From Bdellovibrionia bacterium (GTDB taxonomy: Bacteria > Bdellovibrionota > Bdellovibrionia > Bdellovibrionales > JAGQZY01): a stretch of DNA of 64,000 bases. Position 1 is the first letter of the stretch; each line of letters starts with the position of its first letter. The position numbers were made by a program, and so were the translations under genes. The notes under the pieces are model-generated. The model did not search any database and was not told where the DNA came from. It saw only the letters and a list, made by a program, of their open reading frames with translations. Where the stretch lies: assembly GCA_030427805.1 (NCBI GenBank), contig JAUICP010000004.1, positions 1 to 64,000 on the forward strand. Direction: 5' to 3'. Of the stretch, positions 1 to 64,000 are shown piece by piece.

Positions 1-50
1 ACCTACAAAGGAGGGTTCTTCAAGTAAGTTTACTTTTTAAAGAGAAACAT

Positions 51-473
51 TCACTTTTTCTTAGACTTTTCGAGATTTCTCTTAATTTGAATGGCTTCCC
101 AACCGCACAAAAGAATAAACTCCATCTCATCGTCGGAGGCCTTCAGTTCACTTTGAAGTGAGAGAAACAACTTCTCAAACTCTTTTATGGGTTTGGATTT
201 TTTAATTTCATGCTTGAGTTGGGTAAGAGACTCAATGTCCAAATTACGAGTGGTCGCTAACGCTTCGGCCCAGCTATCTAAACCGCCCTCCCCGTTATGC
301 ACCATTTTGCTAATCAAGCTTGGAGACTTATTTATGAGCCGAGCAAGCTCTTCCTGAGATTTTTTCGTAGGTACGGCATCATGTAGAAGCTCTTGAAAAA
401 TTCTGCGGATCCCAAGAGAGACTTCTTCCAATTGCTTTTTCGGTAATTTCTTCAAAGGTGCCGCTTTCTTCAT
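51..473 (-). CDS. XRE-like helix-turn-helix regulator
   Basis: A 140-residue protein with a Cro/C1-type helix-turn-helix in its middle (about residues 38-60, SQEELARLINKSPSLISKM), flanked by a basic N-terminus and a charged, helical C-terminus. Such proteins bind operators and often repress their own and a divergent promoter. It is transcribed away from the gene at 637, and the roughly 160-bp gap between them holds a GTACAAT/ATTGTAC palindrome that would suit it. ATG at 473 opens the frame. The family is recognised by motif only, and the target genes are inferred. It lies at the edge of the visible element and could be its master regulator or a remnant of another module. Confidence 0.7.
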   Translation of the reverse strand: MKKAAPLKKLPKKQLEEVSLGIRRIFQELLHDAVPTKKSQEELARLINKSPSLISKMVHNGEGGLDSWAEALATTRNLDIESLTQLKHEIKKSKPIKEFEKLFLSLQSELKASDDEMEFILLCGWEAIQIKRNLEKSKKK

Positions 474-568
474 CGGCTCATATTATCTCACCAAAAAGGC
501 TGCAAAGTCTAACAAAACGTCGCTTTCCACCCCAAATGCTCAATATTATTGGACAGATACGATATTAA

Positions 569-603
569 GTACAATTATATTGTACCAATGTGCAGAATAG
601 AGT
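569..603 (+). promoter_or_regulatory. Candidate operator/promoter between divergent genes
   Basis: GTACAATTATATTGTAC at 569-585 is a palindrome with 7-bp arms. Its right arm supplies a possible -35 box (TTGTAC, 580-585), 17 bp from a possible -10 (TAAATA, 603-608) leading into the gene at 637. An operator over a -35 box is the usual layout for repression by an HTH protein such as the one at 51-473. This is inference from sequence only. Confidence 0.4.
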
Positions 604-636
604 AAATATATTAAATAGATAATTATGGAGGTATGG

Positions 637-1062
637 ATGTCCAAGAAAAAGCCCCGAAACGAGGCAAAGACAACACCAGATCAAATTGCAGAAGAGCTTG
701 AAGCAATCATGTACTACATCGGCAAAAGGGCTAAAAATAACCCTAAGCTCAAAGGACTCGCTACCATGCCGACCTCTATTATCACCGATAATGAGGTCAT
801 CTTTGAGGATGTCCCAGCTATAAAAACCAGAAAGGTACCTTCCGAGCAAGTTCACCTCATCATTGCTCCAAACGTGAGTAAAGATAAACAAGAGTCCGTA
901 AGAATAGACTTGCTTTCAAAGTTTAGTGGAGCCCTCTCAAGAGCCCAGCTTGAAGCCTATGAGACGATAAAAAATATGCTTTTTGGGATACTCAGCACTG
1001 AAGAGAAAGAAGATTTCCTCAGTGAATATAGAGAGGTTATCAAGAGCATCAGGAATACCTAA
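637..1062 (+). CDS. Hypothetical protein, first gene of a regulatory patch
   Basis: A 141-residue, charged, mostly helical protein without a signal peptide or membrane segment. The frame opens at ATG 625, but a GGAGG at 627-631 sits 5 nt before ATG 637, so I take 637 as the start (protein begins MSKKKPRNEA). Its stop overlaps the start of the CheY-like gene (TAATG at 1060-1064), so the two are translationally coupled and probably act together. I do not recognise a family. The neighbourhood (HTH proteins, receivers) suggests a regulatory role, which is inference. Confidence 0.65.
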   Translation: MSKKKPRNEAKTTPDQIAEELEAIMYYIGKRAKNNPKLKGLATMPTSIITDNEVIFEDVPAIKTRKVPSEQVHLIIAPNVSKDKQESVRIDLLSKFSGALSRAQLEAYETIKNMLFGILSTEEKEDFLSEYREVIKSIRNT

Positions 1063-1439
1063 TGAAAATACTGCTCGTAGATGACCAGCCAGATATCTTA
1101 GAGATAACTAAGGACCTTCTTGAACTAAGAGGCCATGAAGTCTTGGTGGCTCCAGGGGCACATGAAGCCATCTTACATCTGAAGACTTTTGGTCGAGTCG
1201 ATGCCATTGTTAGTGATTTTGAAATGCCTGATTCAAATGGAGAAGAGCTACGGTATGAAATCGAAAAAATATTCCAAGCATGTCCTCCATTTATTATTCA
1301 TACAGGCTGTGTAAACCCAGTCTGGAAGTACCCAACGACGCCTCAGAAAATTTACGCAACTTTTCATAAAACAGATCTTGAAGGTCTGTTTAAGGCACTT
1401 GATTCCATTAATGAGAACAGCTCCAAAAGAAGAGAGTAG
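1062..1439 (+). CDS. Stand-alone CheY-like response regulator receiver
   Basis: A 125-residue single receiver domain. It shows the acidic pocket (LLVDDQPD, residues 4-11), the phospho-accepting Asp near residue 53 (VSDFEMPDSNG) and the switch Thr region (IIHTG). The usual Lys-Pro pair is present only as FHKTD, so the fold is complete but slightly divergent. There is no output domain, so it must act by protein contact, as CheY or Spo0F do. It is coupled to the preceding gene by TAATG. A partner kinase could be the one encoded at 2555-4348, but that is a guess. Confidence 0.85.
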   Translation: MKILLVDDQPDILEITKDLLELRGHEVLVAPGAHEAILHLKTFGRVDAIVSDFEMPDSNGEELRYEIEKIFQACPPFIIHTGCVNPVWKYPTTPQKIYATFHKTDLEGLFKALDSINENSSKRRE

Positions 1440-1444
1440 AACTC

Positions 1445-1687
1445 ATGCTGAATAGCCAAGATAAATTGATACAGACGTTCAACATTACTGCCAGTAATGC
1501 CCTCAAGGCTGCCCGAAAAAGAGCAGGCATGACCCTACAGCAAGTATCTCAAAGCACCAACAGCTGTTCAATAGCAGACGTAGAACTTATCTTTTTTTGC
1601 CTAAATCCTTCGCGCTATAAAAAGGCTCTCTCAGAAAGACTTCCAAAACAATACTTTGCCCATAGCTCTGAGGAAAAAAATGAGTAA
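1445..1687 (+). CDS. Small HTH-like protein (possible truncated regulator)
   Basis: An 80-residue ORF whose middle (ALKAARKRAGMTLQQVSQST) looks like the first two helices of an XRE-type HTH. The recognition helix is poor, and the C-terminal half does not look like the rest of a repressor. It begins 5 nt after the upstream stop and overlaps the next start, so it sits in the same operon. It may be a truncated regulator or a small adaptor. Confidence 0.5.
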   Translation: MLNSQDKLIQTFNITASNALKAARKRAGMTLQQVSQSTNSCSIADVELIFFCLNPSRYKKALSERLPKQYFAHSSEEKNE

Positions 1688-2087
1688 CCTGTACCTAGCC
1701 TATGTTTCCAGATACGAGGAATATGCGGGACTCATAAAAGAAGTTTTAGAAACAAATACGCTCAAAGTTGACTGCTTTGACTCTCCTGAGAAAGCATTTT
1801 CTTCATTAAAAACCTCACCCCAAAAATACTTTGCCGTTATCTCGGGTTTTTATTTCGAGACCTATGATGGCTTAAGACTCATGGCAAAGCTTAAAGAAAA
1901 TGGTTCTTTTGGAATCAAATATCGAGCGATCTATTCAACAATGACCGGACTTGATCTTTTTTCCCATAGTAAAAAAATCAATGGCATTACTGATGATGAC
2001 ATCTCACTTATTGAAAAACCCCTCAACAGCATGAAACCTCTTCTCAACTACGTTGAGAAGATCACTAGCAAGGCTCTACAAAGTTAG
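1680..2087 (+). CDS. Degenerate receiver-domain protein
   Basis: A 135-residue protein with the length and alpha/beta pattern of a receiver (LYLAYVSRYEEYAGLIKEVL, then VISGFYFETYDGLRLM, then LIEKPL near the end). The conserved Lys-Pro is present, but the acidic pocket and the phospho-accepting Asp are missing: the expected Asp position reads VISGF. It would therefore be a phosphorylation-independent pseudo-receiver. ATG 1680 overlaps the stop of the previous ORF and is preferred over 1656. Downstream sequence continues as a protein-like open frame shifted by -1, so the original protein may have had a second domain. Confidence 0.6.
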   Translation: MSNLYLAYVSRYEEYAGLIKEVLETNTLKVDCFDSPEKAFSSLKTSPQKYFAVISGFYFETYDGLRLMAKLKENGSFGIKYRAIYSTMTGLDLFSHSKKINGITDDDISLIEKPLNSMKPLLNYVEKITSKALQS

Positions 2088-2485
2088 ATCCTCAAGAAAA
2101 GAGCTTTATTGCGTCTAAAGAGTCAGAATTTGCAAAGCTAATCAGTGATACCGTTACAGACGTTGAGGTTGGGGCTGACCACAGCCTCCCCGTAACCATC
2201 GACTATTGTTTTGAAGTGGACAGTGCCTGGGGGGTCTTATAAAAAAATATCCACGACTTCCTAATCTATGAAATTGACAGCCACACAGAGACAAGCAGCA
2301 CATTAAGTTTTCTTGAAAAGATAGGCAACGACAAAAGTATTAATATCCCAAACCAGGCCTTCTTTTTCACTAGCGAAGAAGAGCGGTTTCCCTTAACGCC
2401 TTTCCAGAGGTTTATTAAAAATGGTGACCTCAGACTCATCTGCTGGAGGAAGAACTTGGCTTGCTTCCCCATCTCCAAATCCTAG
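2069..2485 (+). pseudogene. Decayed C-terminal extension or separate broken gene
   Basis: Past the stop at 2087, the -1 frame reads as protein-like sequence (LDPQEKSFIASKESEF...). It meets a TAA at about 2238-2240, then runs on in the same frame as protein-like sequence (NIHDFLIYEIDSH...) to a TAG near 2485. There is no good start codon or ribosome site. I read it as the eroded second half of the pseudo-receiver gene. The remaining bases to 2554 hold nothing I can support. Confidence 0.45.
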
Positions 2486-2554
2486 GTCTTCTTCTATCTA
2501 AGCCCCAAGAGCTGCTATAGTAACACCTAGAGTTATGTTTACTCTTGTGTCTAC

Positions 2555-4348
2555 CTATACCCGTAACTCTTTAATCTCTGCATTATTGCGAAGTGAAGCT
2601 TCAAGATCTAACTCCCAGGGAGGTCTTTTGTTCTCCAGAACACCTTTAACCCAATATAAATGAGCAAATTCTGAAGAATCGAAATTACTAGAGATGAAAA
2701 GATTCTCATACCCTCTATCAAAAAGGTCCTTGGAAAAATCCTGTCCCTTAAATCGCGAGCCTTCAAAATTAGAGTCGATAAAAAAGAGTGTTTCAAGAGG
2801 CAGACTGCTATCTAATGTGCTTTCAAAAAACTCTTCAGGGGTTGAAAATCCTCTAAATGGACGCCCTACTTTCTTAGCCTCTATTTCCCAATTTTGCCGG
2901 ACAAGAGCGTCATCTTCAACAAGAGCAATTAGGGGCGACTTCTCTGCTATCTGAAGGATATCACCTATACTCAAAAACTGGGAAGAATTCGTAACTGGAA
3001 AGGAGAACTCCACAGTGGTACCTTTTCCAAAGTTTGAGCTAATGCCAATGTATCCACCCCAGGACTCAATCATCTCTTTAGCATGAAAAAGCCCTATACC
3101 ATTTCCTTTTCTCTTCGTAGTAAACCCCTCTTTAAATATCCTTTCTAGGTCTAGCTTTTTAATCCCAGCACCATCGTCAGTGACCTGAAATACAAGGTGG
3201 TTGTTAACAACTTTTGAGGTCACCAGAATAAAGCCATTGCCCTCAATCGCTTCAGACGCATTATTTAAGAGGTTAAACACGATAGTCTTTAGCTCACCTT
3301 TGTCCACCTTTGCCATTAAAGCATAGCTTTCATCTGAAAAAGAGAGCTGTACCTTCACATCTGAGAGTTTACGGCTAGACAGTATATATTCAGAGACTGC
3401 TTGTTCTACAAAATATGCCGCATACTCAGAAATCGCTGAAGTACCCGACTGACTGTTATTAGCCAAAAACCTATCCGCTAGGCCTTCAGTGATCGACTTC
3501 ACCTGAGAAGACAAACCTTGAAGATTAAGACACATCTCCTCTGTCACTTGCTCACCAGGCTTCACATTCAATAGACCTGAGTCCAGTCTTTCAATAGGAG
3601 TTTTCAGGTTGTGAATAAGAATCTTCCCAAACCTTTTGTCAGCTTCTAGCTGCTGCTTATTGAGAAGCTTTTCCTTCGCCCGATCGAGCTGCTTGGTGGC
3701 CTTAATCAAGGCGTCATACATAGGCCTTACTTCTTGGGGGCACTGTCTTCGTTGCATTTTAATTAATTGATAGTTCCGACTATCTACAAACCCCAGAATA
3801 GATGAGATAAGATCCTCAAAAGGCTTTTCGATACTTCTATTGACAATCACTCCTGACAACACCAAAAGCCCTATAAAGGCTGCAATAAAGAAGAAAAAGA
3901 ACACATAGTAGATCCAAGAGTCTACTCCCATCATACTGTACTTAGGAGTAACAACGACTGAATATACACTTGAAAGCTCGTCATTTAGCACCTTCACAAA
4001 GAATGGGCTTTTACTGCCAACTTTACAGGTTTCAGGATGAGCATTGTTCATGGGTATCTTCAAAAGAGGCTCACACTTTTTTGAGTACACGGTCACAGCG
4101 TCCACAAGGTCTAGTCCATATAGGGTCTTGCCGAGATGTCTGTACTTTGACTGAATTCTGTAATCTTCAAGTCCATTAAAGACAAGTGAGATCTGCTCAT
4201 CTAAAACGCTGTTGATAAAGCTCACATTCTTCTGAGCATTAAAAAAATAGAGAATCCCTGCGCCAATCAGGAAGAAAGCGAACAAGATTGATGAGACAAT
4301 CAGTGTGATTTTCGAAGATAGTTTGTTTTTGACTGAAACTTTCTTCAT
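2555..4348 (-). CDS. Hybrid membrane sensor histidine kinase
   Basis: Autophosphorylating sensor at the inner membrane. It has two membrane helices (about residues 15-38 and 147-172) around a roughly 110-residue periplasmic sensor part. A linker is followed by an H-box (KILIHNLKTPIERL, His about 248), an N-box (NLLNNASEAI, about 361), G-boxes (DDGAGI; GNGIGLFHAKEMI) and a C-terminal receiver (acidic pair VEDD near 480, Asp near 527 in FFIDSN, Lys in ENKRP). Numbering is from an upstream TTG (4354). ATG 4348 has an AGG ribosome site and is preferred. It is the last gene of the cassette and is coupled to the YcaO gene. A YcaO-modified or processed peptide presented by the periplasmic binding protein is a plausible input, but this is inferred. 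Confidence 0.9.
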   Translation of the reverse strand: MKKVSVKNKLSSKITLIVSSILFAFFLIGAGILYFFNAQKNVSFINSVLDEQISLVFNGLEDYRIQSKYRHLGKTLYGLDLVDAVTVYSKKCEPLLKIPMNNAHPETCKVGSKSPFFVKVLNDELSSVYSVVVTPKYSMMGVDSWIYYVFFFFFIAAFIGLLVLSGVIVNRSIEKPFEDLISSILGFVDSRNYQLIKMQRRQCPQEVRPMYDALIKATKQLDRAKEKLLNKQQLEADKRFGKILIHNLKTPIERLDSGLLNVKPGEQVTEEMCLNLQGLSSQVKSITEGLADRFLANNSQSGTSAISEYAAYFVEQAVSEYILSSRKLSDVKVQLSFSDESYALMAKVDKGELKTIVFNLLNNASEAIEGNGFILVTSKVVNNHLVFQVTDDGAGIKKLDLERIFKEGFTTKRKGNGIGLFHAKEMIESWGGYIGISSNFGKGTTVEFSFPVTNSSQFLSIGDILQIAEKSPLIALVEDDALVRQNWEIEAKKVGRPFRGFSTPEEFFESTLDSSLPLETLFFIDSNFEGSRFKGQDFSKDLFDRGYENLFISSNFDSSEFAHLYWVKGVLENKRPPWELDLEASLRNNAEIKELRV

Positions 4349-4350
4349 CT

Positions 4351-5337
4351 TCAACCTACAAAATGCTCATAATCTGGGATTTTATACTCATAACCATCCA
4401 GAGCAAAAACGTTGATTGTCTCCTCGTTCCACGCCCCTTGAAACATTGATAGGAAGCAAGGGCTTATAGCTCTACACATATAAAGTCCTTCTACTTCAGA
4501 GAAAAGGCTGGAGACCGACTCAGTCACCGTATATATATCTTTTTGAGCAACCTTTTCGCCAATCACCCGCACGGGATTGCTGTTACCTTCAAAGTAATCC
4601 TGTGGTTTCTCAAAATGCGGAGAATATGTTTTGTCGGTCTTGTGTAACTGCTCAAAAGCATGAATGATTCTTGGTGACAATTCTGAGAACGCCTTTTCTA
4701 AAGCTAGTCTTCGATCTTTTGATGATCCAAATCCAAAATAAGGACCAAGAGGAGTTTTCAAGCGACTGATTGCTACATAATGGGCAAGTGGGCCTCGAAG
4801 CTCAAAGAAATCCATTTCAAACTGCTCTGGCACCTTGTAATCCTGAACAATCGATGGAGCCTCAACTTTTTGAGGCTTTATCCCTGTTAAAAGTGAGTGC
4901 AGAATCGTGTGTCTTTCAATGATTTCTGCTATTGAGAACTCTTTGGCTTTCTTCTTATCCGTGTGGAGGGACAGCCCTGAAGTTGTCTGCCATATCCAGT
5001 TTGAGGCTTGAGGATACCTCTGTTCTATTTCACTAATGGTATATTCTGAACGTCTCAAAAGGCTCTCTTGCCTGAGAACATAGGGGCTATATGTGAAGAA
5101 GACAACTCTCTCTAAAAGCTCCATGACAGCTTTAAAACTTGCCTCATCCTGACTGGCTCCCGTTCCCCATCCGTCAATGCTTCTTCCCTCATACTGAATT
5201 GTCGCCTGGGTCGTAAATGGAAGCTCATAATCACCTGTAATATTTGGATACAGATGATAGGATAACTCACCATATCTTCCCTTAAGAAAGGATATAACAC
5301 CAGGGATGATGTTAGCGGCAGGCTTTCTACTTAACAC
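4351..5337 (-). CDS. YcaO-domain protein (peptide-modifying ATP-dependent enzyme family)
   Basis: YcaO enzymes use ATP to activate peptide backbone amides, making azolines, thioamides or amidines. Family landmarks are visible in order: GWGTGAS then AVMELLER (the SxxExxER-type ATP motif, about residues 70-77), TSGLSLH then SIAEIIER (135-142), GFGSSKDRRLALEKAFSEL (ExxExx-type, about 203-220) and the late GLYMCRAISP segment. At about 328 residues it is a bare YcaO domain without fused partner domains. The frame opens at 5448 inside the preceding gene. GTG 5337 has GGAGG just upstream and an 11-nt overlap, so I prefer it. The C-terminus lacks the proline-rich tail of azoline-forming members. Neighbours suggest the Cys-rich small protein at 6936-7250 as substrate. 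Confidence 0.8.
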   Translation of the reverse strand: MLSRKPAANIIPGVISFLKGRYGELSYHLYPNITGDYELPFTTQATIQYEGRSIDGWGTGASQDEASFKAVMELLERVVFFTYSPYVLRQESLLRRSEYTISEIEQRYPQASNWIWQTTSGLSLHTDKKKAKEFSIAEIIERHTILHSLLTGIKPQKVEAPSIVQDYKVPEQFEMDFFELRGPLAHYVAISRLKTPLGPYFGFGSSKDRRLALEKAFSELSPRIIHAFEQLHKTDKTYSPHFEKPQDYFEGNSNPVRVIGEKVAQKDIYTVTESVSSLFSEVEGLYMCRAISPCFLSMFQGAWNEETINVFALDGYEYKIPDYEHFVG

Positions 5338-6916
5338 GAATCCTCCAAAACTGAATCGCTTCATCCAGATAAATGTCGGACACCTCAATTTTGTCAGACC
5401 TAAAAAATGTGGGCATACTAACGTAATACAAGGGTATGCATTCTGCATCTAGAGTCATCTGCTTCAAAATGTCTTTGATAACAAGAGATTCTTGGTCTGG
5501 TTCATCTAGGCTTTGATACTTTTTAAGTAGCTCCTTAACTCTCCCCGTGGGGTCTTGAAAAAATGGCGTCTCATTTAAATATTGGAAATTAAGTGTTTCG
5601 CCAAGAACTTTGTAGCTCATAGAGATGGTGATAGTTAAGGCTTCATGCTTCTGAGTCTTAAGCACATTCTCATATTCAGCACCGTTCATATCAGCCTTAA
5701 GAGATACATTGACTCCCAAAATGTCACTCAAGGATCTCTCTAAGCCTGGGAGTAGGTAATTCTCCATCCCAGTTACTGTTTCGATACTAAAGCCGTCCTT
5801 CAACTCGTCAGGGACCTTTTGTGTATCGACATTCTCAAGAAGTTCATAGATTTTCGCATTAGCAACGTAACCTTTGGCTTGTGGCAAGAAGAATTGATAG
5901 GCTTTCTCTGATATACCTTTAGTGCTCTCTGGAACTTCGTAGCTATCAAGGACTCGCTTAAGAACCCACCTTCGAGTGCTTTCATTTTTAAACACCTTAC
6001 TTTTAGCGTTCAAAGATAATGCCGTAATTCCATCATTTTTGGAGCCAAATAGCTTAAACCCATCTATATTTTTGACTTTTTCCTGGAGTTTTAAGTAAAC
6101 CATAGGGCGCAGTTCCCCAAGGTGAAGGTCTCCAGCCTGAATTTTTTTGGATAACTCCTCTATATCCGAAGTGCTTTGAAAAAATATCTTTTGAGGCATA
6201 TCCTCTGAATAGTTCAGAGCCGCTTGGTTTGCCACAAACGCCATTTTCCCGTCTTCAATCTTGGCTCGGTAAGGGCCACTTGTAACTTCAGTCCAATCTT
6301 TAACCTGGAGGCGGTCTTTTTTGTATTGTGATGAGTGAAGAATACCTAAATCTGTTAGCTGTAAATAATAGAGAGCTTCTTTTGTCGAGTGGTTAAACCT
6401 TAAAATAAGCTCACTTTTTGAGACAACTTGAACTCCAGCTATTTCATCATCTATAGATTTAAGCTTATCAGCATCACGAAAAACATCTGCCCCCTTAAAA
6501 TGAGGCGTCCCAAGAATAATCGCTCTCTTTATTGACTTTACAACATCCTCAATGGTGATTCTATCCCCATTACTGAAGTATGCTTCCTTTATCTTGATTC
6601 TAAACTCACTGCCGTCAGAGCTTTTTTCAATACTCTCTGCAAGTTGGTTTTTATAGTTTTCCTTTCCATCAATCTCCACAAGGTTAATCATAAGGCTTTG
6701 GAGATAATGATATTCAGTCGTGTATCTCAAGAATGAAGGATCAAGTGTACTGTCAACATTAAAAGGAGTTAATAGAACCGAGATTTCCATATTTTTCTTC
6801 ACAAACTTCCCCTCCATCAAAGGCAGTGATAACAAGACTGTTGTTGTCACTACCACAAAAAATAGTACCCTTTTGTAGCTTTTAAAATAAACCTTATCCT
6901 TCAGAAAGCTGACCAT
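5327..6916 (-). CDS. Membrane-anchored family-5 (oligopeptide-type) solute-binding protein
   Basis: A 529-residue protein resembling DppA/OppA periplasmic binding proteins. An N-terminal basic stretch and hydrophobic helix (about residues 14-33) is followed by the typical entry (LLTPFNVDSTLDPSFL, LVEIDGKENYKNQLAESIEKSSDGSEFRIKI..AYFSNGDRITIEDV). It lacks a lipobox Cys, so it is probably tethered by an uncleaved helix. No permease or ATPase genes accompany it, so it is more likely a receptor subunit than an importer. It sits between the small Cys-rich protein and the YcaO gene. Presenting a peptide to the sensor kinase encoded two genes later is the natural reading, but it is inference. Confidence 0.8.
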   Translation of the reverse strand: MVSFLKDKVYFKSYKRVLFFVVVTTTVLLSLPLMEGKFVKKNMEISVLLTPFNVDSTLDPSFLRYTTEYHYLQSLMINLVEIDGKENYKNQLAESIEKSSDGSEFRIKIKEAYFSNGDRITIEDVVKSIKRAIILGTPHFKGADVFRDADKLKSIDDEIAGVQVVSKSELILRFNHSTKEALYYLQLTDLGILHSSQYKKDRLQVKDWTEVTSGPYRAKIEDGKMAFVANQAALNYSEDMPQKIFFQSTSDIEELSKKIQAGDLHLGELRPMVYLKLQEKVKNIDGFKLFGSKNDGITALSLNAKSKVFKNESTRRWVLKRVLDSYEVPESTKGISEKAYQFFLPQAKGYVANAKIYELLENVDTQKVPDELKDGFSIETVTGMENYLLPGLERSLSDILGVNVSLKADMNGAEYENVLKTQKHEALTITISMSYKVLGETLNFQYLNETPFFQDPTGRVKELLKKYQSLDEPDQESLVIKDILKQMTLDAECIPLYYVSMPTFFRSDKIEVSDIYLDEAIQFWRIRVK

Positions 6917-6935
6917 CTTCCGGGGCCTCTTGAGA

Positions 6936-7250
6936 TCATGGAACTACACAGCCTACACATGGCTGTGTATCAAAAGACGACTTTTGAGGTTTAGGAATCA
7001 TACATACTTCGCATGGCTGTGTGTCACTAGACTTCTGGCTTTTGTAGTACAGCTCTAAAAGCTTGTAATACAACTCAAGTCTCTCTTCTGGTGAAGATGA
7101 TTCAAACTCCTCAAGCCTTTCTTGAACAACTTCATCTGCCATTGCAGCTTGGTCTATAGCTTCTGACACCAAAGTCTCTGTGGCCCCTGCAAACTGAGAC
7201 GACGATACTAGCCCTAAGATCGCTAACATTGATTTAATTCTACTCTTCAT
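6936..7250 (-). CDS. Small secreted protein with duplicated DTQPCxxC tail; candidate modified-peptide precursor
   Basis: A 104-residue protein with a signal peptide (positive N-terminus, hydrophobic 8-16, likely cleavage after AGA at about 23). An acidic helical middle contains a tandem ELYYK, and the tail holds two near-identical units, SSDTQPCEVCMIP (74-86) and SSFDTQPCVGCVVP (91-104). Its only Cys are 80, 83, 98 and 101. The start ATG has AGGAGGGAG before it and overlaps the previous stop. Leader-plus-repeated-core layout next to a YcaO gene is how ribosomal peptide precursors look. A Sec signal on a YcaO substrate is unusual, so a CxxC metal- or thiol-binding secreted protein is the main alternative. 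Confidence 0.65.
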   Translation of the reverse strand: MKSRIKSMLAILGLVSSSQFAGATETLVSEAIDQAAMADEVVQERLEEFESSSPEERLELYYKLLELYYKSQKSSDTQPCEVCMIPKPQKSSFDTQPCVGCVVP

Positions 7251-7446
7251 TTTCTCCCTCCTTATGAATTGAGTTTCTTATTTTTTCCCAGCACTCATTA
7301 AGCTGAGATATTGTCTTGTTCATTTCCTCCACTGGATCATCAACAATTGAGTTATAAGAGGCATCTTCCCCAAAAGATCGAATGAGAATCTGCCCATGGT
7401 TTAAAAGGGTTCTAAACTCATGGGTTGCCTTATTTCGATCACTCAT
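7240..7446 (-). CDS. Stand-alone histidine-phosphotransfer/DHp-like small protein
   Basis: A 68-residue protein whose start resembles the H-box helix of histidine kinases (ATHEFRTLLNHGQILI, compare the SHELRTPLN consensus), His at about residue 9. A loop and a second amphipathic helix follow (PVEEMNKTISQLNECWEKI). That is the size of one helical hairpin of a dimerisation/phosphotransfer domain with no ATPase part. It overlaps the response regulator gene by 4 nt and the precursor gene by 11 nt, so it is made with them. A role as phosphate shuttle between the hybrid kinase (2555-4348) and the regulator (7443-8813) is inferred. Confidence 0.55.
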   Translation of the reverse strand: MSDRNKATHEFRTLLNHGQILIRSFGEDASYNSIVDDPVEEMNKTISQLNECWEKIRNSIHKEGENEE

Positions 7447-8813
7447 AAACGCCCCCTTCTTTGAGCTTCTAAAGACTCATACTTCTCCTCAAGCCGGTAG
7501 TATTTCGTACTCCCCATCTCTAAAAAGCGCATGGTCTGCCTCTTGGACTCTTTTTTAAAGACCTTAAAGGCCTCAAGCTCTATTTCTTCAATGAAGCTCT
7601 TTAGCCCGTTGTTTCTGATATAGTTAAGCTGGGCCTTAGTAATAAGAGTGTTTCTATCTACTCTATGAGGGTTCCTATTTTCTCTGATATGCTTTGGAAG
7701 ATCAGACAAACGAATAATAGGGGTATCCATCTCTTTTCTTTCAGAAAAAAAGCTCTGGATCTCCCGAATGTTTCCCGGCCATGAATAACCACAAAGGCTT
7801 TTTACAGCATCCTTATCAATTGCCAGGGCTCTACCAAAGTTTTGTTTAAAGTGGTCAACAAGAAGCTCTACATCCTCTTTTCTCTCAGATAGAGGCAGTA
7901 GGTTGATATTTGCTCCTGAGATTCGAAAGTAGAAATCCTCCCTAAAGGTCTTCTTACTGATCTTTTCAAAGATATTGTCACAAGTGGCACTGATGATTCT
8001 AAAGTTTGATGAGACCTTTTTATTTGAACCCAAGGGGTAGAAAGACTTTTCTTCAATGGCCTTTAAAAGCTTTTGCTGAATATTCAGACTCATTGTCCCG
8101 ATTTCATCTAGGAACAGGGTCCCGCCGTTGGCTTCTTCAAGCTTTCCTTTCTTATCAGTTGTAGCTCCGGTAAAGGCGTCTTTTTTGTGTCCAAAAAGCT
8201 CATCTTCTAAAAGATCTTCTTTAAGGTTTGAGCAATTAAGCTCAACAAACTTCTTAAGATCTCCATGGACAGATTCATGAATAATTTGGGCAAGCTTGGT
8301 TTTTCCAACTCCCGTTGGTCCATGGATAAATATAGGCACTTCGCTATAAAGGGTTTCTTTTTTGATGCGCTCAAGTTCTTGCTTAAGGACTTCATTTCTG
8401 GTCAAAAACTTCTCTTCAACCAAAGCCTTAAACCTTGCCTGGACCACAGGCTTTTTAAGGTTCTTAATGACTCGCAAAATGGAATCAATGTCATAGGGCT
8501 TAAGAAGATAGTCCTTACAGCCCAGCTCATAGGCTCTTTCAATATCAGCGTTAGAATCGTTGCCAGTAAGAATCACTGGAACAACATTTCTAGAGATCAA
8601 ATCCGGTAAAAGAAGAAAGCCTTCCTTTCCGACATCAGGACTGAGATCCAAGTCCACAAGAGCAAGATCAAAGGTAGCCCCTTTAATTTCCTCTCGTGCT
8701 GTCTCTACAGAGTTTGCATGAGTAACCAAGAACCCACGCCCCTCAAGATCTTTTATAATTGAGCTAGCGATTAGCTTGTCATCTTCAATTAAAAGAATTC
8801 TTACTTTCTTCAA
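7443..8813 (-). CDS. NtrC-family sigma-54-dependent response regulator
   Basis: A 456-residue activator. The receiver shows Asp at about 54 (ALVDLDL) and Lys 105 (LLKPYD). The AAA+ domain has Walker A GPTGVGKT (165-172), the sigma-54 contact loop as DAFTGA (212-217, normally GAFTGA) and Walker B LFLDEI (233-238). A short C-terminal helical region probably binds DNA. Phosphorylation allows the AAA+ ring to open sigma-54 promoters. The frame starts with TTG 8813, with GGGAG 8 nt before it. First gene of the cassette operon. The strong -24/-12 match at 9056-9071 in front of the transfer operon is the obvious target. Confidence 0.9.
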   Translation of the reverse strand: MKKVRILLIEDDKLIASSIIKDLEGRGFLVTHANSVETAREEIKGATFDLALVDLDLSPDVGKEGFLLLPDLISRNVVPVILTGNDSNADIERAYELGCKDYLLKPYDIDSILRVIKNLKKPVVQARFKALVEEKFLTRNEVLKQELERIKKETLYSEVPIFIHGPTGVGKTKLAQIIHESVHGDLKKFVELNCSNLKEDLLEDELFGHKKDAFTGATTDKKGKLEEANGGTLFLDEIGTMSLNIQQKLLKAIEEKSFYPLGSNKKVSSNFRIISATCDNIFEKISKKTFREDFYFRISGANINLLPLSERKEDVELLVDHFKQNFGRALAIDKDAVKSLCGYSWPGNIREIQSFFSERKEMDTPIIRLSDLPKHIRENRNPHRVDRNTLITKAQLNYIRNNGLKSFIEEIELEAFKVFKKESKRQTMRFLEMGSTKYYRLEEKYESLEAQRRGRL

Positions 8814-8855
8814 AAAACAACTCCCACCCTTAAAAGCCCCGCTTGGGCATAAGGG

Positions 8856-8884
8856 TAAATAACTTTGCGTTAGTTGTTTTTCAA
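8856..8884 (-). promoter_or_regulatory. Candidate sigma-70 promoter of the signalling cassette
   Basis: On the minus strand, TTGAAA (8884-8879) lies 17 bp from TATTTA (8861-8856), about 43 nt before the TTG start of the regulator gene. Prediction by box similarity only. Confidence 0.4.
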
Positions 8885-8886
8885 AT

Positions 8887-8945
8887 GTTTTGTTTTAAAA
8901 CGGGTAAAAACTACATAGTGTTTTGATAACGTTTTGGTTCAAAAC
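8887..8945. promoter_or_regulatory. Paired 15-bp palindromes, candidate enhancer for the sigma-54 activator
   Basis: GTTTTGTTTTAAAAC (8887-8901) and GTTTTGGTTCAAAAC (8931-8945) share the palindromic GTTTT/AAAAC ends and are 44 bp apart centre to centre, about four DNA turns. They lie about 110-170 bp upstream of the -24/-12 promoter at 9056, the normal distance for NtrC-type activator sites. They also sit upstream of the cassette operon itself, so autoregulation is possible. Binding by the regulator is inferred. Confidence 0.55.
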
Positions 8946-9055
8946 AATTTTCTTGAAATTTATCAATGGGTGAAAGGGTATCACTGCTATTTTTTCTAAG
9001 TAACATACTGATTCTACTTAAAATTCAAAATCAACACAATGCAAAAGCTACAAAC

Positions 9056-9071
9056 TGGCATTGCCCTTGCT
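9056..9071 (+). promoter_or_regulatory. Sigma-54 (-24/-12) promoter of the transfer operon
   Basis: TGGCATTGCCCTTGCT matches the sigma-54 consensus TGGCACG-N4-TTGCW at both invariant dinucleotides and has the correct spacing; only positions 6-7 differ. The predicted start point is near 9082, with a ribosome site (AGGAGGGG) and ATG at 9113 after it. No competing strong -35/-10 pair is obvious. The nearest gene upstream encodes a sigma-54 activator. Confidence 0.75.
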
Positions 9072-9112
9072 CTAAAGCGTCCCTGAAAGCTCACACAGAG
9101 CAGGAGGGGAAA

Positions 9113-9394
9113 ATGAATTTCACAGCAATTAAAAACACGTTCTTTGATTTTGGTTACTGCATCTCTATTAATGAGCTTTGTGGCAACCACAGGTTGGTTT
9201 CTGAGATTGAAAAGACTGAGCTACTTCTGAACTCAACAGACTCTTACGCAAAACCTGTAAGAGCCTTGAGATCAAGATTCTCAAAGCTCTTCTCTCAAAT
9301 CAGCGAGCAAGAGTTCAGTACAAACTCAGAGCTACGAAGACACATCTCAAAAATTGAAAGTCTCATCAGCACACCAGCAAATGTCGCAGTCTAG
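9113..9394 (+). CDS. Small hypothetical protein, first gene of the transfer operon
   Basis: 93 residues. The frame is open from 8966, but AGGAGGGG directly before ATG 9113 and the sigma-54 promoter at 9056-9071 fix the start there. It is helical and charged, and its C-terminal end (EFSTNSELRRHISKIESLIS) resembles the C-terminal half of the 47-residue protein two genes later (ELSSNHKLIEMIQKIESRLV). No signal peptide or known domain. As the promoter-proximal gene it may have a regulatory or early-transfer role; not recognised. Confidence 0.65.
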   Translation: MNFTAIKNTFFDFGYCISINELCGNHRLVSEIEKTELLLNSTDSYAKPVRALRSRFSKLFSQISEQEFSTNSELRRHISKIESLISTPANVAV

Positions 9395-9430
9395 GTGCTG
9401 ACTTTAACTAAAAAGACAGAGGGGAAAGAA

Positions 9431-9586
9431 ATGCTACTAAAAAATCTATTTCAAAAACTGAAAGCGAAGCTCAAACAAAAGCTGGGACGCAAAAACTACA
9501 AGAAGCACTTTAACTACGAGCTTATCCAGAGACAAAAAGAGGAACTGCTTCTTAAAAACAAGATGCTCTACCCAGCTTTATTCTAA
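9431..9586 (+). CDS. Very small basic protein
   Basis: 51 residues, extremely Lys-rich (MLLKNLFQKLKAKLKQKLGRKNYK...). GAGGGG lies 6 nt upstream of ATG 9431, which I prefer over the frame opening at 9395. The basic amphipathic N-terminal half could bind nucleic acid or membrane. No family recognised. Confidence 0.5.
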   Translation: MLLKNLFQKLKAKLKQKLGRKNYKKHFNYELIQRQKEELLLKNKMLYPALF

Positions 9587-9601
9587 CACGGAGGGATAAC
9601 G

Positions 9602-9745
9602 ATGAATTACGCAAGCCTACAAAGAATCAAGGAGCTTTTCAGAGACTGGTATGGCTCTTTATCAGTTGAAGAGCTTTCCTCAAACCACAAACTTATCGAG
9701 ATGATCCAGAAGATTGAATCACGTCTCGTCATGATTACAGATTAA
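9602..9745 (+). CDS. 47-residue protein related to the C-terminus of the first operon gene
   Basis: ATG 9602 follows a GGAGGG ribosome site by 7 nt, and the frame ends at TAA 9743-9745. The protein begins MNYASLQRIKELFRDWYG. Its second half (ELSSNHKLIEMIQKIES) matches the pattern of residues about 68-87 of the 9113 gene product, so the two are probably paralogous. Function unknown. Confidence 0.55.
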   Translation: MNYASLQRIKELFRDWYGSLSVEELSSNHKLIEMIQKIESRLVMITD

Positions 9746-9756
9746 AGGAACTGCTT

Positions 9757-9966
9757 ATGAACCTATCAACTATTAAGGATGAAACGATTCTTGAAGAGGC
9801 CGTCTTACGGCTAAAAAAGAGAATTCGTAAGAAAACTGGCATGGAGCTTCTTTTTGGGGATCTTGTTCTCACTCTCCACGAAGGTATTTTAAAAAAGATT
9901 GAATATGGGGTGCGAGGTAGGTGCTTTATCAAGGATTCCAAGATATTGAAAGGAGGACACCAATGA
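9757..9966 (+). CDS. Small hypothetical protein
   Basis: 69 residues, ATG 9757 after AAAGGA. It begins MNLSTIKDETILEEAVLRLK, followed by a basic RLKKRIRKKTG stretch and a mixed alpha/beta end. It overlaps the next start by 3 nt (ATGA), so it is translated in coupling. Not recognised. A shadow ORF on the other strand covers it but has no ribosome site. Confidence 0.55.
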   Translation: MNLSTIKDETILEEAVLRLKKRIRKKTGMELLFGDLVLTLHEGILKKIEYGVRGRCFIKDSKILKGGHQ

Positions 9967-10127
9967 ACACTTTAGTCTCAGACCTATTTCTCGTACTGGA
10001 TCTTGTTAGCAAGAAAGAAAAACGAAAAAACCGCCAACTTTCATACGCCACTCAGCGGATCAAAAATGGCCTTCGACAGCTAAAACAGAATGCAAAAGCT
10101 TTAAAGGGAAAACGAAATGAAAAATGA
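9963..10127 (+). CDS. Small basic hypothetical protein
   Basis: 54 residues. AGGAGG 7 nt before ATG 9963 and the ATGA overlap with the previous stop define the start. It is rich in Lys and Arg (SKKEKRKNRQ, KQNAKALKGKRNEK). It overlaps the coupling-protein gene by 11 nt. Basic small proteins before T4SS genes can be relaxosome or entry-region factors; no family recognised. Confidence 0.5.
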   Translation: MNTLVSDLFLVLDLVSKKEKRKNRQLSYATQRIKNGLRQLKQNAKALKGKRNEK

Positions 10128-10959
10128 AGACATTTCTCCTGCCATGGCCATTGTGGTTTTAATTGGAACTGGCGCTCTGTTTTTAGGACTTAAGAACTAT
10201 CGGTTTTTAGAGGCTAACTGGACTGATATTATGGACTCACTTGAAATGAGTAGCCTGTTTTTAACAGTCTTGGTGTCAACACTGAGTTTAAATGTCCTCA
10301 CTATCTCTGTATTTTTAGAAAGAACCCTTGGCTACAAGAAGCAAGGTAGCAGACTCAGAAGTATTAAACGAAAACCCCTTCGCCTAAGAGAGTTTTTTGG
10401 GAAAGCTTTACTCTCAGTGCTTACACCTTTTGTCTTCTTAGAAAAGGCCAAGGTGTTAGCAATTCAAGAAAGCCAACACCTTCAATGGCTACTCACAGAC
10501 CAGCAGTATGATCTTCTCATTAAGGTTTTCATCTACTCAGGTCTTGGTCTAGGGGCTTTTATCACCTATGGACTGATTTCTTTGGCACTAAGGATTAGTG
10601 GGATTCTGACAGTGAGTACGGGGCTTCCTCTGAGAACTACGGTCAAAGACCATCTAACCCTGGGCTCAATTGGAGAAGAAAAGGACGAGGCTGACAAAGG
10701 GCTTACGCCTAAGTGGGTGGTCGTTCCCACTAAAGCCCTTAACGGCAATATTCTTGTCACAGGCTCCATTGGAACAGGAAAGACCCAAGGGACAATTTTA
10801 ACCTATGTCGATCAGCTCTTTAAAAACTTCTCTCAAACACCAACGGCCCTCATTCTAGACCCCAAAGGAAGCTTTATTCAAAATGTTGCCAGAATGCTTA
10901 AGGCCCGAGGCCTTTCTGATCGCTGTATTTTCCTAGGAGATATTAATGCACACGTTTAA
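10117..10959 (+). CDS. Type IV coupling protein, N-terminal part (Walker A half)
   Basis: 280 residues: N-terminal membrane helices (about 9-25, 42-60, 140-160), then the start of a VirD4/TraD/TraG ATPase domain with Walker A GSIGTGKT and the DPKGSF strand. It stops at TAA 10957-10959 exactly where coupling proteins continue with an FNP motif. The next ORF in the +1 frame supplies that (FNPVY) and the rest. Skipping one base at GTT TAA C would fuse them. Alternatively the next ORF starts at ATG 10946, which has AGGAG 6 nt upstream. Sequencing error cannot be excluded. Confidence 0.85.
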   Translation: MKNEDISPAMAIVVLIGTGALFLGLKNYRFLEANWTDIMDSLEMSSLFLTVLVSTLSLNVLTISVFLERTLGYKKQGSRLRSIKRKPLRLREFFGKALLSVLTPFVFLEKAKVLAIQESQHLQWLLTDQQYDLLIKVFIYSGLGLGAFITYGLISLALRISGILTVSTGLPLRTTVKDHLTLGSIGEEKDEADKGLTPKWVVVPTKALNGNILVTGSIGTGKTQGTILTYVDQLFKNFSQTPTALILDPKGSFIQNVARMLKARGLSDRCIFLGDINAHV

Positions 10960-13168
10960 CCCTGTATATGTGGCAGATCCACTAAAAAACTCCAATTACA
11001 TGGAAGTGGCCAGCATGATCCGAGCAGCAGCAAAAAACTTCTCCGGTAAAGCCAAAGAGTCTCCTATCTGGGAAGACTCTGCTTTCAACCTTACAAAAAA
11101 CACTATCGTGTACTGTGCAGCTATCCATGGGTATTTCACCTTAAATGACTGCTATGAGGCCATGCTAAAAGCCGATAGTGGCGAGATCATTGAAGAGCTT
11201 GAAGCTGCTATTTCCTGTGAGAATGGAGAAAAGCCCCTGTTTGATGAAGAGGAAGTCTACAATATAGAATGTGCGATCAAGTATTTCAAAGAATACCAAC
11301 AATTTGAAGACAAGTTCAAATCAGGTGTTCTCGTTACAAGCACGACTTTTCTAAACCAGTTTCAAGACTATAATGCCTCTAAACTCTTCTGCCCGTCTTT
11401 TGAAGACTTGACCATCAAATCAATGGATGAAATGGTTGATAGTGGAAAGGTCATCTTATTTAACCTTAAAAACGAAGCCCTTTCTCGTTCAATGGGTACT
11501 TTTATCAAGCTTCACTATGAACGCTCCGTTTTAAATAGACTTAAAGACCCTAGTAGAAGTAAAGATATTATGGCAGTCCTGATTGCTGATGAATACCAGG
11601 ACCTGGTCTCTGTAGGCTATGGCGGCTCCATTGGTGATGATAAAATTTGTGCCAAAGGAAGAGAGGCCAATTTCTTTTTTCTTGCTGCCTCTCAAAGTAT
11701 CAACTCAATCTATAATGCTGTTGGCAATGAAAAGGCTGCCAAAGAGCTCATCCAAAACTTTAGAACCCGTATTGCCTGTCACTCATCAGATATTGAGACC
11801 ATCAGAAATTTTAAAGAACTGATGGGACAAGAAGAAAGGGAAAAAACAAGCCACAGTGTTTCTGAAAACTCTCAAAAAACAACGAGAAACTTCATTCTAG
11901 GGGGATTTGATACCAAAGGAGCAAATATCAATGAGTCCATCAGTACAAGCCAGCAAAAAGAGTATCTGGTTACAGGAAAGGAGTTTTCAAAGCTAAGATC
12001 CTTTGAGTCCTTTGCCCAGGTGTATGATGGGATTGAGACTAAGTTTTATAAGATGTATCTAAAGCCTCATTTCCTAAAAAAGAAGAGGACAAGTCACAAT
12101 AAGGTGCTAAGGGCGTTATCCTCTCAAAAATCTATTTTCTCTTTTAAGGGTATTTTCGGAAGATTTTCTAAATGGGGGACGACTGCGGCAGGCCTTTTCT
12201 TCTTACTCTTCTCTCCCCTGGCAATGGGGTTTCCCAATGTCTGCTCCGTGGTCAAGACCAAGGAGTTTAATTCATGCATGAATTTTAGGTACTCTTTAAG
12301 TATGTGTGGATGGCCTATCCCTAGACCATGTGCTCATTTTAGCTACTATGTACCTCAGACCTTTATTGAAGTTACCCCCAAGGTTGGCGATTCTCACTTC
12401 TCGACTCTTCCAGGAGCAGCTTTACAACTTGCTGACACTCCCTTTCTTCCTCCTTTTGGAATGGAGGGAGATGATGATACCCAGTCCTACCACGCACGAA
12501 CAATCTCAGTCCCCTTGGCTCAAATTCCCTTTAGAGCACTTCCTTGCGGCGGAACAAGGCTTCCAAAGCTATGCTTTGATGGGATGAGTGAGCATATAGC
12601 TTCGCACTGGTCCACTGGAGTGGGGGATAAGTATCAGCCAAACTTTCTTGCCTGGTCACTTTCCCCTAAAGCCTGTCTCATCAAGGGTGCCGTATCTTCA
12701 GCAACTGGAGGAACAGATACTAGCTTTTCAAGTGATTCTCCGATGTGCAGCATCCCTCTACCAACTGTGCCATTCCCACCATCAACTCACTCGGCCTGTA
12801 ATGGATGGGGTGTGTTTTACCCGAGGATGGGAAGCTATAACGGACCAGCCTCTTTAACAGGAGCTTTGATGATTGCCTCTAGGATGAAATCTCTATCATC
12901 AGAGGTTTTTAGGTCCAGCCCATCATCTTTTGGTGAAAAGTGGCAGATGATCAGCCCTGGAAGTAGCTCTTGTTTTAATGAGGGGCAAAATATCGGGCTT
13001 TTAGAAAGTATTAAGCATGTCAGAGAAATCGGAAGGCTTAAAAGTGGAAGGCTTTCAGGACACCTATTTGTTGTCTGGAAGCCTGTAAGTTGCACAAGAG
13101 ACCTGCCATATATTGCAAGCTCAAAAGCTGCTCTTGCTACCATGAAACCCATTTGCCAGGGGCTTTAA
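10946..13168 (+). CDS. Coupling protein C-terminal half fused to a TraU-like protein
   Basis: 740 residues in two parts. Residues 1 to about 380 are the remainder of the coupling-protein ATPase (FNPVY, the Walker B-like VLIADEYQD, LAASQSINSIYNAVG, NFRTRIACHSSD). After a membrane/signal-like helix (TTAAGLFFLLFSPLAMG, about residue 410), residues 425-740 are Cys-rich and match the F-type TraU pattern (FPNVCS, FNSCMNFRYSLSMCG, GWGVFYPRMGSYNG, KWQMISPG). TraU works in the periplasm in pilus assembly and mating-pair formation, so the fusion would span the inner membrane with ATPase inside and TraU outside, unless it is cleaved at the helix. This gene order and fusion are not the F plasmid arrangement. 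Confidence 0.8.
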   Translation: MHTFNPVYVADPLKNSNYMEVASMIRAAAKNFSGKAKESPIWEDSAFNLTKNTIVYCAAIHGYFTLNDCYEAMLKADSGEIIEELEAAISCENGEKPLFDEEEVYNIECAIKYFKEYQQFEDKFKSGVLVTSTTFLNQFQDYNASKLFCPSFEDLTIKSMDEMVDSGKVILFNLKNEALSRSMGTFIKLHYERSVLNRLKDPSRSKDIMAVLIADEYQDLVSVGYGGSIGDDKICAKGREANFFFLAASQSINSIYNAVGNEKAAKELIQNFRTRIACHSSDIETIRNFKELMGQEEREKTSHSVSENSQKTTRNFILGGFDTKGANINESISTSQQKEYLVTGKEFSKLRSFESFAQVYDGIETKFYKMYLKPHFLKKKRTSHNKVLRALSSQKSIFSFKGIFGRFSKWGTTAAGLFFLLFSPLAMGFPNVCSVVKTKEFNSCMNFRYSLSMCGWPIPRPCAHFSYYVPQTFIEVTPKVGDSHFSTLPGAALQLADTPFLPPFGMEGDDDTQSYHARTISVPLAQIPFRALPCGGTRLPKLCFDGMSEHIASHWSTGVGDKYQPNFLAWSLSPKACLIKGAVSSATGGTDTSFSSDSPMCSIPLPTVPFPPSTHSACNGWGVFYPRMGSYNGPASLTGALMIASRMKSLSSEVFRSSPSSFGEKWQMISPGSSSCFNEGQNIGLLESIKHVREIGRLKSGRLSGHLFVVWKPVSCTRDLPYIASSKAALATMKPICQGL

Positions 13169-13170
13169 TA

Positions 13171-14307
13171 ATGGGACAGATCACTATAGAGCATAGACAG
13201 ACAAATGAAGAAAAACTTTCAGCTATTGCACCCTACACCTCTTTGTTTCGAGATGCTTTAAAAGAAGCTCACAGACTTTTAGCTAGTGATATCCATATTG
13301 AGCCCACAACTGATGGGCTTCAAATCAGAATCAGGGTCAATGGAGATCTCTACACATATAAAGAGCTTGGTGTTGAGCATAGGCAAAGCTTCATTCAAGA
13401 GGTAAAAAGGCTTTCAAACCTTTCTATTGCCATAAGCACCCGTCCCCAAGATAGCCGCCTGTCTCTTCCATCATGGAACCTTGCTTTAAGAGTCAATTCC
13501 ACGCCAACTCTTTACGGAGAAAAGATCGTCTTACGGCTTTTAGATATGACAACTGATTTTGATCTTAGCACGACAAGTTTAAGTGACGATGTTATCACTG
13601 ATCTCAAAATAGCAGCGACTGAGAAGAATGGAGTCATCATTATCTCAGGACCTACGGGAAGTGGGAAAAGTCGCACACTGTTTAGTCTTCTCAATTCTCT
13701 AGAGAAAAAAACCAAGAACATTGTTTCTCTTGAAGATCCTATTGAGTACATCTTTAAGGGCATTAGCCAAATAGAGATCAAGAAGTCTTTATCCTTTGCA
13801 GATGGCTTAAGGGCCATCTTAAGGCAAGACCCTGACATTATACTTGTTGGAGAGATCAGAGACTTTGAGACAGCAGATCTTTGTTTTAAAGCAGCAGCCA
13901 CCGGGCATTTAGTCATATCAACTCTACATGCCAATAGTTCTACGAAAGTCATCGAAAGACTTAAAAACATGGGTGTTGATGAATATATGATTCAATCAAA
14001 CCTTAAGTTTTCAGCAGCTCAAAGGCTTGTCAAAAAACTCTGTTCTTATTGCGCGTTTGTACCTAATAAGGAAGACCTCTCTAACAATCCTGCTTTTAAC
14101 CTGTCTTCAGTAAGAACCCAGAACCATCAAGGCTGTAGCCATTGTACAAATGGGATCACCGGCAGACTTCCCGTTATGGAGTATCTGACAAAAAATGAGC
14201 TAAAAGATGCTCAAAACCTAAAGCCCAAGAGAAGTCTCAGACAAGAGTGCCTAAATAAAGCCAATCAAGGACTTATCGACTATAAGGAGGTCTTAGCCTA
14301 TGCGTAA
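13171..14307 (+). CDS. GspE/PilB-type secretion ATPase
   Basis: 379 residues from ATG 13171, three nt after the previous stop. The frame opens earlier, but 13171 has CCAGGGG upstream. Motifs: ASDIHIEP (38-45), Walker A GPTGSGKS (160-167), an Asp box (EDPIEY), Walker B IILVGEIRD (about 226) and the His box LHANSS. Two CxxC pairs (CSYC, CSHC) form the zinc element typical of GspE/PilB rather than VirB11 or PilT. It lacks the N-terminal GspE domain. F-type systems normally have no such ATPase, so its job here (pilus retraction or assembly, or VirB11-like energising) is open. Confidence 0.85.
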   Translation: MGQITIEHRQTNEEKLSAIAPYTSLFRDALKEAHRLLASDIHIEPTTDGLQIRIRVNGDLYTYKELGVEHRQSFIQEVKRLSNLSIAISTRPQDSRLSLPSWNLALRVNSTPTLYGEKIVLRLLDMTTDFDLSTTSLSDDVITDLKIAATEKNGVIIISGPTGSGKSRTLFSLLNSLEKKTKNIVSLEDPIEYIFKGISQIEIKKSLSFADGLRAILRQDPDIILVGEIRDFETADLCFKAAATGHLVISTLHANSSTKVIERLKNMGVDEYMIQSNLKFSAAQRLVKKLCSYCAFVPNKEDLSNNPAFNLSSVRTQNHQGCSHCTNGITGRLPVMEYLTKNELKDAQNLKPKRSLRQECLNKANQGLIDYKEVLAYA

Positions 14308-14419
14308 TCTAGCTGTCATGTTCTCACTTCTTTGTCTGGTATCACTCCAGATCAAGGCAAGTGAGATCAACTACTTTAAAGAGGGTATCAACTACTGGAG
14401 TAATGGAAAAAAGATCTAG
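14300..14419 (+). CDS. TraF-like protein, 5' part ending at a recoding-type TAG
   Basis: AAGGAGG is followed 9 nt later by ATG 14300, which overlaps the ATPase stop. The 39 residues are a signal peptide (MRNLAVMFSLLCLVSLQIKA) and a short mature start (SEINYFKEGINYWSNGKK). The frame then hits TAG 14417-14419. The slippery heptamer A_AAA_AAG at 14407-14413 lies 3 nt before the TAG. A -1 slip there joins the long ORF to 15060 and gives a complete exported thioredoxin-fold protein. On its own this piece has no evident use. Confidence 0.65.
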   Translation: MRNLAVMFSLLCLVSLQIKASEINYFKEGINYWSNGKKI

Positions 14420-15060
14420 GAACCACGGCCACAAACGAGTTCCAAGAAAAGCCCTCTAAAAACAAGAAACCAAAGAAGTCATTTAGCTGGTCTAAGTACC
14501 TAGACCCTAAAAATGATGAGTTCTTTAAAGAAGGAAGCTACGAGCCTCCAAAACCCTTTATGGAGCTTGCGAGGAATCCAAGTGATAAGAATATTAGCAA
14601 TTGGATTGCCTACAATAAGAAGAAAAGCGAGCTAAACAAGCGCCTTCAAACCAGGATGCGTGAGTATTTGGCAAGAAACCAAAAACTCACTCCTGAAGTG
14701 AATCAGATCCTTGCTCAAAATCGTCCGAAAAAAGATGTGACATTTGATCCTTCTCGCTTTCGCGTCAGGATGTACTTTGACTCTAAATGCCCCCATTGCA
14801 AGAGGATGTTTAACACACTTCTGGATTTGCAAAAGCGGGGCGTTTATGTCGAGGCCCTTCAAATTGATGATACGAAGCTTTCAAAGCTTCAGTACCCAAT
14901 CCCTATAAGGCCCGCATCTAAAAAAGAAGTCAAAAAACAAAACATCTCATCAGTTCCTTACACACTCATTGCTGACCTTAAAAAGAAGGTGCTCTACCCA
15001 CCCGTTAAAGGGTTTCAGAGTGTTGAGAACATGGTGAATCTTATTAGGGAGGGACAATGA
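14404..15060 (+). CDS. TraF-like thioredoxin-fold conjugation protein, -1 frame part
   Basis: The frame is open from 14404 and reads as protein (DLGTTATNEF, KSFSWSKYLDP). The first ATG inside it is 14560, without a good ribosome site, so I favour frameshifting from the 14300 gene; the full product would be about 250 residues. It contains DPKND, NISNWIAYNKKKSELNKRLQ and a thioredoxin-like SKCPHCKRM motif followed by a cis-Pro segment (SVPYTL). TraF/TrbB-like proteins act in the periplasm on disulfides of pilus-assembly proteins. It overlaps the pilin gene start (TGA/ATG at 15057). Confidence 0.7.
   Translation, partial: WKKDLGTTATNEFQEKPSKNKKPKKSFSWSKYLDPKNDEFFKEGSYEPPKPFMELARNPSDKNISNWIAYNKKKSELNKRLQTRMREYLARNQKLTPEVNQILAQNRPKKDVTFDPSRFRVRMYFDSKCPHCKRMFNTLLDLQKRGVYVEALQIDDTKLSKLQYPIPIRPASKKEVKKQNISSVPYTLIADLKKKVLYPPVKGFQSVENMVNLIREGQ
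14407..14440 (+). promoter_or_regulatory. Candidate programmed -1 frameshift signal (traF-like gene)
   Basis: A_AAA_AAG (14407-14413, the dnaX-type heptamer in the correct zero frame) is followed by ATC TAG, then by ACCACGGCCACAAACGAGT (14422-14440), 8 nt after the heptamer. The identical 19-mer occurs at a second TAG in the traB-like gene. The 19-mer is read in a different phase in each gene, so protein homology does not explain it. Confidence 0.6.
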
Positions 15061-15452
15061 ATATCGCCTTAGCTCATTCAATTATTCAGACAAATAGAAG
15101 CCTTGGGTTTTCTGATGATGACCCAAAGTTTCCACACTATTGGTTTTGGATCTTGTTACTTGCCATTCTTGCCGTATCTGTTGCTCACGCCGGCCCCAGA
15201 ATTCCAGGAGCCGATGCTGCTGACAAGCTAGAGGCCGCAGGAACGGTTTTGAGAATTGTAGACACTGCTCTTTTTAAGTGGGGAGCAAGGCTTTTTGCAG
15301 GAGTCAGTATTTTATCTGCTGGCTACAACTTAAAAGAGCAGCGCTTTGGCATAGCTATCATCTGTATTATTGCGGCTATCATTTTAGGTACTGCTCCCAT
15401 CTGGGTTGAAAACATCTTCTCCATTGGTGGTGGTAACGGAATTTTTAATTAA
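15057..15452 (+). CDS. Conjugative pilin-like protein (TraA/VirB2 type)
   Basis: 131 residues with a long leader ending in a hydrophobic signal (YWFWILLLAILAVSVAHA, likely cleavage after AHA near residue 45). A mature part of about 86 residues follows, with two hydrophobic helices (about 83-97 and 102-117). Long leader, two-helix mature protein and location before TraL- and TraE-like genes fit F-type propilin. The product would be inserted in the inner membrane and polymerised into the pilus. ATG 15057 overlaps the TraF-like stop. Confidence 0.7.
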   Translation: MNIALAHSIIQTNRSLGFSDDDPKFPHYWFWILLLAILAVSVAHAGPRIPGADAADKLEAAGTVLRIVDTALFKWGARLFAGVSILSAGYNLKEQRFGIAIICIIAAIILGTAPIWVENIFSIGGGNGIFN

Positions 15453-15462
15453 AGGAAGAGAT

Positions 15463-15774
15463 ATGCACGATTATTCAGAGATAAAAGACAAGCTAGGTAA
15501 AAGAGTCAGTCAGACTATCGATTCCCCGATCACCGTTTTTGAGTTCTGGGAGCTAGGAGATGTATTCATCGCTCTTTTTATCGTCCTTATCTTCGGTGTC
15601 ATTTTCTACTCCTGGTGGACGATGTTCATTCTCCTGGTCTTTTTTCTAGGCATCGGACCCATCATCAAAAGAAGAAACAACCGAGGGATATTTCTTCACT
15701 GGCCCTACCAGAAATTAAACATGAGCTTACCTGCGCTCATTAACCCAAAAGGAAGACGAAAGTTTTCTGATTAA
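15463..15774 (+). CDS. TraL/VirB3-like inner-membrane protein
   Basis: 103 residues from ATG 15463 (AAAGGAAGAG upstream). A short soluble N-terminus with a SPITVFEFWELGD segment is followed by a helical hairpin in the membrane (about residues 33-66). Size, topology and position directly after the pilin gene match TraL, which helps pilus assembly at the inner membrane. Sequence identity cannot be judged by eye. Confidence 0.65.
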   Translation: MHDYSEIKDKLGKRVSQTIDSPITVFEFWELGDVFIALFIVLIFGVIFYSWWTMFILLVFFLGIGPIIKRRNNRGIFLHWPYQKLNMSLPALINPKGRRKFSD

Positions 15775-15788
15775 CTAAAGGAGTCCGT

Positions 15789-16010
15789 ATGTCAAAAAGT
15801 GAAAACAACAACAATCAAGAAGGAGGCTACTATGCAAGAAGACCTGTTGAAGAGATCAAGGCTTTTAAGTCTAAGGATGGAAAATCATTCGTTGTTCAAG
15901 TTATTAAGACTTGTATTTTTCCGATTAACTACGCTCATGCAATCGTTAAAAACGAAAGCCCTTATAAGGCTGACGCCTCTAAGAAGCAAATACCACGAGA
16001 TGAGCAGTAA
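15789..16010 (+). CDS. Small hypothetical protein between TraL- and TraE-like genes
   Basis: 73 residues, AAAGGAG 5 nt before ATG 15789. It starts with a polar SKSENNNNQEGG stretch. The only hydrophobic segment (VVQVIKTCIFPINYAHAIV) is short. It overlaps the next gene by 11 nt, so it is in the operon. Not recognised. Confidence 0.5.
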   Translation: MSKSENNNNQEGGYYARRPVEEIKAFKSKDGKSFVVQVIKTCIFPINYAHAIVKNESPYKADASKKQIPRDEQ

Positions 16011-16752
16011 TATGATCGGAGCTATGGAAAAAGGGATCAAGGCAGCTCAAGTCTCTACTCCTCCTGTTGGAAGCTATGAAGGAGTTGATCTAAAGGTCAT
16101 GCCTAAGTACCTTTGCTTTAAAGCAGCTCTTTTAAAAGAAAAGCTTCTTTTAAAGAACCTGATCCTCCTTCTTGTTGGAGTATTTGCCGTTTACTTCTTT
16201 GTCAGTAGGCATGAGATCGGCTCTCTTTACACCAAGCTTCGTGAAAAAGAGTATATCTTAGCCCCTGGAGTTGTGGACTTCACCCCAGCGTCTCCTCAGA
16301 CTGTCACCGACGGATATGTTGAAAATGCCGTGATGTCTTTTCTAAGGACTCTTGGCAACACGAATCCCGTAAATATCTCTGAGCAGTACACAGAGCTTTC
16401 TGGATATATGTCTCACGATTTGAAGGTTCGCTTTGACATGGAAACCTCTGAGTGGATTGAGACCGTAAAGCTTGAAAACATCTCAGAGGTCTTAAAAGTC
16501 ACTGATAAAGAGATCGTCTCTGATGAAAGTGGGCATTATAAGGTCGTGGCCATTGCTACAAGAGAGAGGTACGCCAATAACGAGTATCTTGGAAAAACTG
16601 ATGAAGTCATTGAGATGGTCCTAAAGCTTATCCCCCCTAAGCAGGGTAAAAAGTGGTTTCTTCAGATCAATTCCCTTACCAGAACTGAGTCTAACTCCTT
16701 TAGAGGCAAGGCCATTCAATCACAACCGAAGAACTTAGAGAGGTCAAAATGA
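16000..16752 (+). CDS. TraE-like conjugation protein
   Basis: 250 residues from ATG 16000 (16012 and 16024 are alternatives; none has a strong ribosome site, coupling to the previous gene is likely). A cytosolic start is followed by one membrane helix (LILLLVGVFAVYFFVS, about residues 50-65) and a periplasmic part with VDFTPASPQTVTDGYVENAV and ISEQYTELSGYM, as in the TraE/VirB8-like family. These proteins scaffold the inner-membrane complex of the T4SS. The ORF frame extends upstream to 15799 but overlaps the 73-residue gene and is not used. Confidence 0.75.
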   Translation: MSSNMIGAMEKGIKAAQVSTPPVGSYEGVDLKVMPKYLCFKAALLKEKLLLKNLILLLVGVFAVYFFVSRHEIGSLYTKLREKEYILAPGVVDFTPASPQTVTDGYVENAVMSFLRTLGNTNPVNISEQYTELSGYMSHDLKVRFDMETSEWIETVKLENISEVLKVTDKEIVSDESGHYKVVAIATRERYANNEYLGKTDEVIEMVLKLIPPKQGKKWFLQINSLTRTESNSFRGKAIQSQPKNLERSK

Positions 16753-17525
16753 TAATGCATTTCATTTATCTATTTCTAGGGCTAGCTCTTTCGTCAACTG
16801 CCTTTGCAAAGGACATCTACTATGGCTCTGCTCCTGAGCTCGTGAATATCTCAAAAGAGACAATTTTTAGATTTCATAAGCAAGTAAGAACCATATCTCA
16901 GGCCCATCGGTTTGAGATCAAACCGGCAGACCCAAACGATCCCGACTACTCAACCTTATCAGTAAGACCACGGTTTACTAAAGGGACAACGAAAGTGGCC
17001 TTTGTCTTAAGCGATGGTAGTGTTGTGACACTCAAGCTTCGGATCGTAAGTAAAAAGCGAAACACTGACCCTTTCTATGATCTAAAGCCAAAGAGTCTGC
17101 TTATTGAAAGATCTGAGAAGAACCTGCCCGTTATCACCGTCATGGATTTTATGAAGTCCATGGACAAAGACGCTCAAATTGTGGGCTATAAACGAGAGGT
17201 GAAAAGAAAGTGGGTCTCGACGGGGAAGATTCGAGGAGTTTCAGCCAAGCTTTTACGGGTCTATTCTGGCAAGGACTATAAGGGCTATGTCATTGAGCTT
17301 AGAAATCGCTACAAAAGTAAAAAGTATGAGGTCAATGTGGATAGGCTTAAGTTTCGAGGCGCACCTTTGGCCATTATCACTCTTGTTGATGATGAAGTTC
17401 TTTTGCCTAAAGGCACAGGCAAGCACAAAACTCTGCTTAAAATTGTAGCAAAACCTACGGCTTCCATCAGTGATCTTGTACTTCCCATTTCAGTCGTTAC
17501 CTCAAAAAAGGATAAGAAAATATGA
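16749..17525 (+). CDS. TraK-like secretin-type T4SS protein
   Basis: 258 residues with a signal peptide (FIYLFLGLALSSTAFA), then a mostly beta-strand protein. Position between TraE- and TraB-like genes and the VAFVLSDGSVVTLKLRIV region fit TraK (VirB9 counterpart), which forms the outer-membrane core with TraB and TraV. Start ATG overlaps the TraE stop (ATGA), and its own stop overlaps the TraB start (ATGA). Divergent, so the call leans on context. Confidence 0.6.
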   Translation: MIMHFIYLFLGLALSSTAFAKDIYYGSAPELVNISKETIFRFHKQVRTISQAHRFEIKPADPNDPDYSTLSVRPRFTKGTTKVAFVLSDGSVVTLKLRIVSKKRNTDPFYDLKPKSLLIERSEKNLPVITVMDFMKSMDKDAQIVGYKREVKRKWVSTGKIRGVSAKLLRVYSGKDYKGYVIELRNRYKSKKYEVNVDRLKFRGAPLAIITLVDDEVLLPKGTGKHKTLLKIVAKPTASISDLVLPISVVTSKKDKKI

Positions 17526-17866
17526 ATATTTTTAAAAACCTCATTCCCAAACACATCTTTAGATGGGTCACCGACGTGAAGGATTTCATCTTAGAAAGTA
17601 AGAAGACTCAAGTTGGCATTGCTTTCTTCACAGTTTTTAGCCTCGTTTATGTGACAAGCAAAATGTCTGAGACCAGCCAGATCGTCTATAGGGACTACCA
17701 GAAACCTAATTTCTCTGAAGGCAGGATCTTAGGACGCCAAACATCCACTTACCTAAAAAGTAAGGAGGTCCAGTTAAACCGGGCTGCCAGGCGTATTATG
17801 GCTGAAAACAAGTCCCTAAAGGACCGAATGAGCCTTCTTGAAAAAAGGATGGAGGCAAAGTCCTAG
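17522..17866 (+). CDS. TraB-like protein, 5' part ending at a recoding-type TAG
   Basis: 114 residues: cytosolic start, one membrane helix (VGIAFFTVFSLVYVTS, about 33-50) and a coiled coil (RRIMAENKSLKDRMSLLEKRME). It ends at TAG 17864-17866. The -1 frame continues without a stop to 18780 and encodes the TraB/VirB10 periplasmic domain. Zero-frame codons before the stop are GCA AAG TCC TAG, so the tetramer A_AAG (17857-17860) is a possible slip site; an A6 run lies at 17841-17846. The short form would be a membrane anchor without the core-complex domain. Confidence 0.75.
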   Translation: MNIFKNLIPKHIFRWVTDVKDFILESKKTQVGIAFFTVFSLVYVTSKMSETSQIVYRDYQKPNFSEGRILGRQTSTYLKSKEVQLNRAARRIMAENKSLKDRMSLLEKRMEAKS

Positions 17867-17886
17867 CACCACGGCCACAAACGAGT
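17857..17886 (+). promoter_or_regulatory. Candidate programmed -1 frameshift signal (traB-like gene)
   Basis: A_AAG (17857-17860) is followed by TCC TAG and then by ACCACGGCCACAAACGAGT (17868-17886), 7 nt after the slip tetramer. It is the same 19-mer, at nearly the same spacing, as in the traF-like gene 3.4 kb upstream. Confidence 0.6.
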
Positions 17887-18780
17887 GCAGAAAAGGACAA
17901 AGATAAAAGCCAGATCCAATCGGAACCGCAGGAAGTAAAAGCTGACGCTCAAAAGAACGTCAATGAGGTCAGACTTCACGCCTCTGATGGGACACTACCC
18001 ACCTCAACTCCGGAAAAAGAGGAGACTAGTGGCTCTTCTTCATCAAGAAGAGGGAAAAGGGCTCGCCCTTCCCGTCTTCGTGGTCCAGGAGTTATTTCTT
18101 TCCCTGTAAAACATAAAAGAAAAGAAGAAGGCATTACTCTTCCCACAGGAAGCTACGTCAAAGCCACCCTCATGACAGGAATTGATGCCCCAGAAGGAAA
18201 GACCTACCCAGTTCTCCTAGCCCTTGATTACTCCTATGTCGGTCCCAATAAGCACAAGGTAGACCTTTCAGGGTGCTTTATCATCGCTAAAAGCTCTCCC
18301 TCAATGGCAACTGAAAGAATTAACTTTCAGGCAACCAGACTTTCGTGTGTGTCAAAGAAAGGAAAGTTCTTTGAGCGAAAGATCAGTGGCTTTGTCGCTG
18401 ATGACACTGACAACACCTTTGCGGTTCGTGCAGAGCTTAATTCCAAGCAAGGCCGCGTAGCAAAGATGGCCTTCTTAAAATCCGTTGTTGATGGTGTTGG
18501 AGAAATCATCACACGAAAGGCTAAAAACGTCGGTGGCAAGAATCCTGATTCTGCCAACGTCCTTGTTCAGAACGGAGCCCAGGGGGCAGCTTCCAAGGTC
18601 AGCGACTGGTACTTAAAACAAGTCACATCTCTTATGCCCACTCTATCCGTTAGTTCTGGTCAGAACATGTGGATTGTCATGCAAGAAAAAGTCTTACTTC
18701 CAAACGACTTTTTTAGAAAAAACCAAAGGAGAAATAGTAATGGGAAAGTATTTTCATACCTTACTCGTATTATCGATTAG
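17867..18780 (+). CDS. TraB/VirB10-like protein, -1 frame part
   Basis: The -1 frame is open from 17842 to TAG/stop at 18780. It begins with a charged, Ser/Pro-rich linker (APRPQTSAEKDKDKSQ) and reaches the family hallmark ITLPTGSYVKATLMTGIDAP. A beta-domain with DLSGCFIIAKS and a late amphipathic region follow. TraB links inner and outer membranes in the T4SS core. The first ATG in frame is 18172, inside the conserved domain and without a ribosome site, so separate initiation would lose the PTGSYV strand. Expression through frameshift is therefore the better reading; full product about 419 residues. Confidence 0.75.
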
Positions 18781-19033
18781 TGCGTTGATGGTGGGCTGTG
18801 CTCACCACTTTAAAAACATAGGAATTCTTGAAAAAAGGGCCAATTACCATAGTCCTACTAAAAGCCAAGGCATCCCGGAACGGGTTATGAGAACTAAGGG
18901 TAAAGTCAAAAAAGCCTGGCTTCACGCTCATGAGATGCCCACAGGGGATTATTTCGGAGGAGCCTGGGTATATCTGCTGGTTGAAGAGACTCAATGGACA
19001 TTTCCAGAAACTCTCACTTCAGGAGGCAAATAA
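18740..19033 (+). CDS. TraV-like outer-membrane lipoprotein
   Basis: 97 residues from ATG 18740 (AAAGGAG upstream), overlapping the TraB end. A lipoprotein signal with lipobox LMVGC (Cys at about 18) is followed by a short polar mature protein. TraV-like lipoproteins seal the core complex at the outer membrane. The order TraK-TraB-TraV-TraC supports the call; the mature sequence is too divergent to judge. Confidence 0.65.
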   Translation: MGKYFHTLLVLSISALMVGCAHHFKNIGILEKRANYHSPTKSQGIPERVMRTKGKVKKAWLHAHEMPTGDYFGGAWVYLLVEETQWTFPETLTSGGK

Positions 19034-19034
19034 T

Positions 19035-21617
19035 ATGGAAGCTCAAAATATCCTAAAGCCTATTGAAGAGGCTCTGACAAATCGTTCTCACCTGGCAGAG
19101 GCTTTATTTAAAAGATCTGAGTCTTTAAGCAAGCTCTTACCATATAGTGAGTATGTAGAAAGCTTTAAGACTTTCATCAACAAAGACGGAAGCTTTGGAG
19201 TCGTCCTAGAGGCTGATCTTTTAGAACATGAGCCCATGACAGGAAAAGAAATTGTTCGGAGTGTGGATTCTTTTAAATCACTTCTCAATGTTCCTGAAAA
19301 CTGTGTTCTACAGTTTCTATTCGATCAGTCCTATGTCTCTAGTCACGATAAGTATTGGGATGAAGTTCTTTCTCAATACAAATACCCACACCCCGTATCA
19401 GAGCTTCTATTTAAAGAAAAAGTAAATGCCCTTCGCCAAGAGTGCAACTCTGGAAGTGAGTTGTCTCCTATGAGGCGAAAGGCACTGATCTCTATTAGAA
19501 AATTCCCTGAAAAATCAGTCTCGGCTGAATGGAAGAGGTCTTTGGCCAAAGGTGAAAAACTTCTTTTTGACGAGATGAGTGAGTTTGTAAGACAGATCAA
19601 GTATTTCTCTGAAGGAGTTAAACAATATATTGAAAACTCTAAAATCCCTCTTAAGCTACTTGATGCTCAAGAGCTAATTACTCACATCCGGCAATTTTTT
19701 AACCCCAAGGAATACTACCGAAGAGATTTTGCAAAATACAATAGTCATATTCCCATCTCAGATCAGCTTATCTACAACAGCCCTCTTCTTGATTACAAAG
19801 GTATTCAAAGAGAGGGTGTTAAAACAAGAACTATCACCCTAAAGACCAGCCCCCAGTTTGCCTATGCAGGTGGGATGGCCTACTTCACAAAACTGAAGTT
19901 TCCCTACAAGCTGTCTCTTAATTTCAGTTTTCCCTCAAAGGCCTCTGTGAAGAAGTTCTTTTCTATTAAGGAGTTCTTTTTAGAAAATGGGACCAATGCC
20001 AGGGCAAAGCTCCAACGAAATGAGGTCAAAGAAACTCAAGAACGCCTCCAGAATGGTGAAAAGTGCCTTTACCTTACATTCTGTATTGTCATTGAAGGAG
20101 AAACCGAAGAGGAGCTTTCTAAAAGAACAAGAGAGCTTGTCAATATCTTCCACAATGACCTTCAGTGTGAAGTCATCATTGAAGACGAGATTGGCCTAGG
20201 GCTGGCTCTCAACACCTTGCCTCTTAACTACACACCAGAGGCTGATTACTCCTCTCAAAGATATATCAGAATCCTTCAAAATGATGCCATCATGTTCTTG
20301 CCCCTCTTTGATTCCTTTAAGGGGCTAAAAGATCCACTTCAGCTCTATATTTCTAGAGAAAAGAACCTCGTTGCCTTTAATCTTCTAGAAAATGAGACCA
20401 GTAACCACACCGTGGTCCTTGCTGACAGTGGTAGTGGAAAGTCAGCCTTCATTATTGATTGTATCCAATCAGCAAAAAGGCTTGATCCAGAGCCTTTGGT
20501 GTTCGTCATTGATAAAAAGTCTAGCTACAAAGGAGTTGTCGGCCCTTTCCACGGAGATTTGACAGTTTTTGATCCCAATAAGGAGATGCCTTTTTCTCCT
20601 TTTAGAGGAGTGTTTGATGACGCGAAAGTCACATTTCTTACTCATCTTCTGACAACAGGGATTAACCTCACTTCTCCAAACTTTTCTTTAGAAAGTGAGC
20701 ATGTCACAAGTATCTCAAAGGCTTTGAAATACGCCTACCTCAAAAAGAGTAAAGAGTCTGGTGTTTCCTATATTGATGGAGAGCTCGTTAGCCTTGAATC
20801 AGATAAAGAGGTCGAGGTCACAATGGATGACTTCATTGCAGCTCTGTCGGGTCTTACAGCAGACCCAGAATTTGAGAAAATGAAGGATGAAATCGACAAG
20901 CTCCTAATTAAGCTTAAACCCTTTTATGGAGACGGTACATACGCTAAGTATTTCCGCACCTCCTCAAAAAAGAGAAAGGATAGTTCTACTTCTCTTTTCG
21001 TCTATGACCTCGATGCCCTTACTGATGAGAATCTTCAGGTCTTAATGACTATGAGTGTAATTGAGGAGATCAGAAGCCTTATTAAACGGCCTGAGAATCA
21101 AGAGCGTGGTGGCTTTATTGTCATTGAAGAACTCGGGATGCTGGGGCGAGAGAACCCTGTTGCTAGAAAGTTCATTATTGATGCTGCTGAAACCTTCAGA
21201 AAACTTGGCTTCTGGCTCATTGGTCTCACACCTAGACCCCAGAACTACTTTGAGCTTGAGGCAGGTGCTGCCATGTGGTCAGTCGCTGACAACTACGTCT
21301 TCTTACGAATGAACCCAGATAACGTGGACTACCTTCAAAAGCACTCAAAGCTCTTAGATGAAGCCAATGCCCAGATCATCAAATCCCTAACAGTAAAAAA
21401 GGGACAGTTCACAGAAATCTTTTACACCAACAAGGATAAGTCCCGTTCAGGAGCCTTTCGCTACCACCAGACGGCCTTTGATAAATGGCTTGCTCCCACC
21501 AATAGCGAAGACCTCATCACCCTAGAAAAGGCTATTGAGAAGTTTAAGGGAAACTCCTGGGAGGCTTTAAACCACCTTGTTGAAAATGAAAAGGGAGGAG
21601 AAATTGAGAACGATTAG
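19035..21617 (+). CDS. TraC/VirB4-like T4SS ATPase
   Basis: 860 residues from ATG 19035, with GGAGG 7 nt upstream; the longer frame from 18930 is not needed. Walker A LADSGSGKS at about residue 463 and Walker B VIEELGMLG at about 696 are separated by the usual VirB4 insert. The N-terminal half carries the TraC-type YYRRDFAKYNS and LGLALNTLPLNY regions and the C-terminus has LIGLTPRPQNYF. It powers pilus assembly at the inner membrane. It overlaps the next gene by 14 nt. Confidence 0.9.
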   Translation: MEAQNILKPIEEALTNRSHLAEALFKRSESLSKLLPYSEYVESFKTFINKDGSFGVVLEADLLEHEPMTGKEIVRSVDSFKSLLNVPENCVLQFLFDQSYVSSHDKYWDEVLSQYKYPHPVSELLFKEKVNALRQECNSGSELSPMRRKALISIRKFPEKSVSAEWKRSLAKGEKLLFDEMSEFVRQIKYFSEGVKQYIENSKIPLKLLDAQELITHIRQFFNPKEYYRRDFAKYNSHIPISDQLIYNSPLLDYKGIQREGVKTRTITLKTSPQFAYAGGMAYFTKLKFPYKLSLNFSFPSKASVKKFFSIKEFFLENGTNARAKLQRNEVKETQERLQNGEKCLYLTFCIVIEGETEEELSKRTRELVNIFHNDLQCEVIIEDEIGLGLALNTLPLNYTPEADYSSQRYIRILQNDAIMFLPLFDSFKGLKDPLQLYISREKNLVAFNLLENETSNHTVVLADSGSGKSAFIIDCIQSAKRLDPEPLVFVIDKKSSYKGVVGPFHGDLTVFDPNKEMPFSPFRGVFDDAKVTFLTHLLTTGINLTSPNFSLESEHVTSISKALKYAYLKKSKESGVSYIDGELVSLESDKEVEVTMDDFIAALSGLTADPEFEKMKDEIDKLLIKLKPFYGDGTYAKYFRTSSKKRKDSSTSLFVYDLDALTDENLQVLMTMSVIEEIRSLIKRPENQERGGFIVIEELGMLGRENPVARKFIIDAAETFRKLGFWLIGLTPRPQNYFELEAGAAMWSVADNYVFLRMNPDNVDYLQKHSKLLDEANAQIIKSLTVKKGQFTEIFYTNKDKSRSGAFRYHQTAFDKWLAPTNSEDLITLEKAIEKFKGNSWEALNHLVENEKGGEIEND

Positions 21618-22923
21618 TTTTTTATTTTCACTAGCTCTGTCAACTGTTTCATGGGGAAAAGACTTTAACTACAGGCATAACTCCGAGCTTTCAGCCTCTG
21701 ATTACCTGTTTAAAGAGCGAAGCAACCAGGGTGATTCTGTCTTTGAGAACTATCAGACCGTTGACCTTGGATTCAGTCTCGGAGTTGGAGCTGATTGTGG
21801 CAAAGTGGATTTTAAAAGCACTCTTCAAGGCACTTTAAAAAATCTCCTTGATGCCAAATACTTTGAGTCTGTGGGAAACAGTATCCTTGCTGGAAGCCCC
21901 ATGCTTCTGACCTGCTACTTTAGCCCCACATGGTGCTCAATTCTTAAGCACACAAGAATCAATGCCAATTTCCTCTCTCAAATGAGACTCGATCAGTGTG
22001 CTCTTATTGATAAGTACGTTGATAACAGAACTGATGATTTCAAAAAAGAAAGACAGGGCTGTGTTCATCAGGCCATTCAAAGAAATGGCGGCAATATGGA
22101 AAAAGCCATGAAGGAATGTCAGTCCGGCTCTGACTACTCTGTAGATCTTGCTAACTGGGCAGGTAGTCGGTTTGGCTCTAAGGCAAGCCAAAATAAGCTC
22201 ATTGAGTCTTCTGCAAAGTGGGCTGGCTTTAACTCCTCTGAGTCTCAAAAAGCACTGGGGCTTTTAAAGGCATTAGTGGGAGATACTGTCATTGGAAAAG
22301 GTCAGGTTTCTGTTGAGTATGGCCCGAGGAAAAAGGCCATCACTCCCAGAACTAGGCTTTATGAGATTGAAAAAGACACCTATGAAAATCTTTGCCGAGG
22401 ACTTTTAAAAAAGATGGATCGCAGTGGTAATCGCGCAAGTCTTGATAGGATTATCAGCCAAGAAGATCTCAAGAAAATCGGTGGCAATAAGATTGAAAAC
22501 TATATTGACCGCCAGACACTGAGATACCTTTCATATCTCCCCTTTATTAAAAGAGGCTCTTATTGCAGAAAGCTTGCCTCATCCATTGCTATGACCAAGT
22601 TCTCTGAAGAGATGAACCAGTCTCTAGATATGCTCAATATCTTGGAGCAAAACCCCAATCTACCCTCTAAGCGTAAAAACGAGATCTCAGAGAAACGAAA
22701 GAAGCTTAAGGACTCTATTGACGCAACCCTTCAGCTCCAGGAGGTCAAAAATACGCCCTTAAATGCTGTTGTCTCCCAGATCACCCGTGAAGGACGCATT
22801 TACCAAGGCAAGGCCACTCAGAGGGTCTTTAGCAATGAAGCCGACAGAATCAATTCTGAGCGCTCTGAAGCCGAACTCTTTGACTGTTCTGACGGCATTC
22901 TCTGCTCCCAGGGAGGTCAGTGA
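21604..22923 (+). CDS. TraH-like secreted mating-pair protein
   Basis: I take TTG 21604 as start because AGGGAGGAG sits just before it and the product then begins with a good signal peptide (RTISFLFSLALSTVSWG); the frame itself opens at 21577. About 440 residues, close to F TraH. The mature protein has several Cys (ADCGKVDF, LLTCYFSPTWC, LDQC, QGC, KEC) and long helices in the C-terminal half. In F, traH directly precedes traG, and a TraG-like gene follows here with a 4-nt overlap. Call is mostly by size, export signal and order. Confidence 0.55.
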   Translation: MRTISFLFSLALSTVSWGKDFNYRHNSELSASDYLFKERSNQGDSVFENYQTVDLGFSLGVGADCGKVDFKSTLQGTLKNLLDAKYFESVGNSILAGSPMLLTCYFSPTWCSILKHTRINANFLSQMRLDQCALIDKYVDNRTDDFKKERQGCVHQAIQRNGGNMEKAMKECQSGSDYSVDLANWAGSRFGSKASQNKLIESSAKWAGFNSSESQKALGLLKALVGDTVIGKGQVSVEYGPRKKAITPRTRLYEIEKDTYENLCRGLLKKMDRSGNRASLDRIISQEDLKKIGGNKIENYIDRQTLRYLSYLPFIKRGSYCRKLASSIAMTKFSEEMNQSLDMLNILEQNPNLPSKRKNEISEKRKKLKDSIDATLQLQEVKNTPLNAVVSQITREGRIYQGKATQRVFSNEADRINSERSEAELFDCSDGILCSQGGQ

Positions 22924-24419
22924 TGTTTAGTAACACTGCCTACGAAGCCCTTTATCAATACCTAGGTCTAGAGCTTCATTCTCAGTTCATTTCTGCCATC
23001 ACCTCTGAGGTGTTCTTTAAGGCCATGGTCCTCATCATTTTTGGGTTTTTGTTCTTCATAACGACCATCAAATTCTTTTCTAGGTATATGCCCAATACCC
23101 TGGTTTCAAAAAAGCATATCCCTCTATCAGCCTTCTTTAAGATCATCTTCTGCCTATTTTTAGGGCTGACCCTTTTAAGGGTCGGCTCTAATACAGGTGT
23201 TAAAAACTACTATGGAGATTCCTGGAGCGATAACCCCTATATCAAGACCAGGTATGGAGATGTTAAAGACAAAACCAGAGTCAGCTTTGTCTTTGATCTC
23301 TTAAGCAGAACTGCTGAAGAGTCTAGCGCCTTTTTAGGAAGAATCATCGACAAGATCATGGCAAAAAGCCACTCCCAGCTCGGTGCTCCTAACTTCTTTT
23401 ATAAAGCCATCATGTACTCCGGCACGGCCACCATCAAGGATCAAAACCTTAAAGAGCTTGTGCATTTCTACACAGAAAACTGCTTTGAAAAGGCTCTACC
23501 ACTCATTGGAGATGCGAAGTCTCAAGACAAGCTCAACTCCTTTTTTAACCAGGATGGTGGATTTGACCAGAAGCTTTCTGAAATTGAGATCAAGACAGAA
23601 GAAGATGCCTCTTACACCTGCCTTGATGTCAAAAATGAAGTCAGGGCAAGCCTTAAGCAGTATGCCATTAATCACCATGTCAGATTCATCAGGAGTAGTG
23701 GAAGGCATGTCTTTCCCATCAAAGATGAGGCAGCTCAAAACATGCACATGGCTAACATGCTGGTTAACCACTACCTTGATGATAAAGAAGCCCTCATGGG
23801 TGTGATGAAAGGCTCTCAACTTCCAGGAACTACTGGAAGGGTCTTCCAGTATCTTAATAGACTTTTTTCTTTTGACGCTCTTCTTTCAGCCTTTGGTTTT
23901 CAGGAAGGTCACGGGGCTTCAGAAGCTGCCACAAGGAGTCAAAGCTTTAGCGAGCATTTAGCCAGAGCCCCCCATGTAGCAGGACTTTTAAAGCTAGCTC
24001 TCATTGCTATCTTCCCGTTTCTGGTCTTTTTCGTAGTGGCTGGAAAATGGAAGGTTCTGATCTACTGGTTTGTCATTTACCTGTCTGTACTCCTGTGGAC
24101 ACCGCTTTGGATCCTTTTTTACCACATTATGACAAGTATTGCTCAGTCAGCAGAGGTCATGGGTGAGATTGGAAAGTTCTCAGACGGAATCTCCCTATAT
24201 GGAGCAAAGCTAGTCTCATCCCGAATGTACTACTTCTATAGCATCTACTCCTGGGTCCAGCTCTTAGTTGCAAGTCTTACCACGGGGTCAGCGGTATTTT
24301 TCTTACGCCCCTTGCTCATGGAAAATAATCAAGAAACAGCTCCTGAGTTTATTGGAGATGCAAAGGAAACTGCCAGCAATGTCAGCACTGCTGTGAAGAC
24401 CGCAGGAGCATTGTTATGA
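22920..24419 (+). CDS. TraG N-domain/VirB6-like polytopic membrane protein
   Basis: 499 residues with membrane helices at about 28-50, 72-90, 355-375, 382-405 and 428-455, and a large periplasmic loop between the second and third containing Cys residues. This matches the membrane domain of F TraG (mating-pair formation). The C-terminal entry-exclusion domain of F TraG is absent (938 residues in F). It overlaps the TraH-like gene (ATGATG start). Last gene of the transfer operon; a strong hairpin follows 30 nt after it. Confidence 0.65.
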   Translation: MMFSNTAYEALYQYLGLELHSQFISAITSEVFFKAMVLIIFGFLFFITTIKFFSRYMPNTLVSKKHIPLSAFFKIIFCLFLGLTLLRVGSNTGVKNYYGDSWSDNPYIKTRYGDVKDKTRVSFVFDLLSRTAEESSAFLGRIIDKIMAKSHSQLGAPNFFYKAIMYSGTATIKDQNLKELVHFYTENCFEKALPLIGDAKSQDKLNSFFNQDGGFDQKLSEIEIKTEEDASYTCLDVKNEVRASLKQYAINHHVRFIRSSGRHVFPIKDEAAQNMHMANMLVNHYLDDKEALMGVMKGSQLPGTTGRVFQYLNRLFSFDALLSAFGFQEGHGASEAATRSQSFSEHLARAPHVAGLLKLALIAIFPFLVFFVVAGKWKVLIYWFVIYLSVLLWTPLWILFYHIMTSIAQSAEVMGEIGKFSDGISLYGAKLVSSRMYYFYSIYSWVQLLVASLTTGSAVFFLRPLLMENNQETAPEFIGDAKETASNVSTAVKTAGALL

Positions 24420-24448
24420 GCACAGGTTTAGCGAGCAACGTGAGCTAT

Positions 24449-24563
24449 GGGGGAAAGCCTAGCTTTCCCCCAGGGGGTTTGGGGGCTTGCCACCAACAAG
24501 TAAAAAAAGGGCTTACGCCCGCACTCCGTAGGAGTTTTTTTGAGGACATTGATATCAATGTCC
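24449..24563. other. Candidate oriT/regulatory region with stacked inverted repeats
   Basis: Three structures sit between the transfer operon and the mobilisation genes: a 10-bp-stem hairpin GGGGGAAAGC/GCTTTCCCCC (24449-24471) followed by G-rich GGGGGTTTGGGGGCTTGCC; a GGGC/GCCC hairpin (24509-24520); and the perfect 20-bp palindrome GGACATTGATATCAATGTCC (24544-24563). MOB_P origins usually lie just before mobC and the relaxase gene, as here. No nic site is identified with certainty. An open frame (24416-24724) crosses it but looks non-coding. Confidence 0.45.
24523..24541 (+). terminator. Intrinsic terminator after the transfer operon
   Basis: ACTCC gta GGAGT forms a 5-bp stem followed by seven T (24535-24541). 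It lies 104 nt after the TraG-like stop, on the plus strand. Short but well formed. Confidence 0.55.
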
Positions 24564-24741
24564 ATACTTGCATGAACAAAACGACCCTAAATCCCCCTCA
24601 ACATACCTCAAAAGAACCAAGGACAAAAAATGCGACAAACCACAAAAACAAAAGGAACAACACCAGCCTAAAAAATATGACTACCAAGTATCTAAGCAGC
24701 CAAACGAATAACTTTAATCAGTAAAAATGAAAGGAGAAATT

Positions 24742-25095
24742 ATGGAAAAGCTCGAGCAACTAGAGTTACAAACTGGAAGATCCACCTGTGTGAGGATGTC
24801 CCCTCAAGAATACACGAGAATCAGGAACGAAAGTGCTAATTCTGGCAAATCTATCCCTGAGCTTTTAAGAGAGGCCTATTTCAACTCCCCACCTAGAAAG
24901 GTGCTCGTTACCGAAAAAGACCTCGCCATTCTAAGAAACGACATGGGCAAGATTGGAAACAATCTAAATCAAATCGTAAGAAAACTAAATGCCGGATTCG
25001 TTCACGGCTGGAGTAACACCCTGGATTTGGTTTTTGAACAATTCAAAACTCTGACCGACCAAATTCATTACGGCTATGGCGTACATCAAAGTTAA
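24742..25095 (+). CDS. MobC-like relaxosome accessory protein
   Basis: 117 residues from ATG 24742 (AAAGGAG upstream). A ribbon-helix-helix-like start (TCVRMSPQEYTRIRNESANSGKSIPELLREAYF) is followed by the MobC signature around RNDMGKIGNNLNQIVRKLNAGF. MobC helps open oriT for the relaxase. It overlaps the relaxase gene by 20 nt, the standard mobCA arrangement. Confidence 0.85.
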   Translation: MEKLEQLELQTGRSTCVRMSPQEYTRIRNESANSGKSIPELLREAYFNSPPRKVLVTEKDLAILRNDMGKIGNNLNQIVRKLNAGFVHGWSNTLDLVFEQFKTLTDQIHYGYGVHQS

Positions 25096-26965
25096 GTGGA
25101 GAAAGGATATTCCAAAAAATAAGGAAATGTCTGCCAGAGATTATGAGACGTACTTACTTAAAGACAGAGGAACAGAGCTTGTGACAAATGGACATAGCAG
25201 TATCCCAGGATATGCAATAGACAAATTTGAGCTTACTCAAGCCGCTTTTGGCAAAAACAAAGCCAGAAGAGGCCAAAGTGTCAATATTGCCTTTGAGGTT
25301 ATCCACAGCTTTAGCCCTGAGGAAAGCAAACTCCTGTCGGCTGAGAAAGTCAACTTTATGGGTACAGAATTGGCCAAACGCTACTTTCCAAACCATGAGT
25401 TCATAGTCGTTACTCATACCGACACCAACAAGACTCATAATCACATTCTAGTAAATCCGGTTAACGAAATCACTGGCAAACGAGACATTATTGATAAAAA
25501 AGAACATCTCTATAACCTCAGAGCAATCTCTAACGATATCTCTAGAGAAAACGATCTTTCCATTATTAAGAAAACAGACAAGGAACGAGAGAGAAATATC
25601 CCTCAGAAGGTTAAAGAGATTCAAAGACGAGGTGGAAAGTCTTATAGACTGGACCTTTTCCAAAAAGCCGATTTTGCTAGAAGCTATGCCACAAGCTTTG
25701 ATGAGTATGTGAGTATTCTTCACGAGCTATCCATCAATGTTGCGATTACGGAAAAGAATATCACCTACCACTATGTGGGACACGAAAAAGGCATCCGTGG
25801 CAAAAAGCTTGGGACAAATTATGACAAGGCAGGTCTTGTCGAAAAGTTTAAATCAAATGACGAGCTGTTTTTAAAACAGCCTCAATTAAGGAGAAAGATT
25901 AGAGATGGAATCAGCAATTTTACAACTGGAAAAAGAAATTCAGTGGGAGTTTCAAGCTCACTACTACTGGATGGAACAAATGCACAAAACTCTCAAGGAA
26001 AAGATTACGGGTCTTATACAAAAGGTAACCGTCGTGGTAACAGGACTCCTCTTCCTTCAGATAGTGCTCTTAGGGACTCTATTGTACCTATTAGTGAGAT
26101 AAGAAAGGCCTCTAATAGTGACATTTTAGAATACCTAAAAAAGCAAAACATCCCATTTTCGACAAACAAAAGTGGTGACACCGTATTAAAAGGCCGTGAG
26201 CACATTGTTATCAATGGCAACAGATGGACCAACACAAAAAACAAGACCATCGGATCACTTATTGAGCTTGTCAGTCTTCACGATGATGTGAGCTTTCTTG
26301 GCGCAATATCAAAAATTACAAATAACAAAAACCTTCTACTGCTTGAGCAATATTTTGGAGAGGTAAAAAGACCCTATAAGTCTTTCTATATACCCAAGAT
26401 CAAAAAAGAAGATCCTCAAATAGCAAGGCAGAAGTTAAAGTCATTTCTGAAAAGCAATAGAATTGATCCAAAGCTATCGGATGATCTTTTCAAGCAAAAA
26501 CGAGTCCAGGTGGATGCCAAAGGTAGCATTTGGTTTTTTTCAAACGAAGACCCAAAAAAAGCCATCGAATACACAACAGACTCAAATCAAAATTACAAAG
26601 AAAACTACCATGGAGACAAAAGCTCTCCTTTTACTCACTCTTATAAGGGTGGAAAACAGCTTAAAGTCTACACAGACTTTTTGAGTTTCTTAAAAGCCAG
26701 TGGCAAGAAAGCCACAGCCAAGCAGTCTCAATCTAGCCTTGTACTTATGGGACTAGAGGAAAAGGCCTTACACATTTTTCTAGCGACAAGACCAAATATC
26801 AAAAACATTGAGTTCGTTGAGCCTGAGAGTAAAGAGCACAACAAGAATCAATGGAATTTCATAGATCGCCAGAAAAAGACCCTCAAACCCTATGGGATTT
26901 CTGTCTCAAGCATTTCATTTGAGAAGGCAAAGGGCAGAAACCTGGCAAGAGGCATTGAACTTTAA
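25076..26965 (+). CDS. MOB_P-type relaxase with C-terminal DUF3991/TOPRIM-like region
   Basis: 629 residues. The N-terminal relaxase domain has a candidate catalytic Tyr (YETYL, 23-27) and the three-His metal motif HTDTNKTHNHILVN (His 114, 121, 123). The protein nicks oriT, attaches covalently to the DNA 5' end and pilots it through the T4SS. The C-terminal half (from about residue 345) resembles DUF3991 plus a TOPRIM-like fold (ILEYLKKQNIPF..., GSIWFFSNED, SSLVLMGLEEKALHIFLA), which may act in priming or DNA processing. Coupled to mobC. Confidence 0.85.
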   Translation: MAYIKVKWRKDIPKNKEMSARDYETYLLKDRGTELVTNGHSSIPGYAIDKFELTQAAFGKNKARRGQSVNIAFEVIHSFSPEESKLLSAEKVNFMGTELAKRYFPNHEFIVVTHTDTNKTHNHILVNPVNEITGKRDIIDKKEHLYNLRAISNDISRENDLSIIKKTDKERERNIPQKVKEIQRRGGKSYRLDLFQKADFARSYATSFDEYVSILHELSINVAITEKNITYHYVGHEKGIRGKKLGTNYDKAGLVEKFKSNDELFLKQPQLRRKIRDGISNFTTGKRNSVGVSSSLLLDGTNAQNSQGKDYGSYTKGNRRGNRTPLPSDSALRDSIVPISEIRKASNSDILEYLKKQNIPFSTNKSGDTVLKGREHIVINGNRWTNTKNKTIGSLIELVSLHDDVSFLGAISKITNNKNLLLLEQYFGEVKRPYKSFYIPKIKKEDPQIARQKLKSFLKSNRIDPKLSDDLFKQKRVQVDAKGSIWFFSNEDPKKAIEYTTDSNQNYKENYHGDKSSPFTHSYKGGKQLKVYTDFLSFLKASGKKATAKQSQSSLVLMGLEEKALHIFLATRPNIKNIEFVEPESKEHNKNQWNFIDRQKKTLKPYGISVSSISFEKAKGRNLARGIEL

Positions 26966-26988
26966 CTCTTAAATTTTGGAGAAATATT

Positions 26989-27348
26989 ATGGAACAGACC
27001 AACACTCAAAAACCAGTTAGAAAGACCACCAAGAAAAGTGACTCTTCAGCTATTCGATTTGACAAGACGTTCATGAGACAAATTGCTCGCCTCGTAGATC
27101 GAGCTAACAAAAAGCAGTTCGGCAGAAAGATTAAAGCAAAAGATATTATCAAAACACTTTTTACTCTGGCAGACGAAAGCATCATTGAAAAAGTGGTTAA
27201 AAGCACCCAAGAGGACTCTTTAACTTTGGAGAATAAAAAAGAGATTTTCATGAGAGAAAATCTGAGCAAATTCGAGGGAAACAAAGAAGACTTTGAACAA
27301 AAAATGATGGAACTCATGAGCGGCTTCTTGTCACAAAACCGAACGTAA
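26989..27348 (+). CDS. Hypothetical protein between relaxase and excisionase
   Basis: 119 residues, Lys-rich, all helical, with GGAG before ATG 26989. The middle (FMRQIARLVDRANKKQFGRKIKAKDIIKTLFTLA) resembles a ribbon-helix-helix or small DNA-binding accessory protein of mobile elements, but I cannot name a family. It follows the relaxase gene by 23 nt. Confidence 0.55.
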   Translation: MEQTNTQKPVRKTTKKSDSSAIRFDKTFMRQIARLVDRANKKQFGRKIKAKDIIKTLFTLADESIIEKVVKSTQEDSLTLENKKEIFMRENLSKFEGNKEDFEQKMMELMSGFLSQNRT

Positions 27349-27404
27349 TTTGTGACAAACAAAAATTTTCTGCGGGCGCATTATCTTAAAAAATGGAGAC
27401 AATG

Positions 27405-27632
27405 ATGACTAACAACATTTTCGTACCAGAAGTGCAATTCAAAAACCTTGTTTGGTTGACAGTAAGAGAAGCTGCGATCTATATTAGACGAGTAGACGAA
27501 GACGGCAACCCTTCACTTAAGTCTATTTACAATGCTATCTACCGACGAAAGATTAAAGCAAAGAAATTTCTCGGTAAATGGATGATAAAAAAGTCTGACT
27601 TAGACCGTTCAATAGAAACCTCTTATTCGTAG
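27405..27632 (+). CDS. Excisionase-like HTH protein
   Basis: 75 residues (start ATG 27405, GGAG 6 nt upstream; 27393 is the outer alternative). A MerR/HTH_17-like winged helix pattern is visible: LTVREAAIYIR, SLKSIYNAIYRRKIKAKKFLGKWMIKKSDLDR. Proteins of this kind act as recombination directionality factors or help the integrase. It lies 8 nt before the integrase gene. Confidence 0.75.
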   Translation: MTNNIFVPEVQFKNLVWLTVREAAIYIRRVDEDGNPSLKSIYNAIYRRKIKAKKFLGKWMIKKSDLDRSIETSYS

Positions 27633-27640
27633 GAGGTTTC

Positions 27641-28981
27641 ATGGCTGTTACTAAATATTATTGCAATAAAGATCAAAAAAATTACTGGCGCGTTTATGTT
27701 CAAAAACAGAGCAAAATCTATCGCCATATTAGACTACAGAAAAACATAGGCAAAATTCCTTTTGAAGACGAACAAAAGGCCTATGCTCTCGAAGAGCAAT
27801 GGAAAGAAAGGCTAGCATCAAAAGTAGCTAAAAAAGAAGCTCAAGGATGTTGCTGGGATGAACTGATTGAACGTTTTGAACTACACTACAAACGTTATCC
27901 AACAAAAAAAATGAACACCAGCACCATGATGGATCACGTTTCACGGGTTCGGAATTATACAGCCGAGTGGCTAAAGCTACCTTGCCAAGAAATTCAGTTT
28001 GGGGACGCTTGTGAGTTGTTTGAAGAGTTTTTAGAAAAAGGACTCTCAAAAGCTCTGCGCACAAATATTAAAGGGTCTATCAACAAAATCTACAAATGGG
28101 GGATACAGCGAAAGTTTATTGTCAATATATCTGAAAGTCCTACTCTAGGTGTAGAAATAGAAGACCTCTATGAACTTGAGGAAGAGAAAGAACCTGAGAT
28201 ATTGAACCAGTCTGAAATTGCCTTATTTCTAAAAAGAGCTTTTGAGACCAAACATCCCTGGGCCGACATTTGGAAGTTTGATTTAAATTCTGGATTAAGG
28301 GCTCAAGAGATCAACGGGCTCCGGAAAGAGGACATTACTCTTATAAACCCGAAGCAAGCAGTAGAGCTAGAGAAGACCACACCAAGAAACAAGATCAACT
28401 ATGGCACTATCCGAGTAAAGCGACAATGGAGTACAAAGTTAAAAAGATGTACTCGACTCAAAGGAAAATATAGCCGGACTGTCCCCCTCAACTCAGAAAT
28501 GTATTGGTGGCTCATTAAGTACCTCCCTCAAGCTCAATTTGGGAAGGACAAGCATGGATCAAGGCTATTCCCAAAAACAAAAGCTTTTGATAACGGAGAC
28601 CAGGCGGCTGTTATTCGGATGTTTTGTGAATCCCAAGGCTTAAAGTCGATCAAATATCACACCCTCAGAGCTTGCTGGGCTACAGAGGTCCTTCGTTCAG
28701 GAGTCCCTGCCACAGATTTGATGCTTATGGGGGGATGGAGAGACTACAAGACTATGATGATATACATTCGCTTGGCAGGCCTGGAAACAGTCGGTGCAAC
28801 CGAAGGGCTCAATTACGAAGTAAGCACCCAACAAGATAAGCTCAATATGAGTGCTGCCCAGTGGTCGGAGCTGAAGTCTGATAAGCCTCCTCTTGCACAT
28901 GATAAACCTAGACCAACAGGAAAGGAGGAGGAGGAGGAGAAGGAAGCCCTGCCTGATAATGTTGTTCACCTTTTTGGGTAG
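27641..28981 (+). CDS. Tyrosine recombinase/integrase
   Basis: 446 residues: an N-terminal arm-binding/SAM-like part, then the catalytic domain with Arg in LNSGLRAQEINGL, HxxR as YHTLRACWATEVL, GGW in place of the second His region (LMGGWRDYKT) and the nucleophile Tyr in MMIYIRLAG. It catalyses integration and excision of the element. The tail is Lys/Glu-rich (KEEEEEKEALP). GGAGG lies just before the ATG. The gene sits near the right end of the element, as usual for integrases. Confidence 0.9.
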   Translation: MAVTKYYCNKDQKNYWRVYVQKQSKIYRHIRLQKNIGKIPFEDEQKAYALEEQWKERLASKVAKKEAQGCCWDELIERFELHYKRYPTKKMNTSTMMDHVSRVRNYTAEWLKLPCQEIQFGDACELFEEFLEKGLSKALRTNIKGSINKIYKWGIQRKFIVNISESPTLGVEIEDLYELEEEKEPEILNQSEIALFLKRAFETKHPWADIWKFDLNSGLRAQEINGLRKEDITLINPKQAVELEKTTPRNKINYGTIRVKRQWSTKLKRCTRLKGKYSRTVPLNSEMYWWLIKYLPQAQFGKDKHGSRLFPKTKAFDNGDQAAVIRMFCESQGLKSIKYHTLRACWATEVLRSGVPATDLMLMGGWRDYKTMMIYIRLAGLETVGATEGLNYEVSTQQDKLNMSAAQWSELKSDKPPLAHDKPRPTGKEEEEEKEALPDNVVHLFG

Positions 28982-28992
28982 CTGGGACCACC

Positions 28993-29096
28993 TCAAATCG
29001 AATGTACTTGATTTCAATTGACACAAATCCATCAAAAATTTGATTTTTTGATGGATTTGTACCACGCGCCCCCTAATGCCTATAAGTTCGATTTGA
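28993..29096. repeat. Nested inverted repeats between integrase and abiE
   Basis: Outer arms TCAAATCGAA (28993-29002) and TTCGATTTGA (29087-29096) enclose a perfect 16-bp inverted repeat ACAAATCCATCAAAAA (29023-29038)/its complement (29045-29060) with a 6-nt loop. It could be an integrase/excisionase arm region, an attachment site or a two-way terminator. The right stem is followed by ACCACGCGCC and not by a T run. Confidence 0.5.
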
Positions 29097-29162
29097 CATA
29101 GATATTAACCTAAAAGTGAATGAATTTGCACTTTTTATTGAAAAATAGTGCAAGTTCATTCA
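29093..29162 (+). promoter_or_regulatory. abiE promoter with inverted-repeat operator
   Basis: TTGACA (29093-29098) is a candidate -35. The leader just before abiEi contains a 20-bp inverted repeat with two mismatches: 29117-29136 (TGAATGAATTTGCACTTTTT) and its complement 29143-29162. AbiEi antitoxins of the family repress their own operon by binding paired inverted repeats, so this is the expected operator. The -10 is not clear. Confidence 0.6.
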
Positions 29163-29172
29163 TAATAAAAAC

Positions 29173-29766
29173 ATGAAAAAAGGCGAGGTAAAAGCACAAA
29201 TTGATAGCCTAATACCCCTGGGAGTTTTCTCGACCGAGGAAGCCCTTGAAAAGCTTTCTATATCTCAACCAACATTCTCCAGGCTTGCAAAATCAGATCT
29301 TATTGAGAAGGTCTCAAGGGGCCTATATCTCCACACTGAGGCTGACATCAACTTCGAGCACCTGGATTATATTGTTGCTTGCAAAAGGTTTGGAAGGAAC
29401 TCAGTTATAGGTGGTCTATCTGCTCTTGAGTTTTACAATCTCACAGAACAGGTGGCTCCTATCATTTGGGTACTCATCCCTCCTGAGAGAAGAGTTTCAA
29501 GTGACAGCAAATATAAAACAATAAAAACCAAAGCCTCTTCAAAACTTGGTGTCGATACGATTGATGATTTTAGAATTACAAGTATTGATCGCACTCTTAT
29601 TGAGTCTCTTAAGTATCAAACGAAAATTGGAGAAGGCATTGTTTTTAAAGCTATTACCGAAGCTATTAAAAATAATCAGACAACAGAAGATCGACTCTAC
29701 AAAATGGCTAAAAAACTGGCTATGCTTTCTTTTCTTGAAAAAAAATGGGAGCTTCTAACAGCATGA
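29173..29766 (+). CDS. abiEi: AbiEi-family antitoxin/autorepressor
   Basis: 197 residues with an N-terminal winged-helix (GVFSTEEALEKLSISQPTFSRLAKSDLIEKVSRGLYL) and the AbiEi core (RFGRNSVIGGLSALEFYNL, VWVLIPPERR-type strand, ITSIDRTLIESL). AbiEi neutralises the AbiEii nucleotidyltransferase and represses the operon. The stop overlaps the abiEii start as ATGA. Inverted repeats upstream support autoregulation. The pair gives phage abortive infection or element stabilisation. Confidence 0.85.
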   Translation: MKKGEVKAQIDSLIPLGVFSTEEALEKLSISQPTFSRLAKSDLIEKVSRGLYLHTEADINFEHLDYIVACKRFGRNSVIGGLSALEFYNLTEQVAPIIWVLIPPERRVSSDSKYKTIKTKASSKLGVDTIDDFRITSIDRTLIESLKYQTKIGEGIVFKAITEAIKNNQTTEDRLYKMAKKLAMLSFLEKKWELLTA

Positions 29767-30596
29767 ATAAAGAAAATCTCGCTCGCTCCATCGCTAACAG
29801 ACTCTCGAATATCTCAAAAGAAAAAAATATTGCCTATCGGTATGTGGCAATGAGCTTTTTTATCGAGCGGATGGTCGCAAGAATCTTGACCTCCCCTTTA
29901 AAAGATGATCTCATCTTCAAAGGCGGATATGTAGGACTCCGGGTGTATGACTCCAAGAGATACACGGTGGATCTAGATGCCGTACTCAACTCCAACCAAA
30001 GCAAGGAAAACCTAGACTCTCTTCAAAAAGCGATTGAATCAGACCTCGATGATGGAGTTTGGTTTAAATTTGAAGGACAAGAGAAACTACCTCTCCAATC
30101 CTACAGGGGCGGCATCAAGCTCATTTACCGAGCCGGGCTCGGTGAACCCCCTAAAAATGTTTCTAAAGCCGTAAAGGTTCACTTTGACATCGGTTTCAGC
30201 GATGCCATTATCCCCGACCCTGTATTACAAAAAACATCAACCATCTTTGGTGATGGAGAAATAAGCTGGAGGGTCTACCCTGTTGAAACGATGATTGCCG
30301 AGAAAGTTCATGCCTTTATCTTCAGAGATGGAGGAAGCTCTAGAGCTAAGGATTTATATGACCTTTCATTTTATCTTCCAAAGGCCGATCAGAAAAATTT
30401 AGAAAAAGCCATAAAAGCTTGCTTCAATCATCGCGAGACCGATCTCCCCGAGAGTGTTTATGAAACTATGAAATCCTATGATTTTTTCCTCGTAAAAAAG
30501 TCATGGAACAAAGTCTCTTCTGTGATTTCAGAGAAAACAGATTTTGAGTCTTGCCTCGACATTGTTTTGCAAAATTTAAAAAATTTGAAACTATAA
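29763..30596 (+). CDS. abiEii: AbiEii-family nucleotidyltransferase toxin
   Basis: 277 residues from ATG 29763 (ATGA overlap with abiEi; the outer ATG 29745 is less likely). The nucleotidyltransferase motif is clear: LIFKGGYVGLRVYDSKRYTVDLDAVL, then VHFDIGFSD and VYPVETMIAEKVHAFIFR with SSRAKDLYDL. Type IV toxin-antitoxin systems of this family act without direct toxin-antitoxin binding. It is a cargo defence or stability module of the element. An intrinsic terminator follows. Confidence 0.9.
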   Translation: MNKENLARSIANRLSNISKEKNIAYRYVAMSFFIERMVARILTSPLKDDLIFKGGYVGLRVYDSKRYTVDLDAVLNSNQSKENLDSLQKAIESDLDDGVWFKFEGQEKLPLQSYRGGIKLIYRAGLGEPPKNVSKAVKVHFDIGFSDAIIPDPVLQKTSTIFGDGEISWRVYPVETMIAEKVHAFIFRDGGSSRAKDLYDLSFYLPKADQKNLEKAIKACFNHRETDLPESVYETMKSYDFFLVKKSWNKVSSVISEKTDFESCLDIVLQNLKNLKL

Positions 30597-30618
30597 AAAA
30601 TACTTGCAAGCCTTGAGA

Positions 30619-30639
30619 AAGTCTGCGAGACTTCTTTTT
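30619..30639 (+). terminator. Terminator after abiE
   Basis: AAGTCT gcg AGACTT followed by CTTTTT, 23 nt after the abiEii stop. A 6-bp stem plus a T tract on the plus strand. Confidence 0.6.
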
Positions 30640-30699
30640 AAGAGGTTTGCTAAGTTAGCAAACGAAAAGCGGTAAGTCGTTGGAATTCTTGACTACCGG

Positions 30700-30862
30700 A
30701 AAAGTCCACCAAATCAAAACCATAATTCTGTTTGTTGTCACTACACCCTATTTGATTTGTTTTGCTGTTGGTCGCTTGCGTAGGCAAGCTCCTATTGGTG
30801 GACCCTTCACGGGAACGAACCGACAGGTTCGGACCAGCTATGGATTCCACCAAATCTCTCAA
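30700..30862. repeat. tRNA-3'-end-like repeats at the element boundary; candidate attachment region
   Basis: GTCCACCAA near 30703 is mirrored by TTGGTGGAC near 30796, with matching flanks, and a third CCACCAAATC lies near 30849. The minus strand near 30800-30835 reads like a tRNA T-arm and acceptor (GGTTCG...GGGTCCACCA), but the matching 5' half is missing, so no intact tRNA is called. The rest of the 297-bp gap 30597-30893 shows no gene. Confidence 0.35.
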
Positions 30863-30893
30863 ATGATCCGAATATTTCGTTAGTGTCGATAAA

Positions 30894-31292
30894 CTAAGAC
30901 TCTGGTTCCGCTGTTCTTGCAAAGGCAATGACATGACCATCAAAATCTTTAACATAACCGGCTTCATCACCCCAGTTTTGCTGAGTCACAGGCATCAAAA
31001 GCTTTGCACCGGCCTCACAGGCTCTATCAAGATCTTTTTGTGGATTTTCCACAGTGAAATAAAGTTCACATCTCGACGATCCATTATTTTTTTCTGGATC
31101 ATCAATAGACTCCCCTAGAAGCTTCTTTATTCCCTGATTCGGCATCAAACCTAGAATCGCTCCATTACCAAGATCAAATTCAGTCATTCCCGGCACATCA
31201 AGCGAAGGCTCAATATTTAAAACCGATCTATAAAAAGCAGCGCTTTTCCTTTGATCATTAACATAGAGGATAAAGTTTGTTTTCATCATCAT
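30894..31292 (-). CDS. Glyoxalase/VOC-fold protein
   Basis: 132 residues of the vicinal-oxygen-chelate fold: FILYVNDQRKSAAFYRSVLN at the start, MTEFDLGNGAILGLMPN, LYFTVENPQKDLDRACEAGAKLLMPV and a final WGDEAGYVKDFDGHVIAFA. Members include dioxygenases and antibiotic-binding proteins; the substrate is not deducible. It is the first gene outside the apparent element and reads towards it. Confidence 0.85.
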   Translation of the reverse strand: MMMKTNFILYVNDQRKSAAFYRSVLNIEPSLDVPGMTEFDLGNGAILGLMPNQGIKKLLGESIDDPEKNNGSSRCELYFTVENPQKDLDRACEAGAKLLMPVTQQNWGDEAGYVKDFDGHVIAFARTAEPES

Positions 31293-31361
31293 TTAGTACC
31301 TCACACCCAAGCCTCAATCAACCTGTTGTAATTCAGAGATGAAAAAAGCTATTATCAATTT

Positions 31362-32342
31362 ATGAAATATACGGATCGTTCAAAAATTAATCGCAGAACT
31401 TTAATTAAAAAACTGGGGCTTTACTCGGGCCTTCTCTGCTTGCCGCAAAGTATTGTGGCCAAGGAAGAGGATTCGGGAGCCAAGCCAAAGGCTAGACAGG
31501 AAAGTTCGGCCCCACAAAAAAAGCTCTTATCCAATACCATCCCTTCGAGTGGCTCGAAAATAAGTGCCATGGGCATGGGAACTTGGATTACCTTTAACGT
31601 TGGTTCAAATACAGAACTCAGGGACAAAAGAACACAAGTCCTAAAAAAGTTTTTTGCGATGGGGGGAGAGCTCATTGACTCGTCTCCGATGTATGGTTCC
31701 GCCCAATCGGTCCTTGGATATAGCCTCGGCAAACTCGCCTATCCTAAAAAGCTTTTTGTGGCTGATAAAATTTGGACCCAATCAACAAGTGAAGGTCCAA
31801 AGCAATATCAAGAAATCAAAAACCTCTGGGGTGTCAAAAAAACAGATTTGATGCAAATTCACAACCTCCTCAACTGGCAGGATCACTTGAAGTATTTGCA
31901 GCGACTGAAATCATCGGGAGAAATTAAATACCTGGGCATTACAACCTCCCATGGAAGAAGACATGACGAACTAGAAGCTATTATGAAATCCCATACTTTG
32001 GATTTTGTGCAACTGACCTACAACATAACTCACCGTGAAGCCGAAAGCCGCATTTTAAAAGTAGCAAAGGATCGAGGCATCGCCGTTATCGCCAACCGCC
32101 CCTATGACGGTGGAGACCTTATGGATACCTATAAATCTAAGAAACTCCCCGCCCTCGCTAAAGAAGCCGGCATTAAAAGCTGGGCCGAATTGTTTTTAAA
32201 ATGGATTATTTCTCACCCGGCCGTAACACTCGCCATTCCAGCGACTTCAAAGGTTGAACACATGATAGAAAACATGAAGGTACTCGAAGGTAATTTTTTC
32301 TCGCCAGAACTTCGCAAAGCCTTATCTAAGGAGTTCTCTTGA
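31362..32342 (+). CDS. Tat-exported aldo/keto reductase
   Basis: 326 residues. An N-terminal twin-arginine signal (NRRTLIKKLG) and hydrophobic stretch are followed by an aldo/keto reductase barrel: GMGTWI, LIDSSPMYGSA (catalytic Asp and Tyr), KIW (Lys), LMQIHNL (His) and the NAD(P)-site SHPAVTLAIPATSK. Export through Tat implies folding with cofactor in the cytoplasm and action in the periplasm. It overlaps the following membrane-protein gene by 4 nt. Confidence 0.85.
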   Translation: MKYTDRSKINRRTLIKKLGLYSGLLCLPQSIVAKEEDSGAKPKARQESSAPQKKLLSNTIPSSGSKISAMGMGTWITFNVGSNTELRDKRTQVLKKFFAMGGELIDSSPMYGSAQSVLGYSLGKLAYPKKLFVADKIWTQSTSEGPKQYQEIKNLWGVKKTDLMQIHNLLNWQDHLKYLQRLKSSGEIKYLGITTSHGRRHDELEAIMKSHTLDFVQLTYNITHREAESRILKVAKDRGIAVIANRPYDGGDLMDTYKSKKLPALAKEAGIKSWAELFLKWIISHPAVTLAIPATSKVEHMIENMKVLEGNFFSPELRKALSKEFS

Positions 32343-32911
32343 TCGAGAACTTTTCTATTTCTGACTTCATTATGTTTTCAAGTGAAGTTTACGGTGGGAC
32401 CTTTTGCTCGTTTATCGACAATAACCCCCTACCCATACTCATACTTTTAATTGGGCTCGTAGGGACTATGGGTTATAACATGATTTTCAAGCCTAAGAAT
32501 TCTCTGTCTAGCAAACTATTCATCGCCACTACCGCCTGTTCCTATCTTTTTTTGGGAATCACTTTTTATGGGCACTATTTCGCAGAGATTACATGGTACT
32601 CGAACTATCTTTTGGGCCTTTGCCTGTTCCAGTCGACAGTGCTTTTCTTGTTTCTTTTTCGCGGAAAATCCATTGCATTTAAAAGATCCAGAATTGGGCA
32701 AGCGGTGGTTCTCTTCGCCGTACTCCTTCCCCTAGACAGCCTTCTCATGGGTCAAAATCTTCTTTGGATCGAAATGGGCCCGACAAAGCTTAGCCTTTTA
32801 ACTCTCATACTCCCCTTGGCCCTAAAACCTCGGACGCGCTGGATGTATTTAAGCTTTATCGTTCCTCTAATGATGCTCTTCCATGAACTTTCGATCTACT
32901 CAACCTTCTGA
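32339..32911 (+). CDS. Multi-pass membrane protein of unknown function
   Basis: 190 residues with about six hydrophobic helices, including LPILILLIGLVGTMGYNMIF and LLGLCLFQSTVLFLFLF. The frame starts at TTG 32339 overlapping the reductase stop; ATG 32372 is an alternative. It is translationally coupled to the reductase, so it might supply electrons or anchor it, but there are no heme or iron-sulphur motifs. Not recognised. Confidence 0.6.
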   Translation: MIENFSISDFIMFSSEVYGGTFCSFIDNNPLPILILLIGLVGTMGYNMIFKPKNSLSSKLFIATTACSYLFLGITFYGHYFAEITWYSNYLLGLCLFQSTVLFLFLFRGKSIAFKRSRIGQAVVLFAVLLPLDSLLMGQNLLWIEMGPTKLSLLTLILPLALKPRTRWMYLSFIVPLMMLFHELSIYSTF

Positions 32912-33069
32912 TGCCGAAAGATCAATAAACTAACCCAGATGCGAGTCCTATTTGATTCAGCACTCGACTGAATCTCTGTTTCAAAATACGACACATAAAT
33001 TCGAAATGGTCAGTCGTAGCTGGAGGTCCTTTTCTGTAACTTCTTTGTATGAACGATAACAAGGGAGTC

Positions 33070-35121
33070 ATGGTGAAAAACAATTTTATTTTAGCCGGGT
33101 TTAAACTCGTACTATTTTTGATAGCCGCATTTTTAATGAGCTCATGCGGTGAAAGAAAACTAAAGTCCTTAGAAATTGAAGAGATTAATAACGATCAGAT
33201 TTTCGGAATTACAGAATTCATCGATACTGATCAGAATAATTCGTTACAAGAAAACGATAACCTCTTTCAGGTTGAAGAACTGAGCGACAGTTCTTTGGCC
33301 CTTGTCACTACATCAACAAAAAGCAATATTCACTCCCACCTTGATCTAGGGATTTCTCTTCGGTCTATGACCTACTCGGGATCCATGATGGGATCCGACT
33401 CAAAATCAGGAATGGGAGTCACCTTTTTGTCCAAGTACCCTTTGAGTGACGATTACTATCGCCTGAGAACCTATGCCGGCAGAGCCTTTGAACTTTCTGG
33501 CCATGGAAGAGGTGTCGCTTGCGATGGAATTAAATCGGATATCATTCCAAAAGCTGGTGCCTGGTACAAATACGAAGTTCAAGTTCAAGTGAAAGAGGAC
33601 CAAACGCAAATATCTGCTGCGATCTGGGACGCTTCAAAAGATAGAAACACTGCTGAGATTCTCGTTTGCCAAGACAAGAGCTCATCTCGCCTCAAAGAGG
33701 GAACCATTGGTGTTTGGGCCCATGGCGCCGGAAAGAAACACTGGAGTGATTTTAATCTGGCATTTAATCCATTCTTTGATTCAGACAAAGATGATGAAGA
33801 TGAAGTTATAGAGCCTGCGCCAACTCCTCCCAAAGTTCCAGTAAAAATTGTTTCAGCCAAAAGTTCTTCAGACGACGGAAACGTAGCCAGTAACTCCATT
33901 GACGGAAATCTTGCTTCCCGTTGGTCAGCCTACGGCAAAGGACAGACATTGGACCTCATGTTTGACCGTGTTGGAAGTATCGATGGACTTCGTATTGCTA
34001 TTTATAAGGGCGATGGTCAGCGCAATAGCTTTCAATTGGCCCGAATCAGAGAAGATGGAAGTATCGATCAAATGAAGAGTTTTGAGAGTAGTGGTACCAG
34101 CGACGGATTTTTGGAATATGCCTTTTCGATAAAAGATGCTGCAGGAGTGAGGTTCATCGGACAAGGAAACACTCGCAATCTTTGGAATAGTGTGAGCGAG
34201 GCCGAAGTGATTCACGGAACCGTTAACGAACAAGAGCCCCCTCAGAGCACTCCCGCACCAACACCAAATCCTGAACCCACCCCAAATCCTATGCCGACGG
34301 ATGACTTGCCACAACTGGCAGGGCGCCCAGGAAGCTCAAATACGGGTCTCAACGAAAAGGATTGTCCTGAAATCAAGACTAGATCACTGAAAGTTGTCAG
34401 TGGACTCACTCTTACGAGTGCTGATCGAGGTAAAACCTATTCTTACTTGCAAATCAATGGTGCGGTAAAAGTAAAAGCAGATGCTTATGATGTGGTATTG
34501 AAGTGCTCAAGAATTAATACAGGTACTTACCACGCCATTTCCGTTGATAAAAACGATCGAGGTGCTGATCGCTTTAAAATGTATAACCTCGAAATATCAG
34601 GGCCAAAGTCTTCCGGTGTTTATGGAAGTGACTTCTCAATTTTTAATTCTGAAGTTTCAGATACCGGAAGTGATGGTATTAAACCCTTTTACAACGTAAT
34701 TATCCAAGGAAATTGGTTTCACCACCTAGGATACTTATCAACCGCCCATGCCGATGCTGTTCAAATGGTCGTAGGAAAGAACGTAACTATTCGTGGTAAC
34801 TTTATCGATAACTCGAATAATAGTGGCTATAAATCGGCAACGACGGCCATGATTCAAACTAACAATGGTCCGGTCGATAACGTTCTCATTGAGAAGAACT
34901 ATATCTTTGGCAGTGGAAACTTCGCTGTTCACGTCAACAACAAGTATGCGACCTACAAAGATAAGAGTGGAAAGACCAATTATGGTGGTCCAACAAATAC
35001 GAGAATCCTCAACAATCACTTTTTAGGAGAATTCAAATATGGCGAAATTACCACCCGAGATGTCGGAGCTGGATTCAAACGTCAGGGCAATATTGACGAA
35101 AACGGCAAGCTGATGGATTAA
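33070..35121 (+). CDS. Lipoprotein with discoidin-like and right-handed beta-helix domains
   Basis: About 683 residues. Lipoprotein signal (lipobox LMSSC) after a start at ATG 33070 or GTG 33073 (GGGAG upstream; ATG 33049 is the outer option). Domain order: a lectin/LamG-like beta region (HSHLDLGISLRSM to HWSDFNLAF), an F5/8-type segment (NSIDGNLASRWSAYGKGQTLDLMF), a Pro-rich linker (PTPNPEPTPNPMPTD) and a right-handed beta-helix (FSIFNSEVSDTGSDGIKPF, HADAVQMVVGKNVTIRGN). This architecture suits a surface polysaccharide-binding or lyase protein. Two terminators follow. Confidence 0.75.
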   Translation: MVKNNFILAGFKLVLFLIAAFLMSSCGERKLKSLEIEEINNDQIFGITEFIDTDQNNSLQENDNLFQVEELSDSSLALVTTSTKSNIHSHLDLGISLRSMTYSGSMMGSDSKSGMGVTFLSKYPLSDDYYRLRTYAGRAFELSGHGRGVACDGIKSDIIPKAGAWYKYEVQVQVKEDQTQISAAIWDASKDRNTAEILVCQDKSSSRLKEGTIGVWAHGAGKKHWSDFNLAFNPFFDSDKDDEDEVIEPAPTPPKVPVKIVSAKSSSDDGNVASNSIDGNLASRWSAYGKGQTLDLMFDRVGSIDGLRIAIYKGDGQRNSFQLARIREDGSIDQMKSFESSGTSDGFLEYAFSIKDAAGVRFIGQGNTRNLWNSVSEAEVIHGTVNEQEPPQSTPAPTPNPEPTPNPMPTDDLPQLAGRPGSSNTGLNEKDCPEIKTRSLKVVSGLTLTSADRGKTYSYLQINGAVKVKADAYDVVLKCSRINTGTYHAISVDKNDRGADRFKMYNLEISGPKSSGVYGSDFSIFNSEVSDTGSDGIKPFYNVIIQGNWFHHLGYLSTAHADAVQMVVGKNVTIRGNFIDNSNNSGYKSATTAMIQTNNGPVDNVLIEKNYIFGSGNFAVHVNNKYATYKDKSGKTNYGGPTNTRILNNHFLGEFKYGEITTRDVGAGFKRQGNIDENGKLMD

Positions 35122-35186
35122 AAAGAGTTAGCATTTAAAAGTTTAGAGAGTTGATATTTACTGCACGTAAGCCCCCACCCCACCAT

Positions 35187-35218
35187 GAGTGAGGAAAAGG
35201 ATGTTCCTCACTCTTTTT
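35187..35218 (+). terminator. Intrinsic terminator, first of a tandem pair
   Basis: GAGTGAGGAA/TTCCTCACTC stem of 10 bp with a 7-nt loop and five T, 65 nt after the lipoprotein stop. Confidence 0.85.
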
Positions 35219-35247
35219 GTTTTAAATTGATTCACACCCCCCGCTTA

Positions 35248-35279
35248 GAGTGAGGAACAGGATGTTCCTCACTCTTTTT
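35248..35279 (+). terminator. Intrinsic terminator, second of a tandem pair
   Basis: Near-identical copy of the hairpin 61 nt upstream: the same 10-bp stem, a loop differing by one base and the same TTTTTGTTT tail. It looks like a local duplication. Confidence 0.85.
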
Positions 35280-35365
35280 GTTTCAGAATGATTCGTAACT
35301 CTCGAAAATTGTCAGTCCAATTCTCAAACACCGCTGGGTATTATATGATTAACAGGAGGGGTCTC

Positions 35366-36136
35366 ATGAAAAGTAAAGTTATAGGTCTCACATTTATCTC
35401 TTTGATACTTTTGATCATCTTCCAGAACTGCAAACAAATTCAGTCCACAAAACCCAAAGAGACATCAGAATTCAATCCCATCAGTCAGCAGATAACCTAT
35501 GATGCCGGTGATACGGGATACGAAGGCCTACTTGAAACCTATGCAGTCTCGTCTCGCGCTGGAGAACTCTGTGCCGATGGAAAAAAGAGTTACAAGGAAG
35601 TTGAAATCGACTTCGAAAACAACCGAGCCTTCTTGACGAGAGATAAGTGTAAGGAAGTAACGAGACAAGAAATAGACCTCTCTGCCCTTGAGCTGATGCC
35701 TCACAATTTCGATGCCTTTCCCGATCAAGATATGGTTTTTGAAAGAGTCGTTGAAGAGACCCGTGATCGCGAACTTTTTGCCTTTTGCAGAGGACTCGCC
35801 GATGACAATGGAAGTGGACGCATCGTCGTCGATATAATCACATACTACTTGGGTGATAATCGCTATCAAGCTCGGGTTGTTTCGGGAAAGTACAACACCA
35901 ATGGAGACCTTGTCGAAACCCGGGATAGTGGAATCGTTTCAACCTATAGATGGGATCCTAACCCCGACTTTCCTGAAATCGCGTACTTTGGCTACCGAAA
36001 TTCCGAAGGGGTTCGCGAATGGTATTACCATGTTAAGGGTGGGCACATCACAAAGGGTTCTCTTAATTATGAATTAGATAAAAGCCAGGAATGGAAGCAA
36101 ATCTGGAGCTTCCCTTGCCTACGCTACATGGATTAA
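35366..36136 (+). CDS. Lipoprotein of unknown function (FQNC lipobox)
   Basis: 256 residues from ATG 35366 (AGGAGGGG upstream; the frame is open from 35288 but those codons overlap terminator-proximal sequence). A signal anchor is followed by IIFQNC with the modified Cys. The mature protein is soluble and mixed alpha/beta. The FQNC lipobox recurs at 40131, which suggests a lineage habit. No domain recognised. Confidence 0.7.
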   Translation: MKSKVIGLTFISLILLIIFQNCKQIQSTKPKETSEFNPISQQITYDAGDTGYEGLLETYAVSSRAGELCADGKKSYKEVEIDFENNRAFLTRDKCKEVTRQEIDLSALELMPHNFDAFPDQDMVFERVVEETRDRELFAFCRGLADDNGSGRIVVDIITYYLGDNRYQARVVSGKYNTNGDLVETRDSGIVSTYRWDPNPDFPEIAYFGYRNSEGVREWYYHVKGGHITKGSLNYELDKSQEWKQIWSFPCLRYMD

Positions 36137-36148
36137 TGGGCCTCACCG

Positions 36149-37624
36149 ATGAAGTACGGGCAATCAGATATCAAAGAATTTATCAAAACTTGTGAACGTG
36201 CCATCCAAGAGGGAGACGGACCGAGTCTGAAATCGAAATTAACTCGGCTGAATTCGGCGAAAGTTCCCGGTTCACTTCGCTTGCCGCTTTCAAACATCTG
36301 TCGACGCATTGGCCTCGTCAAAACTGGGATTCGTATCCTCTCCCCCAGAATATCTATGAAAAAACTGGGAACGGAGCTCGATACGACGGACGCTGAACTT
36401 CTCGAGTATGCAGTTCAGTTGCAACGCATCGGAGCCAATGCCAATTCTCACCAAGTTTTAGATATGATAGATTCTAACCGCTCTCCAAAAGTATATTTGC
36501 ACAAAGCCCTTGGGTATTTTCATACATGGGATCATTTAAAAGCAATTCCTCTGCTAAAAGAGTATTTAAAAACAGAAATGACCAACTACGAATTACTCAT
36601 CGCTCGACTTAATCTCGCCCTATGTTTTTGCATTCTAGGAGATTACGATGAGTCAGCAAAATTAGCTCAACTTTGTGCGGAAGAGACCTTACAGACAAAC
36701 AAACTAAGACTTCACGCCAATTGCCTTGAGTTGCTAACACAAATTCATATTCTAAAAGGCGACCTCAAATCGGCACGGAACTATCACAAAGGCGCCATAA
36801 AGATACTAACCTCGAATCAAACATTTGATGGCTTCTATGTTAGAAAGTGGCAAGCCTTTTTTGAGAGCATCGAAACATCAAATCTAGGCCCCCTTGATAA
36901 GTTTCAAAAAGAAGCTCAGTCCTGTTCCTATTGGGAGGCCTATAGGGATGCGGAACTCTTTAAGTTACTCGTACAATTTGATGACAACAGATTTCATCGT
37001 CTTTACATTGGATCCCCCTACCAAGGCTATAGAGATCGAATCACCCGCTGCCTCAATGGACAAAGACCCAACCAAGACTATTACTATTCTGGAAATTCGA
37101 AGGGACAAGTCATTGATCTCTACGCTTGCAACTGGCAAGAGGATGATTTCTTTCCGATGGGAAAAAACACACATCAACTTATTGAGACTTTGAGTCGAGA
37201 CCTCTTTCGCCCCCACAGAATCGAAGAACTATTTTCTCTTCTCTATCCCAATGAATTTTATGATCTCGACACATCTCCAACAAGAGTTTACAAAGCGATC
37301 TCAAGAGCCAATTCTCAAATCGAAGAAAAACAAATCCCAATCTCTATCGTGCAAAATAATGGTTTTTACTCTTTGAGTCTAGATGACGGAGTTTGCCTCA
37401 AGCTTCATTTACAAGCACCTCGGGTCGATGGCCATGAAGCCTATATCAATAAAATGAAATATAGTAATCAGTTTGATGATTTGTTCTCGTCTTCTGAAAT
37501 GAGTCGCTGGTTGAAAATAAAATCCAGTATGACTCGAGACATCCTCCACTACGGTGTCCAACATTCAAAAATTGAAAAAATCGGAAGTGGTCCCGGCACT
37601 TACTATAAACTTCGAGTGGCCTAG
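36149..37624 (+). CDS. TPR-like repeat protein
   Basis: 491 residues, cytosolic, mostly helix pairs between about 85 and 240 (DAELLEYAVQLQRIGANANSH, ARLNLALCFCILGDYDESAKLA, HANCLELLTQIHILKGDLKSARNYHKGAIKIL), typical of tetratricopeptide repeats. The C-terminal third may be a winged-helix-like domain (RVYKAISRANSQ, ILHYGVQHSKIEKIGSGPGTYYKL). It begins 12 nt after the previous stop and converges with the hydrolase gene, overlapping it by 4 nt. Confidence 0.65.
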   Translation: MKYGQSDIKEFIKTCERAIQEGDGPSLKSKLTRLNSAKVPGSLRLPLSNICRRIGLVKTGIRILSPRISMKKLGTELDTTDAELLEYAVQLQRIGANANSHQVLDMIDSNRSPKVYLHKALGYFHTWDHLKAIPLLKEYLKTEMTNYELLIARLNLALCFCILGDYDESAKLAQLCAEETLQTNKLRLHANCLELLTQIHILKGDLKSARNYHKGAIKILTSNQTFDGFYVRKWQAFFESIETSNLGPLDKFQKEAQSCSYWEAYRDAELFKLLVQFDDNRFHRLYIGSPYQGYRDRITRCLNGQRPNQDYYYSGNSKGQVIDLYACNWQEDDFFPMGKNTHQLIETLSRDLFRPHRIEELFSLLYPNEFYDLDTSPTRVYKAISRANSQIEEKQIPISIVQNNGFYSLSLDDGVCLKLHLQAPRVDGHEAYINKMKYSNQFDDLFSSSEMSRWLKIKSSMTRDILHYGVQHSKIEKIGSGPGTYYKLRVA

Positions 37625-38502
37625 AGTGTTTCTTTAAAAAGATTAATAGTTCGATCCCAAGCCAGCTGAGCCGCTTCTTTATTGTATCTCGGCGTCGAAT
37701 TATTGTGAAAGCCGTGCAAGGTTTTGGGGTAAACATGCATTTTAAAGTCTACTTTGTGCTTCTTGAGTACTTTTTCGTAGTCATCCTTCATGGCATTCAC
37801 TCTGGGGTCGTTTTCGGCATAGTGAATCAGCATTTTTGCTTTGATTTTTGCGACCTCTTCAAGCTTTGCGGCACTTCCATAAAAAGGCGCACTCGCTAGC
37901 AACTGATCGCCCAGTTCTGTGGCCAAGTAATTTGAAACGGCTCCGCCAAAACAAAAACCTGTGACCCCGAGCTTGCCCGTAGAGAGGGCGTGCTTTTTTA
38001 AATAGAGAGCGGCGTTTTTCATGTCTGTAAAAATCTTATCGCGATCAAGCTTTTTTTGTAGAACTTTTCCCTCTTCATCATTACCGGGATAACCACCAAG
38101 AGGTGTGAGCGCATCGGGGGCAAAGGCTAAAAATCCTTCCAGGGCCGCCCTTCGAGCCACATCTTCAATATAAGGATTGAGTCCCCTGTTTTCGTGAACA
38201 ACTAAAACGGCTGGAAAAGGACCTTTCCCTGCTGGCTGCACCAAATAGCCACGCATCTTTTTAGCATTGCCACCGGGTGAGTTATAGTTGACATATTTCG
38301 CTTTAATGCGCTCGTCATTGAAAGAGACCAGCTGTGCCTTTGCATAATTAGGCATGAGTGACATGGCCATAGCGAGTCCTGCTCCGCCGGCAATGATCAA
38401 ACTGGCTCGATCCAGAAAATCCCTTCGCGACATTTCGCTGTGACAATATTCATCGTAAAGGTCAAAAATTTTTGGATCGATTGTCGTCTGGTCTTGGCTC
38501 AT
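37621..38502 (-). CDS. Tat-exported dienelactone hydrolase family protein
   Basis: 293 residues. A twin-arginine signal lies slightly inside the protein (SRRDFLDRA, about 25-33, then a hydrophobic stretch and NYAKA). The alpha/beta hydrolase core shows VLVVHENRGLNPYIEDVARR, the nucleophile GFCFGG, Asp in ENDPRVN and His in LHGFHN, the Cys-Asp-His triad of dienelactone hydrolases. Substrate unknown. Such Tat-exported members are common next to redox enzymes. Confidence 0.9.
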   Translation of the reverse strand: MSQDQTTIDPKIFDLYDEYCHSEMSRRDFLDRASLIIAGGAGLAMAMSLMPNYAKAQLVSFNDERIKAKYVNYNSPGGNAKKMRGYLVQPAGKGPFPAVLVVHENRGLNPYIEDVARRAALEGFLAFAPDALTPLGGYPGNDEEGKVLQKKLDRDKIFTDMKNAALYLKKHALSTGKLGVTGFCFGGAVSNYLATELGDQLLASAPFYGSAAKLEEVAKIKAKMLIHYAENDPRVNAMKDDYEKVLKKHKVDFKMHVYPKTLHGFHNNSTPRYNKEAAQLAWDRTINLFKETL

Positions 38503-38526
38503 CCCTAACTCCTTTTAGGTGGACTC

Positions 38527-39939
38527 CTATTGAACCAGCAAAAATTTAGCCTGACAACTTGAGGGATGAATTAAAAGACTTCGAGCTCGATCAAAGACTT
38601 CTGCGGGAGCCTCGACTCGATGCCATCGAGCCAGGGAACCACCAAAGTTTCCAGAAGACCAATTGCTTCCGCCCACTATGGCCGCCGTCGGATAATCGAC
38701 TCCATATCGACTAACCGCTTCTTCCTTATTCATTGCATAGAAGATTTCAAAAACTTCGCCCCAGTGGGGAAGCTTTTCAATAAGACGTTTTGCCACTTCG
38801 GCCCAAAGATGCTCATGGGTTGAATTAGCACCATCAGAAAGGCTATAAGCCACTTTTGGTAAGAAGATCAATTCTAAATCTTTTGCCTTGAGACCAAACT
38901 TATTGACCAAAAAGTAGTATTCCGTGGAGAGCTTCTTAAGAGCGTGCTCTGAAACTTGGCTCTCAAATCCAAGGGCAGGCCCCATGTAAGCTCGTGATAA
39001 ACCATCTCTAGGATTTGTAATTCCATTGTCCTGCTGCCTAACCTTTACTTCGTCAATGTATTGCCAAAATCCCGTTTCCATTTGTTCTTGCAGAGCACTT
39101 AACTCGGCCATGGGACTTTCACCGTACTCCTGCCAAAATTCATCACGACCGGCAATCAATAGCATAATTAGTGGTGCGTAATATTCATAAAAAAGTGGAA
39201 CCTGTTCAAGTTCACTCGCAAGTCTCTGCCCTTCGAGCATAAAAGCCCGTCGATTGAGATTCATATTGCGATTAAAAAAGCCACGAAAGAGTTGAGTCAG
39301 TTGAGATGGCTTTTTACTTGGGTCCCAGTGGTTGACATCAAAGGCCGCAATTCTGGGGTTAGGTGATTCATTGATAATATGATTCTGAATAATAGCATAC
39401 TCGAGTGCTAGTGGTGAGTTTTCAAGACTGTCTTCTAGTGGTTTAGAGGCAGAACCAACAAAACCAGGCCACACTGGATAGCTATCCCAAAGTGGCTTAC
39501 CTCTATGACAGCCCATACAGGTGCTCGGGTTTTTCACCACTCTGGGCTCAGCACCCAAATGGATGTCGTAAAAAGTGTATTGCTTGGTCTGAGGGTCAAA
39601 ATCAATAACTTCTACCGCATTTCCACGATATCCTTCTGGAGAACTTTGCAGGGCTATGAAACTTGTTCCCTGGGGGCTGTAGGAAATGATTCTTGGTTCT
39701 TCGGGTGTTCCGAGTCCCAGTCCCCGTGGGTTATAACCGAGGAGCAAATTAGATTTGTAGGCTTGGGGGAGCATTTGAAGAAACTCTTCTACCGACAAGG
39801 GCTCACCAGTTTCGGCTCTTTCAACAAGAAACTTCAAATCTCCAGCCATAGAGAAGGGCGAAAACAGGAGTACCGCCAAAAGCATATTCACAAAAACAGC
39901 CATTACTCGAATTGGGGAATTAGGTACTACAATACTCAC
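38527..39939 (-). CDS. Secreted protein with a single c-type heme motif
   Basis: 470 residues starting at GTG 39939 (or ATG 39903); signal peptide MAVFVNMLLAVLLFSPFSMA. A CMGCH motif at about 141-145 would bind one heme c, with WDSYPVWPGFVG after it. The remainder is helical without other heme sites. It may be a periplasmic electron carrier or oxidase of unknown type. It lies 24 nt upstream of the hydrolase gene on the same strand, so it is probably in one operon with it. Confidence 0.65.
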   Translation of the reverse strand: MSIVVPNSPIRVMAVFVNMLLAVLLFSPFSMAGDLKFLVERAETGEPLSVEEFLQMLPQAYKSNLLLGYNPRGLGLGTPEEPRIISYSPQGTSFIALQSSPEGYRGNAVEVIDFDPQTKQYTFYDIHLGAEPRVVKNPSTCMGCHRGKPLWDSYPVWPGFVGSASKPLEDSLENSPLALEYAIIQNHIINESPNPRIAAFDVNHWDPSKKPSQLTQLFRGFFNRNMNLNRRAFMLEGQRLASELEQVPLFYEYYAPLIMLLIAGRDEFWQEYGESPMAELSALQEQMETGFWQYIDEVKVRQQDNGITNPRDGLSRAYMGPALGFESQVSEHALKKLSTEYYFLVNKFGLKAKDLELIFLPKVAYSLSDGANSTHEHLWAEVAKRLIEKLPHWGEVFEIFYAMNKEEAVSRYGVDYPTAAIVGGSNWSSGNFGGSLARWHRVEAPAEVFDRARSLLIHPSSCQAKFLLVQ

Positions 39940-40130
39940 AGTTCTTTCACTTTCTATTCTCTAAGCTCTCTCTGTATTTCTCTATAATTTTTTATTCAAA
40001 TCTTGTTCCACCGCCAGCCATCTCGCATTTGATTGCTCAGAATATTGCCAATAACCCCTAAAGGTTTGTTTTGAACTGAGAAAATTAAAGAGGATCGAAA
40101 CTATTTCGACATTAACTTGTTATTCTAGTA

Positions 40131-42518
40131 ATGGTGAACAGGGTATATAGATTCTTATTTTGGGGCGTTTTTTCGGCTATCTTAATCTTCTCTTTTCAGA
40201 ACTGCGAAGAGAAGTTTGGAAGTCTTTCCGATTCTGCTACCATCAGCGAATCACTCAACAATGGCGGAGCCTATGATGGAAAGCCTGAGATTGAACTGCC
40301 AACAAACTCGATTCGCCCCGGCGAAGTCATTCAAGTTAAAATCGAAAAAGGGACCGCGCCCTTCTCTCTTCGCGCGGAACCTAATATCGTTGATATTGAA
40401 CAAATCGATGATAGAACATTTAAACTGACGATCCCCCAAGACCTAGATTTCAATAGCATTCGCCTCACAGTAACCGATGCTAACAACCTGACCGACTCAG
40501 AAAGCATATTCATTATCGGCAAGACCGTCGACTTTAACTATTACTTTCCGCGATACTTTAAATTTCGAAGAAACTCCATGGTATTTGCGGATCCCATCGG
40601 AGTCTCTCGTTTTGACCTCAAAGGGAATTACCTAAAGAAAATCCCTTTTGAAAGCGCAAACGAAGGGCACCTTTTAAAAGCTCTCGATATCGACAGTTCC
40701 GGAAATACCTACGCTATCTTAGAAAGACTGAATAAATATCGTTTTGTCAAATTTGACAGTAAATCTGAATCCTTTGAAGTTCTATCGGCCCCACAGTTTA
40801 AATTATTGCGAAGCCCCTCGGATATTCTTGCACACAATGGGCGACTCTATATTTCAGATTATTCTTTGGGGAAAATCTTTATATTTGATCTCGATGGAAA
40901 TTGGCTTGAAACATGGGGCCCTCAAGAAAATAACCTCGAACTGAATAAACCAATGGCATTAATTCTAAACGAGCAAGTCGAAGCCCTCCTTGTCATTGAT
41001 CAATCTATGAACAACTTAAAGGCTTTAAACTACAAGGGAGAAGTTCTCGCCCAATTCTCACTGCGCGACGAGCCACTATTTTCTAACCAAACGACACTCG
41101 AAATAGCAACAGACGCCAAGGGAAACGTCTATGTCTCATCGACGGATGACCCTCAGTGGGGCTCTGAAAGGATCGTTTCGGGCCCTCGGTCCATAGATAT
41201 CTATCTACAAAAATTAAAGTTGATTATCGATACAAATAAAGAGATCCAGTTGAGTGAAAAGACAATCCTCGGGTTTAACTACAATATAAAAGTAATTGAC
41301 GAAACCATGCCTTTCCATCTTAAAAAGTGCCTCTCCATATCTCCGGAAGACTTAATAGTTTCCTGCAATAACAGATCTCATTCGGGACTTTCAGTTTATT
41401 CTCAGGACGGAAAAGAAAATATGAGTTTCTTTGAATATCTCGGTCAAAGAGAAGACAAAGATTTTAAAATGATGGAGCCAACCTCACTGACCCTGACAAA
41501 AGATGATCAGTTTTTTGTACACGATCACTTTGCTCGCAAAATCTACCACTACAATCACAACTACCAACTTGTAAATACGATTGATTTCATCTCTGCCCTA
41601 GAAAGTAGTCACCGAGACGCTGGATACGTCAATTTTCTTTTTGAGCAAAGCACCGATGTTCTTCAATTTAGAGTCTATGATGAAAAACTTTATTTGGTAA
41701 TTAGTGTTCTCAGAGCTGGCGTTAAATCAAACTACGCCTTCATATTTAATCTTGACGGAGAACTTGATCGAGTGACACCTCTGAACGATGTGGAAGTAGT
41801 GGAAAGAGAAAAAGTCATCAAACTACCAGATGGAAGTTCGGTCGTTGAACGAGACTACGACACTATCAGACACGGCTTTACGGACTTTGAGTTTTATAAT
41901 GGAAATTACTACCTACTTAATTCTGACTACCATAGGCTTCATAGCTTCGATATTGAGGGTAAACTCCTCGAACGATACGATGTCACAGTCTGCTTACAAC
42001 CACAAAGTAACACCTGTCGTGTTAAAGATCGAGGAACTCAGCGAATGGTCCTCGTTGGCAATGAACTACTCATTCGCCACACGATTCCGCAAAAAGATAG
42101 GGATGGGGAATTTACAACGTTCCTTAAAGTGGTAGGTATCAATAAAGACGGAAGCCTTGGCCCACAATCTCTCAAAGAACTCTATGTGAATCCTAAGATC
42201 GATATAACTGGAGAAGGTAAATTTCTTTCAAGCGTTTCTTCTTCCTTAGATCCAAGTGAAGCCTCAAACTCCAAAATACTAACATCCTACCCTTCAATCG
42301 CTGAAAAACTCTCTTTTGTGAAAATTGATGACTTCAATAGCCTATCCAATTTATTTATCCACAATACGAAGGGCTACGAAAAGGGGGCTCTCTACAAACC
42401 CCAGGCAGTTGTTGTTAATTCTAAAGGGGATGTCATCGTCGCTGATTCGGGCAACTTTCGCCTTCAGGTCTTTGAGCGCGCCGTCGACCGGCCAAGCTTA
42501 GTCACGAGTAAAGATTGA
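40131..42518 (+). CDS. NHL-type beta-propeller lipoprotein
   Basis: 795 residues. Signal peptide with lipobox SFQNC (Cys about 25), a short Ig-like region (IRPGEVIQVKIEKG, TVTDANNLTDSES), then repeated propeller strands such as LKALDIDSSGNTYAILE, PSDILAHNGRLYISDYSLGKIFIFDLDGNWLETWG and, at the end, PQAVVVNSKGDVIVADSGNFRLQVF. NHL propellers bind proteins, glycans or RNA. Here it is probably outer-membrane anchored. Partner unknown. Confidence 0.75.
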   Translation: MVNRVYRFLFWGVFSAILIFSFQNCEEKFGSLSDSATISESLNNGGAYDGKPEIELPTNSIRPGEVIQVKIEKGTAPFSLRAEPNIVDIEQIDDRTFKLTIPQDLDFNSIRLTVTDANNLTDSESIFIIGKTVDFNYYFPRYFKFRRNSMVFADPIGVSRFDLKGNYLKKIPFESANEGHLLKALDIDSSGNTYAILERLNKYRFVKFDSKSESFEVLSAPQFKLLRSPSDILAHNGRLYISDYSLGKIFIFDLDGNWLETWGPQENNLELNKPMALILNEQVEALLVIDQSMNNLKALNYKGEVLAQFSLRDEPLFSNQTTLEIATDAKGNVYVSSTDDPQWGSERIVSGPRSIDIYLQKLKLIIDTNKEIQLSEKTILGFNYNIKVIDETMPFHLKKCLSISPEDLIVSCNNRSHSGLSVYSQDGKENMSFFEYLGQREDKDFKMMEPTSLTLTKDDQFFVHDHFARKIYHYNHNYQLVNTIDFISALESSHRDAGYVNFLFEQSTDVLQFRVYDEKLYLVISVLRAGVKSNYAFIFNLDGELDRVTPLNDVEVVEREKVIKLPDGSSVVERDYDTIRHGFTDFEFYNGNYYLLNSDYHRLHSFDIEGKLLERYDVTVCLQPQSNTCRVKDRGTQRMVLVGNELLIRHTIPQKDRDGEFTTFLKVVGINKDGSLGPQSLKELYVNPKIDITGEGKFLSSVSSSLDPSEASNSKILTSYPSIAEKLSFVKIDDFNSLSNLFIHNTKGYEKGALYKPQAVVVNSKGDVIVADSGNFRLQVFERAVDRPSLVTSKD

Positions 42519-42540
42519 ATTTCACTTTTAAATTGAAAAA

Positions 42541-42567
42541 GCGCTAAACGTTTACTCCGTTTAGCGC
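42541..42567. terminator. Bidirectional terminator between convergent genes
   Basis: GCGCTAAACG/CGTTTAGCGC forms a 10-bp stem with a 7-nt loop. An A tract before it gives a T tract on the minus strand, serving the gene ending at 42601; the plus side is weaker (ATTTCT). Confidence 0.75.
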
Positions 42568-42600
42568 ATTTCTAATTAGAAATTACATAAATATGAATAT

Positions 42601-43635
42601 CTAGTTTTGAATGATTCCACCAGTTCCACCACCCTGGGCAGCTGCTGATCCACAGTCCGAACCTTGTCGTTGTTGGGCCGATCGCATAAAGGCCTGTAGT
42701 TTTAATGACTTTTTTCGATCGATATTTTGACTATCATAGAGTCTCTGCACATTAGCTCCCGAGGGCGCTTCACTACTCGGAAATCCACAAGTCAGATATT
42801 CGGGATTTTCTCGAACTATTTTTGATACGTCCGTTAGATCAACAACCTCTCCACGAGAGGCCATATCGGCAGCGTAAACACCCAAATTGAAAGCGCCACC
42901 GCGATTTTGCGCGATGAGAAGAAATTCGTTAACTTGATCAATACTCGCCTCATCATTTGGATACCGAGTATTGGCAACGATACCACCTGCGGGACAACTC
43001 GTTAAACCTAATTGATTAGGTATGGGATAGGAAGTTATGCAAAGCTTTACTTCGCGTGTACGTGGATCCGTAAATTTCGCAGTAAATGCTTGGCTCGGGT
43101 CGCCTCTTTGCGCTTCGACCTGCTGAATGGTTCGACAAACCTCAACAGTCGCATGTGAAACCGAAGATCGAGACTCTCTTTCGTGGTGCTCAATTAAGTT
43201 TTCAATTGTTCCTGTAGAGCCATTACAATTTCCAGCCAATGCACCGAGCGCTGCTAAGTCGGGCCCCACTTGTCTTGGGTCACCGACGAGATTTCTATCA
43301 ACAAACCCCTGGCCAATGAGTGTATCTCGAAGATCTCTGTCTATCGCATCAAGCATACCTTGAGGTCCCGGAAGTGGTTGACCGGGCTGCCAATCTTGCT
43401 GCCCACCTGGGGGACGATGCTGAGTGCCACCGGGAATGGTTCCGTCAGGCCCTGGAAGGGGTTGGCCTGGCACCCAAGGTGTTTGGCCTTGAACTTGGCC
43501 GCCGCCACCGCCGCCGCAAAGACCCATTATTCTGTTTTGTTCGTTACAATCTTCTGCACTCGAGGTCGGCATTAGAATAAATTGGAATGCAATGGCTGCA
43601 ATAGCCACAGATAGAAATTGTAGTGTTGCTCTCAT
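42601..43635 (-). CDS. Secreted Gly/Pro-rich hypothetical protein
   Basis: 344 residues from ATG 43635, which opens a signal peptide (MRATLQFLSVAIAAIAFQFI...SSAED); the frame extends to 43761 but that part lacks a ribosome site. After the signal there is a low-complexity region (GGGGGGQVQGQTPW, then two PGQPLPGP units) and a Cys-containing globular part with DLAALGALAGNCNGST and KLCITSYPIPNQLG. No family recognised. Confidence 0.6.
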   Translation of the reverse strand: MRATLQFLSVAIAAIAFQFILMPTSSAEDCNEQNRIMGLCGGGGGGQVQGQTPWVPGQPLPGPDGTIPGGTQHRPPGGQQDWQPGQPLPGPQGMLDAIDRDLRDTLIGQGFVDRNLVGDPRQVGPDLAALGALAGNCNGSTGTIENLIEHHERESRSSVSHATVEVCRTIQQVEAQRGDPSQAFTAKFTDPRTREVKLCITSYPIPNQLGLTSCPAGGIVANTRYPNDEASIDQVNEFLLIAQNRGGAFNLGVYAADMASRGEVVDLTDVSKIVRENPEYLTCGFPSSEAPSGANVQRLYDSQNIDRKKSLKLQAFMRSAQQRQGSDCGSAAAQGGGTGGIIQN

Positions 43636-43846
43636 CTCTTGTCTCCAGTCACCAATGTCTACCACCCATTTGTTTTGCAAGAGAAACGCCACAAGGAAAT
43701 TGATGCAAGCCATAGAAATAATTGAGGTATCATTATGAGACGCCCCTAATAATTGTCTCATTTTTTGACAGCTGTTTTATGTAAACCCAATGATCATTTT
43801 CAAAAATGAGTGAGTGAGATCCATCTGAGCGAAAGAAAATTTCATG

Positions 43847-43905
43847 GGACCTATTCTGGTTTTTGGGCAAGAACCCATAGGTCCTAACGCCTAGTAGCTT
43901 TAGGC
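43847..43905 (+). other. Possible structured leader in the 43636-44006 gap
   Basis: GGACCTAT (43847-43854) pairs with ATAGGTCC (43877-43884), enclosing GGTT/AACC. A second small hairpin GCCTA/TAGGC follows (43889-43905). It lies about 100-160 nt before the ATG at 44007. No riboswitch class is recognised, and the rest of this 371-bp gap shows nothing else. Confidence 0.3.
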
Positions 43906-44006
43906 TATAACTTCAGACACAGTACAGAAAATGCCCTGTGGATGCGGCTTTCATTGGACTCAACCCATAACTTCGCTAAGCTTTAAGCACTTCAAGGAGG
44001 AAGCCC

Positions 44007-44384
44007 ATGCTTAGAGCCCTACTCGTAACCTTAGTTTTTTCTTTCACTTCTATTTCGCAAGCATTCATTAACAGTGGTGATCAAATTGTTTGTGATGGTT
44101 TTGCCAATCAATTTCTATTTCTTATAGGTGGTGCAATTTCAGACAGCAACGGCAACGCTTTAGTACCTCGACAGTTTTCTGGCTCATTTGAAAATAAAAA
44201 ATTTGATGAAGGCGAAACCGGTAAAGTCACCTTTGTCGAAGTGGATGAGGATCTCTTTGATATCGTTCGCATGGACGATAACAGTACACTTGGTCGCCTT
44301 GAAGATTTCGGGCAACTGGCATTTTCTCGCATTATCAGAGACGGCGCTAAACACCTGACAAACTGTAGATATCGAGAACTCTAA
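44007..44384 (+). CDS. Small secreted hypothetical protein
   Basis: 125 residues with AAGGAGG before ATG 44007 and a signal peptide (ALLVTLVFSFTSISQAFI). The mature part has two Cys (IVCDGF and TNCRYREL), possibly a disulfide, and acidic strands (GKVTFVEVDEDLFDIVRMD). Not recognised. Confidence 0.65.
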   Translation: MLRALLVTLVFSFTSISQAFINSGDQIVCDGFANQFLFLIGGAISDSNGNALVPRQFSGSFENKKFDEGETGKVTFVEVDEDLFDIVRMDDNSTLGRLEDFGQLAFSRIIRDGAKHLTNCRYREL

Positions 44385-44542
44385 GGCGAGGACTTCTATA
44401 GAGGTATCAACTCTCTGAGCCGACTGTTAGGGAAGGAATTGCCCAAGACCTTAAGCCTGCTTTTACCTCTCAAGGGCCTAGAATCGGGACAAGGCCCTAT
44501 CTATATTATGTTTACTAGTTATTCCTCTGATATTCTAAAGAG

Positions 44543-46432
44543 GTGCCATTAGCAAAATTTCCCCAAGTGGGGACCAAGGTCAACCATTATAAAGTTATGG
44601 AAGTTCTCAAAGATGAGGACGTTGGCCCCTATTATCTCGTTAAGGATACCCGCAAGGGCGGCAAATTCATTCTAAAAATTTACGACATTGCCTTTTTAGA
44701 GGGCACTGAAAACTACGAACTTTTCTTACAAAAAACAGTTAAACTTTTAGAACTCACCAACGAGCACATACGAAAAGTGGTCGACCTTGGGCAGTTCAAA
44801 ACCTTCTACTACATCGTTACAGAGATTGTTGTTGGCGCAAACCTCGGGCAACTCATCAAAGACAAGAATCTCGAATACAAAGAGGCACTCTCGTACTTGA
44901 AATCAATTGCTCAAGCCCTGGCCTACACCCACGAAAACGGCTTGATCCACGGAGATTTAAAACCCGAGTCCATTACCATTTCAAAAGATGGTCTTATTCA
45001 AGTTGGAGGCTTTCTCGAAGCCGAAGTCGCCCCCAGAGACGAGATTCGACAAAACCCAGCTGATCTCAGGTCCGTTTACTGGAGCCCTGAAACCCTCGAA
45101 GGCATAGCTGATTCGACCTATTCAGACACTTTTAGTTTGGGGCTGATCTTTTATCACATGATTACTGGGAGGGTTCCCTATAAAAAATCGAACTCCATGA
45201 ATCGAGTCGAAATTCTCAGATCAGCCGACCTTCATTTTCACCCACAAGAAATCGAGCAATTGCCCGAATCAATTTTAAACCTCATCAATAAAATGACTCA
45301 CTCACAACTCGATGAGAGGTACAGTGACTTCAATCAACTGCTTGAAGACATTGGAAACATTGACGACAGTCAAATAGAGGGAAAGCTTGATAGCAACAAA
45401 GAGGCTGAACGCCCCTACCGCATCCTCAATGAACAGGATCTTAGACTTTATCTTTTAAAGACGGGGCTTTCTAATGAGGAAACCAATAAAATAATTAATC
45501 GAGCGGCCCTAGAAATTATCAATGAGAAAATCGAAGAAATGGAACCCATGGAGCGGCCGACGACCAAAGAGGAGCTCTCTGAGTTTTACAAAAAACCAAT
45601 TTCGATCAATCCAGAAACTGTATATGTTAACTATGCCAGCTACCTCAACGAACAAAAGAGCTTCTGGTACCTCATGGAAATTGGCTGGAATCAACTCATT
45701 GGAGTTGTCGGGTTTGGCTTAGCCCTGTGGGCGCTGTACACTTTGTTTTACGTGCCCTTTTACCACATTAATTTGGTTTACTTACTGGCGGGATCCTATT
45801 TCGCCCTCTTTCTTTCACTAGCATGGATTTTTCGTAGCAATATTCTTCGTTGGCTCATTGTTCTTGGTGGTGTGGGACCTGCAGTGGGCCTGCTCTTTGT
45901 GCCTCCTGTGCCCATCTCTAACCCTGAGCTACTTCTACAAAGAACTCTCGAGTATACTAAGACTTATGAAGGAAGTTACGCTCTCGAAGAAAGCCTCATG
46001 CATCTCACCGTCGATCGAGCTTTGCAGAGGGCACTGGCTCGAACTTACTTTGACGAATTTGTAGAAAATCAAGAGTTCTACTACCTTCAAAAGTCTTTGC
46101 TGACCTGGATCGACCCCGACTTCACCTACAAACTCGTCTATGGGAATAAGTCGAAGGTGAACTACATCGCCCGAAGTATTTCAACTGACGATCTCGTTGA
46201 TTTGAGCGACCTGGCAAAAGGCGATCTTCTCGTCGATAATTCTGATACCTACTTCGGGATTTTTTTAGGAGACAACCGGTGGGTCCTAGAAAAACAGTCT
46301 TCGCAAAAGATCTCTATTCTGAAAGCTCCCTTTGCCGGCGAACCTATTAAACGCATAAAAGTCGACATCTTGCGCGCCAAAGTCATTGAGTCCGAGCACG
46401 GCCTGATCCAACAAAGCAGCGAATCACCTTAA
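44543..46432 (+). CDS. Membrane-associated Ser/Thr pseudokinase
   Basis: 629 residues from GTG 44543. The kinase-like domain spans about 13-270, with Lys 45 (FILKIYD), HGDLKPES (136-143) in place of HRDLKPEN, and VGGFLE (154-159) where DFG should be, so the metal-binding Asp is absent. APE-like WSPETLEG and the DTFSLGLIFYHMITGRVPY helix are kept. A helical linker, membrane helices (about 390-455) and a C-terminal domain of about 170 residues follow. It probably binds rather than phosphorylates, or uses an atypical mechanism. It converges with the next gene by a 9-nt overlap. Confidence 0.8.
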   Translation: MPLAKFPQVGTKVNHYKVMEVLKDEDVGPYYLVKDTRKGGKFILKIYDIAFLEGTENYELFLQKTVKLLELTNEHIRKVVDLGQFKTFYYIVTEIVVGANLGQLIKDKNLEYKEALSYLKSIAQALAYTHENGLIHGDLKPESITISKDGLIQVGGFLEAEVAPRDEIRQNPADLRSVYWSPETLEGIADSTYSDTFSLGLIFYHMITGRVPYKKSNSMNRVEILRSADLHFHPQEIEQLPESILNLINKMTHSQLDERYSDFNQLLEDIGNIDDSQIEGKLDSNKEAERPYRILNEQDLRLYLLKTGLSNEETNKIINRAALEIINEKIEEMEPMERPTTKEELSEFYKKPISINPETVYVNYASYLNEQKSFWYLMEIGWNQLIGVVGFGLALWALYTLFYVPFYHINLVYLLAGSYFALFLSLAWIFRSNILRWLIVLGGVGPAVGLLFVPPVPISNPELLLQRTLEYTKTYEGSYALEESLMHLTVDRALQRALARTYFDEFVENQEFYYLQKSLLTWIDPDFTYKLVYGNKSKVNYIARSISTDDLVDLSDLAKGDLLVDNSDTYFGIFLGDNRWVLEKQSSQKISILKAPFAGEPIKRIKVDILRAKVIESEHGLIQQSSESP

Positions 46433-47443
46433 CTCAGAAGACAACTGAATATCGTAATCGACCAGAAGATAAGGGTGATCGCTCAAGGTCTTCTTGCGAT
46501 ACTTATAATGCCCATACTCCATATACCTAGGGTAAATAAGAACATCGGTGCTCGTGCGCGAGATAAACTGGTGATCAAGGAGCGAACCTAAGATCCACTT
46601 TCGTGGATTATTACTTTTCCACCGACAAACTCGGCTTCCGATTTCGTCACAGAGAATTCCCGTGTGACTCATTCGAGACTTTTCAATGAAATCCGAAAAA
46701 GAGTCAGCCGAGTTTCTAAAATTAAAGTCTCCACCGTAAACTTGTATGAAAGAATACTTTTCAGAGCGAACCCTACGCACATAATCTTCAGAGTCGGAAT
46801 TCTGTTGGATTTTGACCCCATCATGGGCGGATCCCGCTTGGTAGTGGGTATTAAAGATGTCGATAGTTTGTTCCACTCCGGGCAATTGAATCTGGGCGTA
46901 GAGAATTCCTTTATTGGCTAAACAATCGGTTCCTCGACATTTAAAAAAGGCTTTCCTGCCCCTCCGCCGAATCGGATACTTCGACAGTATAACAAGTCCC
47001 GAATCCACAATACCGGGAATATGAAAAAGGTAAGCAAATGCAGCTTCTGCTACATTTTTAACCCGGGCCTGGGGACCTTGCACAAAATAGGGATAGGGAG
47101 AGTTTTTTAGGAGATAGAGAAGTGGCGAATTATCCATAATTGGAATATCACTGGCAAAAGCCTCTTGCAGAAGTAAAACATCCGGAAGCTCGTTTTCTTG
47201 ATGAAGTTGATTGAGAATCTCTGTGAGCTTATAAAAACGCTCATATATAGTTTGCGACCAGTAAGTATTGTCGGGACACCTTTTGATTTTAAATTTTTCA
47301 AAAATCTTTGGGTACTTTTCTTTATCTATACAAGGAATCCCGTGCATATTGAGAGTCATAACTCGAAAATTCAATCGCGTATCGGCCTTTGCATTGACCG
47401 AAAGAACCATTAAAAAAGCAAAGGCAAACAAAACCTTGTTCAT
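46424..47443 (-). CDS. Secreted endonuclease/exonuclease/phosphatase-family protein
   Basis: 339 residues with a signal peptide (VLFAFAFLMVLSVNAKA). The EEP fold is marked by RVMTLNMHGI, DVLLLQEAF, DIFNTHYQAG, VYGGDFNFRNS and the final SDHPYLLV. Secreted members are DNases, sphingomyelinases or inositol phosphatases. For a predatory or surface-active bacterium a prey-degrading hydrolase is plausible, but the substrate cannot be read from sequence. Confidence 0.85.
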   Translation of the reverse strand: MNKVLFAFAFLMVLSVNAKADTRLNFRVMTLNMHGIPCIDKEKYPKIFEKFKIKRCPDNTYWSQTIYERFYKLTEILNQLHQENELPDVLLLQEAFASDIPIMDNSPLLYLLKNSPYPYFVQGPQARVKNVAEAAFAYLFHIPGIVDSGLVILSKYPIRRRGRKAFFKCRGTDCLANKGILYAQIQLPGVEQTIDIFNTHYQAGSAHDGVKIQQNSDSEDYVRRVRSEKYSFIQVYGGDFNFRNSADSFSDFIEKSRMSHTGILCDEIGSRVCRWKSNNPRKWILGSLLDHQFISRTSTDVLIYPRYMEYGHYKYRKKTLSDHPYLLVDYDIQLSSELR

Positions 47444-47512
47444 TCTTCCCCCTAAAAATCAGAAACTGAAATTTAGCAGGCAAAAAGTATTATGTTAAAT
47501 TATTTTTTAGAC

Positions 47513-47863
47513 TTATCGAGTAACGTCCCTGAAACACTGGAGTTCAGTTTCATCAGATCCCATTGCTTGATCGCACTCACGCATAAGCTGTAGGCTGATT
47601 CCCGTCTCTTTAACGACATCGAAACACTGAAGTTCCGTCGTATCGGATCCCATAATATTGTCACAGGATTTAACTTTGTCTTCTGGAAGGTTATAGGCAG
47701 AGAGTTTTTCGATACAGGTCAACTCAGTGCTATCATCACCCATAATGTAATCACAAGACTTAACTATATCGTGACTGGCACCCGTTCTAAACACAGTTCT
47801 AACACAGGCTAACTCACCCTCATCAGAACCTGACACAGGCTCACAGGCCGGAAGAATCCACAA
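47513..47863 (-). CDS. Cys-repeat protein in frame behind ftsH
   Basis: About 116 residues made of roughly 30-residue repeats: GSDEGELACV...SCDYIM, GDDSTELTCI...SCDNIM, GSDTTELQCF...ECDQAM and a final partial GSDETELQCF. The frame has no ATG. TTG 47863 is the first possible start, and upstream the same frame runs to the FtsH TAG with no intervening stop. An LPAC lipobox-like motif appears near the start (IPLWILPAC), but the hydrophobic segment is short. Either it is a small exported repeat protein with an atypical start or a decayed gene; read-through from FtsH is the third option. Confidence 0.5.
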   Translation of the reverse strand: MWILPACEPVSGSDEGELACVRTVFRTGASHDIVKSCDYIMGDDSTELTCIEKLSAYNLPEDKVKSCDNIMGSDTTELQCFDVVKETGISLQLMRECDQAMGSDETELQCFRDVTR

Positions 47864-47896
47864 CGGAATCGATCTCGCCGTTTGGTCGGAGTAAAC

Positions 47897-49768
47897 CTAT
47901 TGCGCCAGGTGCTCTTGGCGCCAAAGCTTTTCAATTTCGTGGCCTTCAAGAGTTTCTTTTTCTAGAAGTTCATCGGAAGCTTTTTTGAAAAAACCAGAAT
48001 TGGCCCGAATAAAGTCCTCTGCCATCTTTTTTGACTTTTCAAGGATCGATTTCACTTCATTATCAATGGCAAGCTTTGTGTCCTCACTGAGGTGACTAGG
48101 CATTTCATAGGCCCCTTGGGGCGTGTTAAGAAATTGGCTTTGCCCACGGCCCTCACTCATAACTCCTAAGGACTCTCCCATTCCATATTCGGTGACCATG
48201 GCGCGAGCGATATTAGTTGCTTTAACCAAGTCGTCCCCGGCCCCAGTCGAAAAATCGTCACAGTAAACTTCTTCAGCAACCCGACCTCCAAGCAACACAG
48301 CAATCTTGTCGTAAAGCTCTTTTCTCGTAACCAAATACCTGTCCTCGACCGGCCTCTGCAAGGTATACCCAAGGGCGCCAATTCCCCTAGGAATAATACT
48401 CACCTTCTGCACGACGTTTTCTGAATGAGTCGCCAGAGCCACCGTGGTATGACCCATTTCGTGAAGGGCGACCCTCTTCTTTTCTTCTGGATTCATAATT
48501 CGCTGTTTGCGCTCGAGGCCTGCAACAATTCGCTCAAGGGCTTTTACGAAATCACTTTCTTCGATGCTCTCGGCATTGCGACGGGTGGCTGTCAGAGTTG
48601 CCTCGTTCACCAAGTTAGCCAAATCGGCCCCAGAAAATCCTGCCGTCAAACTTGCGATCTTTTTTAAATCGAGATCTTTTGCGATCTTTACTTTCTTGGA
48701 ATGGATTTCAAGAATCTGTTCCCGTCCCAATCGATCTGGATTATCCATTAAGACTTGGCGATCAAATCGACCGGCTCGCAAAAGGGCCGGGTCTAAAATT
48801 TCAGGGCGGTTTGTGGCCGCAAGAAGAACGACGCCTGTACCTGAATCAAATCCATCAAGCTCCGCTAAAAGTTGATTGAGAGTTTGTTCTTTTTCATCAT
48901 TGCTTCCACTAACCGGCCCCATGTTTCGAGCCTTGCCCAAAGCATCTAACTCGTCGATAAAGATTATGCAGGGTGATTTTTGTCGAGCCTGTTCAAAAAG
49001 GTCTCGTACACGAGAAGCTCCCATTCCCACAAACAGCTCGACAAACTCGGAGCCGTTGATAGAAAAAAATGGGACATTGGCTTCACCTGCAACGGCCTTA
49101 GCAATTAAAGTTTTTCCGGTCCCAGGAGGCCCCACCAATAAAATCCCCTTGGGCATACGGCCACCTAACCTTGAGTACTTGCCCGGAGACTTCAAGAAAT
49201 TAACAATCTCTTGGAGCTCGGCCTTAGCTTCAGGTGCGCCCGCAACGTCCTCAAAGCTCACCTTAATATCCTTTTCCATGTAGATCTTTGCTTTCGACTT
49301 ATTCATCGAAAACAATGGATTTTTCATCCCACCCATCATGGTTCGAAACAAAAAGAATATGAGAAGGAGAGGAAAGACCCATATAAAAAAGGTCGACCAA
49401 AAGCTCGAATCTGGGGTCCCTTGAATTTCGATCCCCTTGGATTTTAAAAGTGGAATGAGTTCTTTGTCTTCAATGGTATAGCTCACCAACTTTTTTTGAT
49501 CTTTTTCTTGAAGCTCAGCCACAATCTGATCCTTAGAAATCGTGACCTTTTTGATCTTGCCCTCGTTGATCGATTTTAAAATTTCATTGTAAGATACGAC
49601 CTGTGTGGGATTGAAAATATAGTCCGAGGCCAGGAGCAAACCGATGGCGAGGATCCAAATGAAAAAGAAATTTGCGCCAAAAGGACTCGTCGGTAACTTG
49701 TTCTTTTGCCCATCTTTACTTTTTTTCTTAGACTTACGATTCCCAACTTCTTTCACGAAGGCCCCCAC
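47897..49768 (-). CDS. ftsH: ATP-dependent zinc metalloprotease FtsH
   Basis: 623 residues from GTG 49768. Basic start, membrane helix (about 33-49), periplasmic domain, second helix (123-141), AAA+ module with Walker A GPPGTGKT (213-220), Walker [11 protein letters not shown] and [23 protein letters not shown], then the zinc site HEMGH (436-440) and the distal Asp in DDLVKAT. It degrades membrane and short-lived cytosolic proteins such as LpxC and sigma-32 in other bacteria. The pore motif reads FVGMGA, as normal. HEMGH instead of HEAGH still fits HExxH. Confidence 0.97.
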
Positions 49769-49865
49769 TCATCATTCCATAAGAACAGTTAACTTATAGC
49801 AGGAGTAGACGTTTGCCCGCATCAATTTCGCTAGGCATCACCTTTTATTGGACTTGGCACGGGTA

Positions 49866-49896
49866 TTGACATAAACCAAGGCAGGTAGCTTAAAAT
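49866..49896 (+). promoter_or_regulatory. Candidate sigma-70 promoter for the CBS/macro operon
   Basis: TTGACA (49866-49871) and TAAAAT (49891-49896), spacing 19 bp, or TTAAAA with 18 bp, about 70 nt before ATG 49964. Confidence 0.45.
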
Positions 49897-49963
49897 ACCA
49901 AGTTTATCGGTCTTTTTGAGACATTTTGTATTTTGAGTGAGACATTTTTTAAGGAGAAACGAC

Positions 49964-50353
49964 ATGTCTATTCCAGTGAGTGAATATATGACTCAGGTTC
50001 CCCATAGTGTTGGTCACGATATGGGTATTGATAAAGCCAAAGAGTTAATGACCAAATACTCTTGCCATCACCTTCCCGTTTTAGATGGTGGACAATTAGT
50101 CGGTGTTATTAGCGATCGTGATATTCGCACTGCGGAAAAGGTCGATACGGCCAAGGAACTTAAAATCGAAGATTTTATGACTGAAGAACCTGTCGTTGTT
50201 CCACCAACTCAAGACGTTTACCAAGTCGCCATGCTCATGCATGAAAAGAAAATTGGGTCTGTGATTATTTCTGGAACTGAAAATACTCCTTGGGGAATTT
50301 TTACGGCGACAGATGCCCTCCACTTTTTTACTCAACAAAAAGGAGCCAACTAA
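49964..50353 (+). CDS. CBS-domain pair protein
   Basis: 129 residues from ATG 49964 (AAGGAG upstream). Two CBS motifs: VSEYMTQVPHSVG...HLPVLDGGQLVGVISDRDIRTA and IEDFMTEEPVVVPPTQDVYQVAMLMHEKKIGSVIIS...GIFTATDAL. Stand-alone CBS pairs bind adenosine nucleotides and sense energy charge or regulate partner proteins. Its stop overlaps the macro-domain start, so both are co-translated; a shared nucleotide-derived ligand is plausible. Confidence 0.9.
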   Translation: MSIPVSEYMTQVPHSVGHDMGIDKAKELMTKYSCHHLPVLDGGQLVGVISDRDIRTAEKVDTAKELKIEDFMTEEPVVVPPTQDVYQVAMLMHEKKIGSVIISGTENTPWGIFTATDALHFFTQQKGAN

Positions 50354-50835
50354 TGATTAAGTATGTAGAAGGAGATATCCTTAAAACCAAAGCAGATGCT
50401 ATCGTTCACGGAATCGCACCCAATGACGATTTCAAGCAAGGCCTCGCGCTGAGCTTAAGAGAAAACTGGCCCTCTTTGTACAAAGACTTCAGACATTTCT
50501 GTAAAACTCAAAGCCCTAAAGAAGGCGAAGTTTGGAGCTGGAAGGGACCAGGTGGCCCCGTCGTTTTCAATTTAATGACTCAAGACGCTCCAAAAACTAA
50601 AAATGATCACCCTGGTAAGGCGAGCATGACTCACCTTCACCACGCTTTTAAAAACCTTAAAAAAGAATTGGCAACTCACGAAGTAAAAAGCATCGCCATC
50701 ACCAAGATAGCCACTGGAGTTGGTGGGCTTGATTGGGACGAAGTTAAACCAGAACTCGAAGCCTCTTTAAAAGAACTCGAAATTCCGGTTTATGTTTACG
50801 AGACTTATCACAAAGATATGCAGGCCCAAGAGTAA
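50353..50835 (+). CDS. Macro-domain protein
   Basis: 160 residues from ATG 50353, coupled to the CBS gene. Macro-domain landmarks: IKYVEGDILKTKADAIVHGIAPNDDFKQGLA at the start, VVFNLMTQ, and IAITKIATGVGGLDWDEVKPEL. Macro domains bind or hydrolyse ADP-ribose derivatives. The Asn of the typical VN(A/P)AN loop is replaced (VHGIAPNDD), as in the ADP-ribose-1''-phosphatase-like Poa1 branch. A rho-independent terminator follows. Confidence 0.85.
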   Translation: MIKYVEGDILKTKADAIVHGIAPNDDFKQGLALSLRENWPSLYKDFRHFCKTQSPKEGEVWSWKGPGGPVVFNLMTQDAPKTKNDHPGKASMTHLHHAFKNLKKELATHEVKSIAITKIATGVGGLDWDEVKPELEASLKELEIPVYVYETYHKDMQAQE

Positions 50836-50852
50836 AAAATTTATACTGATCC

Positions 50853-50885
50853 GGTCTCATCTCGCTCTGGGATGAGACCTTTTTT
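50853..50885 (+). terminator. Intrinsic terminator after the macro-domain gene
   Basis: GGTCTCATC/GATGAGACC 9-bp stem with a 9-nt loop and six T. Confidence 0.85.
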
Positions 50886-50998
50886 CTTAACTTTCCGTTC
50901 CTCATTGAATCTCATTGACCAAATTCACAGCAAACTGATAGTCCTTTCCTACCGAGCATGGCTTACGAGTTCACAGATGCTTGAATAGAGGGGTTTCA

Positions 50999-52288
50999 AT
51001 GGCATTGCGTCTTTTTTTGTTTTTCTTGGTAGTTACAGGTAGCTTTCATGCCCGAGCCAACGAAGTGGCTCAAGCTGAATTGGGGCGCCTCCTCTTTTTC
51101 GACAAAATATTGAGTGGCAATAAAAACATTTCTTGTGCTACCTGCCATCATCCACTGACCTTTTCAACAGATCGTCTTTCTCTGGGTGTGGGCGAAGGAG
51201 GCCAAGGACTTGGTGCTTCTCGAACAACCGGCCCCAACTGGAATCCAATCCACGAAAGAGTGCCAAGAAATTCCCCCGCATTGTTTAACATTGGTGCCGC
51301 GGAATACATTGTATTCTTTCACGATGGAAGAGTTCGGGTGGACCCGAGCCAAAAAAGTGGGTTTGCAACCCCTGCAAAAGGACTTCTCCCCATGGGACTT
51401 GAGTCAGCCCTGGCCGCTCAAGCCATGTTTCCAGTAACCAGCCCTACTGAGATGGCCGGGCAAAGAGGAGAGAACGCAATCGCAAATTTTGCTGCTCGAG
51501 GGAACCTCCCAAAACTATGGGAAGCTCTAGCCCAACGAGTTCGCGAAATTCCAGAATACTTTTTTTACTTCACGGAAGCCTATGGAGATATTCAAAGGCC
51601 CCAAGATATTCAAATGGTTCATATTGCAAATGCCCTTGCTAAGTTTGAAACCCTTGCTTTTCAAAGCTTGGAAAGTCCTTTTGACCACTACCTTTCTGGT
51701 GACGCTTCAAAAATGAGTCCCTCAGAGTTAAAAGGGATGTCTCTTTTTTACGGCAAAGCCCAATGTGCCCGTTGCCACTCTGGCCTTTTGCAAACGGATC
51801 ACAACTTTCATTCCATTGGTCTTCCTCCTATTGGTGCCGGTAAAGGCTCTGGCTGGAACGGACTTGACGATTTTGGCTTAGAGCTCACGACGGGCGATCC
51901 GAATCACCGCTATAAATTCAGAACCCCAAGCTTAAGAAACGTCGCTCTGACTGGCCCCTGGGGACATAATGGCGCCTACAATACTCTTAAAGGGATTATT
52001 AAACACCACTTAAACCCTTTAAATGGTTTACAGACCTATGACCCCGCGCAAACTCTTTTACCCTACAGGCAAGATCTTTCGGCCATTGACTTCTTACTCC
52101 TGCAACATGAACCAACGCTTCTTGCGATTTATCAATCAGTTGATCTTTATCCAATTCAACTGACCGAAGAAGAGATCAATAACCTCGTCGCTTTTATGGG
52201 CGCTCTTACCGATCCCAAAAGTATGGATCTCAGCCACTTGATTCCAATGCGGGTTCCAAGCCAACTCCCCGTTTTTGACTTCCAATAA
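50999..52288 (+). CDS. Di-heme cytochrome c peroxidase/MauG family protein
   Basis: 429 residues from ATG 50999 (GAGGGG upstream; TTG 50981 is the outer start). Signal peptide MALRLFLFFLVVTGSFHARA, then LGRLLFFDKILSGNKNISCATCHHP with heme motif CATCH (46-50), a long helical region including QRGENAIANFA, a second heme motif CARCH (about 256-260) and FRTPSLRNVALTGPWGHNGAYNTLKGII. It reduces peroxide in the periplasm or performs MauG-like oxidations. Confidence 0.92.
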   Translation: MALRLFLFFLVVTGSFHARANEVAQAELGRLLFFDKILSGNKNISCATCHHPLTFSTDRLSLGVGEGGQGLGASRTTGPNWNPIHERVPRNSPALFNIGAAEYIVFFHDGRVRVDPSQKSGFATPAKGLLPMGLESALAAQAMFPVTSPTEMAGQRGENAIANFAARGNLPKLWEALAQRVREIPEYFFYFTEAYGDIQRPQDIQMVHIANALAKFETLAFQSLESPFDHYLSGDASKMSPSELKGMSLFYGKAQCARCHSGLLQTDHNFHSIGLPPIGAGKGSGWNGLDDFGLELTTGDPNHRYKFRTPSLRNVALTGPWGHNGAYNTLKGIIKHHLNPLNGLQTYDPAQTLLPYRQDLSAIDFLLLQHEPTLLAIYQSVDLYPIQLTEEEINNLVAFMGALTDPKSMDLSHLIPMRVPSQLPVFDFQ

Positions 52289-52292
52289 AAAA

Positions 52293-52317
52293 AGCCCGGT
52301 CCACGCTGGACCGAGCT
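52293..52317. terminator. Bidirectional terminator between convergent genes
   Basis: CGGTCCA cgc TGGACCG with A7 before it; the minus strand gains a T7 tract for the hibernation-factor gene. Plus-strand activity is weaker. Confidence 0.7.
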
Positions 52318-52355
52318 CTAAACTATAACTCTAGGGGACATCCTGGGGAGTCAGT

Positions 52356-52706
52356 CTATTGTGCTAGAGTATCATTCTTAACTTTTCTATTTCGAGATGA
52401 AAGAACCTTCCCTTTCATCTTTACCATCGATTTCTCAACCGCCCTAAAAGCCTCACTGAGAGCCCGGTGGAACTTCCGCGACTTCTTTTCTACGACTTGC
52501 TGACCTACAGGAGTATTCAGCTCAATAACAACTTTGTACTTTGGCTCCCCCGCGCTCTGGGGCGGATTCTCGTTCTTTAAGTAAATATCGAGTTCCGCTT
52601 GGTTTAGAGAACCCTGCTTTTTCTCAAGTCGACTCAACTTTTTCTTCACTACGCGATCAATAAAGCTCGAGTAGTTGAGATTTCCATAGTTAACAAATGC
52701 TTCCAT
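52356..52706 (-). CDS. Ribosome hibernation-promoting factor-like protein
   Basis: 116 residues from ATG 52706 (AAAGGAGGGC upstream). Short HPF/YfiA-type fold: MEAFVNYGNLNYSSFIDRVVKKKLSRLEKK, AELDIYLKNEN, YKVVIELNTPVGQQVVEKKSRKFHRALSEAFRAVEKSMVKMK. It is the short form without the dimerising C-terminal domain. It would bind the 30S subunit in stationary phase. It groups with the Dps gene in a minus-strand stress cluster. Confidence 0.75.
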   Translation of the reverse strand: MEAFVNYGNLNYSSFIDRVVKKKLSRLEKKQGSLNQAELDIYLKNENPPQSAGEPKYKVVIELNTPVGQQVVEKKSRKFHRALSEAFRAVEKSMVKMKGKVLSSRNRKVKNDTLAQ

Positions 52707-52746
52707 CCTATGCCCTCCTTTCTTTTGCTTCATAGGTGTTAATTTT

Positions 52747-53289
52747 CTAAGCTGTTTTAATCATCCCCAATTCGAGGGCCCTCTCATCACTAAAGGGAAG
52801 TAGAGTCCTCTTCGAAAATCGAGCCCCTTTTAATTGAGCTTCGTCGAGATTCGTGCGGCAAAAATTAGCCCCTCTCAAATCCGCTTTAGACAGGTTCACC
52901 TGTTTCAGCTCGGCATTCTCAAAATCGGCATGTTTGAGATTAGCCCCTTTAAAATTGGCACGAACCAAGGTCGATCCAGACCATTTAGATAGGGGGGCTT
53001 TCATCTTCTCAAAATTCACATCAAAAATATAAAGGCCACCCAAGTCTTTTCGCAATCCCGATTCGTCCAGTCGATGGATCATCTTCTGCCTGTAAAACCG
53101 CCTATAGATGGCTGTTAAGGCAAAGAATGGAATCAAGGCAATACCAATTATTAAAGCCAATAAAGGAAGCCATGGTAGTACCACCGCAAGTACAATTGCG
53201 ACGCCTAAGAATAGGATATCCTTAAATGTATCACTTGAAATGAAATGGGATAGCTTCCTGCTAATAAAAAATTTATTCTTACTCACCAT
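52747..53289 (-). CDS. Membrane pentapeptide-repeat protein
   Basis: 180 residues. A hydrophobic hairpin (about 22-55, with ILFLGVAIVLAVVLPWLPLLALIIGIALIPFF) is followed by a cytosolic beta-helix of A(D/N)LxX repeats: LVRANFKGANLKHADFENAELKQ, LSKADLRGANFCRTNLDEAQLKGARF. AAAGGAGG before the ATG. Role unknown; the company of HPF and Dps suggests stress. Confidence 0.8.
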   Translation of the reverse strand: MVSKNKFFISRKLSHFISSDTFKDILFLGVAIVLAVVLPWLPLLALIIGIALIPFFALTAIYRRFYRQKMIHRLDESGLRKDLGGLYIFDVNFEKMKAPLSKWSGSTLVRANFKGANLKHADFENAELKQVNLSKADLRGANFCRTNLDEAQLKGARFSKRTLLPFSDERALELGMIKTA

Positions 53290-53318
53290 AAAAACCTCCT
53301 TTCTAAAGATTCTTTTGA

Positions 53319-53870
53319 TTAATCTAAGTGAGAACGAAGCATCCAGGCCATGTTCTCATGTTTAGACAGAAGACCTGCTAAAAAATCCTCAGTCCCTGGA
53401 TCGTTATAATCCCCAGTCACTGTTTCTAGGGCCGCTTTAATTTGCGTTTGTAGCACTTCGTGCCCCAACATTAAATCGGCAATCATATTCGACGTTTCCG
53501 GTTGTGAACCCGGTCGCTCAACGATACTCGTTAGCTTCTGGAACTCTTTGAGTGTACCAATGGGGTGGCCATCGATTTTACGCACTCTCTCGGCAACATC
53601 ATCAATAATTTCTAATAATTCTCGATACTGGGTTTCTAAAAATTCGTGAATACTATGAAACCTTGGTCCTGTTACGTTCCAATGGAAATTTAGGGTTTTC
53701 ACAAAGAGTGAAAACTCGTTGGCAAGAATCGAGTTGATGATTTTCTCAAGGCGCATATCTCCTTTACTTGGGACTTTATGGGTGTATCCCGATGAGACTT
53801 CCTTAAGATTCTTTCTATTCGTCGTTGTATTATCCATTAACTCTTTTCTACTAGTGTTCATGTTATTCAT
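53319..53870 (-). CDS. dps: Dps-family DNA-binding/ferritin-like protein
   Basis: 183 residues from ATG 53870 (AAAGGAG). Ferroxidase residues typical of Dps appear across NFHWNVTGPRFHSIHEFLETQYRELLEIIDDVAERVRKIDGHPIGTLKEF, with the C-terminal helix ...LLSKHENMAWMLRSHLD. The extended N-terminus (Arg/Lys and Thr-rich) may bind DNA. It stores iron and protects DNA from peroxide. It is transcribed divergently from the LysR-type gene. Confidence 0.93.
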   Translation of the reverse strand: MNNMNTSRKELMDNTTTNRKNLKEVSSGYTHKVPSKGDMRLEKIINSILANEFSLFVKTLNFHWNVTGPRFHSIHEFLETQYRELLEIIDDVAERVRKIDGHPIGTLKEFQKLTSIVERPGSQPETSNMIADLMLGHEVLQTQIKAALETVTGDYNDPGTEDFLAGLLSKHENMAWMLRSHLD

Positions 53871-53950
53871 TCTGTCTCCTTTCACTTTTAAGTATCTCAA
53901 GATCTTTGACCTTCGTAAAATTGATATTAACTAAGGCTTTGATTAGATAT

Positions 53951-53963
53951 TATCAATGTGATA
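53951..53963. promoter_or_regulatory. LysR-type T-N11-A site
   Basis: TATCAATGTGATA is an interrupted palindrome (TATCA/TGATA) of the exact T-N11-A form, 11 nt before the regulator ATG and 81 bp from the dps ATG. A likely binding site for the divergent regulator. Confidence 0.5.
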
Positions 53964-53973
53964 GGATGACCCT

Positions 53974-54864
53974 ATGAACATTAATCAACTCGATCTGAAC
54001 AAACTTTATTACTTTTATGTCATCGCCCGCGAGGGATCGATTAAAAAAGCGAGTCTCAAGCTGCATTTGACTCAACCCACTCTTAGTACGCAGTTAAAGC
54101 AATTGGAGGATACCCTCGGGTATAAACTCTTTCTGAGAAAGCATCGAAAACTCGAACTCAACGAGATGGGCAAAATTTTACTGACTAAATCCGAATCCAT
54201 ATTTGATATGGTGCAAGAAATCGTATCTGAAAAGAAATCAAAAAAAAGGGATAAAACTCTGATTCGAATTGGTATCACCAATACTGTTTCAAACTCTTTT
54301 GTCAGTAATTTCTCGATCACTCTGTGGAAAAACCCAGAATACCTCATTCGACTCACTCAAGGGACTTATTCGGAACTTGAAAAACGCCTTGAACGCAACC
54401 AGATTGATTTAATTATTTCTGAGGGTATCTACAAAAGAAAACGAAGCTACACCGAAGTTCTACTCTATTCCGAACCGCTCATTGCCGTGGCCAATCCAAA
54501 ACTCATCGACTACAAAAAGAGCTTTCCCAGGTCGCTGGGACTTATGGATTATATAGGGTTTAACCCCTTAAGTGCCATTCATGACGAAGTTGAATTTTAC
54601 TTTCAGCAAAACCGAGTCAGCCCAGACTTGGTTGGACAGGCCAATGATCTTTCATTGATTCTCCACCTCACCGAAAAGTTGGCCTGCTTCTCGATTTTGC
54701 CCGAACGGGCGGTAAAAGGAGCTCTTAGAAGGAAAAGTCTTATTAAGCTTGGGACTCTTAAAGGCATTAAACACCAATCGTGGGCCATTATCCCCAAGGT
54801 GTCAGACAAAAAGAAACTCATTAGACAACTTATTAAAGATTATTTTGAGAAGGCCCATCAGTAA
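53974..54864 (+). CDS. LysR-family transcriptional regulator
   Basis: 296 residues. N-terminal winged HTH (LYYFYVIAREGSIKKASLKLHLTQPTLSTQLKQLEDTLGYKLFLRKHRKLELNEMG) and a periplasmic-binding-like effector domain (LIRIGITNTVSN..., LACFSILPERAVKGAL). The wording of the HTH resembles the NhaR/CynR branch. Divergent to dps with a T-N11-A site between them, so it may control dps and itself, as OxyR does elsewhere. The Cys pair of OxyR is not evident. It overlaps the convergent gene by 7 nt. Confidence 0.93.
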   Translation: MNINQLDLNKLYYFYVIAREGSIKKASLKLHLTQPTLSTQLKQLEDTLGYKLFLRKHRKLELNEMGKILLTKSESIFDMVQEIVSEKKSKKRDKTLIRIGITNTVSNSFVSNFSITLWKNPEYLIRLTQGTYSELEKRLERNQIDLIISEGIYKRKRSYTEVLLYSEPLIAVANPKLIDYKKSFPRSLGLMDYIGFNPLSAIHDEVEFYFQQNRVSPDLVGQANDLSLILHLTEKLACFSILPERAVKGALRRKSLIKLGTLKGIKHQSWAIIPKVSDKKKLIRQLIKDYFEKAHQ

Positions 54865-56243
54865 ATTCGAGCGAAGTGGTATTCACATCTTCCTAGGGAT
54901 CGGCCACTGTGGGACTGCAAAACGAGATCTTCGATACGATCAAACTCTAGAAAAGGGTTAACTCCGAATTCATTGGTCGCATCGGTTCCTTTACCCGTAG
55001 CAAACCAAACATAATCGGGACCTTGGTTCTTGTGCCAAACACCGAATAAGATCTCGTCTCTTGGGCCATAGATGAGGCGATACTTCCACTTGAACTTTTT
55101 AAGATTCTTTTTGTTTGTAACCCAATGTCCAGAAAACCCATTGGCCAAGCTAATTGGAATTTCAGCGAGGGCGTATATGGTTGTTTCGTAGTCAACATAT
55201 CCGATTGCCTGGCGATGGTACTGCTTTAAACTACTATCAACATCTTGTTTTACTAGCTTGCGTTCGTACCCGACAATTGTTCGATTAAAGACTTGAGCCG
55301 TTTGCTCGCTATCAAACATAAAGTATTTTTGCTTTTCACCGACCAAATAGCGAAGTGCTACATCAACGGCCACTGGATCTGGCATTTTAGCTCGACCTAA
55401 ATTCCATTGGCGCGTTGACTCTCCAAGGGCCGCAAACTTTTCTACGTAGAAATACATAGCGGCAGCTAGCGCTTTCAAATCGAGTGGTTCAAAAACAATT
55501 TTTAAACCATCGGGATTTTCAACTTCAATAGGATGCTTGGGCTCGGGAATACAAGCGCCAGAGGCACGGGCTCCGTTACAAAACCCTTCCCAAAAAGCAG
55601 GGAGTGGACGCCTTAGAGTTCCGCGTTTTTCTAATTCGATTTTTGTCCCAGGCAAATCATAACGGCCGTAGAGTAGATCTAATTTTTCGATGGCTGAGAG
55701 CCTGTTAATTTCATTGGAACTCATTTGAACAAAGCGATCTCTTTGCTCTTCAAGACTAGGCTCTTTGCGATTTGGAAAGGCCCAGGCTCTAAAACTCCTG
55801 CGACTAAAAGGGAGAACAACTGTTAGTGCGTCTAGAGGATCCCTAAGAGTTCGTGTTTGCCAGCGTCTGGCAATACCATTATTGGCCATCGGAAAATAAG
55901 GACCCGCCCAAGGCGCATTTTCGGGCGTCGGAAAAAACGAGTCTTTTCCGTCTCTCCATTTCGAGTAGTCATCGAGATCTTCAACATTGAGACCATAATT
56001 TCTAAGGGCATTTCGCAGCCAACCCATGTCTGTTTCACGTGAGTTGTAAAGATCGAGGCCCTCAACGCTGGCAATGTTTGGATCAGGAAGAATTGAAGCA
56101 AGATTTGATCTCGCGGACGGACGGCCCTCTTCAGCTCCATTTTCTGCTGGGAGACTCACACGGATTTGGACATCTCCACCATTGTCGTTCTGGGCCCAAC
56201 AAATCGGAGTAACTAATAGAATAAGAGCGATCATATAATTCAT
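54858..56243 (-). CDS. Secreted hypothetical protein
   Basis: 461 residues from ATG 56243 (GAGGT upstream; outer ATG 56255). Signal peptide MIALILLVTPICWAQ. Mature part is soluble and acidic-basic mixed with features such as LRDPLDALTVVLPFSRRSFRAWAFPNRKEPSLEEQRDRF and a C-terminal domain WGTNKKN-like region ending in SHSGRSLGRCEYHFARIY. No family recognised; possibly specific to this lineage. Confidence 0.6.
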   Translation of the reverse strand: MNYMIALILLVTPICWAQNDNGGDVQIRVSLPAENGAEEGRPSARSNLASILPDPNIASVEGLDLYNSRETDMGWLRNALRNYGLNVEDLDDYSKWRDGKDSFFPTPENAPWAGPYFPMANNGIARRWQTRTLRDPLDALTVVLPFSRRSFRAWAFPNRKEPSLEEQRDRFVQMSSNEINRLSAIEKLDLLYGRYDLPGTKIELEKRGTLRRPLPAFWEGFCNGARASGACIPEPKHPIEVENPDGLKIVFEPLDLKALAAAMYFYVEKFAALGESTRQWNLGRAKMPDPVAVDVALRYLVGEKQKYFMFDSEQTAQVFNRTIVGYERKLVKQDVDSSLKQYHRQAIGYVDYETTIYALAEIPISLANGFSGHWVTNKKNLKKFKWKYRLIYGPRDEILFGVWHKNQGPDYVWFATGKGTDATNEFGVNPFLEFDRIEDLVLQSHSGRSLGRCEYHFARIY

Positions 56244-56372
56244 TCCATACCTCAATGGGTATGTGTTTTATGGCAAATAACGCTGCGCATAAAGCATTAT
56301 CCACCGAGCCTGAACATTGTTCAAAGGTCGCCAAAAGAGCCGGATTTTGGCCAGGATTGAAATTCTTACAGT

Positions 56373-56876
56373 TTAGTTGAGAAGCAGACTATTATTCTTA
56401 GAATCGAGGTCTAACTGACCTTGATCATTGGGTAAAAGCCAGCGAGCTTCGATTTTCTCAACACTTGGGAACTTTTTAAAAAGAAGTACTTTTATCTCTC
56501 CCGGAGATTTATCACACTCGTATTCATAGCGAACCTCAAGACTTGCATGGGCTTTCTTTTTATTCGTCTTACTACTTTTCTCTTCAGAGGCTTCCAGTCG
56601 GGTCTTAAATTTCTTAGGATCACAATTGTCACCCATATCTATAATCGTCTTAAAGTCTTCAAAGCTCTCACGCACTTCTTTGACTTTCTTTTTTTGCGTT
56701 TCGGTCTCATTTACGGTTTCAAATCCGAAAACATCATGACCCGCAAACAGAAACTTGATGACGAGCTTCTTGCCTTCCATGGTGATATCCATTTGCCCTT
56801 CGCCATGGTGATGGGCTTTACCCGCGAATGCGTTGATCGAAAACAAAAGGAGCATAGTCGTAAGAATCTTATACAT
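56373..56876 (-). CDS. ZrgA/DUF2796-like periplasmic protein
   Basis: 167 residues with a signal peptide (ILTTMLLLFSINAFAG) followed at once by His-rich KAHHHGEGQMDITMEG and VIKFLFAGHDVFGFE, the DUF2796/ZrgA signature. The C-terminal beta-region ends with ARWLLPNDQGQLDLDSKNN. Members take part in zinc uptake in Vibrio. No zinc transporter genes adjoin it here. It is 19 nt downstream of the sugar dehydrogenase gene, so probably in one operon. Confidence 0.7.
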   Translation of the reverse strand: MYKILTTMLLLFSINAFAGKAHHHGEGQMDITMEGKKLVIKFLFAGHDVFGFETVNETETQKKKVKEVRESFEDFKTIIDMGDNCDPKKFKTRLEASEEKSSKTNKKKAHASLEVRYEYECDKSPGEIKVLLFKKFPSVEKIEARWLLPNDQGQLDLDSKNNSLLLN

Positions 56877-56895
56877 AGTTCACCTCTAATAAAGC

Positions 56896-58005
56896 CTACT
56901 TCAATATCCTAAAAATTTCACCGGAATCCGAAGAAAAATAAATCCTTCCATCGGGGCCCTCGGCGACATTTCTAATTCTCCGCCGTAACTCTTTAAAGAG
57001 TCGATGCTCTCCATGGGCACGACCATTTTTAATCACTACAATATTAAGGTGCTTTAGGACCAAGGCCCCTGAAAAAAACACTCCCTTCCACTTCGGAAAC
57101 AACTTTCCACTGTAAACCATCAAACCACTGGGAGCGATGGAAGGCACAAAATATTTAACAGGTTGCTCCATTCCTTTTTGTTTGGTCAGTCCATCTCCGA
57201 TCGTCCAGCCACTATATTCTTTTCCGTAAGTAATAATGGGCCACCCATAGTTCTTTCCGGGGCTAATTAAGTTAATTTCATCTCCACCCTTGGGGCCGTG
57301 TTCTTGCTCCCAAAGTTTTTCACTGGATCGGTCGTAAAAAAGGCCCTGGGGGTTTCGGTGCCCATAGGACCAAATACTCCTCACTTGCCCTTTCTTATCT
57401 TTGAAGGGGTTATCAGCTGGGATGGCTCCGTCCAATTTGAGGCGGTGAACTTTTCCGTTATCGGTATCTAAACTCTGGGCCAAGTCTCTGTTTCCGCGAT
57501 CTCCAACGCTAAAGAAGAGATGACCCTTACCATCGAAAACGATTCTTGATCCAAAGTGATGGGACTGACTAAAACCCGGCTGAGCAGAAAAAAGAACTTT
57601 CAAGTTTTTCAATTGATTTTTATCGAGGGTCCCCGTGGCAATTTTCGTGGTGTACTTGCCACTTTTTAATTGCGACGAATAAGAAAAGTAAATGCGTTTT
57701 GATTTTGCATAGTCAGAAGCCAACTTAACGTCGAGAAGACCACCTTGGCCCGTCACTGCTATATCAGGTAAGCCTGAGATCCTTTTTCGAGCACCACTTT
57801 CGAGATTCAAACGAAACATATTCCCCCGACGCTCGGTCAGGAGGATTTCTTTTTCGCTGATAAAATCAAATCCCCAGGGAACTCTAAAGTCGCCAGCAAT
57901 TTTTTCGGCTCGGTACTTCTCGCCAAGAAGCTCGCCTGAGGCAATAATCTCGGCCCCAGCCTGAAAACCAAAAACAAAAATAATTAAGAATAAAAGTCTC
58001 TTCAT
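56896..58005 (-). CDS. PQQ-type aldose sugar dehydrogenase family protein
   Basis: 369 residues with a signal peptide (LLFLIIFVFGFQAGA). Soluble glucose dehydrogenase propeller: VPWGFDFISEKEILLTERRGN, GGLLDVKLAS, SHHFGSRIVFDGKGHLFFSVGDRGNR, IWSYGHRNPQGLFYD, EHGPKGGDEINLI, KNYGWP and the closing RIRNVAEGPDGRIYFSSDSGEIFRI. It oxidises aldoses in the periplasm with PQQ. No PQQ synthesis genes are visible in the window. Confidence 0.92.
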   Translation of the reverse strand: MKRLLFLIIFVFGFQAGAEIIASGELLGEKYRAEKIAGDFRVPWGFDFISEKEILLTERRGNMFRLNLESGARKRISGLPDIAVTGQGGLLDVKLASDYAKSKRIYFSYSSQLKSGKYTTKIATGTLDKNQLKNLKVLFSAQPGFSQSHHFGSRIVFDGKGHLFFSVGDRGNRDLAQSLDTDNGKVHRLKLDGAIPADNPFKDKKGQVRSIWSYGHRNPQGLFYDRSSEKLWEQEHGPKGGDEINLISPGKNYGWPIITYGKEYSGWTIGDGLTKQKGMEQPVKYFVPSIAPSGLMVYSGKLFPKWKGVFFSGALVLKHLNIVVIKNGRAHGEHRLFKELRRRIRNVAEGPDGRIYFSSDSGEIFRILK

Positions 58006-58166
58006 AATTTAATCCTTTGTTAATACTGTCCCCTTGTGCCCTTAATTGTCCAGCTATGAAAATGATGCAGACCAGACTCGCCATCATGGTTGATTTTTCA
58101 AGGAAGCAAAGATTCCTTATGCAATTAGTCAAAGTTCCTCTATTCTAAGAACTGTTGGGAGGACCT

Positions 58167-58973
58167 ATGTTTTCACAGGTAAACATTAAGCAGACATCGG
58201 TCTGGAATTGGGCGCTCATGGCTCTATTCCTGAGTCTTGTTACGGCCTGTGCTTCGACTGGTAGTAAAAAAGAAACTCGCAATGAAAAGTTAATCTCAGA
58301 GGTCAGCCGACAAATCCAATCCAATCAAAGCGCTCTTGCCAAAGCGAATCTTTTGAAAATTGAAAAACCAGTTACAGAAAATCATCGCCAACGTTTAGCA
58401 GACCTTTTGCTTCTTGAAGCCAAGAGAGGAATTAGCTGCAGTGTTTCGGTCGTTGATGAAATCCAAAAATTGGGAGTGAGTATTGGCCTTGAAAGCTATT
58501 ACCTCTTCGGAAAACAACTCTCGCTCTGCCACCCTCTCCTTGAGAAAACCATAAATAGTGAGAGCGTTCAGGCTTCTGATATTCTCAAAGATGAAATTGT
58601 GGATCAAACACGACTCAAGAGATTCGGACTCATTAGCAACCTTCATCAAACGGCACTCAAAAAGCAAAATAACAAGATCAGTCTCGATCAGTACGCCCAG
58701 AGATTGGTTATTATTGCCTATATTCACAGCCAATTGGCCAAAGGATTAAGTACGAGTCTCGAGAGTAGTGCGCAGTTGTGTAAACAAGGTCAGCAGAAAC
58801 ACTGTCTCTTCGAAAAAGAAATTAAGGATTTTGTATCTGAGGTGCGAAAAGAACTCGACCTTCAGGAGCAACAATTTAAAAAACTGAGCACCAAATCTTC
58901 GGACAAGGATAAGCAAGTGGCCTGGGGTCTCATCAATCTCAGCTTTTCGCCCTACTTAAAGATTTTAAAATGA
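58167..58973 (+). CDS. Lipoprotein of unknown function
   Basis: 268 residues from ATG 58167 (GGGAGG upstream). Lipobox LVTACAS at about Cys 28. The mature protein is helical (QSNQSALAKANLLK, RLADLLLLEAKRG, LSSKSSDKDKQ-type end) with a few Cys. It converges with the next gene by 9 nt. Not recognised. Confidence 0.65.
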   Translation: MFSQVNIKQTSVWNWALMALFLSLVTACASTGSKKETRNEKLISEVSRQIQSNQSALAKANLLKIEKPVTENHRQRLADLLLLEAKRGISCSVSVVDEIQKLGVSIGLESYYLFGKQLSLCHPLLEKTINSESVQASDILKDEIVDQTRLKRFGLISNLHQTALKKQNNKISLDQYAQRLVIIAYIHSQLAKGLSTSLESSAQLCKQGQQKHCLFEKEIKDFVSEVRKELDLQEQQFKKLSTKSSDKDKQVAWGLINLSFSPYLKILK

Positions 58974-59324
58974 GGGCCGATCGGCTGGCATTTTCACGTT
59001 GATGATCTTTTGCGCAGGAACCATTACACCTGATTCATAAACGGCCATAACTTTATAGTTACTCGAGCCCGCTTTTGCTTTTTTATCGACAAAACGATTG
59101 TTTTTAGTTTCACCCACTTTTACCGCATTACGAAAGATCTGATAACTTTTTACGGGTTCAGCCGAAGCAGGACCTCGCCATGCAATCTCAACTTTTTTGC
59201 TGGATTTATCGACTTTCACCAACCGAACATTTCTCGGCTGCTGGCTTTTTTTAGCAAACGAAATACTAGGAAACCAAAAGGAACACGTTAACAGGCCTAG
59301 CACGAATATTTTTAATACCTTCAT
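58965..59324 (-). CDS. Small secreted fibronectin type III-like protein
   Basis: 119 residues: signal peptide (IFVLGLLTCSFWFPSISFA) and one Fn3 domain (PRNVRLVKVDKSSKKVEIAWRGPASAEPVKSYQIFRNAVKVGET, SSNYKVMAVYESG). Single Fn3 domains usually mediate surface or protein contacts. Confidence 0.75.
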   Translation of the reverse strand: MKVLKIFVLGLLTCSFWFPSISFAKKSQQPRNVRLVKVDKSSKKVEIAWRGPASAEPVKSYQIFRNAVKVGETKNNRFVDKKAKAGSSNYKVMAVYESGVMVPAQKIINVKMPADRPSF

Positions 59325-59515
59325 AATCTACCCCTCTCTATAAAGGCTAACAAGATTACGGGGGATGTCCATCAATTTCGCTAAATCCTTAAAACTGCTT
59401 ACCAATTTAACAAAAACTGGTTCTTTACCCGACCCACAGGGCCTTTGACGACTCAGATTGTTTCGTACCAGTTATTCTTCACCTTTGGAGTCTTCCTTGC
59501 AAAGTTCCCTAGCCT

Positions 59516-61033
59516 ATGAACAATGGTTACAGATTTGGGACTTCATTAGCTGCTATTTTACTTCTCTGCCTTTTCGCCCTAGGCGCAAATGGCTGGGATG
59601 GCGACAATTTGCCGCAAGAACAGGGGCAACCGAAAATCTCATTTCAAATTTCCTGGGGTGATCAAAACCACACCCTTGAACTCAGGCCCGAAGAATTCCT
59701 TAACTTTATGGCGAGTCCCTCTGAATTTTTTGGCGTCGAATTAAATAAGGAAACAGAAAACCATATTCGTAACCAAATGAGCGCAGCTATCGAGAGTTTG
59801 ATTTCGGAGGCTAAAGATGGTGAGCCCGATCAAACTGAAAGACAGGCTCTCTTTCACAACTTTAGCTTGTTCGTTTTAGAACTTTACCAAAAAGTACCTG
59901 ATAATCCGTTTGTTTTGCAGCTTTTCACCCAGATTAGTCTTGCTGACTTTCTCGTTAGTCAGGTTTCCTATCTTTCTATGATGTCTGAAGGAGATGATGC
60001 CAAGTCGATATTTGATCGAATTCGTGGAGGAATATTTTCTTTATGGCGCTTTGGAGAAATTATCACTGGATTAAGAGCTCTCTACGCGACTCGAGGTATC
60101 AGCCTCTACTTTTCTGATATCGACACTGACACTTTTATTCACTTGATGCGAGAGATTGAATACTACCGCCTCAATCAGCAGTTTAAAAGATCGAGTCCCT
60201 TTAGAACCGAACTGGTCGAGTCCCTTATTAAGGTAGGACGACAACTCATGGGCATAAAGCAAACCCCTGGTGGAAAGCTTTTATATTCGCAACTCATCAC
60301 TTTTGTCGCTTTGAGCTTCTACATGGTCCCCGAAAGAGAACAACTCTTTGCAGAAATTGAGAAGCATCTTGCCGATGTTGCCGTTGAATCGGTCAACATT
60401 GGTTCTTGGGCAGATAGTGGCGAAAGTCTTTTTGGCTCGTCTATTAATCAAATGCTCAGAGACACCCTTTTAAAGTCAAGAGTCGAGGGCCGAATAGAGG
60501 AAACTCTCGAAGCCATGGAAGAAATCATAAAAGAGATTGAGTCTGTCACCGATATCTACAATGAACTCGAAGAAGGCGGTAAAATTCAATCCTCTGAAAG
60601 TTTTTGGTACCAAGCTGTTATGGGATTTGTCGTCGGACACGTCGCAATTCCTATGCGCATTGGAGAAGTCCTTCTCGTTGTCGCAGAAAAAAATGAAGTT
60701 GCTCCCGAAAGTCTAAAGGGCCTTCGCAATAGAATTGATCAATGCGTGAATAGTTGTGATTCCGTCATCGAAGGACTTCATGACTTTACGATTAAAACGG
60801 TCGGCCATGGCAAGCCAATCTTCGACCTCATTGGCCAGGGAGCGAGCCTCGCACTCTCTCCCATTCAATGGGGTGCTACACAAACCATGAATAGCATAAG
60901 GGCTCAAACCCAAGGAATTGGCCAGGACCTTGACCGTCAAGAAAATCAACAAAACTTAGACAGTTTATTAATCGAAAATTTGACGTTTAAAGGGCAAAAA
61001 GAAGGATATCGCTGCGAAAGTGTTTTCTTGTGA
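59516..61033 (+). CDS. Secreted helical hypothetical protein
   Basis: 505 residues with a signal sequence (FGTSLAAILLLCLFALGANG) and long helices (EKHLADVAVESVNIGS, EETLEAMEEIIKEIESV). ATG 59516 lacks a strong ribosome site, but no better start is seen. A C-terminal pair of Cys (QCVNSC) and a late Cys (RCESVFL). No domain recognised. Confidence 0.6.
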   Translation: MNNGYRFGTSLAAILLLCLFALGANGWDGDNLPQEQGQPKISFQISWGDQNHTLELRPEEFLNFMASPSEFFGVELNKETENHIRNQMSAAIESLISEAKDGEPDQTERQALFHNFSLFVLELYQKVPDNPFVLQLFTQISLADFLVSQVSYLSMMSEGDDAKSIFDRIRGGIFSLWRFGEIITGLRALYATRGISLYFSDIDTDTFIHLMREIEYYRLNQQFKRSSPFRTELVESLIKVGRQLMGIKQTPGGKLLYSQLITFVALSFYMVPEREQLFAEIEKHLADVAVESVNIGSWADSGESLFGSSINQMLRDTLLKSRVEGRIEETLEAMEEIIKEIESVTDIYNELEEGGKIQSSESFWYQAVMGFVVGHVAIPMRIGEVLLVVAEKNEVAPESLKGLRNRIDQCVNSCDSVIEGLHDFTIKTVGHGKPIFDLIGQGASLALSPIQWGATQTMNSIRAQTQGIGQDLDRQENQQNLDSLLIENLTFKGQKEGYRCESVFL

Positions 61034-61086
61034 AATTAACGGGAAACTTTCTTTAACTAAGATTTAGAATCTGGGAAACTAAGAGC

Positions 61087-62220
61087 GTGGAAAAATTAAG
61101 TCCGATACAAAATATTAAACAAAGGGTTCAAGCCGCTAAAGATTTGGGCTTGGATTACTATGAACGCTACGAAAGCTATTTTCCGGCTCTAAGTTTTATC
61201 GCTGGATTTCTTTACGATGTTATTACCACTGAACGCATTGACGAAATGACAACTCTCTTGCAACAAATTATTTTTATCGGCTTGGCATTGACGATCGTCA
61301 CTATCGAATTGATTAAAAATTATAATCCGGAGTTTAAAATAGGCTTTATGGAAAAACTTTGGGAATACCACAGTTTTGCCATTCACTTTTTATTAGGAGG
61401 ATTGCTCAGCGCCTACACCATCTTTTACTTTAAGGCGGCAAGCCTTTCCACATCCTTGATCTTCATGGTCTTCTTAGCCGGTCTTCTCGTCGCCAATGAG
61501 CATCCGAAACTTCAAGGACTGGGCACGCGGTTTAGAAATGCACTCCTAGCCGTCTGCACCCTCTCATTTATGATCTATTTGATTCCCATTTTGACTGGTC
61601 AACTGGGCTTTTTTGTATTTCTCTTATCTCAAATTGCCAGTGGACTTATTTTCGCAGGAGTTGCCTATTTCCTATTTCGCCTTTTCAAGGACAAAAGCTT
61701 TATTTTGCGCGAAGTCCTCTACCCTGCATTTATAGTCCATGTCTTTGTCTTTGCCCTGTATTTGTTTAAAGCCATCCCTCCCGTTCCTCTCGCGATGACC
61801 CATATAGGAATTTACCACAAGGTCGAAAAATTTAAGGATCAATACCAAGTCCTCTTCGACAAACCATGGTGGAAGTTTTGGACTCGGGGCTCGGAAGATT
61901 TCGTGGCGCAAAACGGAGACCGCATCTATGTATTTGCAAAAATTTTCTCGCCCACCCAATTTCAAGACACCGTTTATGCCCACTGGCAGATTTACATGGA
62001 TAAAATAGGCGAATGGAAAACCTCCGATCGCGTACCCATCGAAATTCGTGGCGGACGAAATGAAGGCTTTCGAGGTGTCAGTTTTAAAAGCAACTACGAG
62101 CCCGGAGAATGGCGGGTTCTCGTCGAAACCAGTGACGGCCGAGAAATTGGCAGGGTCCACTTTGACCTGCAAAAATCAAATAATGAAAATCTCAGAACTT
62201 TCCAAAGCGAGTGGCATTAA
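61087..62220 (+). CDS. Membrane protein with C-terminal DUF2914 domain
   Basis: 377 residues from GTG 61087. About seven membrane helices (49-215) are followed by a C-terminal domain of about 130 residues of the DUF2914 type: GDRIYVFAKIFSPTQFQDTVYAHWQIYMDKIGEW, RGVSFKSNYEPGEWRVLVETSDGREIGRVHFD. Function unknown; the soluble part probably faces the periplasm. Confidence 0.75.
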   Translation: MEKLSPIQNIKQRVQAAKDLGLDYYERYESYFPALSFIAGFLYDVITTERIDEMTTLLQQIIFIGLALTIVTIELIKNYNPEFKIGFMEKLWEYHSFAIHFLLGGLLSAYTIFYFKAASLSTSLIFMVFLAGLLVANEHPKLQGLGTRFRNALLAVCTLSFMIYLIPILTGQLGFFVFLLSQIASGLIFAGVAYFLFRLFKDKSFILREVLYPAFIVHVFVFALYLFKAIPPVPLAMTHIGIYHKVEKFKDQYQVLFDKPWWKFWTRGSEDFVAQNGDRIYVFAKIFSPTQFQDTVYAHWQIYMDKIGEWKTSDRVPIEIRGGRNEGFRGVSFKSNYEPGEWRVLVETSDGREIGRVHFDLQKSNNENLRTFQSEWH

Positions 62221-62345
62221 GCAGCCCTCCACGGTTCCAATTTAGGTCGAAATTCACCTAAATCCACTGATTTCGACCTGAAATCCAATCTATAGCCCGA
62301 AGAATGGCCCTTTCCTTGCTATTACTCTCATTGAAGGAGAGAGAG

Positions 62346-62465
62346 ATGGCATTAGGTATTAGCCTCTTATTTTCATTGGTATTTCTCGTATCGTTTGAGA
62401 GACAGAGCACGGCCCTCATTGCGGCTTCGTCGTGGGCTTTCTTCTGTTATCTTGTCTTTATCTAA
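62346..62465 (+). CDS. Very small membrane protein
   Basis: 39 residues with AAGGAGAGAGAG directly before ATG 62346 and two hydrophobic stretches (LGISLLFSLVFLVSF and STALIAASSWAFFCYLVFI). It lies alone in the 313-bp gap 62221-62533 and would be missed by size filters. Supported by ribosome site and composition only. Confidence 0.45.
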   Translation: MALGISLLFSLVFLVSFERQSTALIAASSWAFFCYLVFI

Positions 62466-62533
62466 ACCTTGCTTAAAGTCCCACAAAAAGGTTAAATAGG
62501 TCCTAGATTTAACATCAGGTGGACTACGCAACA

Positions 62534-63565
62534 ATGAAAGCCATTGAGAAAATTCTCATCATTCGCCTTTCTAGTTTTGGCGATATTATCCAAGCTTTTG
62601 CTGCGGTTGATGCCATTCGAGCCAAATATCCGAAAGCTGAAATTCATTGGTTGGTCAAAACAGAATTTGCAGAACTGGCGAAATGTAACAAAGAAATCGA
62701 TTATGTCTGGAGCTTTGACTCCAAAAAAGGTTTTTTAGAAGTCCTCAGTCTTAGCTTTAGACTCCACGAACAAGCTTTCACACACATCTATGATGCTCAC
62801 AAACACTTGCGAAGCATTCTTTTTATGCTTTTTCTGAGAATACTCAATCCGCTGATTCTACTGCGTGCAAAAAAACCAAGCACCTTTCTCAGTCGCCCTA
62901 AAAATCGCCTCAAACGACTTTTACTTTTTAAGTTTCGAATCAATCGCTTTCCGTGGCCCTTCGTTGGCGCTAGGTCCTTTGTTGATCCCCTAGAGAAATG
63001 GGGCATCCCAGGGGAACTCTATAAGACAAATTACGAATTCCCCGAGGGGTCTTCCTTACGGGTCAACGACTTGATTAAGGACTTTGGGGATTTTATATGC
63101 CTAGCCCCTTCAGCGGCCTGGAAAATGAAACGATGGCCCCTTGAACACTGGAAAAAGCTCGTCGAAATCAGTCCAGAAAAAAAGTTTATCGTTATTGGTG
63201 GCCCGAAAGATGATTTTTGTGCCGATCTCGAAAAGCTTGCTCCAGATCGAGTTTTGAATCTAGCCGGACAAACCACACTTCTTGAAAGCCTGATCATAAT
63301 TCACAAGTCGCGCCTTCTCGTATCTGCAGACACCGGTAGCCTTCACGTCTCAGATAGTATGAACCACCCCAACATCGCTCTCATAGGACCCACGGCTTTT
63401 GGTTTTCCGGGCCGAAAAAAGAGCAAGGTGCTAGAGGTAGAAATGTCCTGTCGTCCTTGTACTAAGGATGGATCAGGAAAGTGCACAAGTACTGTCTATC
63501 AAAAGTGTATGGTTGATATCAGACCAGAAAAAGTCTACCAAGCCATGAAAGAAAAGATAGGATAG
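62534..63565 (+). CDS. GT9 glycosyltransferase (heptosyltransferase-like)
   Basis: 343 residues from ATG 62534 (AGGTGG upstream; outer GTG 62519). Typical GT9 features: KILIIRLSSFGDIIQAFAAVDAIRAKYPKAEIHWLVK, ICLAPSAAWKMKRWPLEHWKKL, FIVIGGPKD, LNLAGQTTLLESLIIIHKSRLLVSADTGSLHVSDSM and MSCRPCTKDGSGKC. It adds heptose to the lipopolysaccharide inner core at the inner membrane. The WaaA gene starts 4 nt after its stop. Confidence 0.92.
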   Translation: MKAIEKILIIRLSSFGDIIQAFAAVDAIRAKYPKAEIHWLVKTEFAELAKCNKEIDYVWSFDSKKGFLEVLSLSFRLHEQAFTHIYDAHKHLRSILFMLFLRILNPLILLRAKKPSTFLSRPKNRLKRLLLFKFRINRFPWPFVGARSFVDPLEKWGIPGELYKTNYEFPEGSSLRVNDLIKDFGDFICLAPSAAWKMKRWPLEHWKKLVEISPEKKFIVIGGPKDDFCADLEKLAPDRVLNLAGQTTLLESLIIIHKSRLLVSADTGSLHVSDSMNHPNIALIGPTAFGFPGRKKSKVLEVEMSCRPCTKDGSGKCTSTVYQKCMVDIRPEKVYQAMKEKIG

Positions 63566-63568
63566 CCC

Positions 63569-64000
63569 ATGTTCCGTTACTTCTATCGTTTTATAGTCGC
63601 TCCTTTGGTTTTTGATTTTATAATTCCTTTAATTAAGCTTCTTCCAATTAAATCACCAAAGCTGCAAAGAAGTCTCGAGTTAAGAACAGCCAAAGAATGG
63701 AAGCGGTCGCGTTTGGAATCTCCTATTTGGTTCCACTGTGCTTCGATGGAGTACGAGTATGCGAAACCCATCATCAGGGCCCTCAAAGAATTTAAGCCCG
63801 AGTTACCCATTCTCCTTACCTACTACTCTCCCACCATAGAAAAGCTGGTAAAAAAAGATCCTAACATTGATCTCGCGTTACCCTTGCCGACTGATACTTT
63901 TTACGAAATGTCAGGATTTATCCGCACGCAAAACCCACGAGCCCTACTCATTGCACGGACCGACGCCTGGCCAGAAATGGTTTTGCAGTGCCAAGAAAAA
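63569..64000 (+). CDS. waaA: 3-deoxy-D-manno-octulosonic acid (Kdo) transferase, 5' part cut by window end
   Basis: 144 codons visible. N-terminal membrane anchor, then PIWFHCASMEYEYAKPIIRAL, matching the catalytic region of Kdo transferases (usual SGEFEYAKP; the general-base Glu is kept and only the preceding Gly is changed to Met), PILLTYYSPTIEKLV and LLIARTDAWPEMVL (usual E/D-x-WPN). It transfers Kdo to lipid A. Incomplete because the window ends. Confidence 0.85.
   Translation, partial: MFRYFYRFIVAPLVFDFIIPLIKLLPIKSPKLQRSLELRTAKEWKRSRLESPIWFHCASMEYEYAKPIIRALKEFKPELPILLTYYSPTIEKLVKKDPNIDLALPLPTDTFYEMSGFIRTQNPRALLIARTDAWPEMVLQCQEK

Follow-up and report, generated by a model that had tools for sequence, protein, structure and literature searches.

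A YcaO-linked candidate peptide-signalling cassette recurs in Bdellovibrionota, often beside conjugation genes

The Vibrio LuxPQ-LuxU-LuxO pathway joins a periplasmic binding protein and a membrane hybrid kinase to an NtrC-type sigma-54 regulator; the binding protein, LuxP, is of the sugar type, and its ligand is AI-2 made by LuxS. The Agr and ComQXPA systems keep a precursor, its modifying enzyme, a kinase and a regulator in one operon. In enterococcal pCF10 and in ICEBs1, short exported peptides and OppA-like proteins are tied to the control of conjugative elements, with the peptide entering the cell to reach its receptor in the cytosol. YcaO enzymes that modify ribosomal peptides (RiPPs) or proteins were also compared, namely E. 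coli YcaO, MJ1094, McbD/TruD and ItfB (PMC10352776). These enzymes have the YcaO fold with its Glu/Arg motifs, and the RiPP members have an adjoining precursor.

The window, which is the whole 64,000-nt stretch of DNA analysed here, comes from a member of the Bdellovibrionota, a phylum of predatory bacteria. An earlier note, made from the letters alone, had placed six closely packed genes on the minus strand at 2555-8813. Their positions and packing were confirmed, and Pfam domain matches backed the naming of the NtrC-type regulator, the family-5 solute-binding protein (SBP), the YcaO protein and the sensor kinase. The cassette genes were as follows.

7443-8813, minus strand: NtrC-type response regulator with a TTG start (REC PF00072, 4e-14; Sigma54_activat PF00158, 5e-55)
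7240-7446, minus strand: 68-aa protein with an HEFRT H-box-like motif (sequence motif only)
6936-7250, minus strand: 104-aa secreted Cys-repeat protein, the putative precursor, with a signal peptide, a leader and two C-terminal DTQPCxxC repeats (sequence, alignment with relatives)
5327-6916, minus strand: family-5 SBP with an N-terminal helix/anchor, putative peptide receptor (Pfam SBP_bac_5, 5e-20)
4351-5337, minus strand: stand-alone YcaO (Pfam PF02624, 3e-12); the ORF reaches 5448
2555-4354, minus strand: hybrid sensor kinase (Pfam HATPase_c, 8e-20; topology, motifs)

The regulator carried the Walker A motif GPTGVGKT, a DAFTGA motif and a C-terminal HTH-like tail, and one copy of rpoN was present in the genome. 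The kinase was laid out as a TM, a periplasmic loop of about 118 aa, a second TM, a DHp domain (HNLKTP), an HATPase domain and a receiver-like C-terminus. Its earlier description as a hybrid kinase held for HATPase_c by Pfam, while the receiver was recognised by its motif (VEDD... IDSN... K) and received no Pfam call. Neither small gene, 68-aa or 104-aa, had a Pfam family match. The 68-aa protein had been called DHp-like; its HEFRT motif makes it a possible phosphotransfer protein, but no homologue was found in the relatives searched and it occurred only in the window. Because the gene is not conserved, it was rejected as a general phosphotransfer part. The probable start of the YcaO gene is the GTG at 5337, which follows the RBS GGAGG and would give a product of 328 aa; the alternative ATG at 5448 would overlap the SBP gene by 122 nt. 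Small receiver-like proteins (1062-1439 and 1656-2087, within 625-2087, plus strand) flanked the cassette, and the protein at 1656-2087 resembled proteins beside cassettes L108 and L115.

As in LuxPQ, a binding protein was combined with a two-TM kinase that has a periplasmic loop. For a possible phosphorelay, the window offers a receiver-like domain recognised by motif and the 68-aa HPt candidate, together with a clear NtrC-type regulator. The SBP was of the OppA/NikA-like SBP_bac_5 type and not of the LuxP sugar-binding type, and the operon held a gene-encoded peptide and a YcaO enzyme together with this SBP. As with Agr and ComQXPA, a single operon combines precursor, enzyme, kinase and regulator, and promoter-like sites suggest autoinduction, but the cassette is Gram-negative, has YcaO in place of AgrB/ComQ and a Sec leader on the precursor, and sets an SBP receptor before the kinase and a sigma-54 output after it. 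Because the LuxP type and AgrB/ComQ are absent, it is a member of neither group. Like pCF10 and ICEBs1, it would tie a short exported peptide and an OppA-like protein to a conjugative element, but a kinase relay is predicted here in place of peptide import; in contrast to known YcaO enzymes, the precursor has a signal peptide, there is no partner protein and sensory genes share the operon. No comparable pheromone system based on ribosomal peptides is known to us from Gram-negative bacteria. The open-licence literature gave no description of this gene set, of which the earlier note had likewise known no described example, nor of such a system in Bdellovibrionota.

The YcaO family was reached only by Pfam or profile search. 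The window YcaO as a single-sequence query gave no match in genome contigs, viral contigs or plasmids, and tblastn with the relatives' proteins gave none in plasmids or phages. A YcaO match was present in 30 of 99 relatives (those with names were mostly Bdellovibrionaceae MAGs, in a scan with narrow patterns), and a profile built from 23 cassette YcaOs matched 133 of 369 Bdellovibrionota genomes. About 78 YcaO neighbourhoods were inspected, with genes called by a custom script. Family-5 SBP, YcaO and histidine kinase genes lay side by side in about 63 loci, with or without NtrC, in the order (NtrC)-small protein-SBP-YcaO-kinase or YcaO-small protein-SBP-kinase-NtrC. This genome-neighbourhood search, which the earlier note had proposed, led us to reject a chance, one-off gene pairing; the 68-aa gene was not among the conserved parts. 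Long YcaO proteins (L064-L070) were assigned to other contexts, as were short YcaOs of the same family (L128, L133, L136 and L137), which had no SBP neighbours and represent other uses of the enzyme.

A PF02624 search showed a second YcaO in the window's genome, on another contig. It belonged to a complete cassette of NtrC, small secreted protein, SBP, YcaO and kinase (G000:C1:147600-153400; L004:5602-11356), with a different tail, SSDVICVGGA, and another TraC gene 8-10 kb away. The window copy was a divergent member, its YcaO being about 20% identical to relatives and 20% identical to the L004 YcaO of the same genome. The earlier note was supported in its overall reading: two of its three refuting conditions were checked and neither spoke against it, and the joint divergence of the genes, the sigma-54 sites before NtrC-carrying cassettes and the Cys-rich tails speak for it as well. 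It had missed this second copy and the link to conjugative elements.

The YcaO profile matched the MJ1094 YcaO (1.8e-13), a methanogen enzyme from the family linked to thioamidation, and also McbD, TruD and LynD. An AlphaFold model of the window YcaO (pLDDT 82) gave Foldseek matches to M. kandleri YcaO (6cib, 7.6e-9), E. coli YcaO and McbD, with modest TM-scores (about 0.5). Residues E73, E76, E138, E141 and R142 aligned with E75, E78, E199, E202 and R203 of E. coli YcaO, which belong to the nucleotide/metal site of that enzyme. The earlier note had named a YcaO fold without the ATP-binding residues as refuting its reading; compared in this way with characterised enzymes, the protein kept both the YcaO fold of solved structures and the conserved Glu/Arg motifs. 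No cyclodehydratase partner (E1/ocin-ThiF) or TfuA recurred in the cassette neighbourhoods. Such a partner is usual for YcaO RiPP clusters, though not universal, and its absence is not decisive because some YcaOs act alone.

The earlier note had held that clusters lacking the small gene but keeping the rest would speak against its reading. Of 60 assessable cassettes, 59 had, next to the SBP or YcaO gene, a small protein whose N-terminus resembles a signal peptide, the exception being L134, where no clear candidate was seen; L060, L122 and L123 were masked or cut off and stand outside this count, and the picks at L045, L046, L048, L107 and L129 were weak. NCBIfam held no model for these proteins. 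Behind the signal peptide came a leader conserved within groups (type A, S[IVL]xxxLxxxG; type B, LExLPxEQR ... VDExGxVYVL) and then a short variable C-terminal tail, for example RGGTICF, SSICIGGGEEN, EPSCWTAPY or VQPSSIGG. The window leader was divergent from those of relatives, and its tail was the tandem repeat DTQPCEVC...DTQPCVGC. Cys made up 4.2% of the last 20 residues against 0.7% of the middle (6-fold, P=3e-13), and 39 of 59 small proteins had Cys within the last 20 residues (13% expected). Several tails had no Cys (PSSIGG, TTISVV), and in a few (L048, L129) a Ser/Thr core was not obvious. A conserved leader followed by a short, hypervariable C-terminal tail is characteristic of RiPP precursors.

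The cassette genes diverged together. Pairwise distances over 60 loci correlated at r=0.84 for YcaO-SBP, 0.67 for YcaO-kinase and 0.68 for SBP-kinase, and at r 0.82-0.89 for comparisons with NtrC (26 loci; YcaO-NtrC 0.88). For each pair, 0 of 500 permutations reached the observed value, although shared descent inflates such correlations. Cassette copies within one genome were often not each other's nearest. L102 and L039, which come from different families, were 94-99% identical in YcaO, SBP and kinase, which indicates recent transfer as a unit; both adjoin TraC genes. Judged from these sequences, the cassette travels as a unit.

Transfer genes also lay beside the window cassette, on the plus strand.

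9056-9071, plus strand: sigma-54 -24/-12-like site TGGCATTGCCCTTGCT, one mismatch, about 40 nt before the ATG at 9113
9113-14307, plus strand: divergent operon (Pfam TraG-D_C, TrwB_AAD_bind, T2SSE)
about 10117-12050, plus strand: TraD/VirD4-like coupling protein (Pfam)
13090-14307, plus strand: VirB11-like T2SSE ATPase (Pfam)
18172-26965, plus strand: region of further transfer genes (Pfam)
18172-18780, plus strand: TrbI-like (Pfam)
18930-21617, plus strand: TraC/VirB4 (Pfam)
25076-26965, plus strand: MOB relaxase (Pfam)

A relaxase, a tyrosine-type integrase and an AbiEi-type antitoxin gene lay at 25076-29766, features of an integrative conjugative element. Among the cassettes, 19 of 63 had TraC/VirB4, the T4SS ATPase, at less than 20 kb, against 1.4 expected (0 of 200,000 simulations); the simulation covered 57 cassette genomes and took no account of the contig breaks that reduce the observed count, and a few PF19044 matches may be other T4SS-type ATPases. 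All conjugation-linked cassettes carried NtrC (19 of 28, against 0 of 33 without it; P=2e-9), and both cassettes of the window's genome were among them. Since the cassette is often beside DNA-transfer genes, a peptide signal may control gene exchange in these bacteria.

Sigma-54 sites were sought with the pattern TGGCAC-N5-TTGCW, with GG and GC kept. Sites with at most two mismatches lay upstream of 17 of 28 cassettes with NtrC, compared with 2 of 33 without it and 14 of 391 control genes (P=5e-15 against the controls). At up to three mismatches, the numbers were 20 of 28 and 7 of 33 (P=1e-4). Perfect or one-mismatch sites stood just 5' of the annotated first gene at L110, L115, L051 and L106, and at its annotated start at L109, L120 and L039, where the gene probably begins further in than annotated. 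Given these sites before NtrC-carrying cassettes, autoinduction is predicted. In the window, no clear site preceded the NtrC gene itself; the only strong one near the cassette was that at 9056-9071, which faces the divergent operon, whose ATG at 9113 has the RBS AGGAGGGG. Comparable sites preceded the first gene of the divergent operon at L115 and L121, and at L108 with two mismatches, and these operons likewise lead to transfer-type genes. The first gene behind the L115 site (L115:13088-13729) encodes a sigma-70 region-4 domain; homologues of this protein were seen in L108, L109 and L121. About half of the cassettes had no NtrC and were not near transfer genes; where NtrC is missing, the signal probably goes to other regulators.

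We consider it fairly probable that the cassette is an autoinducing peptide (pheromone) system: a Sec-exported, YcaO-modified peptide would be sensed by SBP and kinase, NtrC would pass the signal on, and conjugation would be a main target. From sequence we infer the following chemistry, ligand, signal flow and effect on conjugation. The small protein would be the precursor, whose short C-terminal core the cytoplasmic YcaO would modify, most likely to a Cys/Ser/Thr azoline or by another backbone-amide change. The signal peptide would take it to the periplasm, where proteolysis would release the core. The family-5 SBP would capture the core peptide and bring it to the kinase at the periplasmic loop; the kinase would then phosphorylate the NtrC-type regulator, and the regulator would open sigma-54 promoters. 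Such a promoter would control the cassette itself in most NtrC-carrying relatives, giving autoinduction. In the window and in some relatives, one would control the divergent conjugation operon, so that the signal would turn on transfer of the element.

Two TMs around a loop of about 100-125 aa were found in nearly all cassette kinases. The AlphaFold model of the SBP (pLDDT 85) matched NikA, OppA and MppA in Foldseek (E to 7e-30), with NikA on top. As the model also resembles OppA and MppA, the latter of which binds murein tripeptide, and as many of the hosts are probably predators, the receptor might instead respond to a ligand from outside, for instance prey peptides or cell-wall peptides. 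The small protein would then be an accessory, modified by YcaO, that adjusts the action of the SBP or the kinase. Small proteins without a Cys tail agree with this, but the hypervariable short tails behind conserved leaders look like RiPP precursors, and the sigma-54 sites put precursor and YcaO under the same regulator; we regard an outside ligand as unlikely. The ligands of family-5 proteins also include metals and other compounds. With NikA as top match, Cys-enriched tails and two CxxC motifs in the window tail, a YcaO-modified Cys peptide could chelate a metal in the manner of a metallophore, the NikA-relative SBP detecting the complex. However, no TonB receptor or permease recurred in the cassettes, several tails have no Cys and the link to conjugation would be left unexplained, so metal sensing seems very unlikely. 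A bacteriocin-like, self-sensed peptide carried as cargo on mobile elements would fit the RiPP-like precursor, the enzyme and the mobile context, but the genes conserved next to them encode a receptor and a regulator, and neither an immunity gene nor a dedicated exporter or maturation protease recurred, which makes it highly improbable.

No permease and ATPase genes recurred with the SBP, in agreement with the earlier note's family-5 protein without permease, and a plain oligopeptide ABC importer was therefore rejected. At L050:694-11536, a single YcaO and precursor lay amid three SBP and three kinase genes, a possible receptor expansion.

The pheromone reading can be extended, tentatively and with a little less than an even chance, to the whole phylum: YcaO-made Gram-negative pheromones, exported by Sec, sensed by SBP and kinase and relayed through sigma-54, would time the transfer of the predators' conjugative elements. 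If so, a whole phylum of predators would have a peptide language, YcaO would have a new role, and a new precursor family would have been missed by current libraries. Cell signalling would also be joined to conjugation by a testable link; because the cores are gene-encoded and C-terminal, synthetic peptides and deletion strains allow a direct test.

A second one-mismatch sigma-54-like site was present in the window at 62305-62320 (plus strand), about 200 nt before the ORF 62519-63565. Beside another cassette, at L053:10400-15000, many small ORFs carried a regular repeated motif (SDWLTDSHLLF / NNRWESVSQSE), and this region looks like a CRISPR array.
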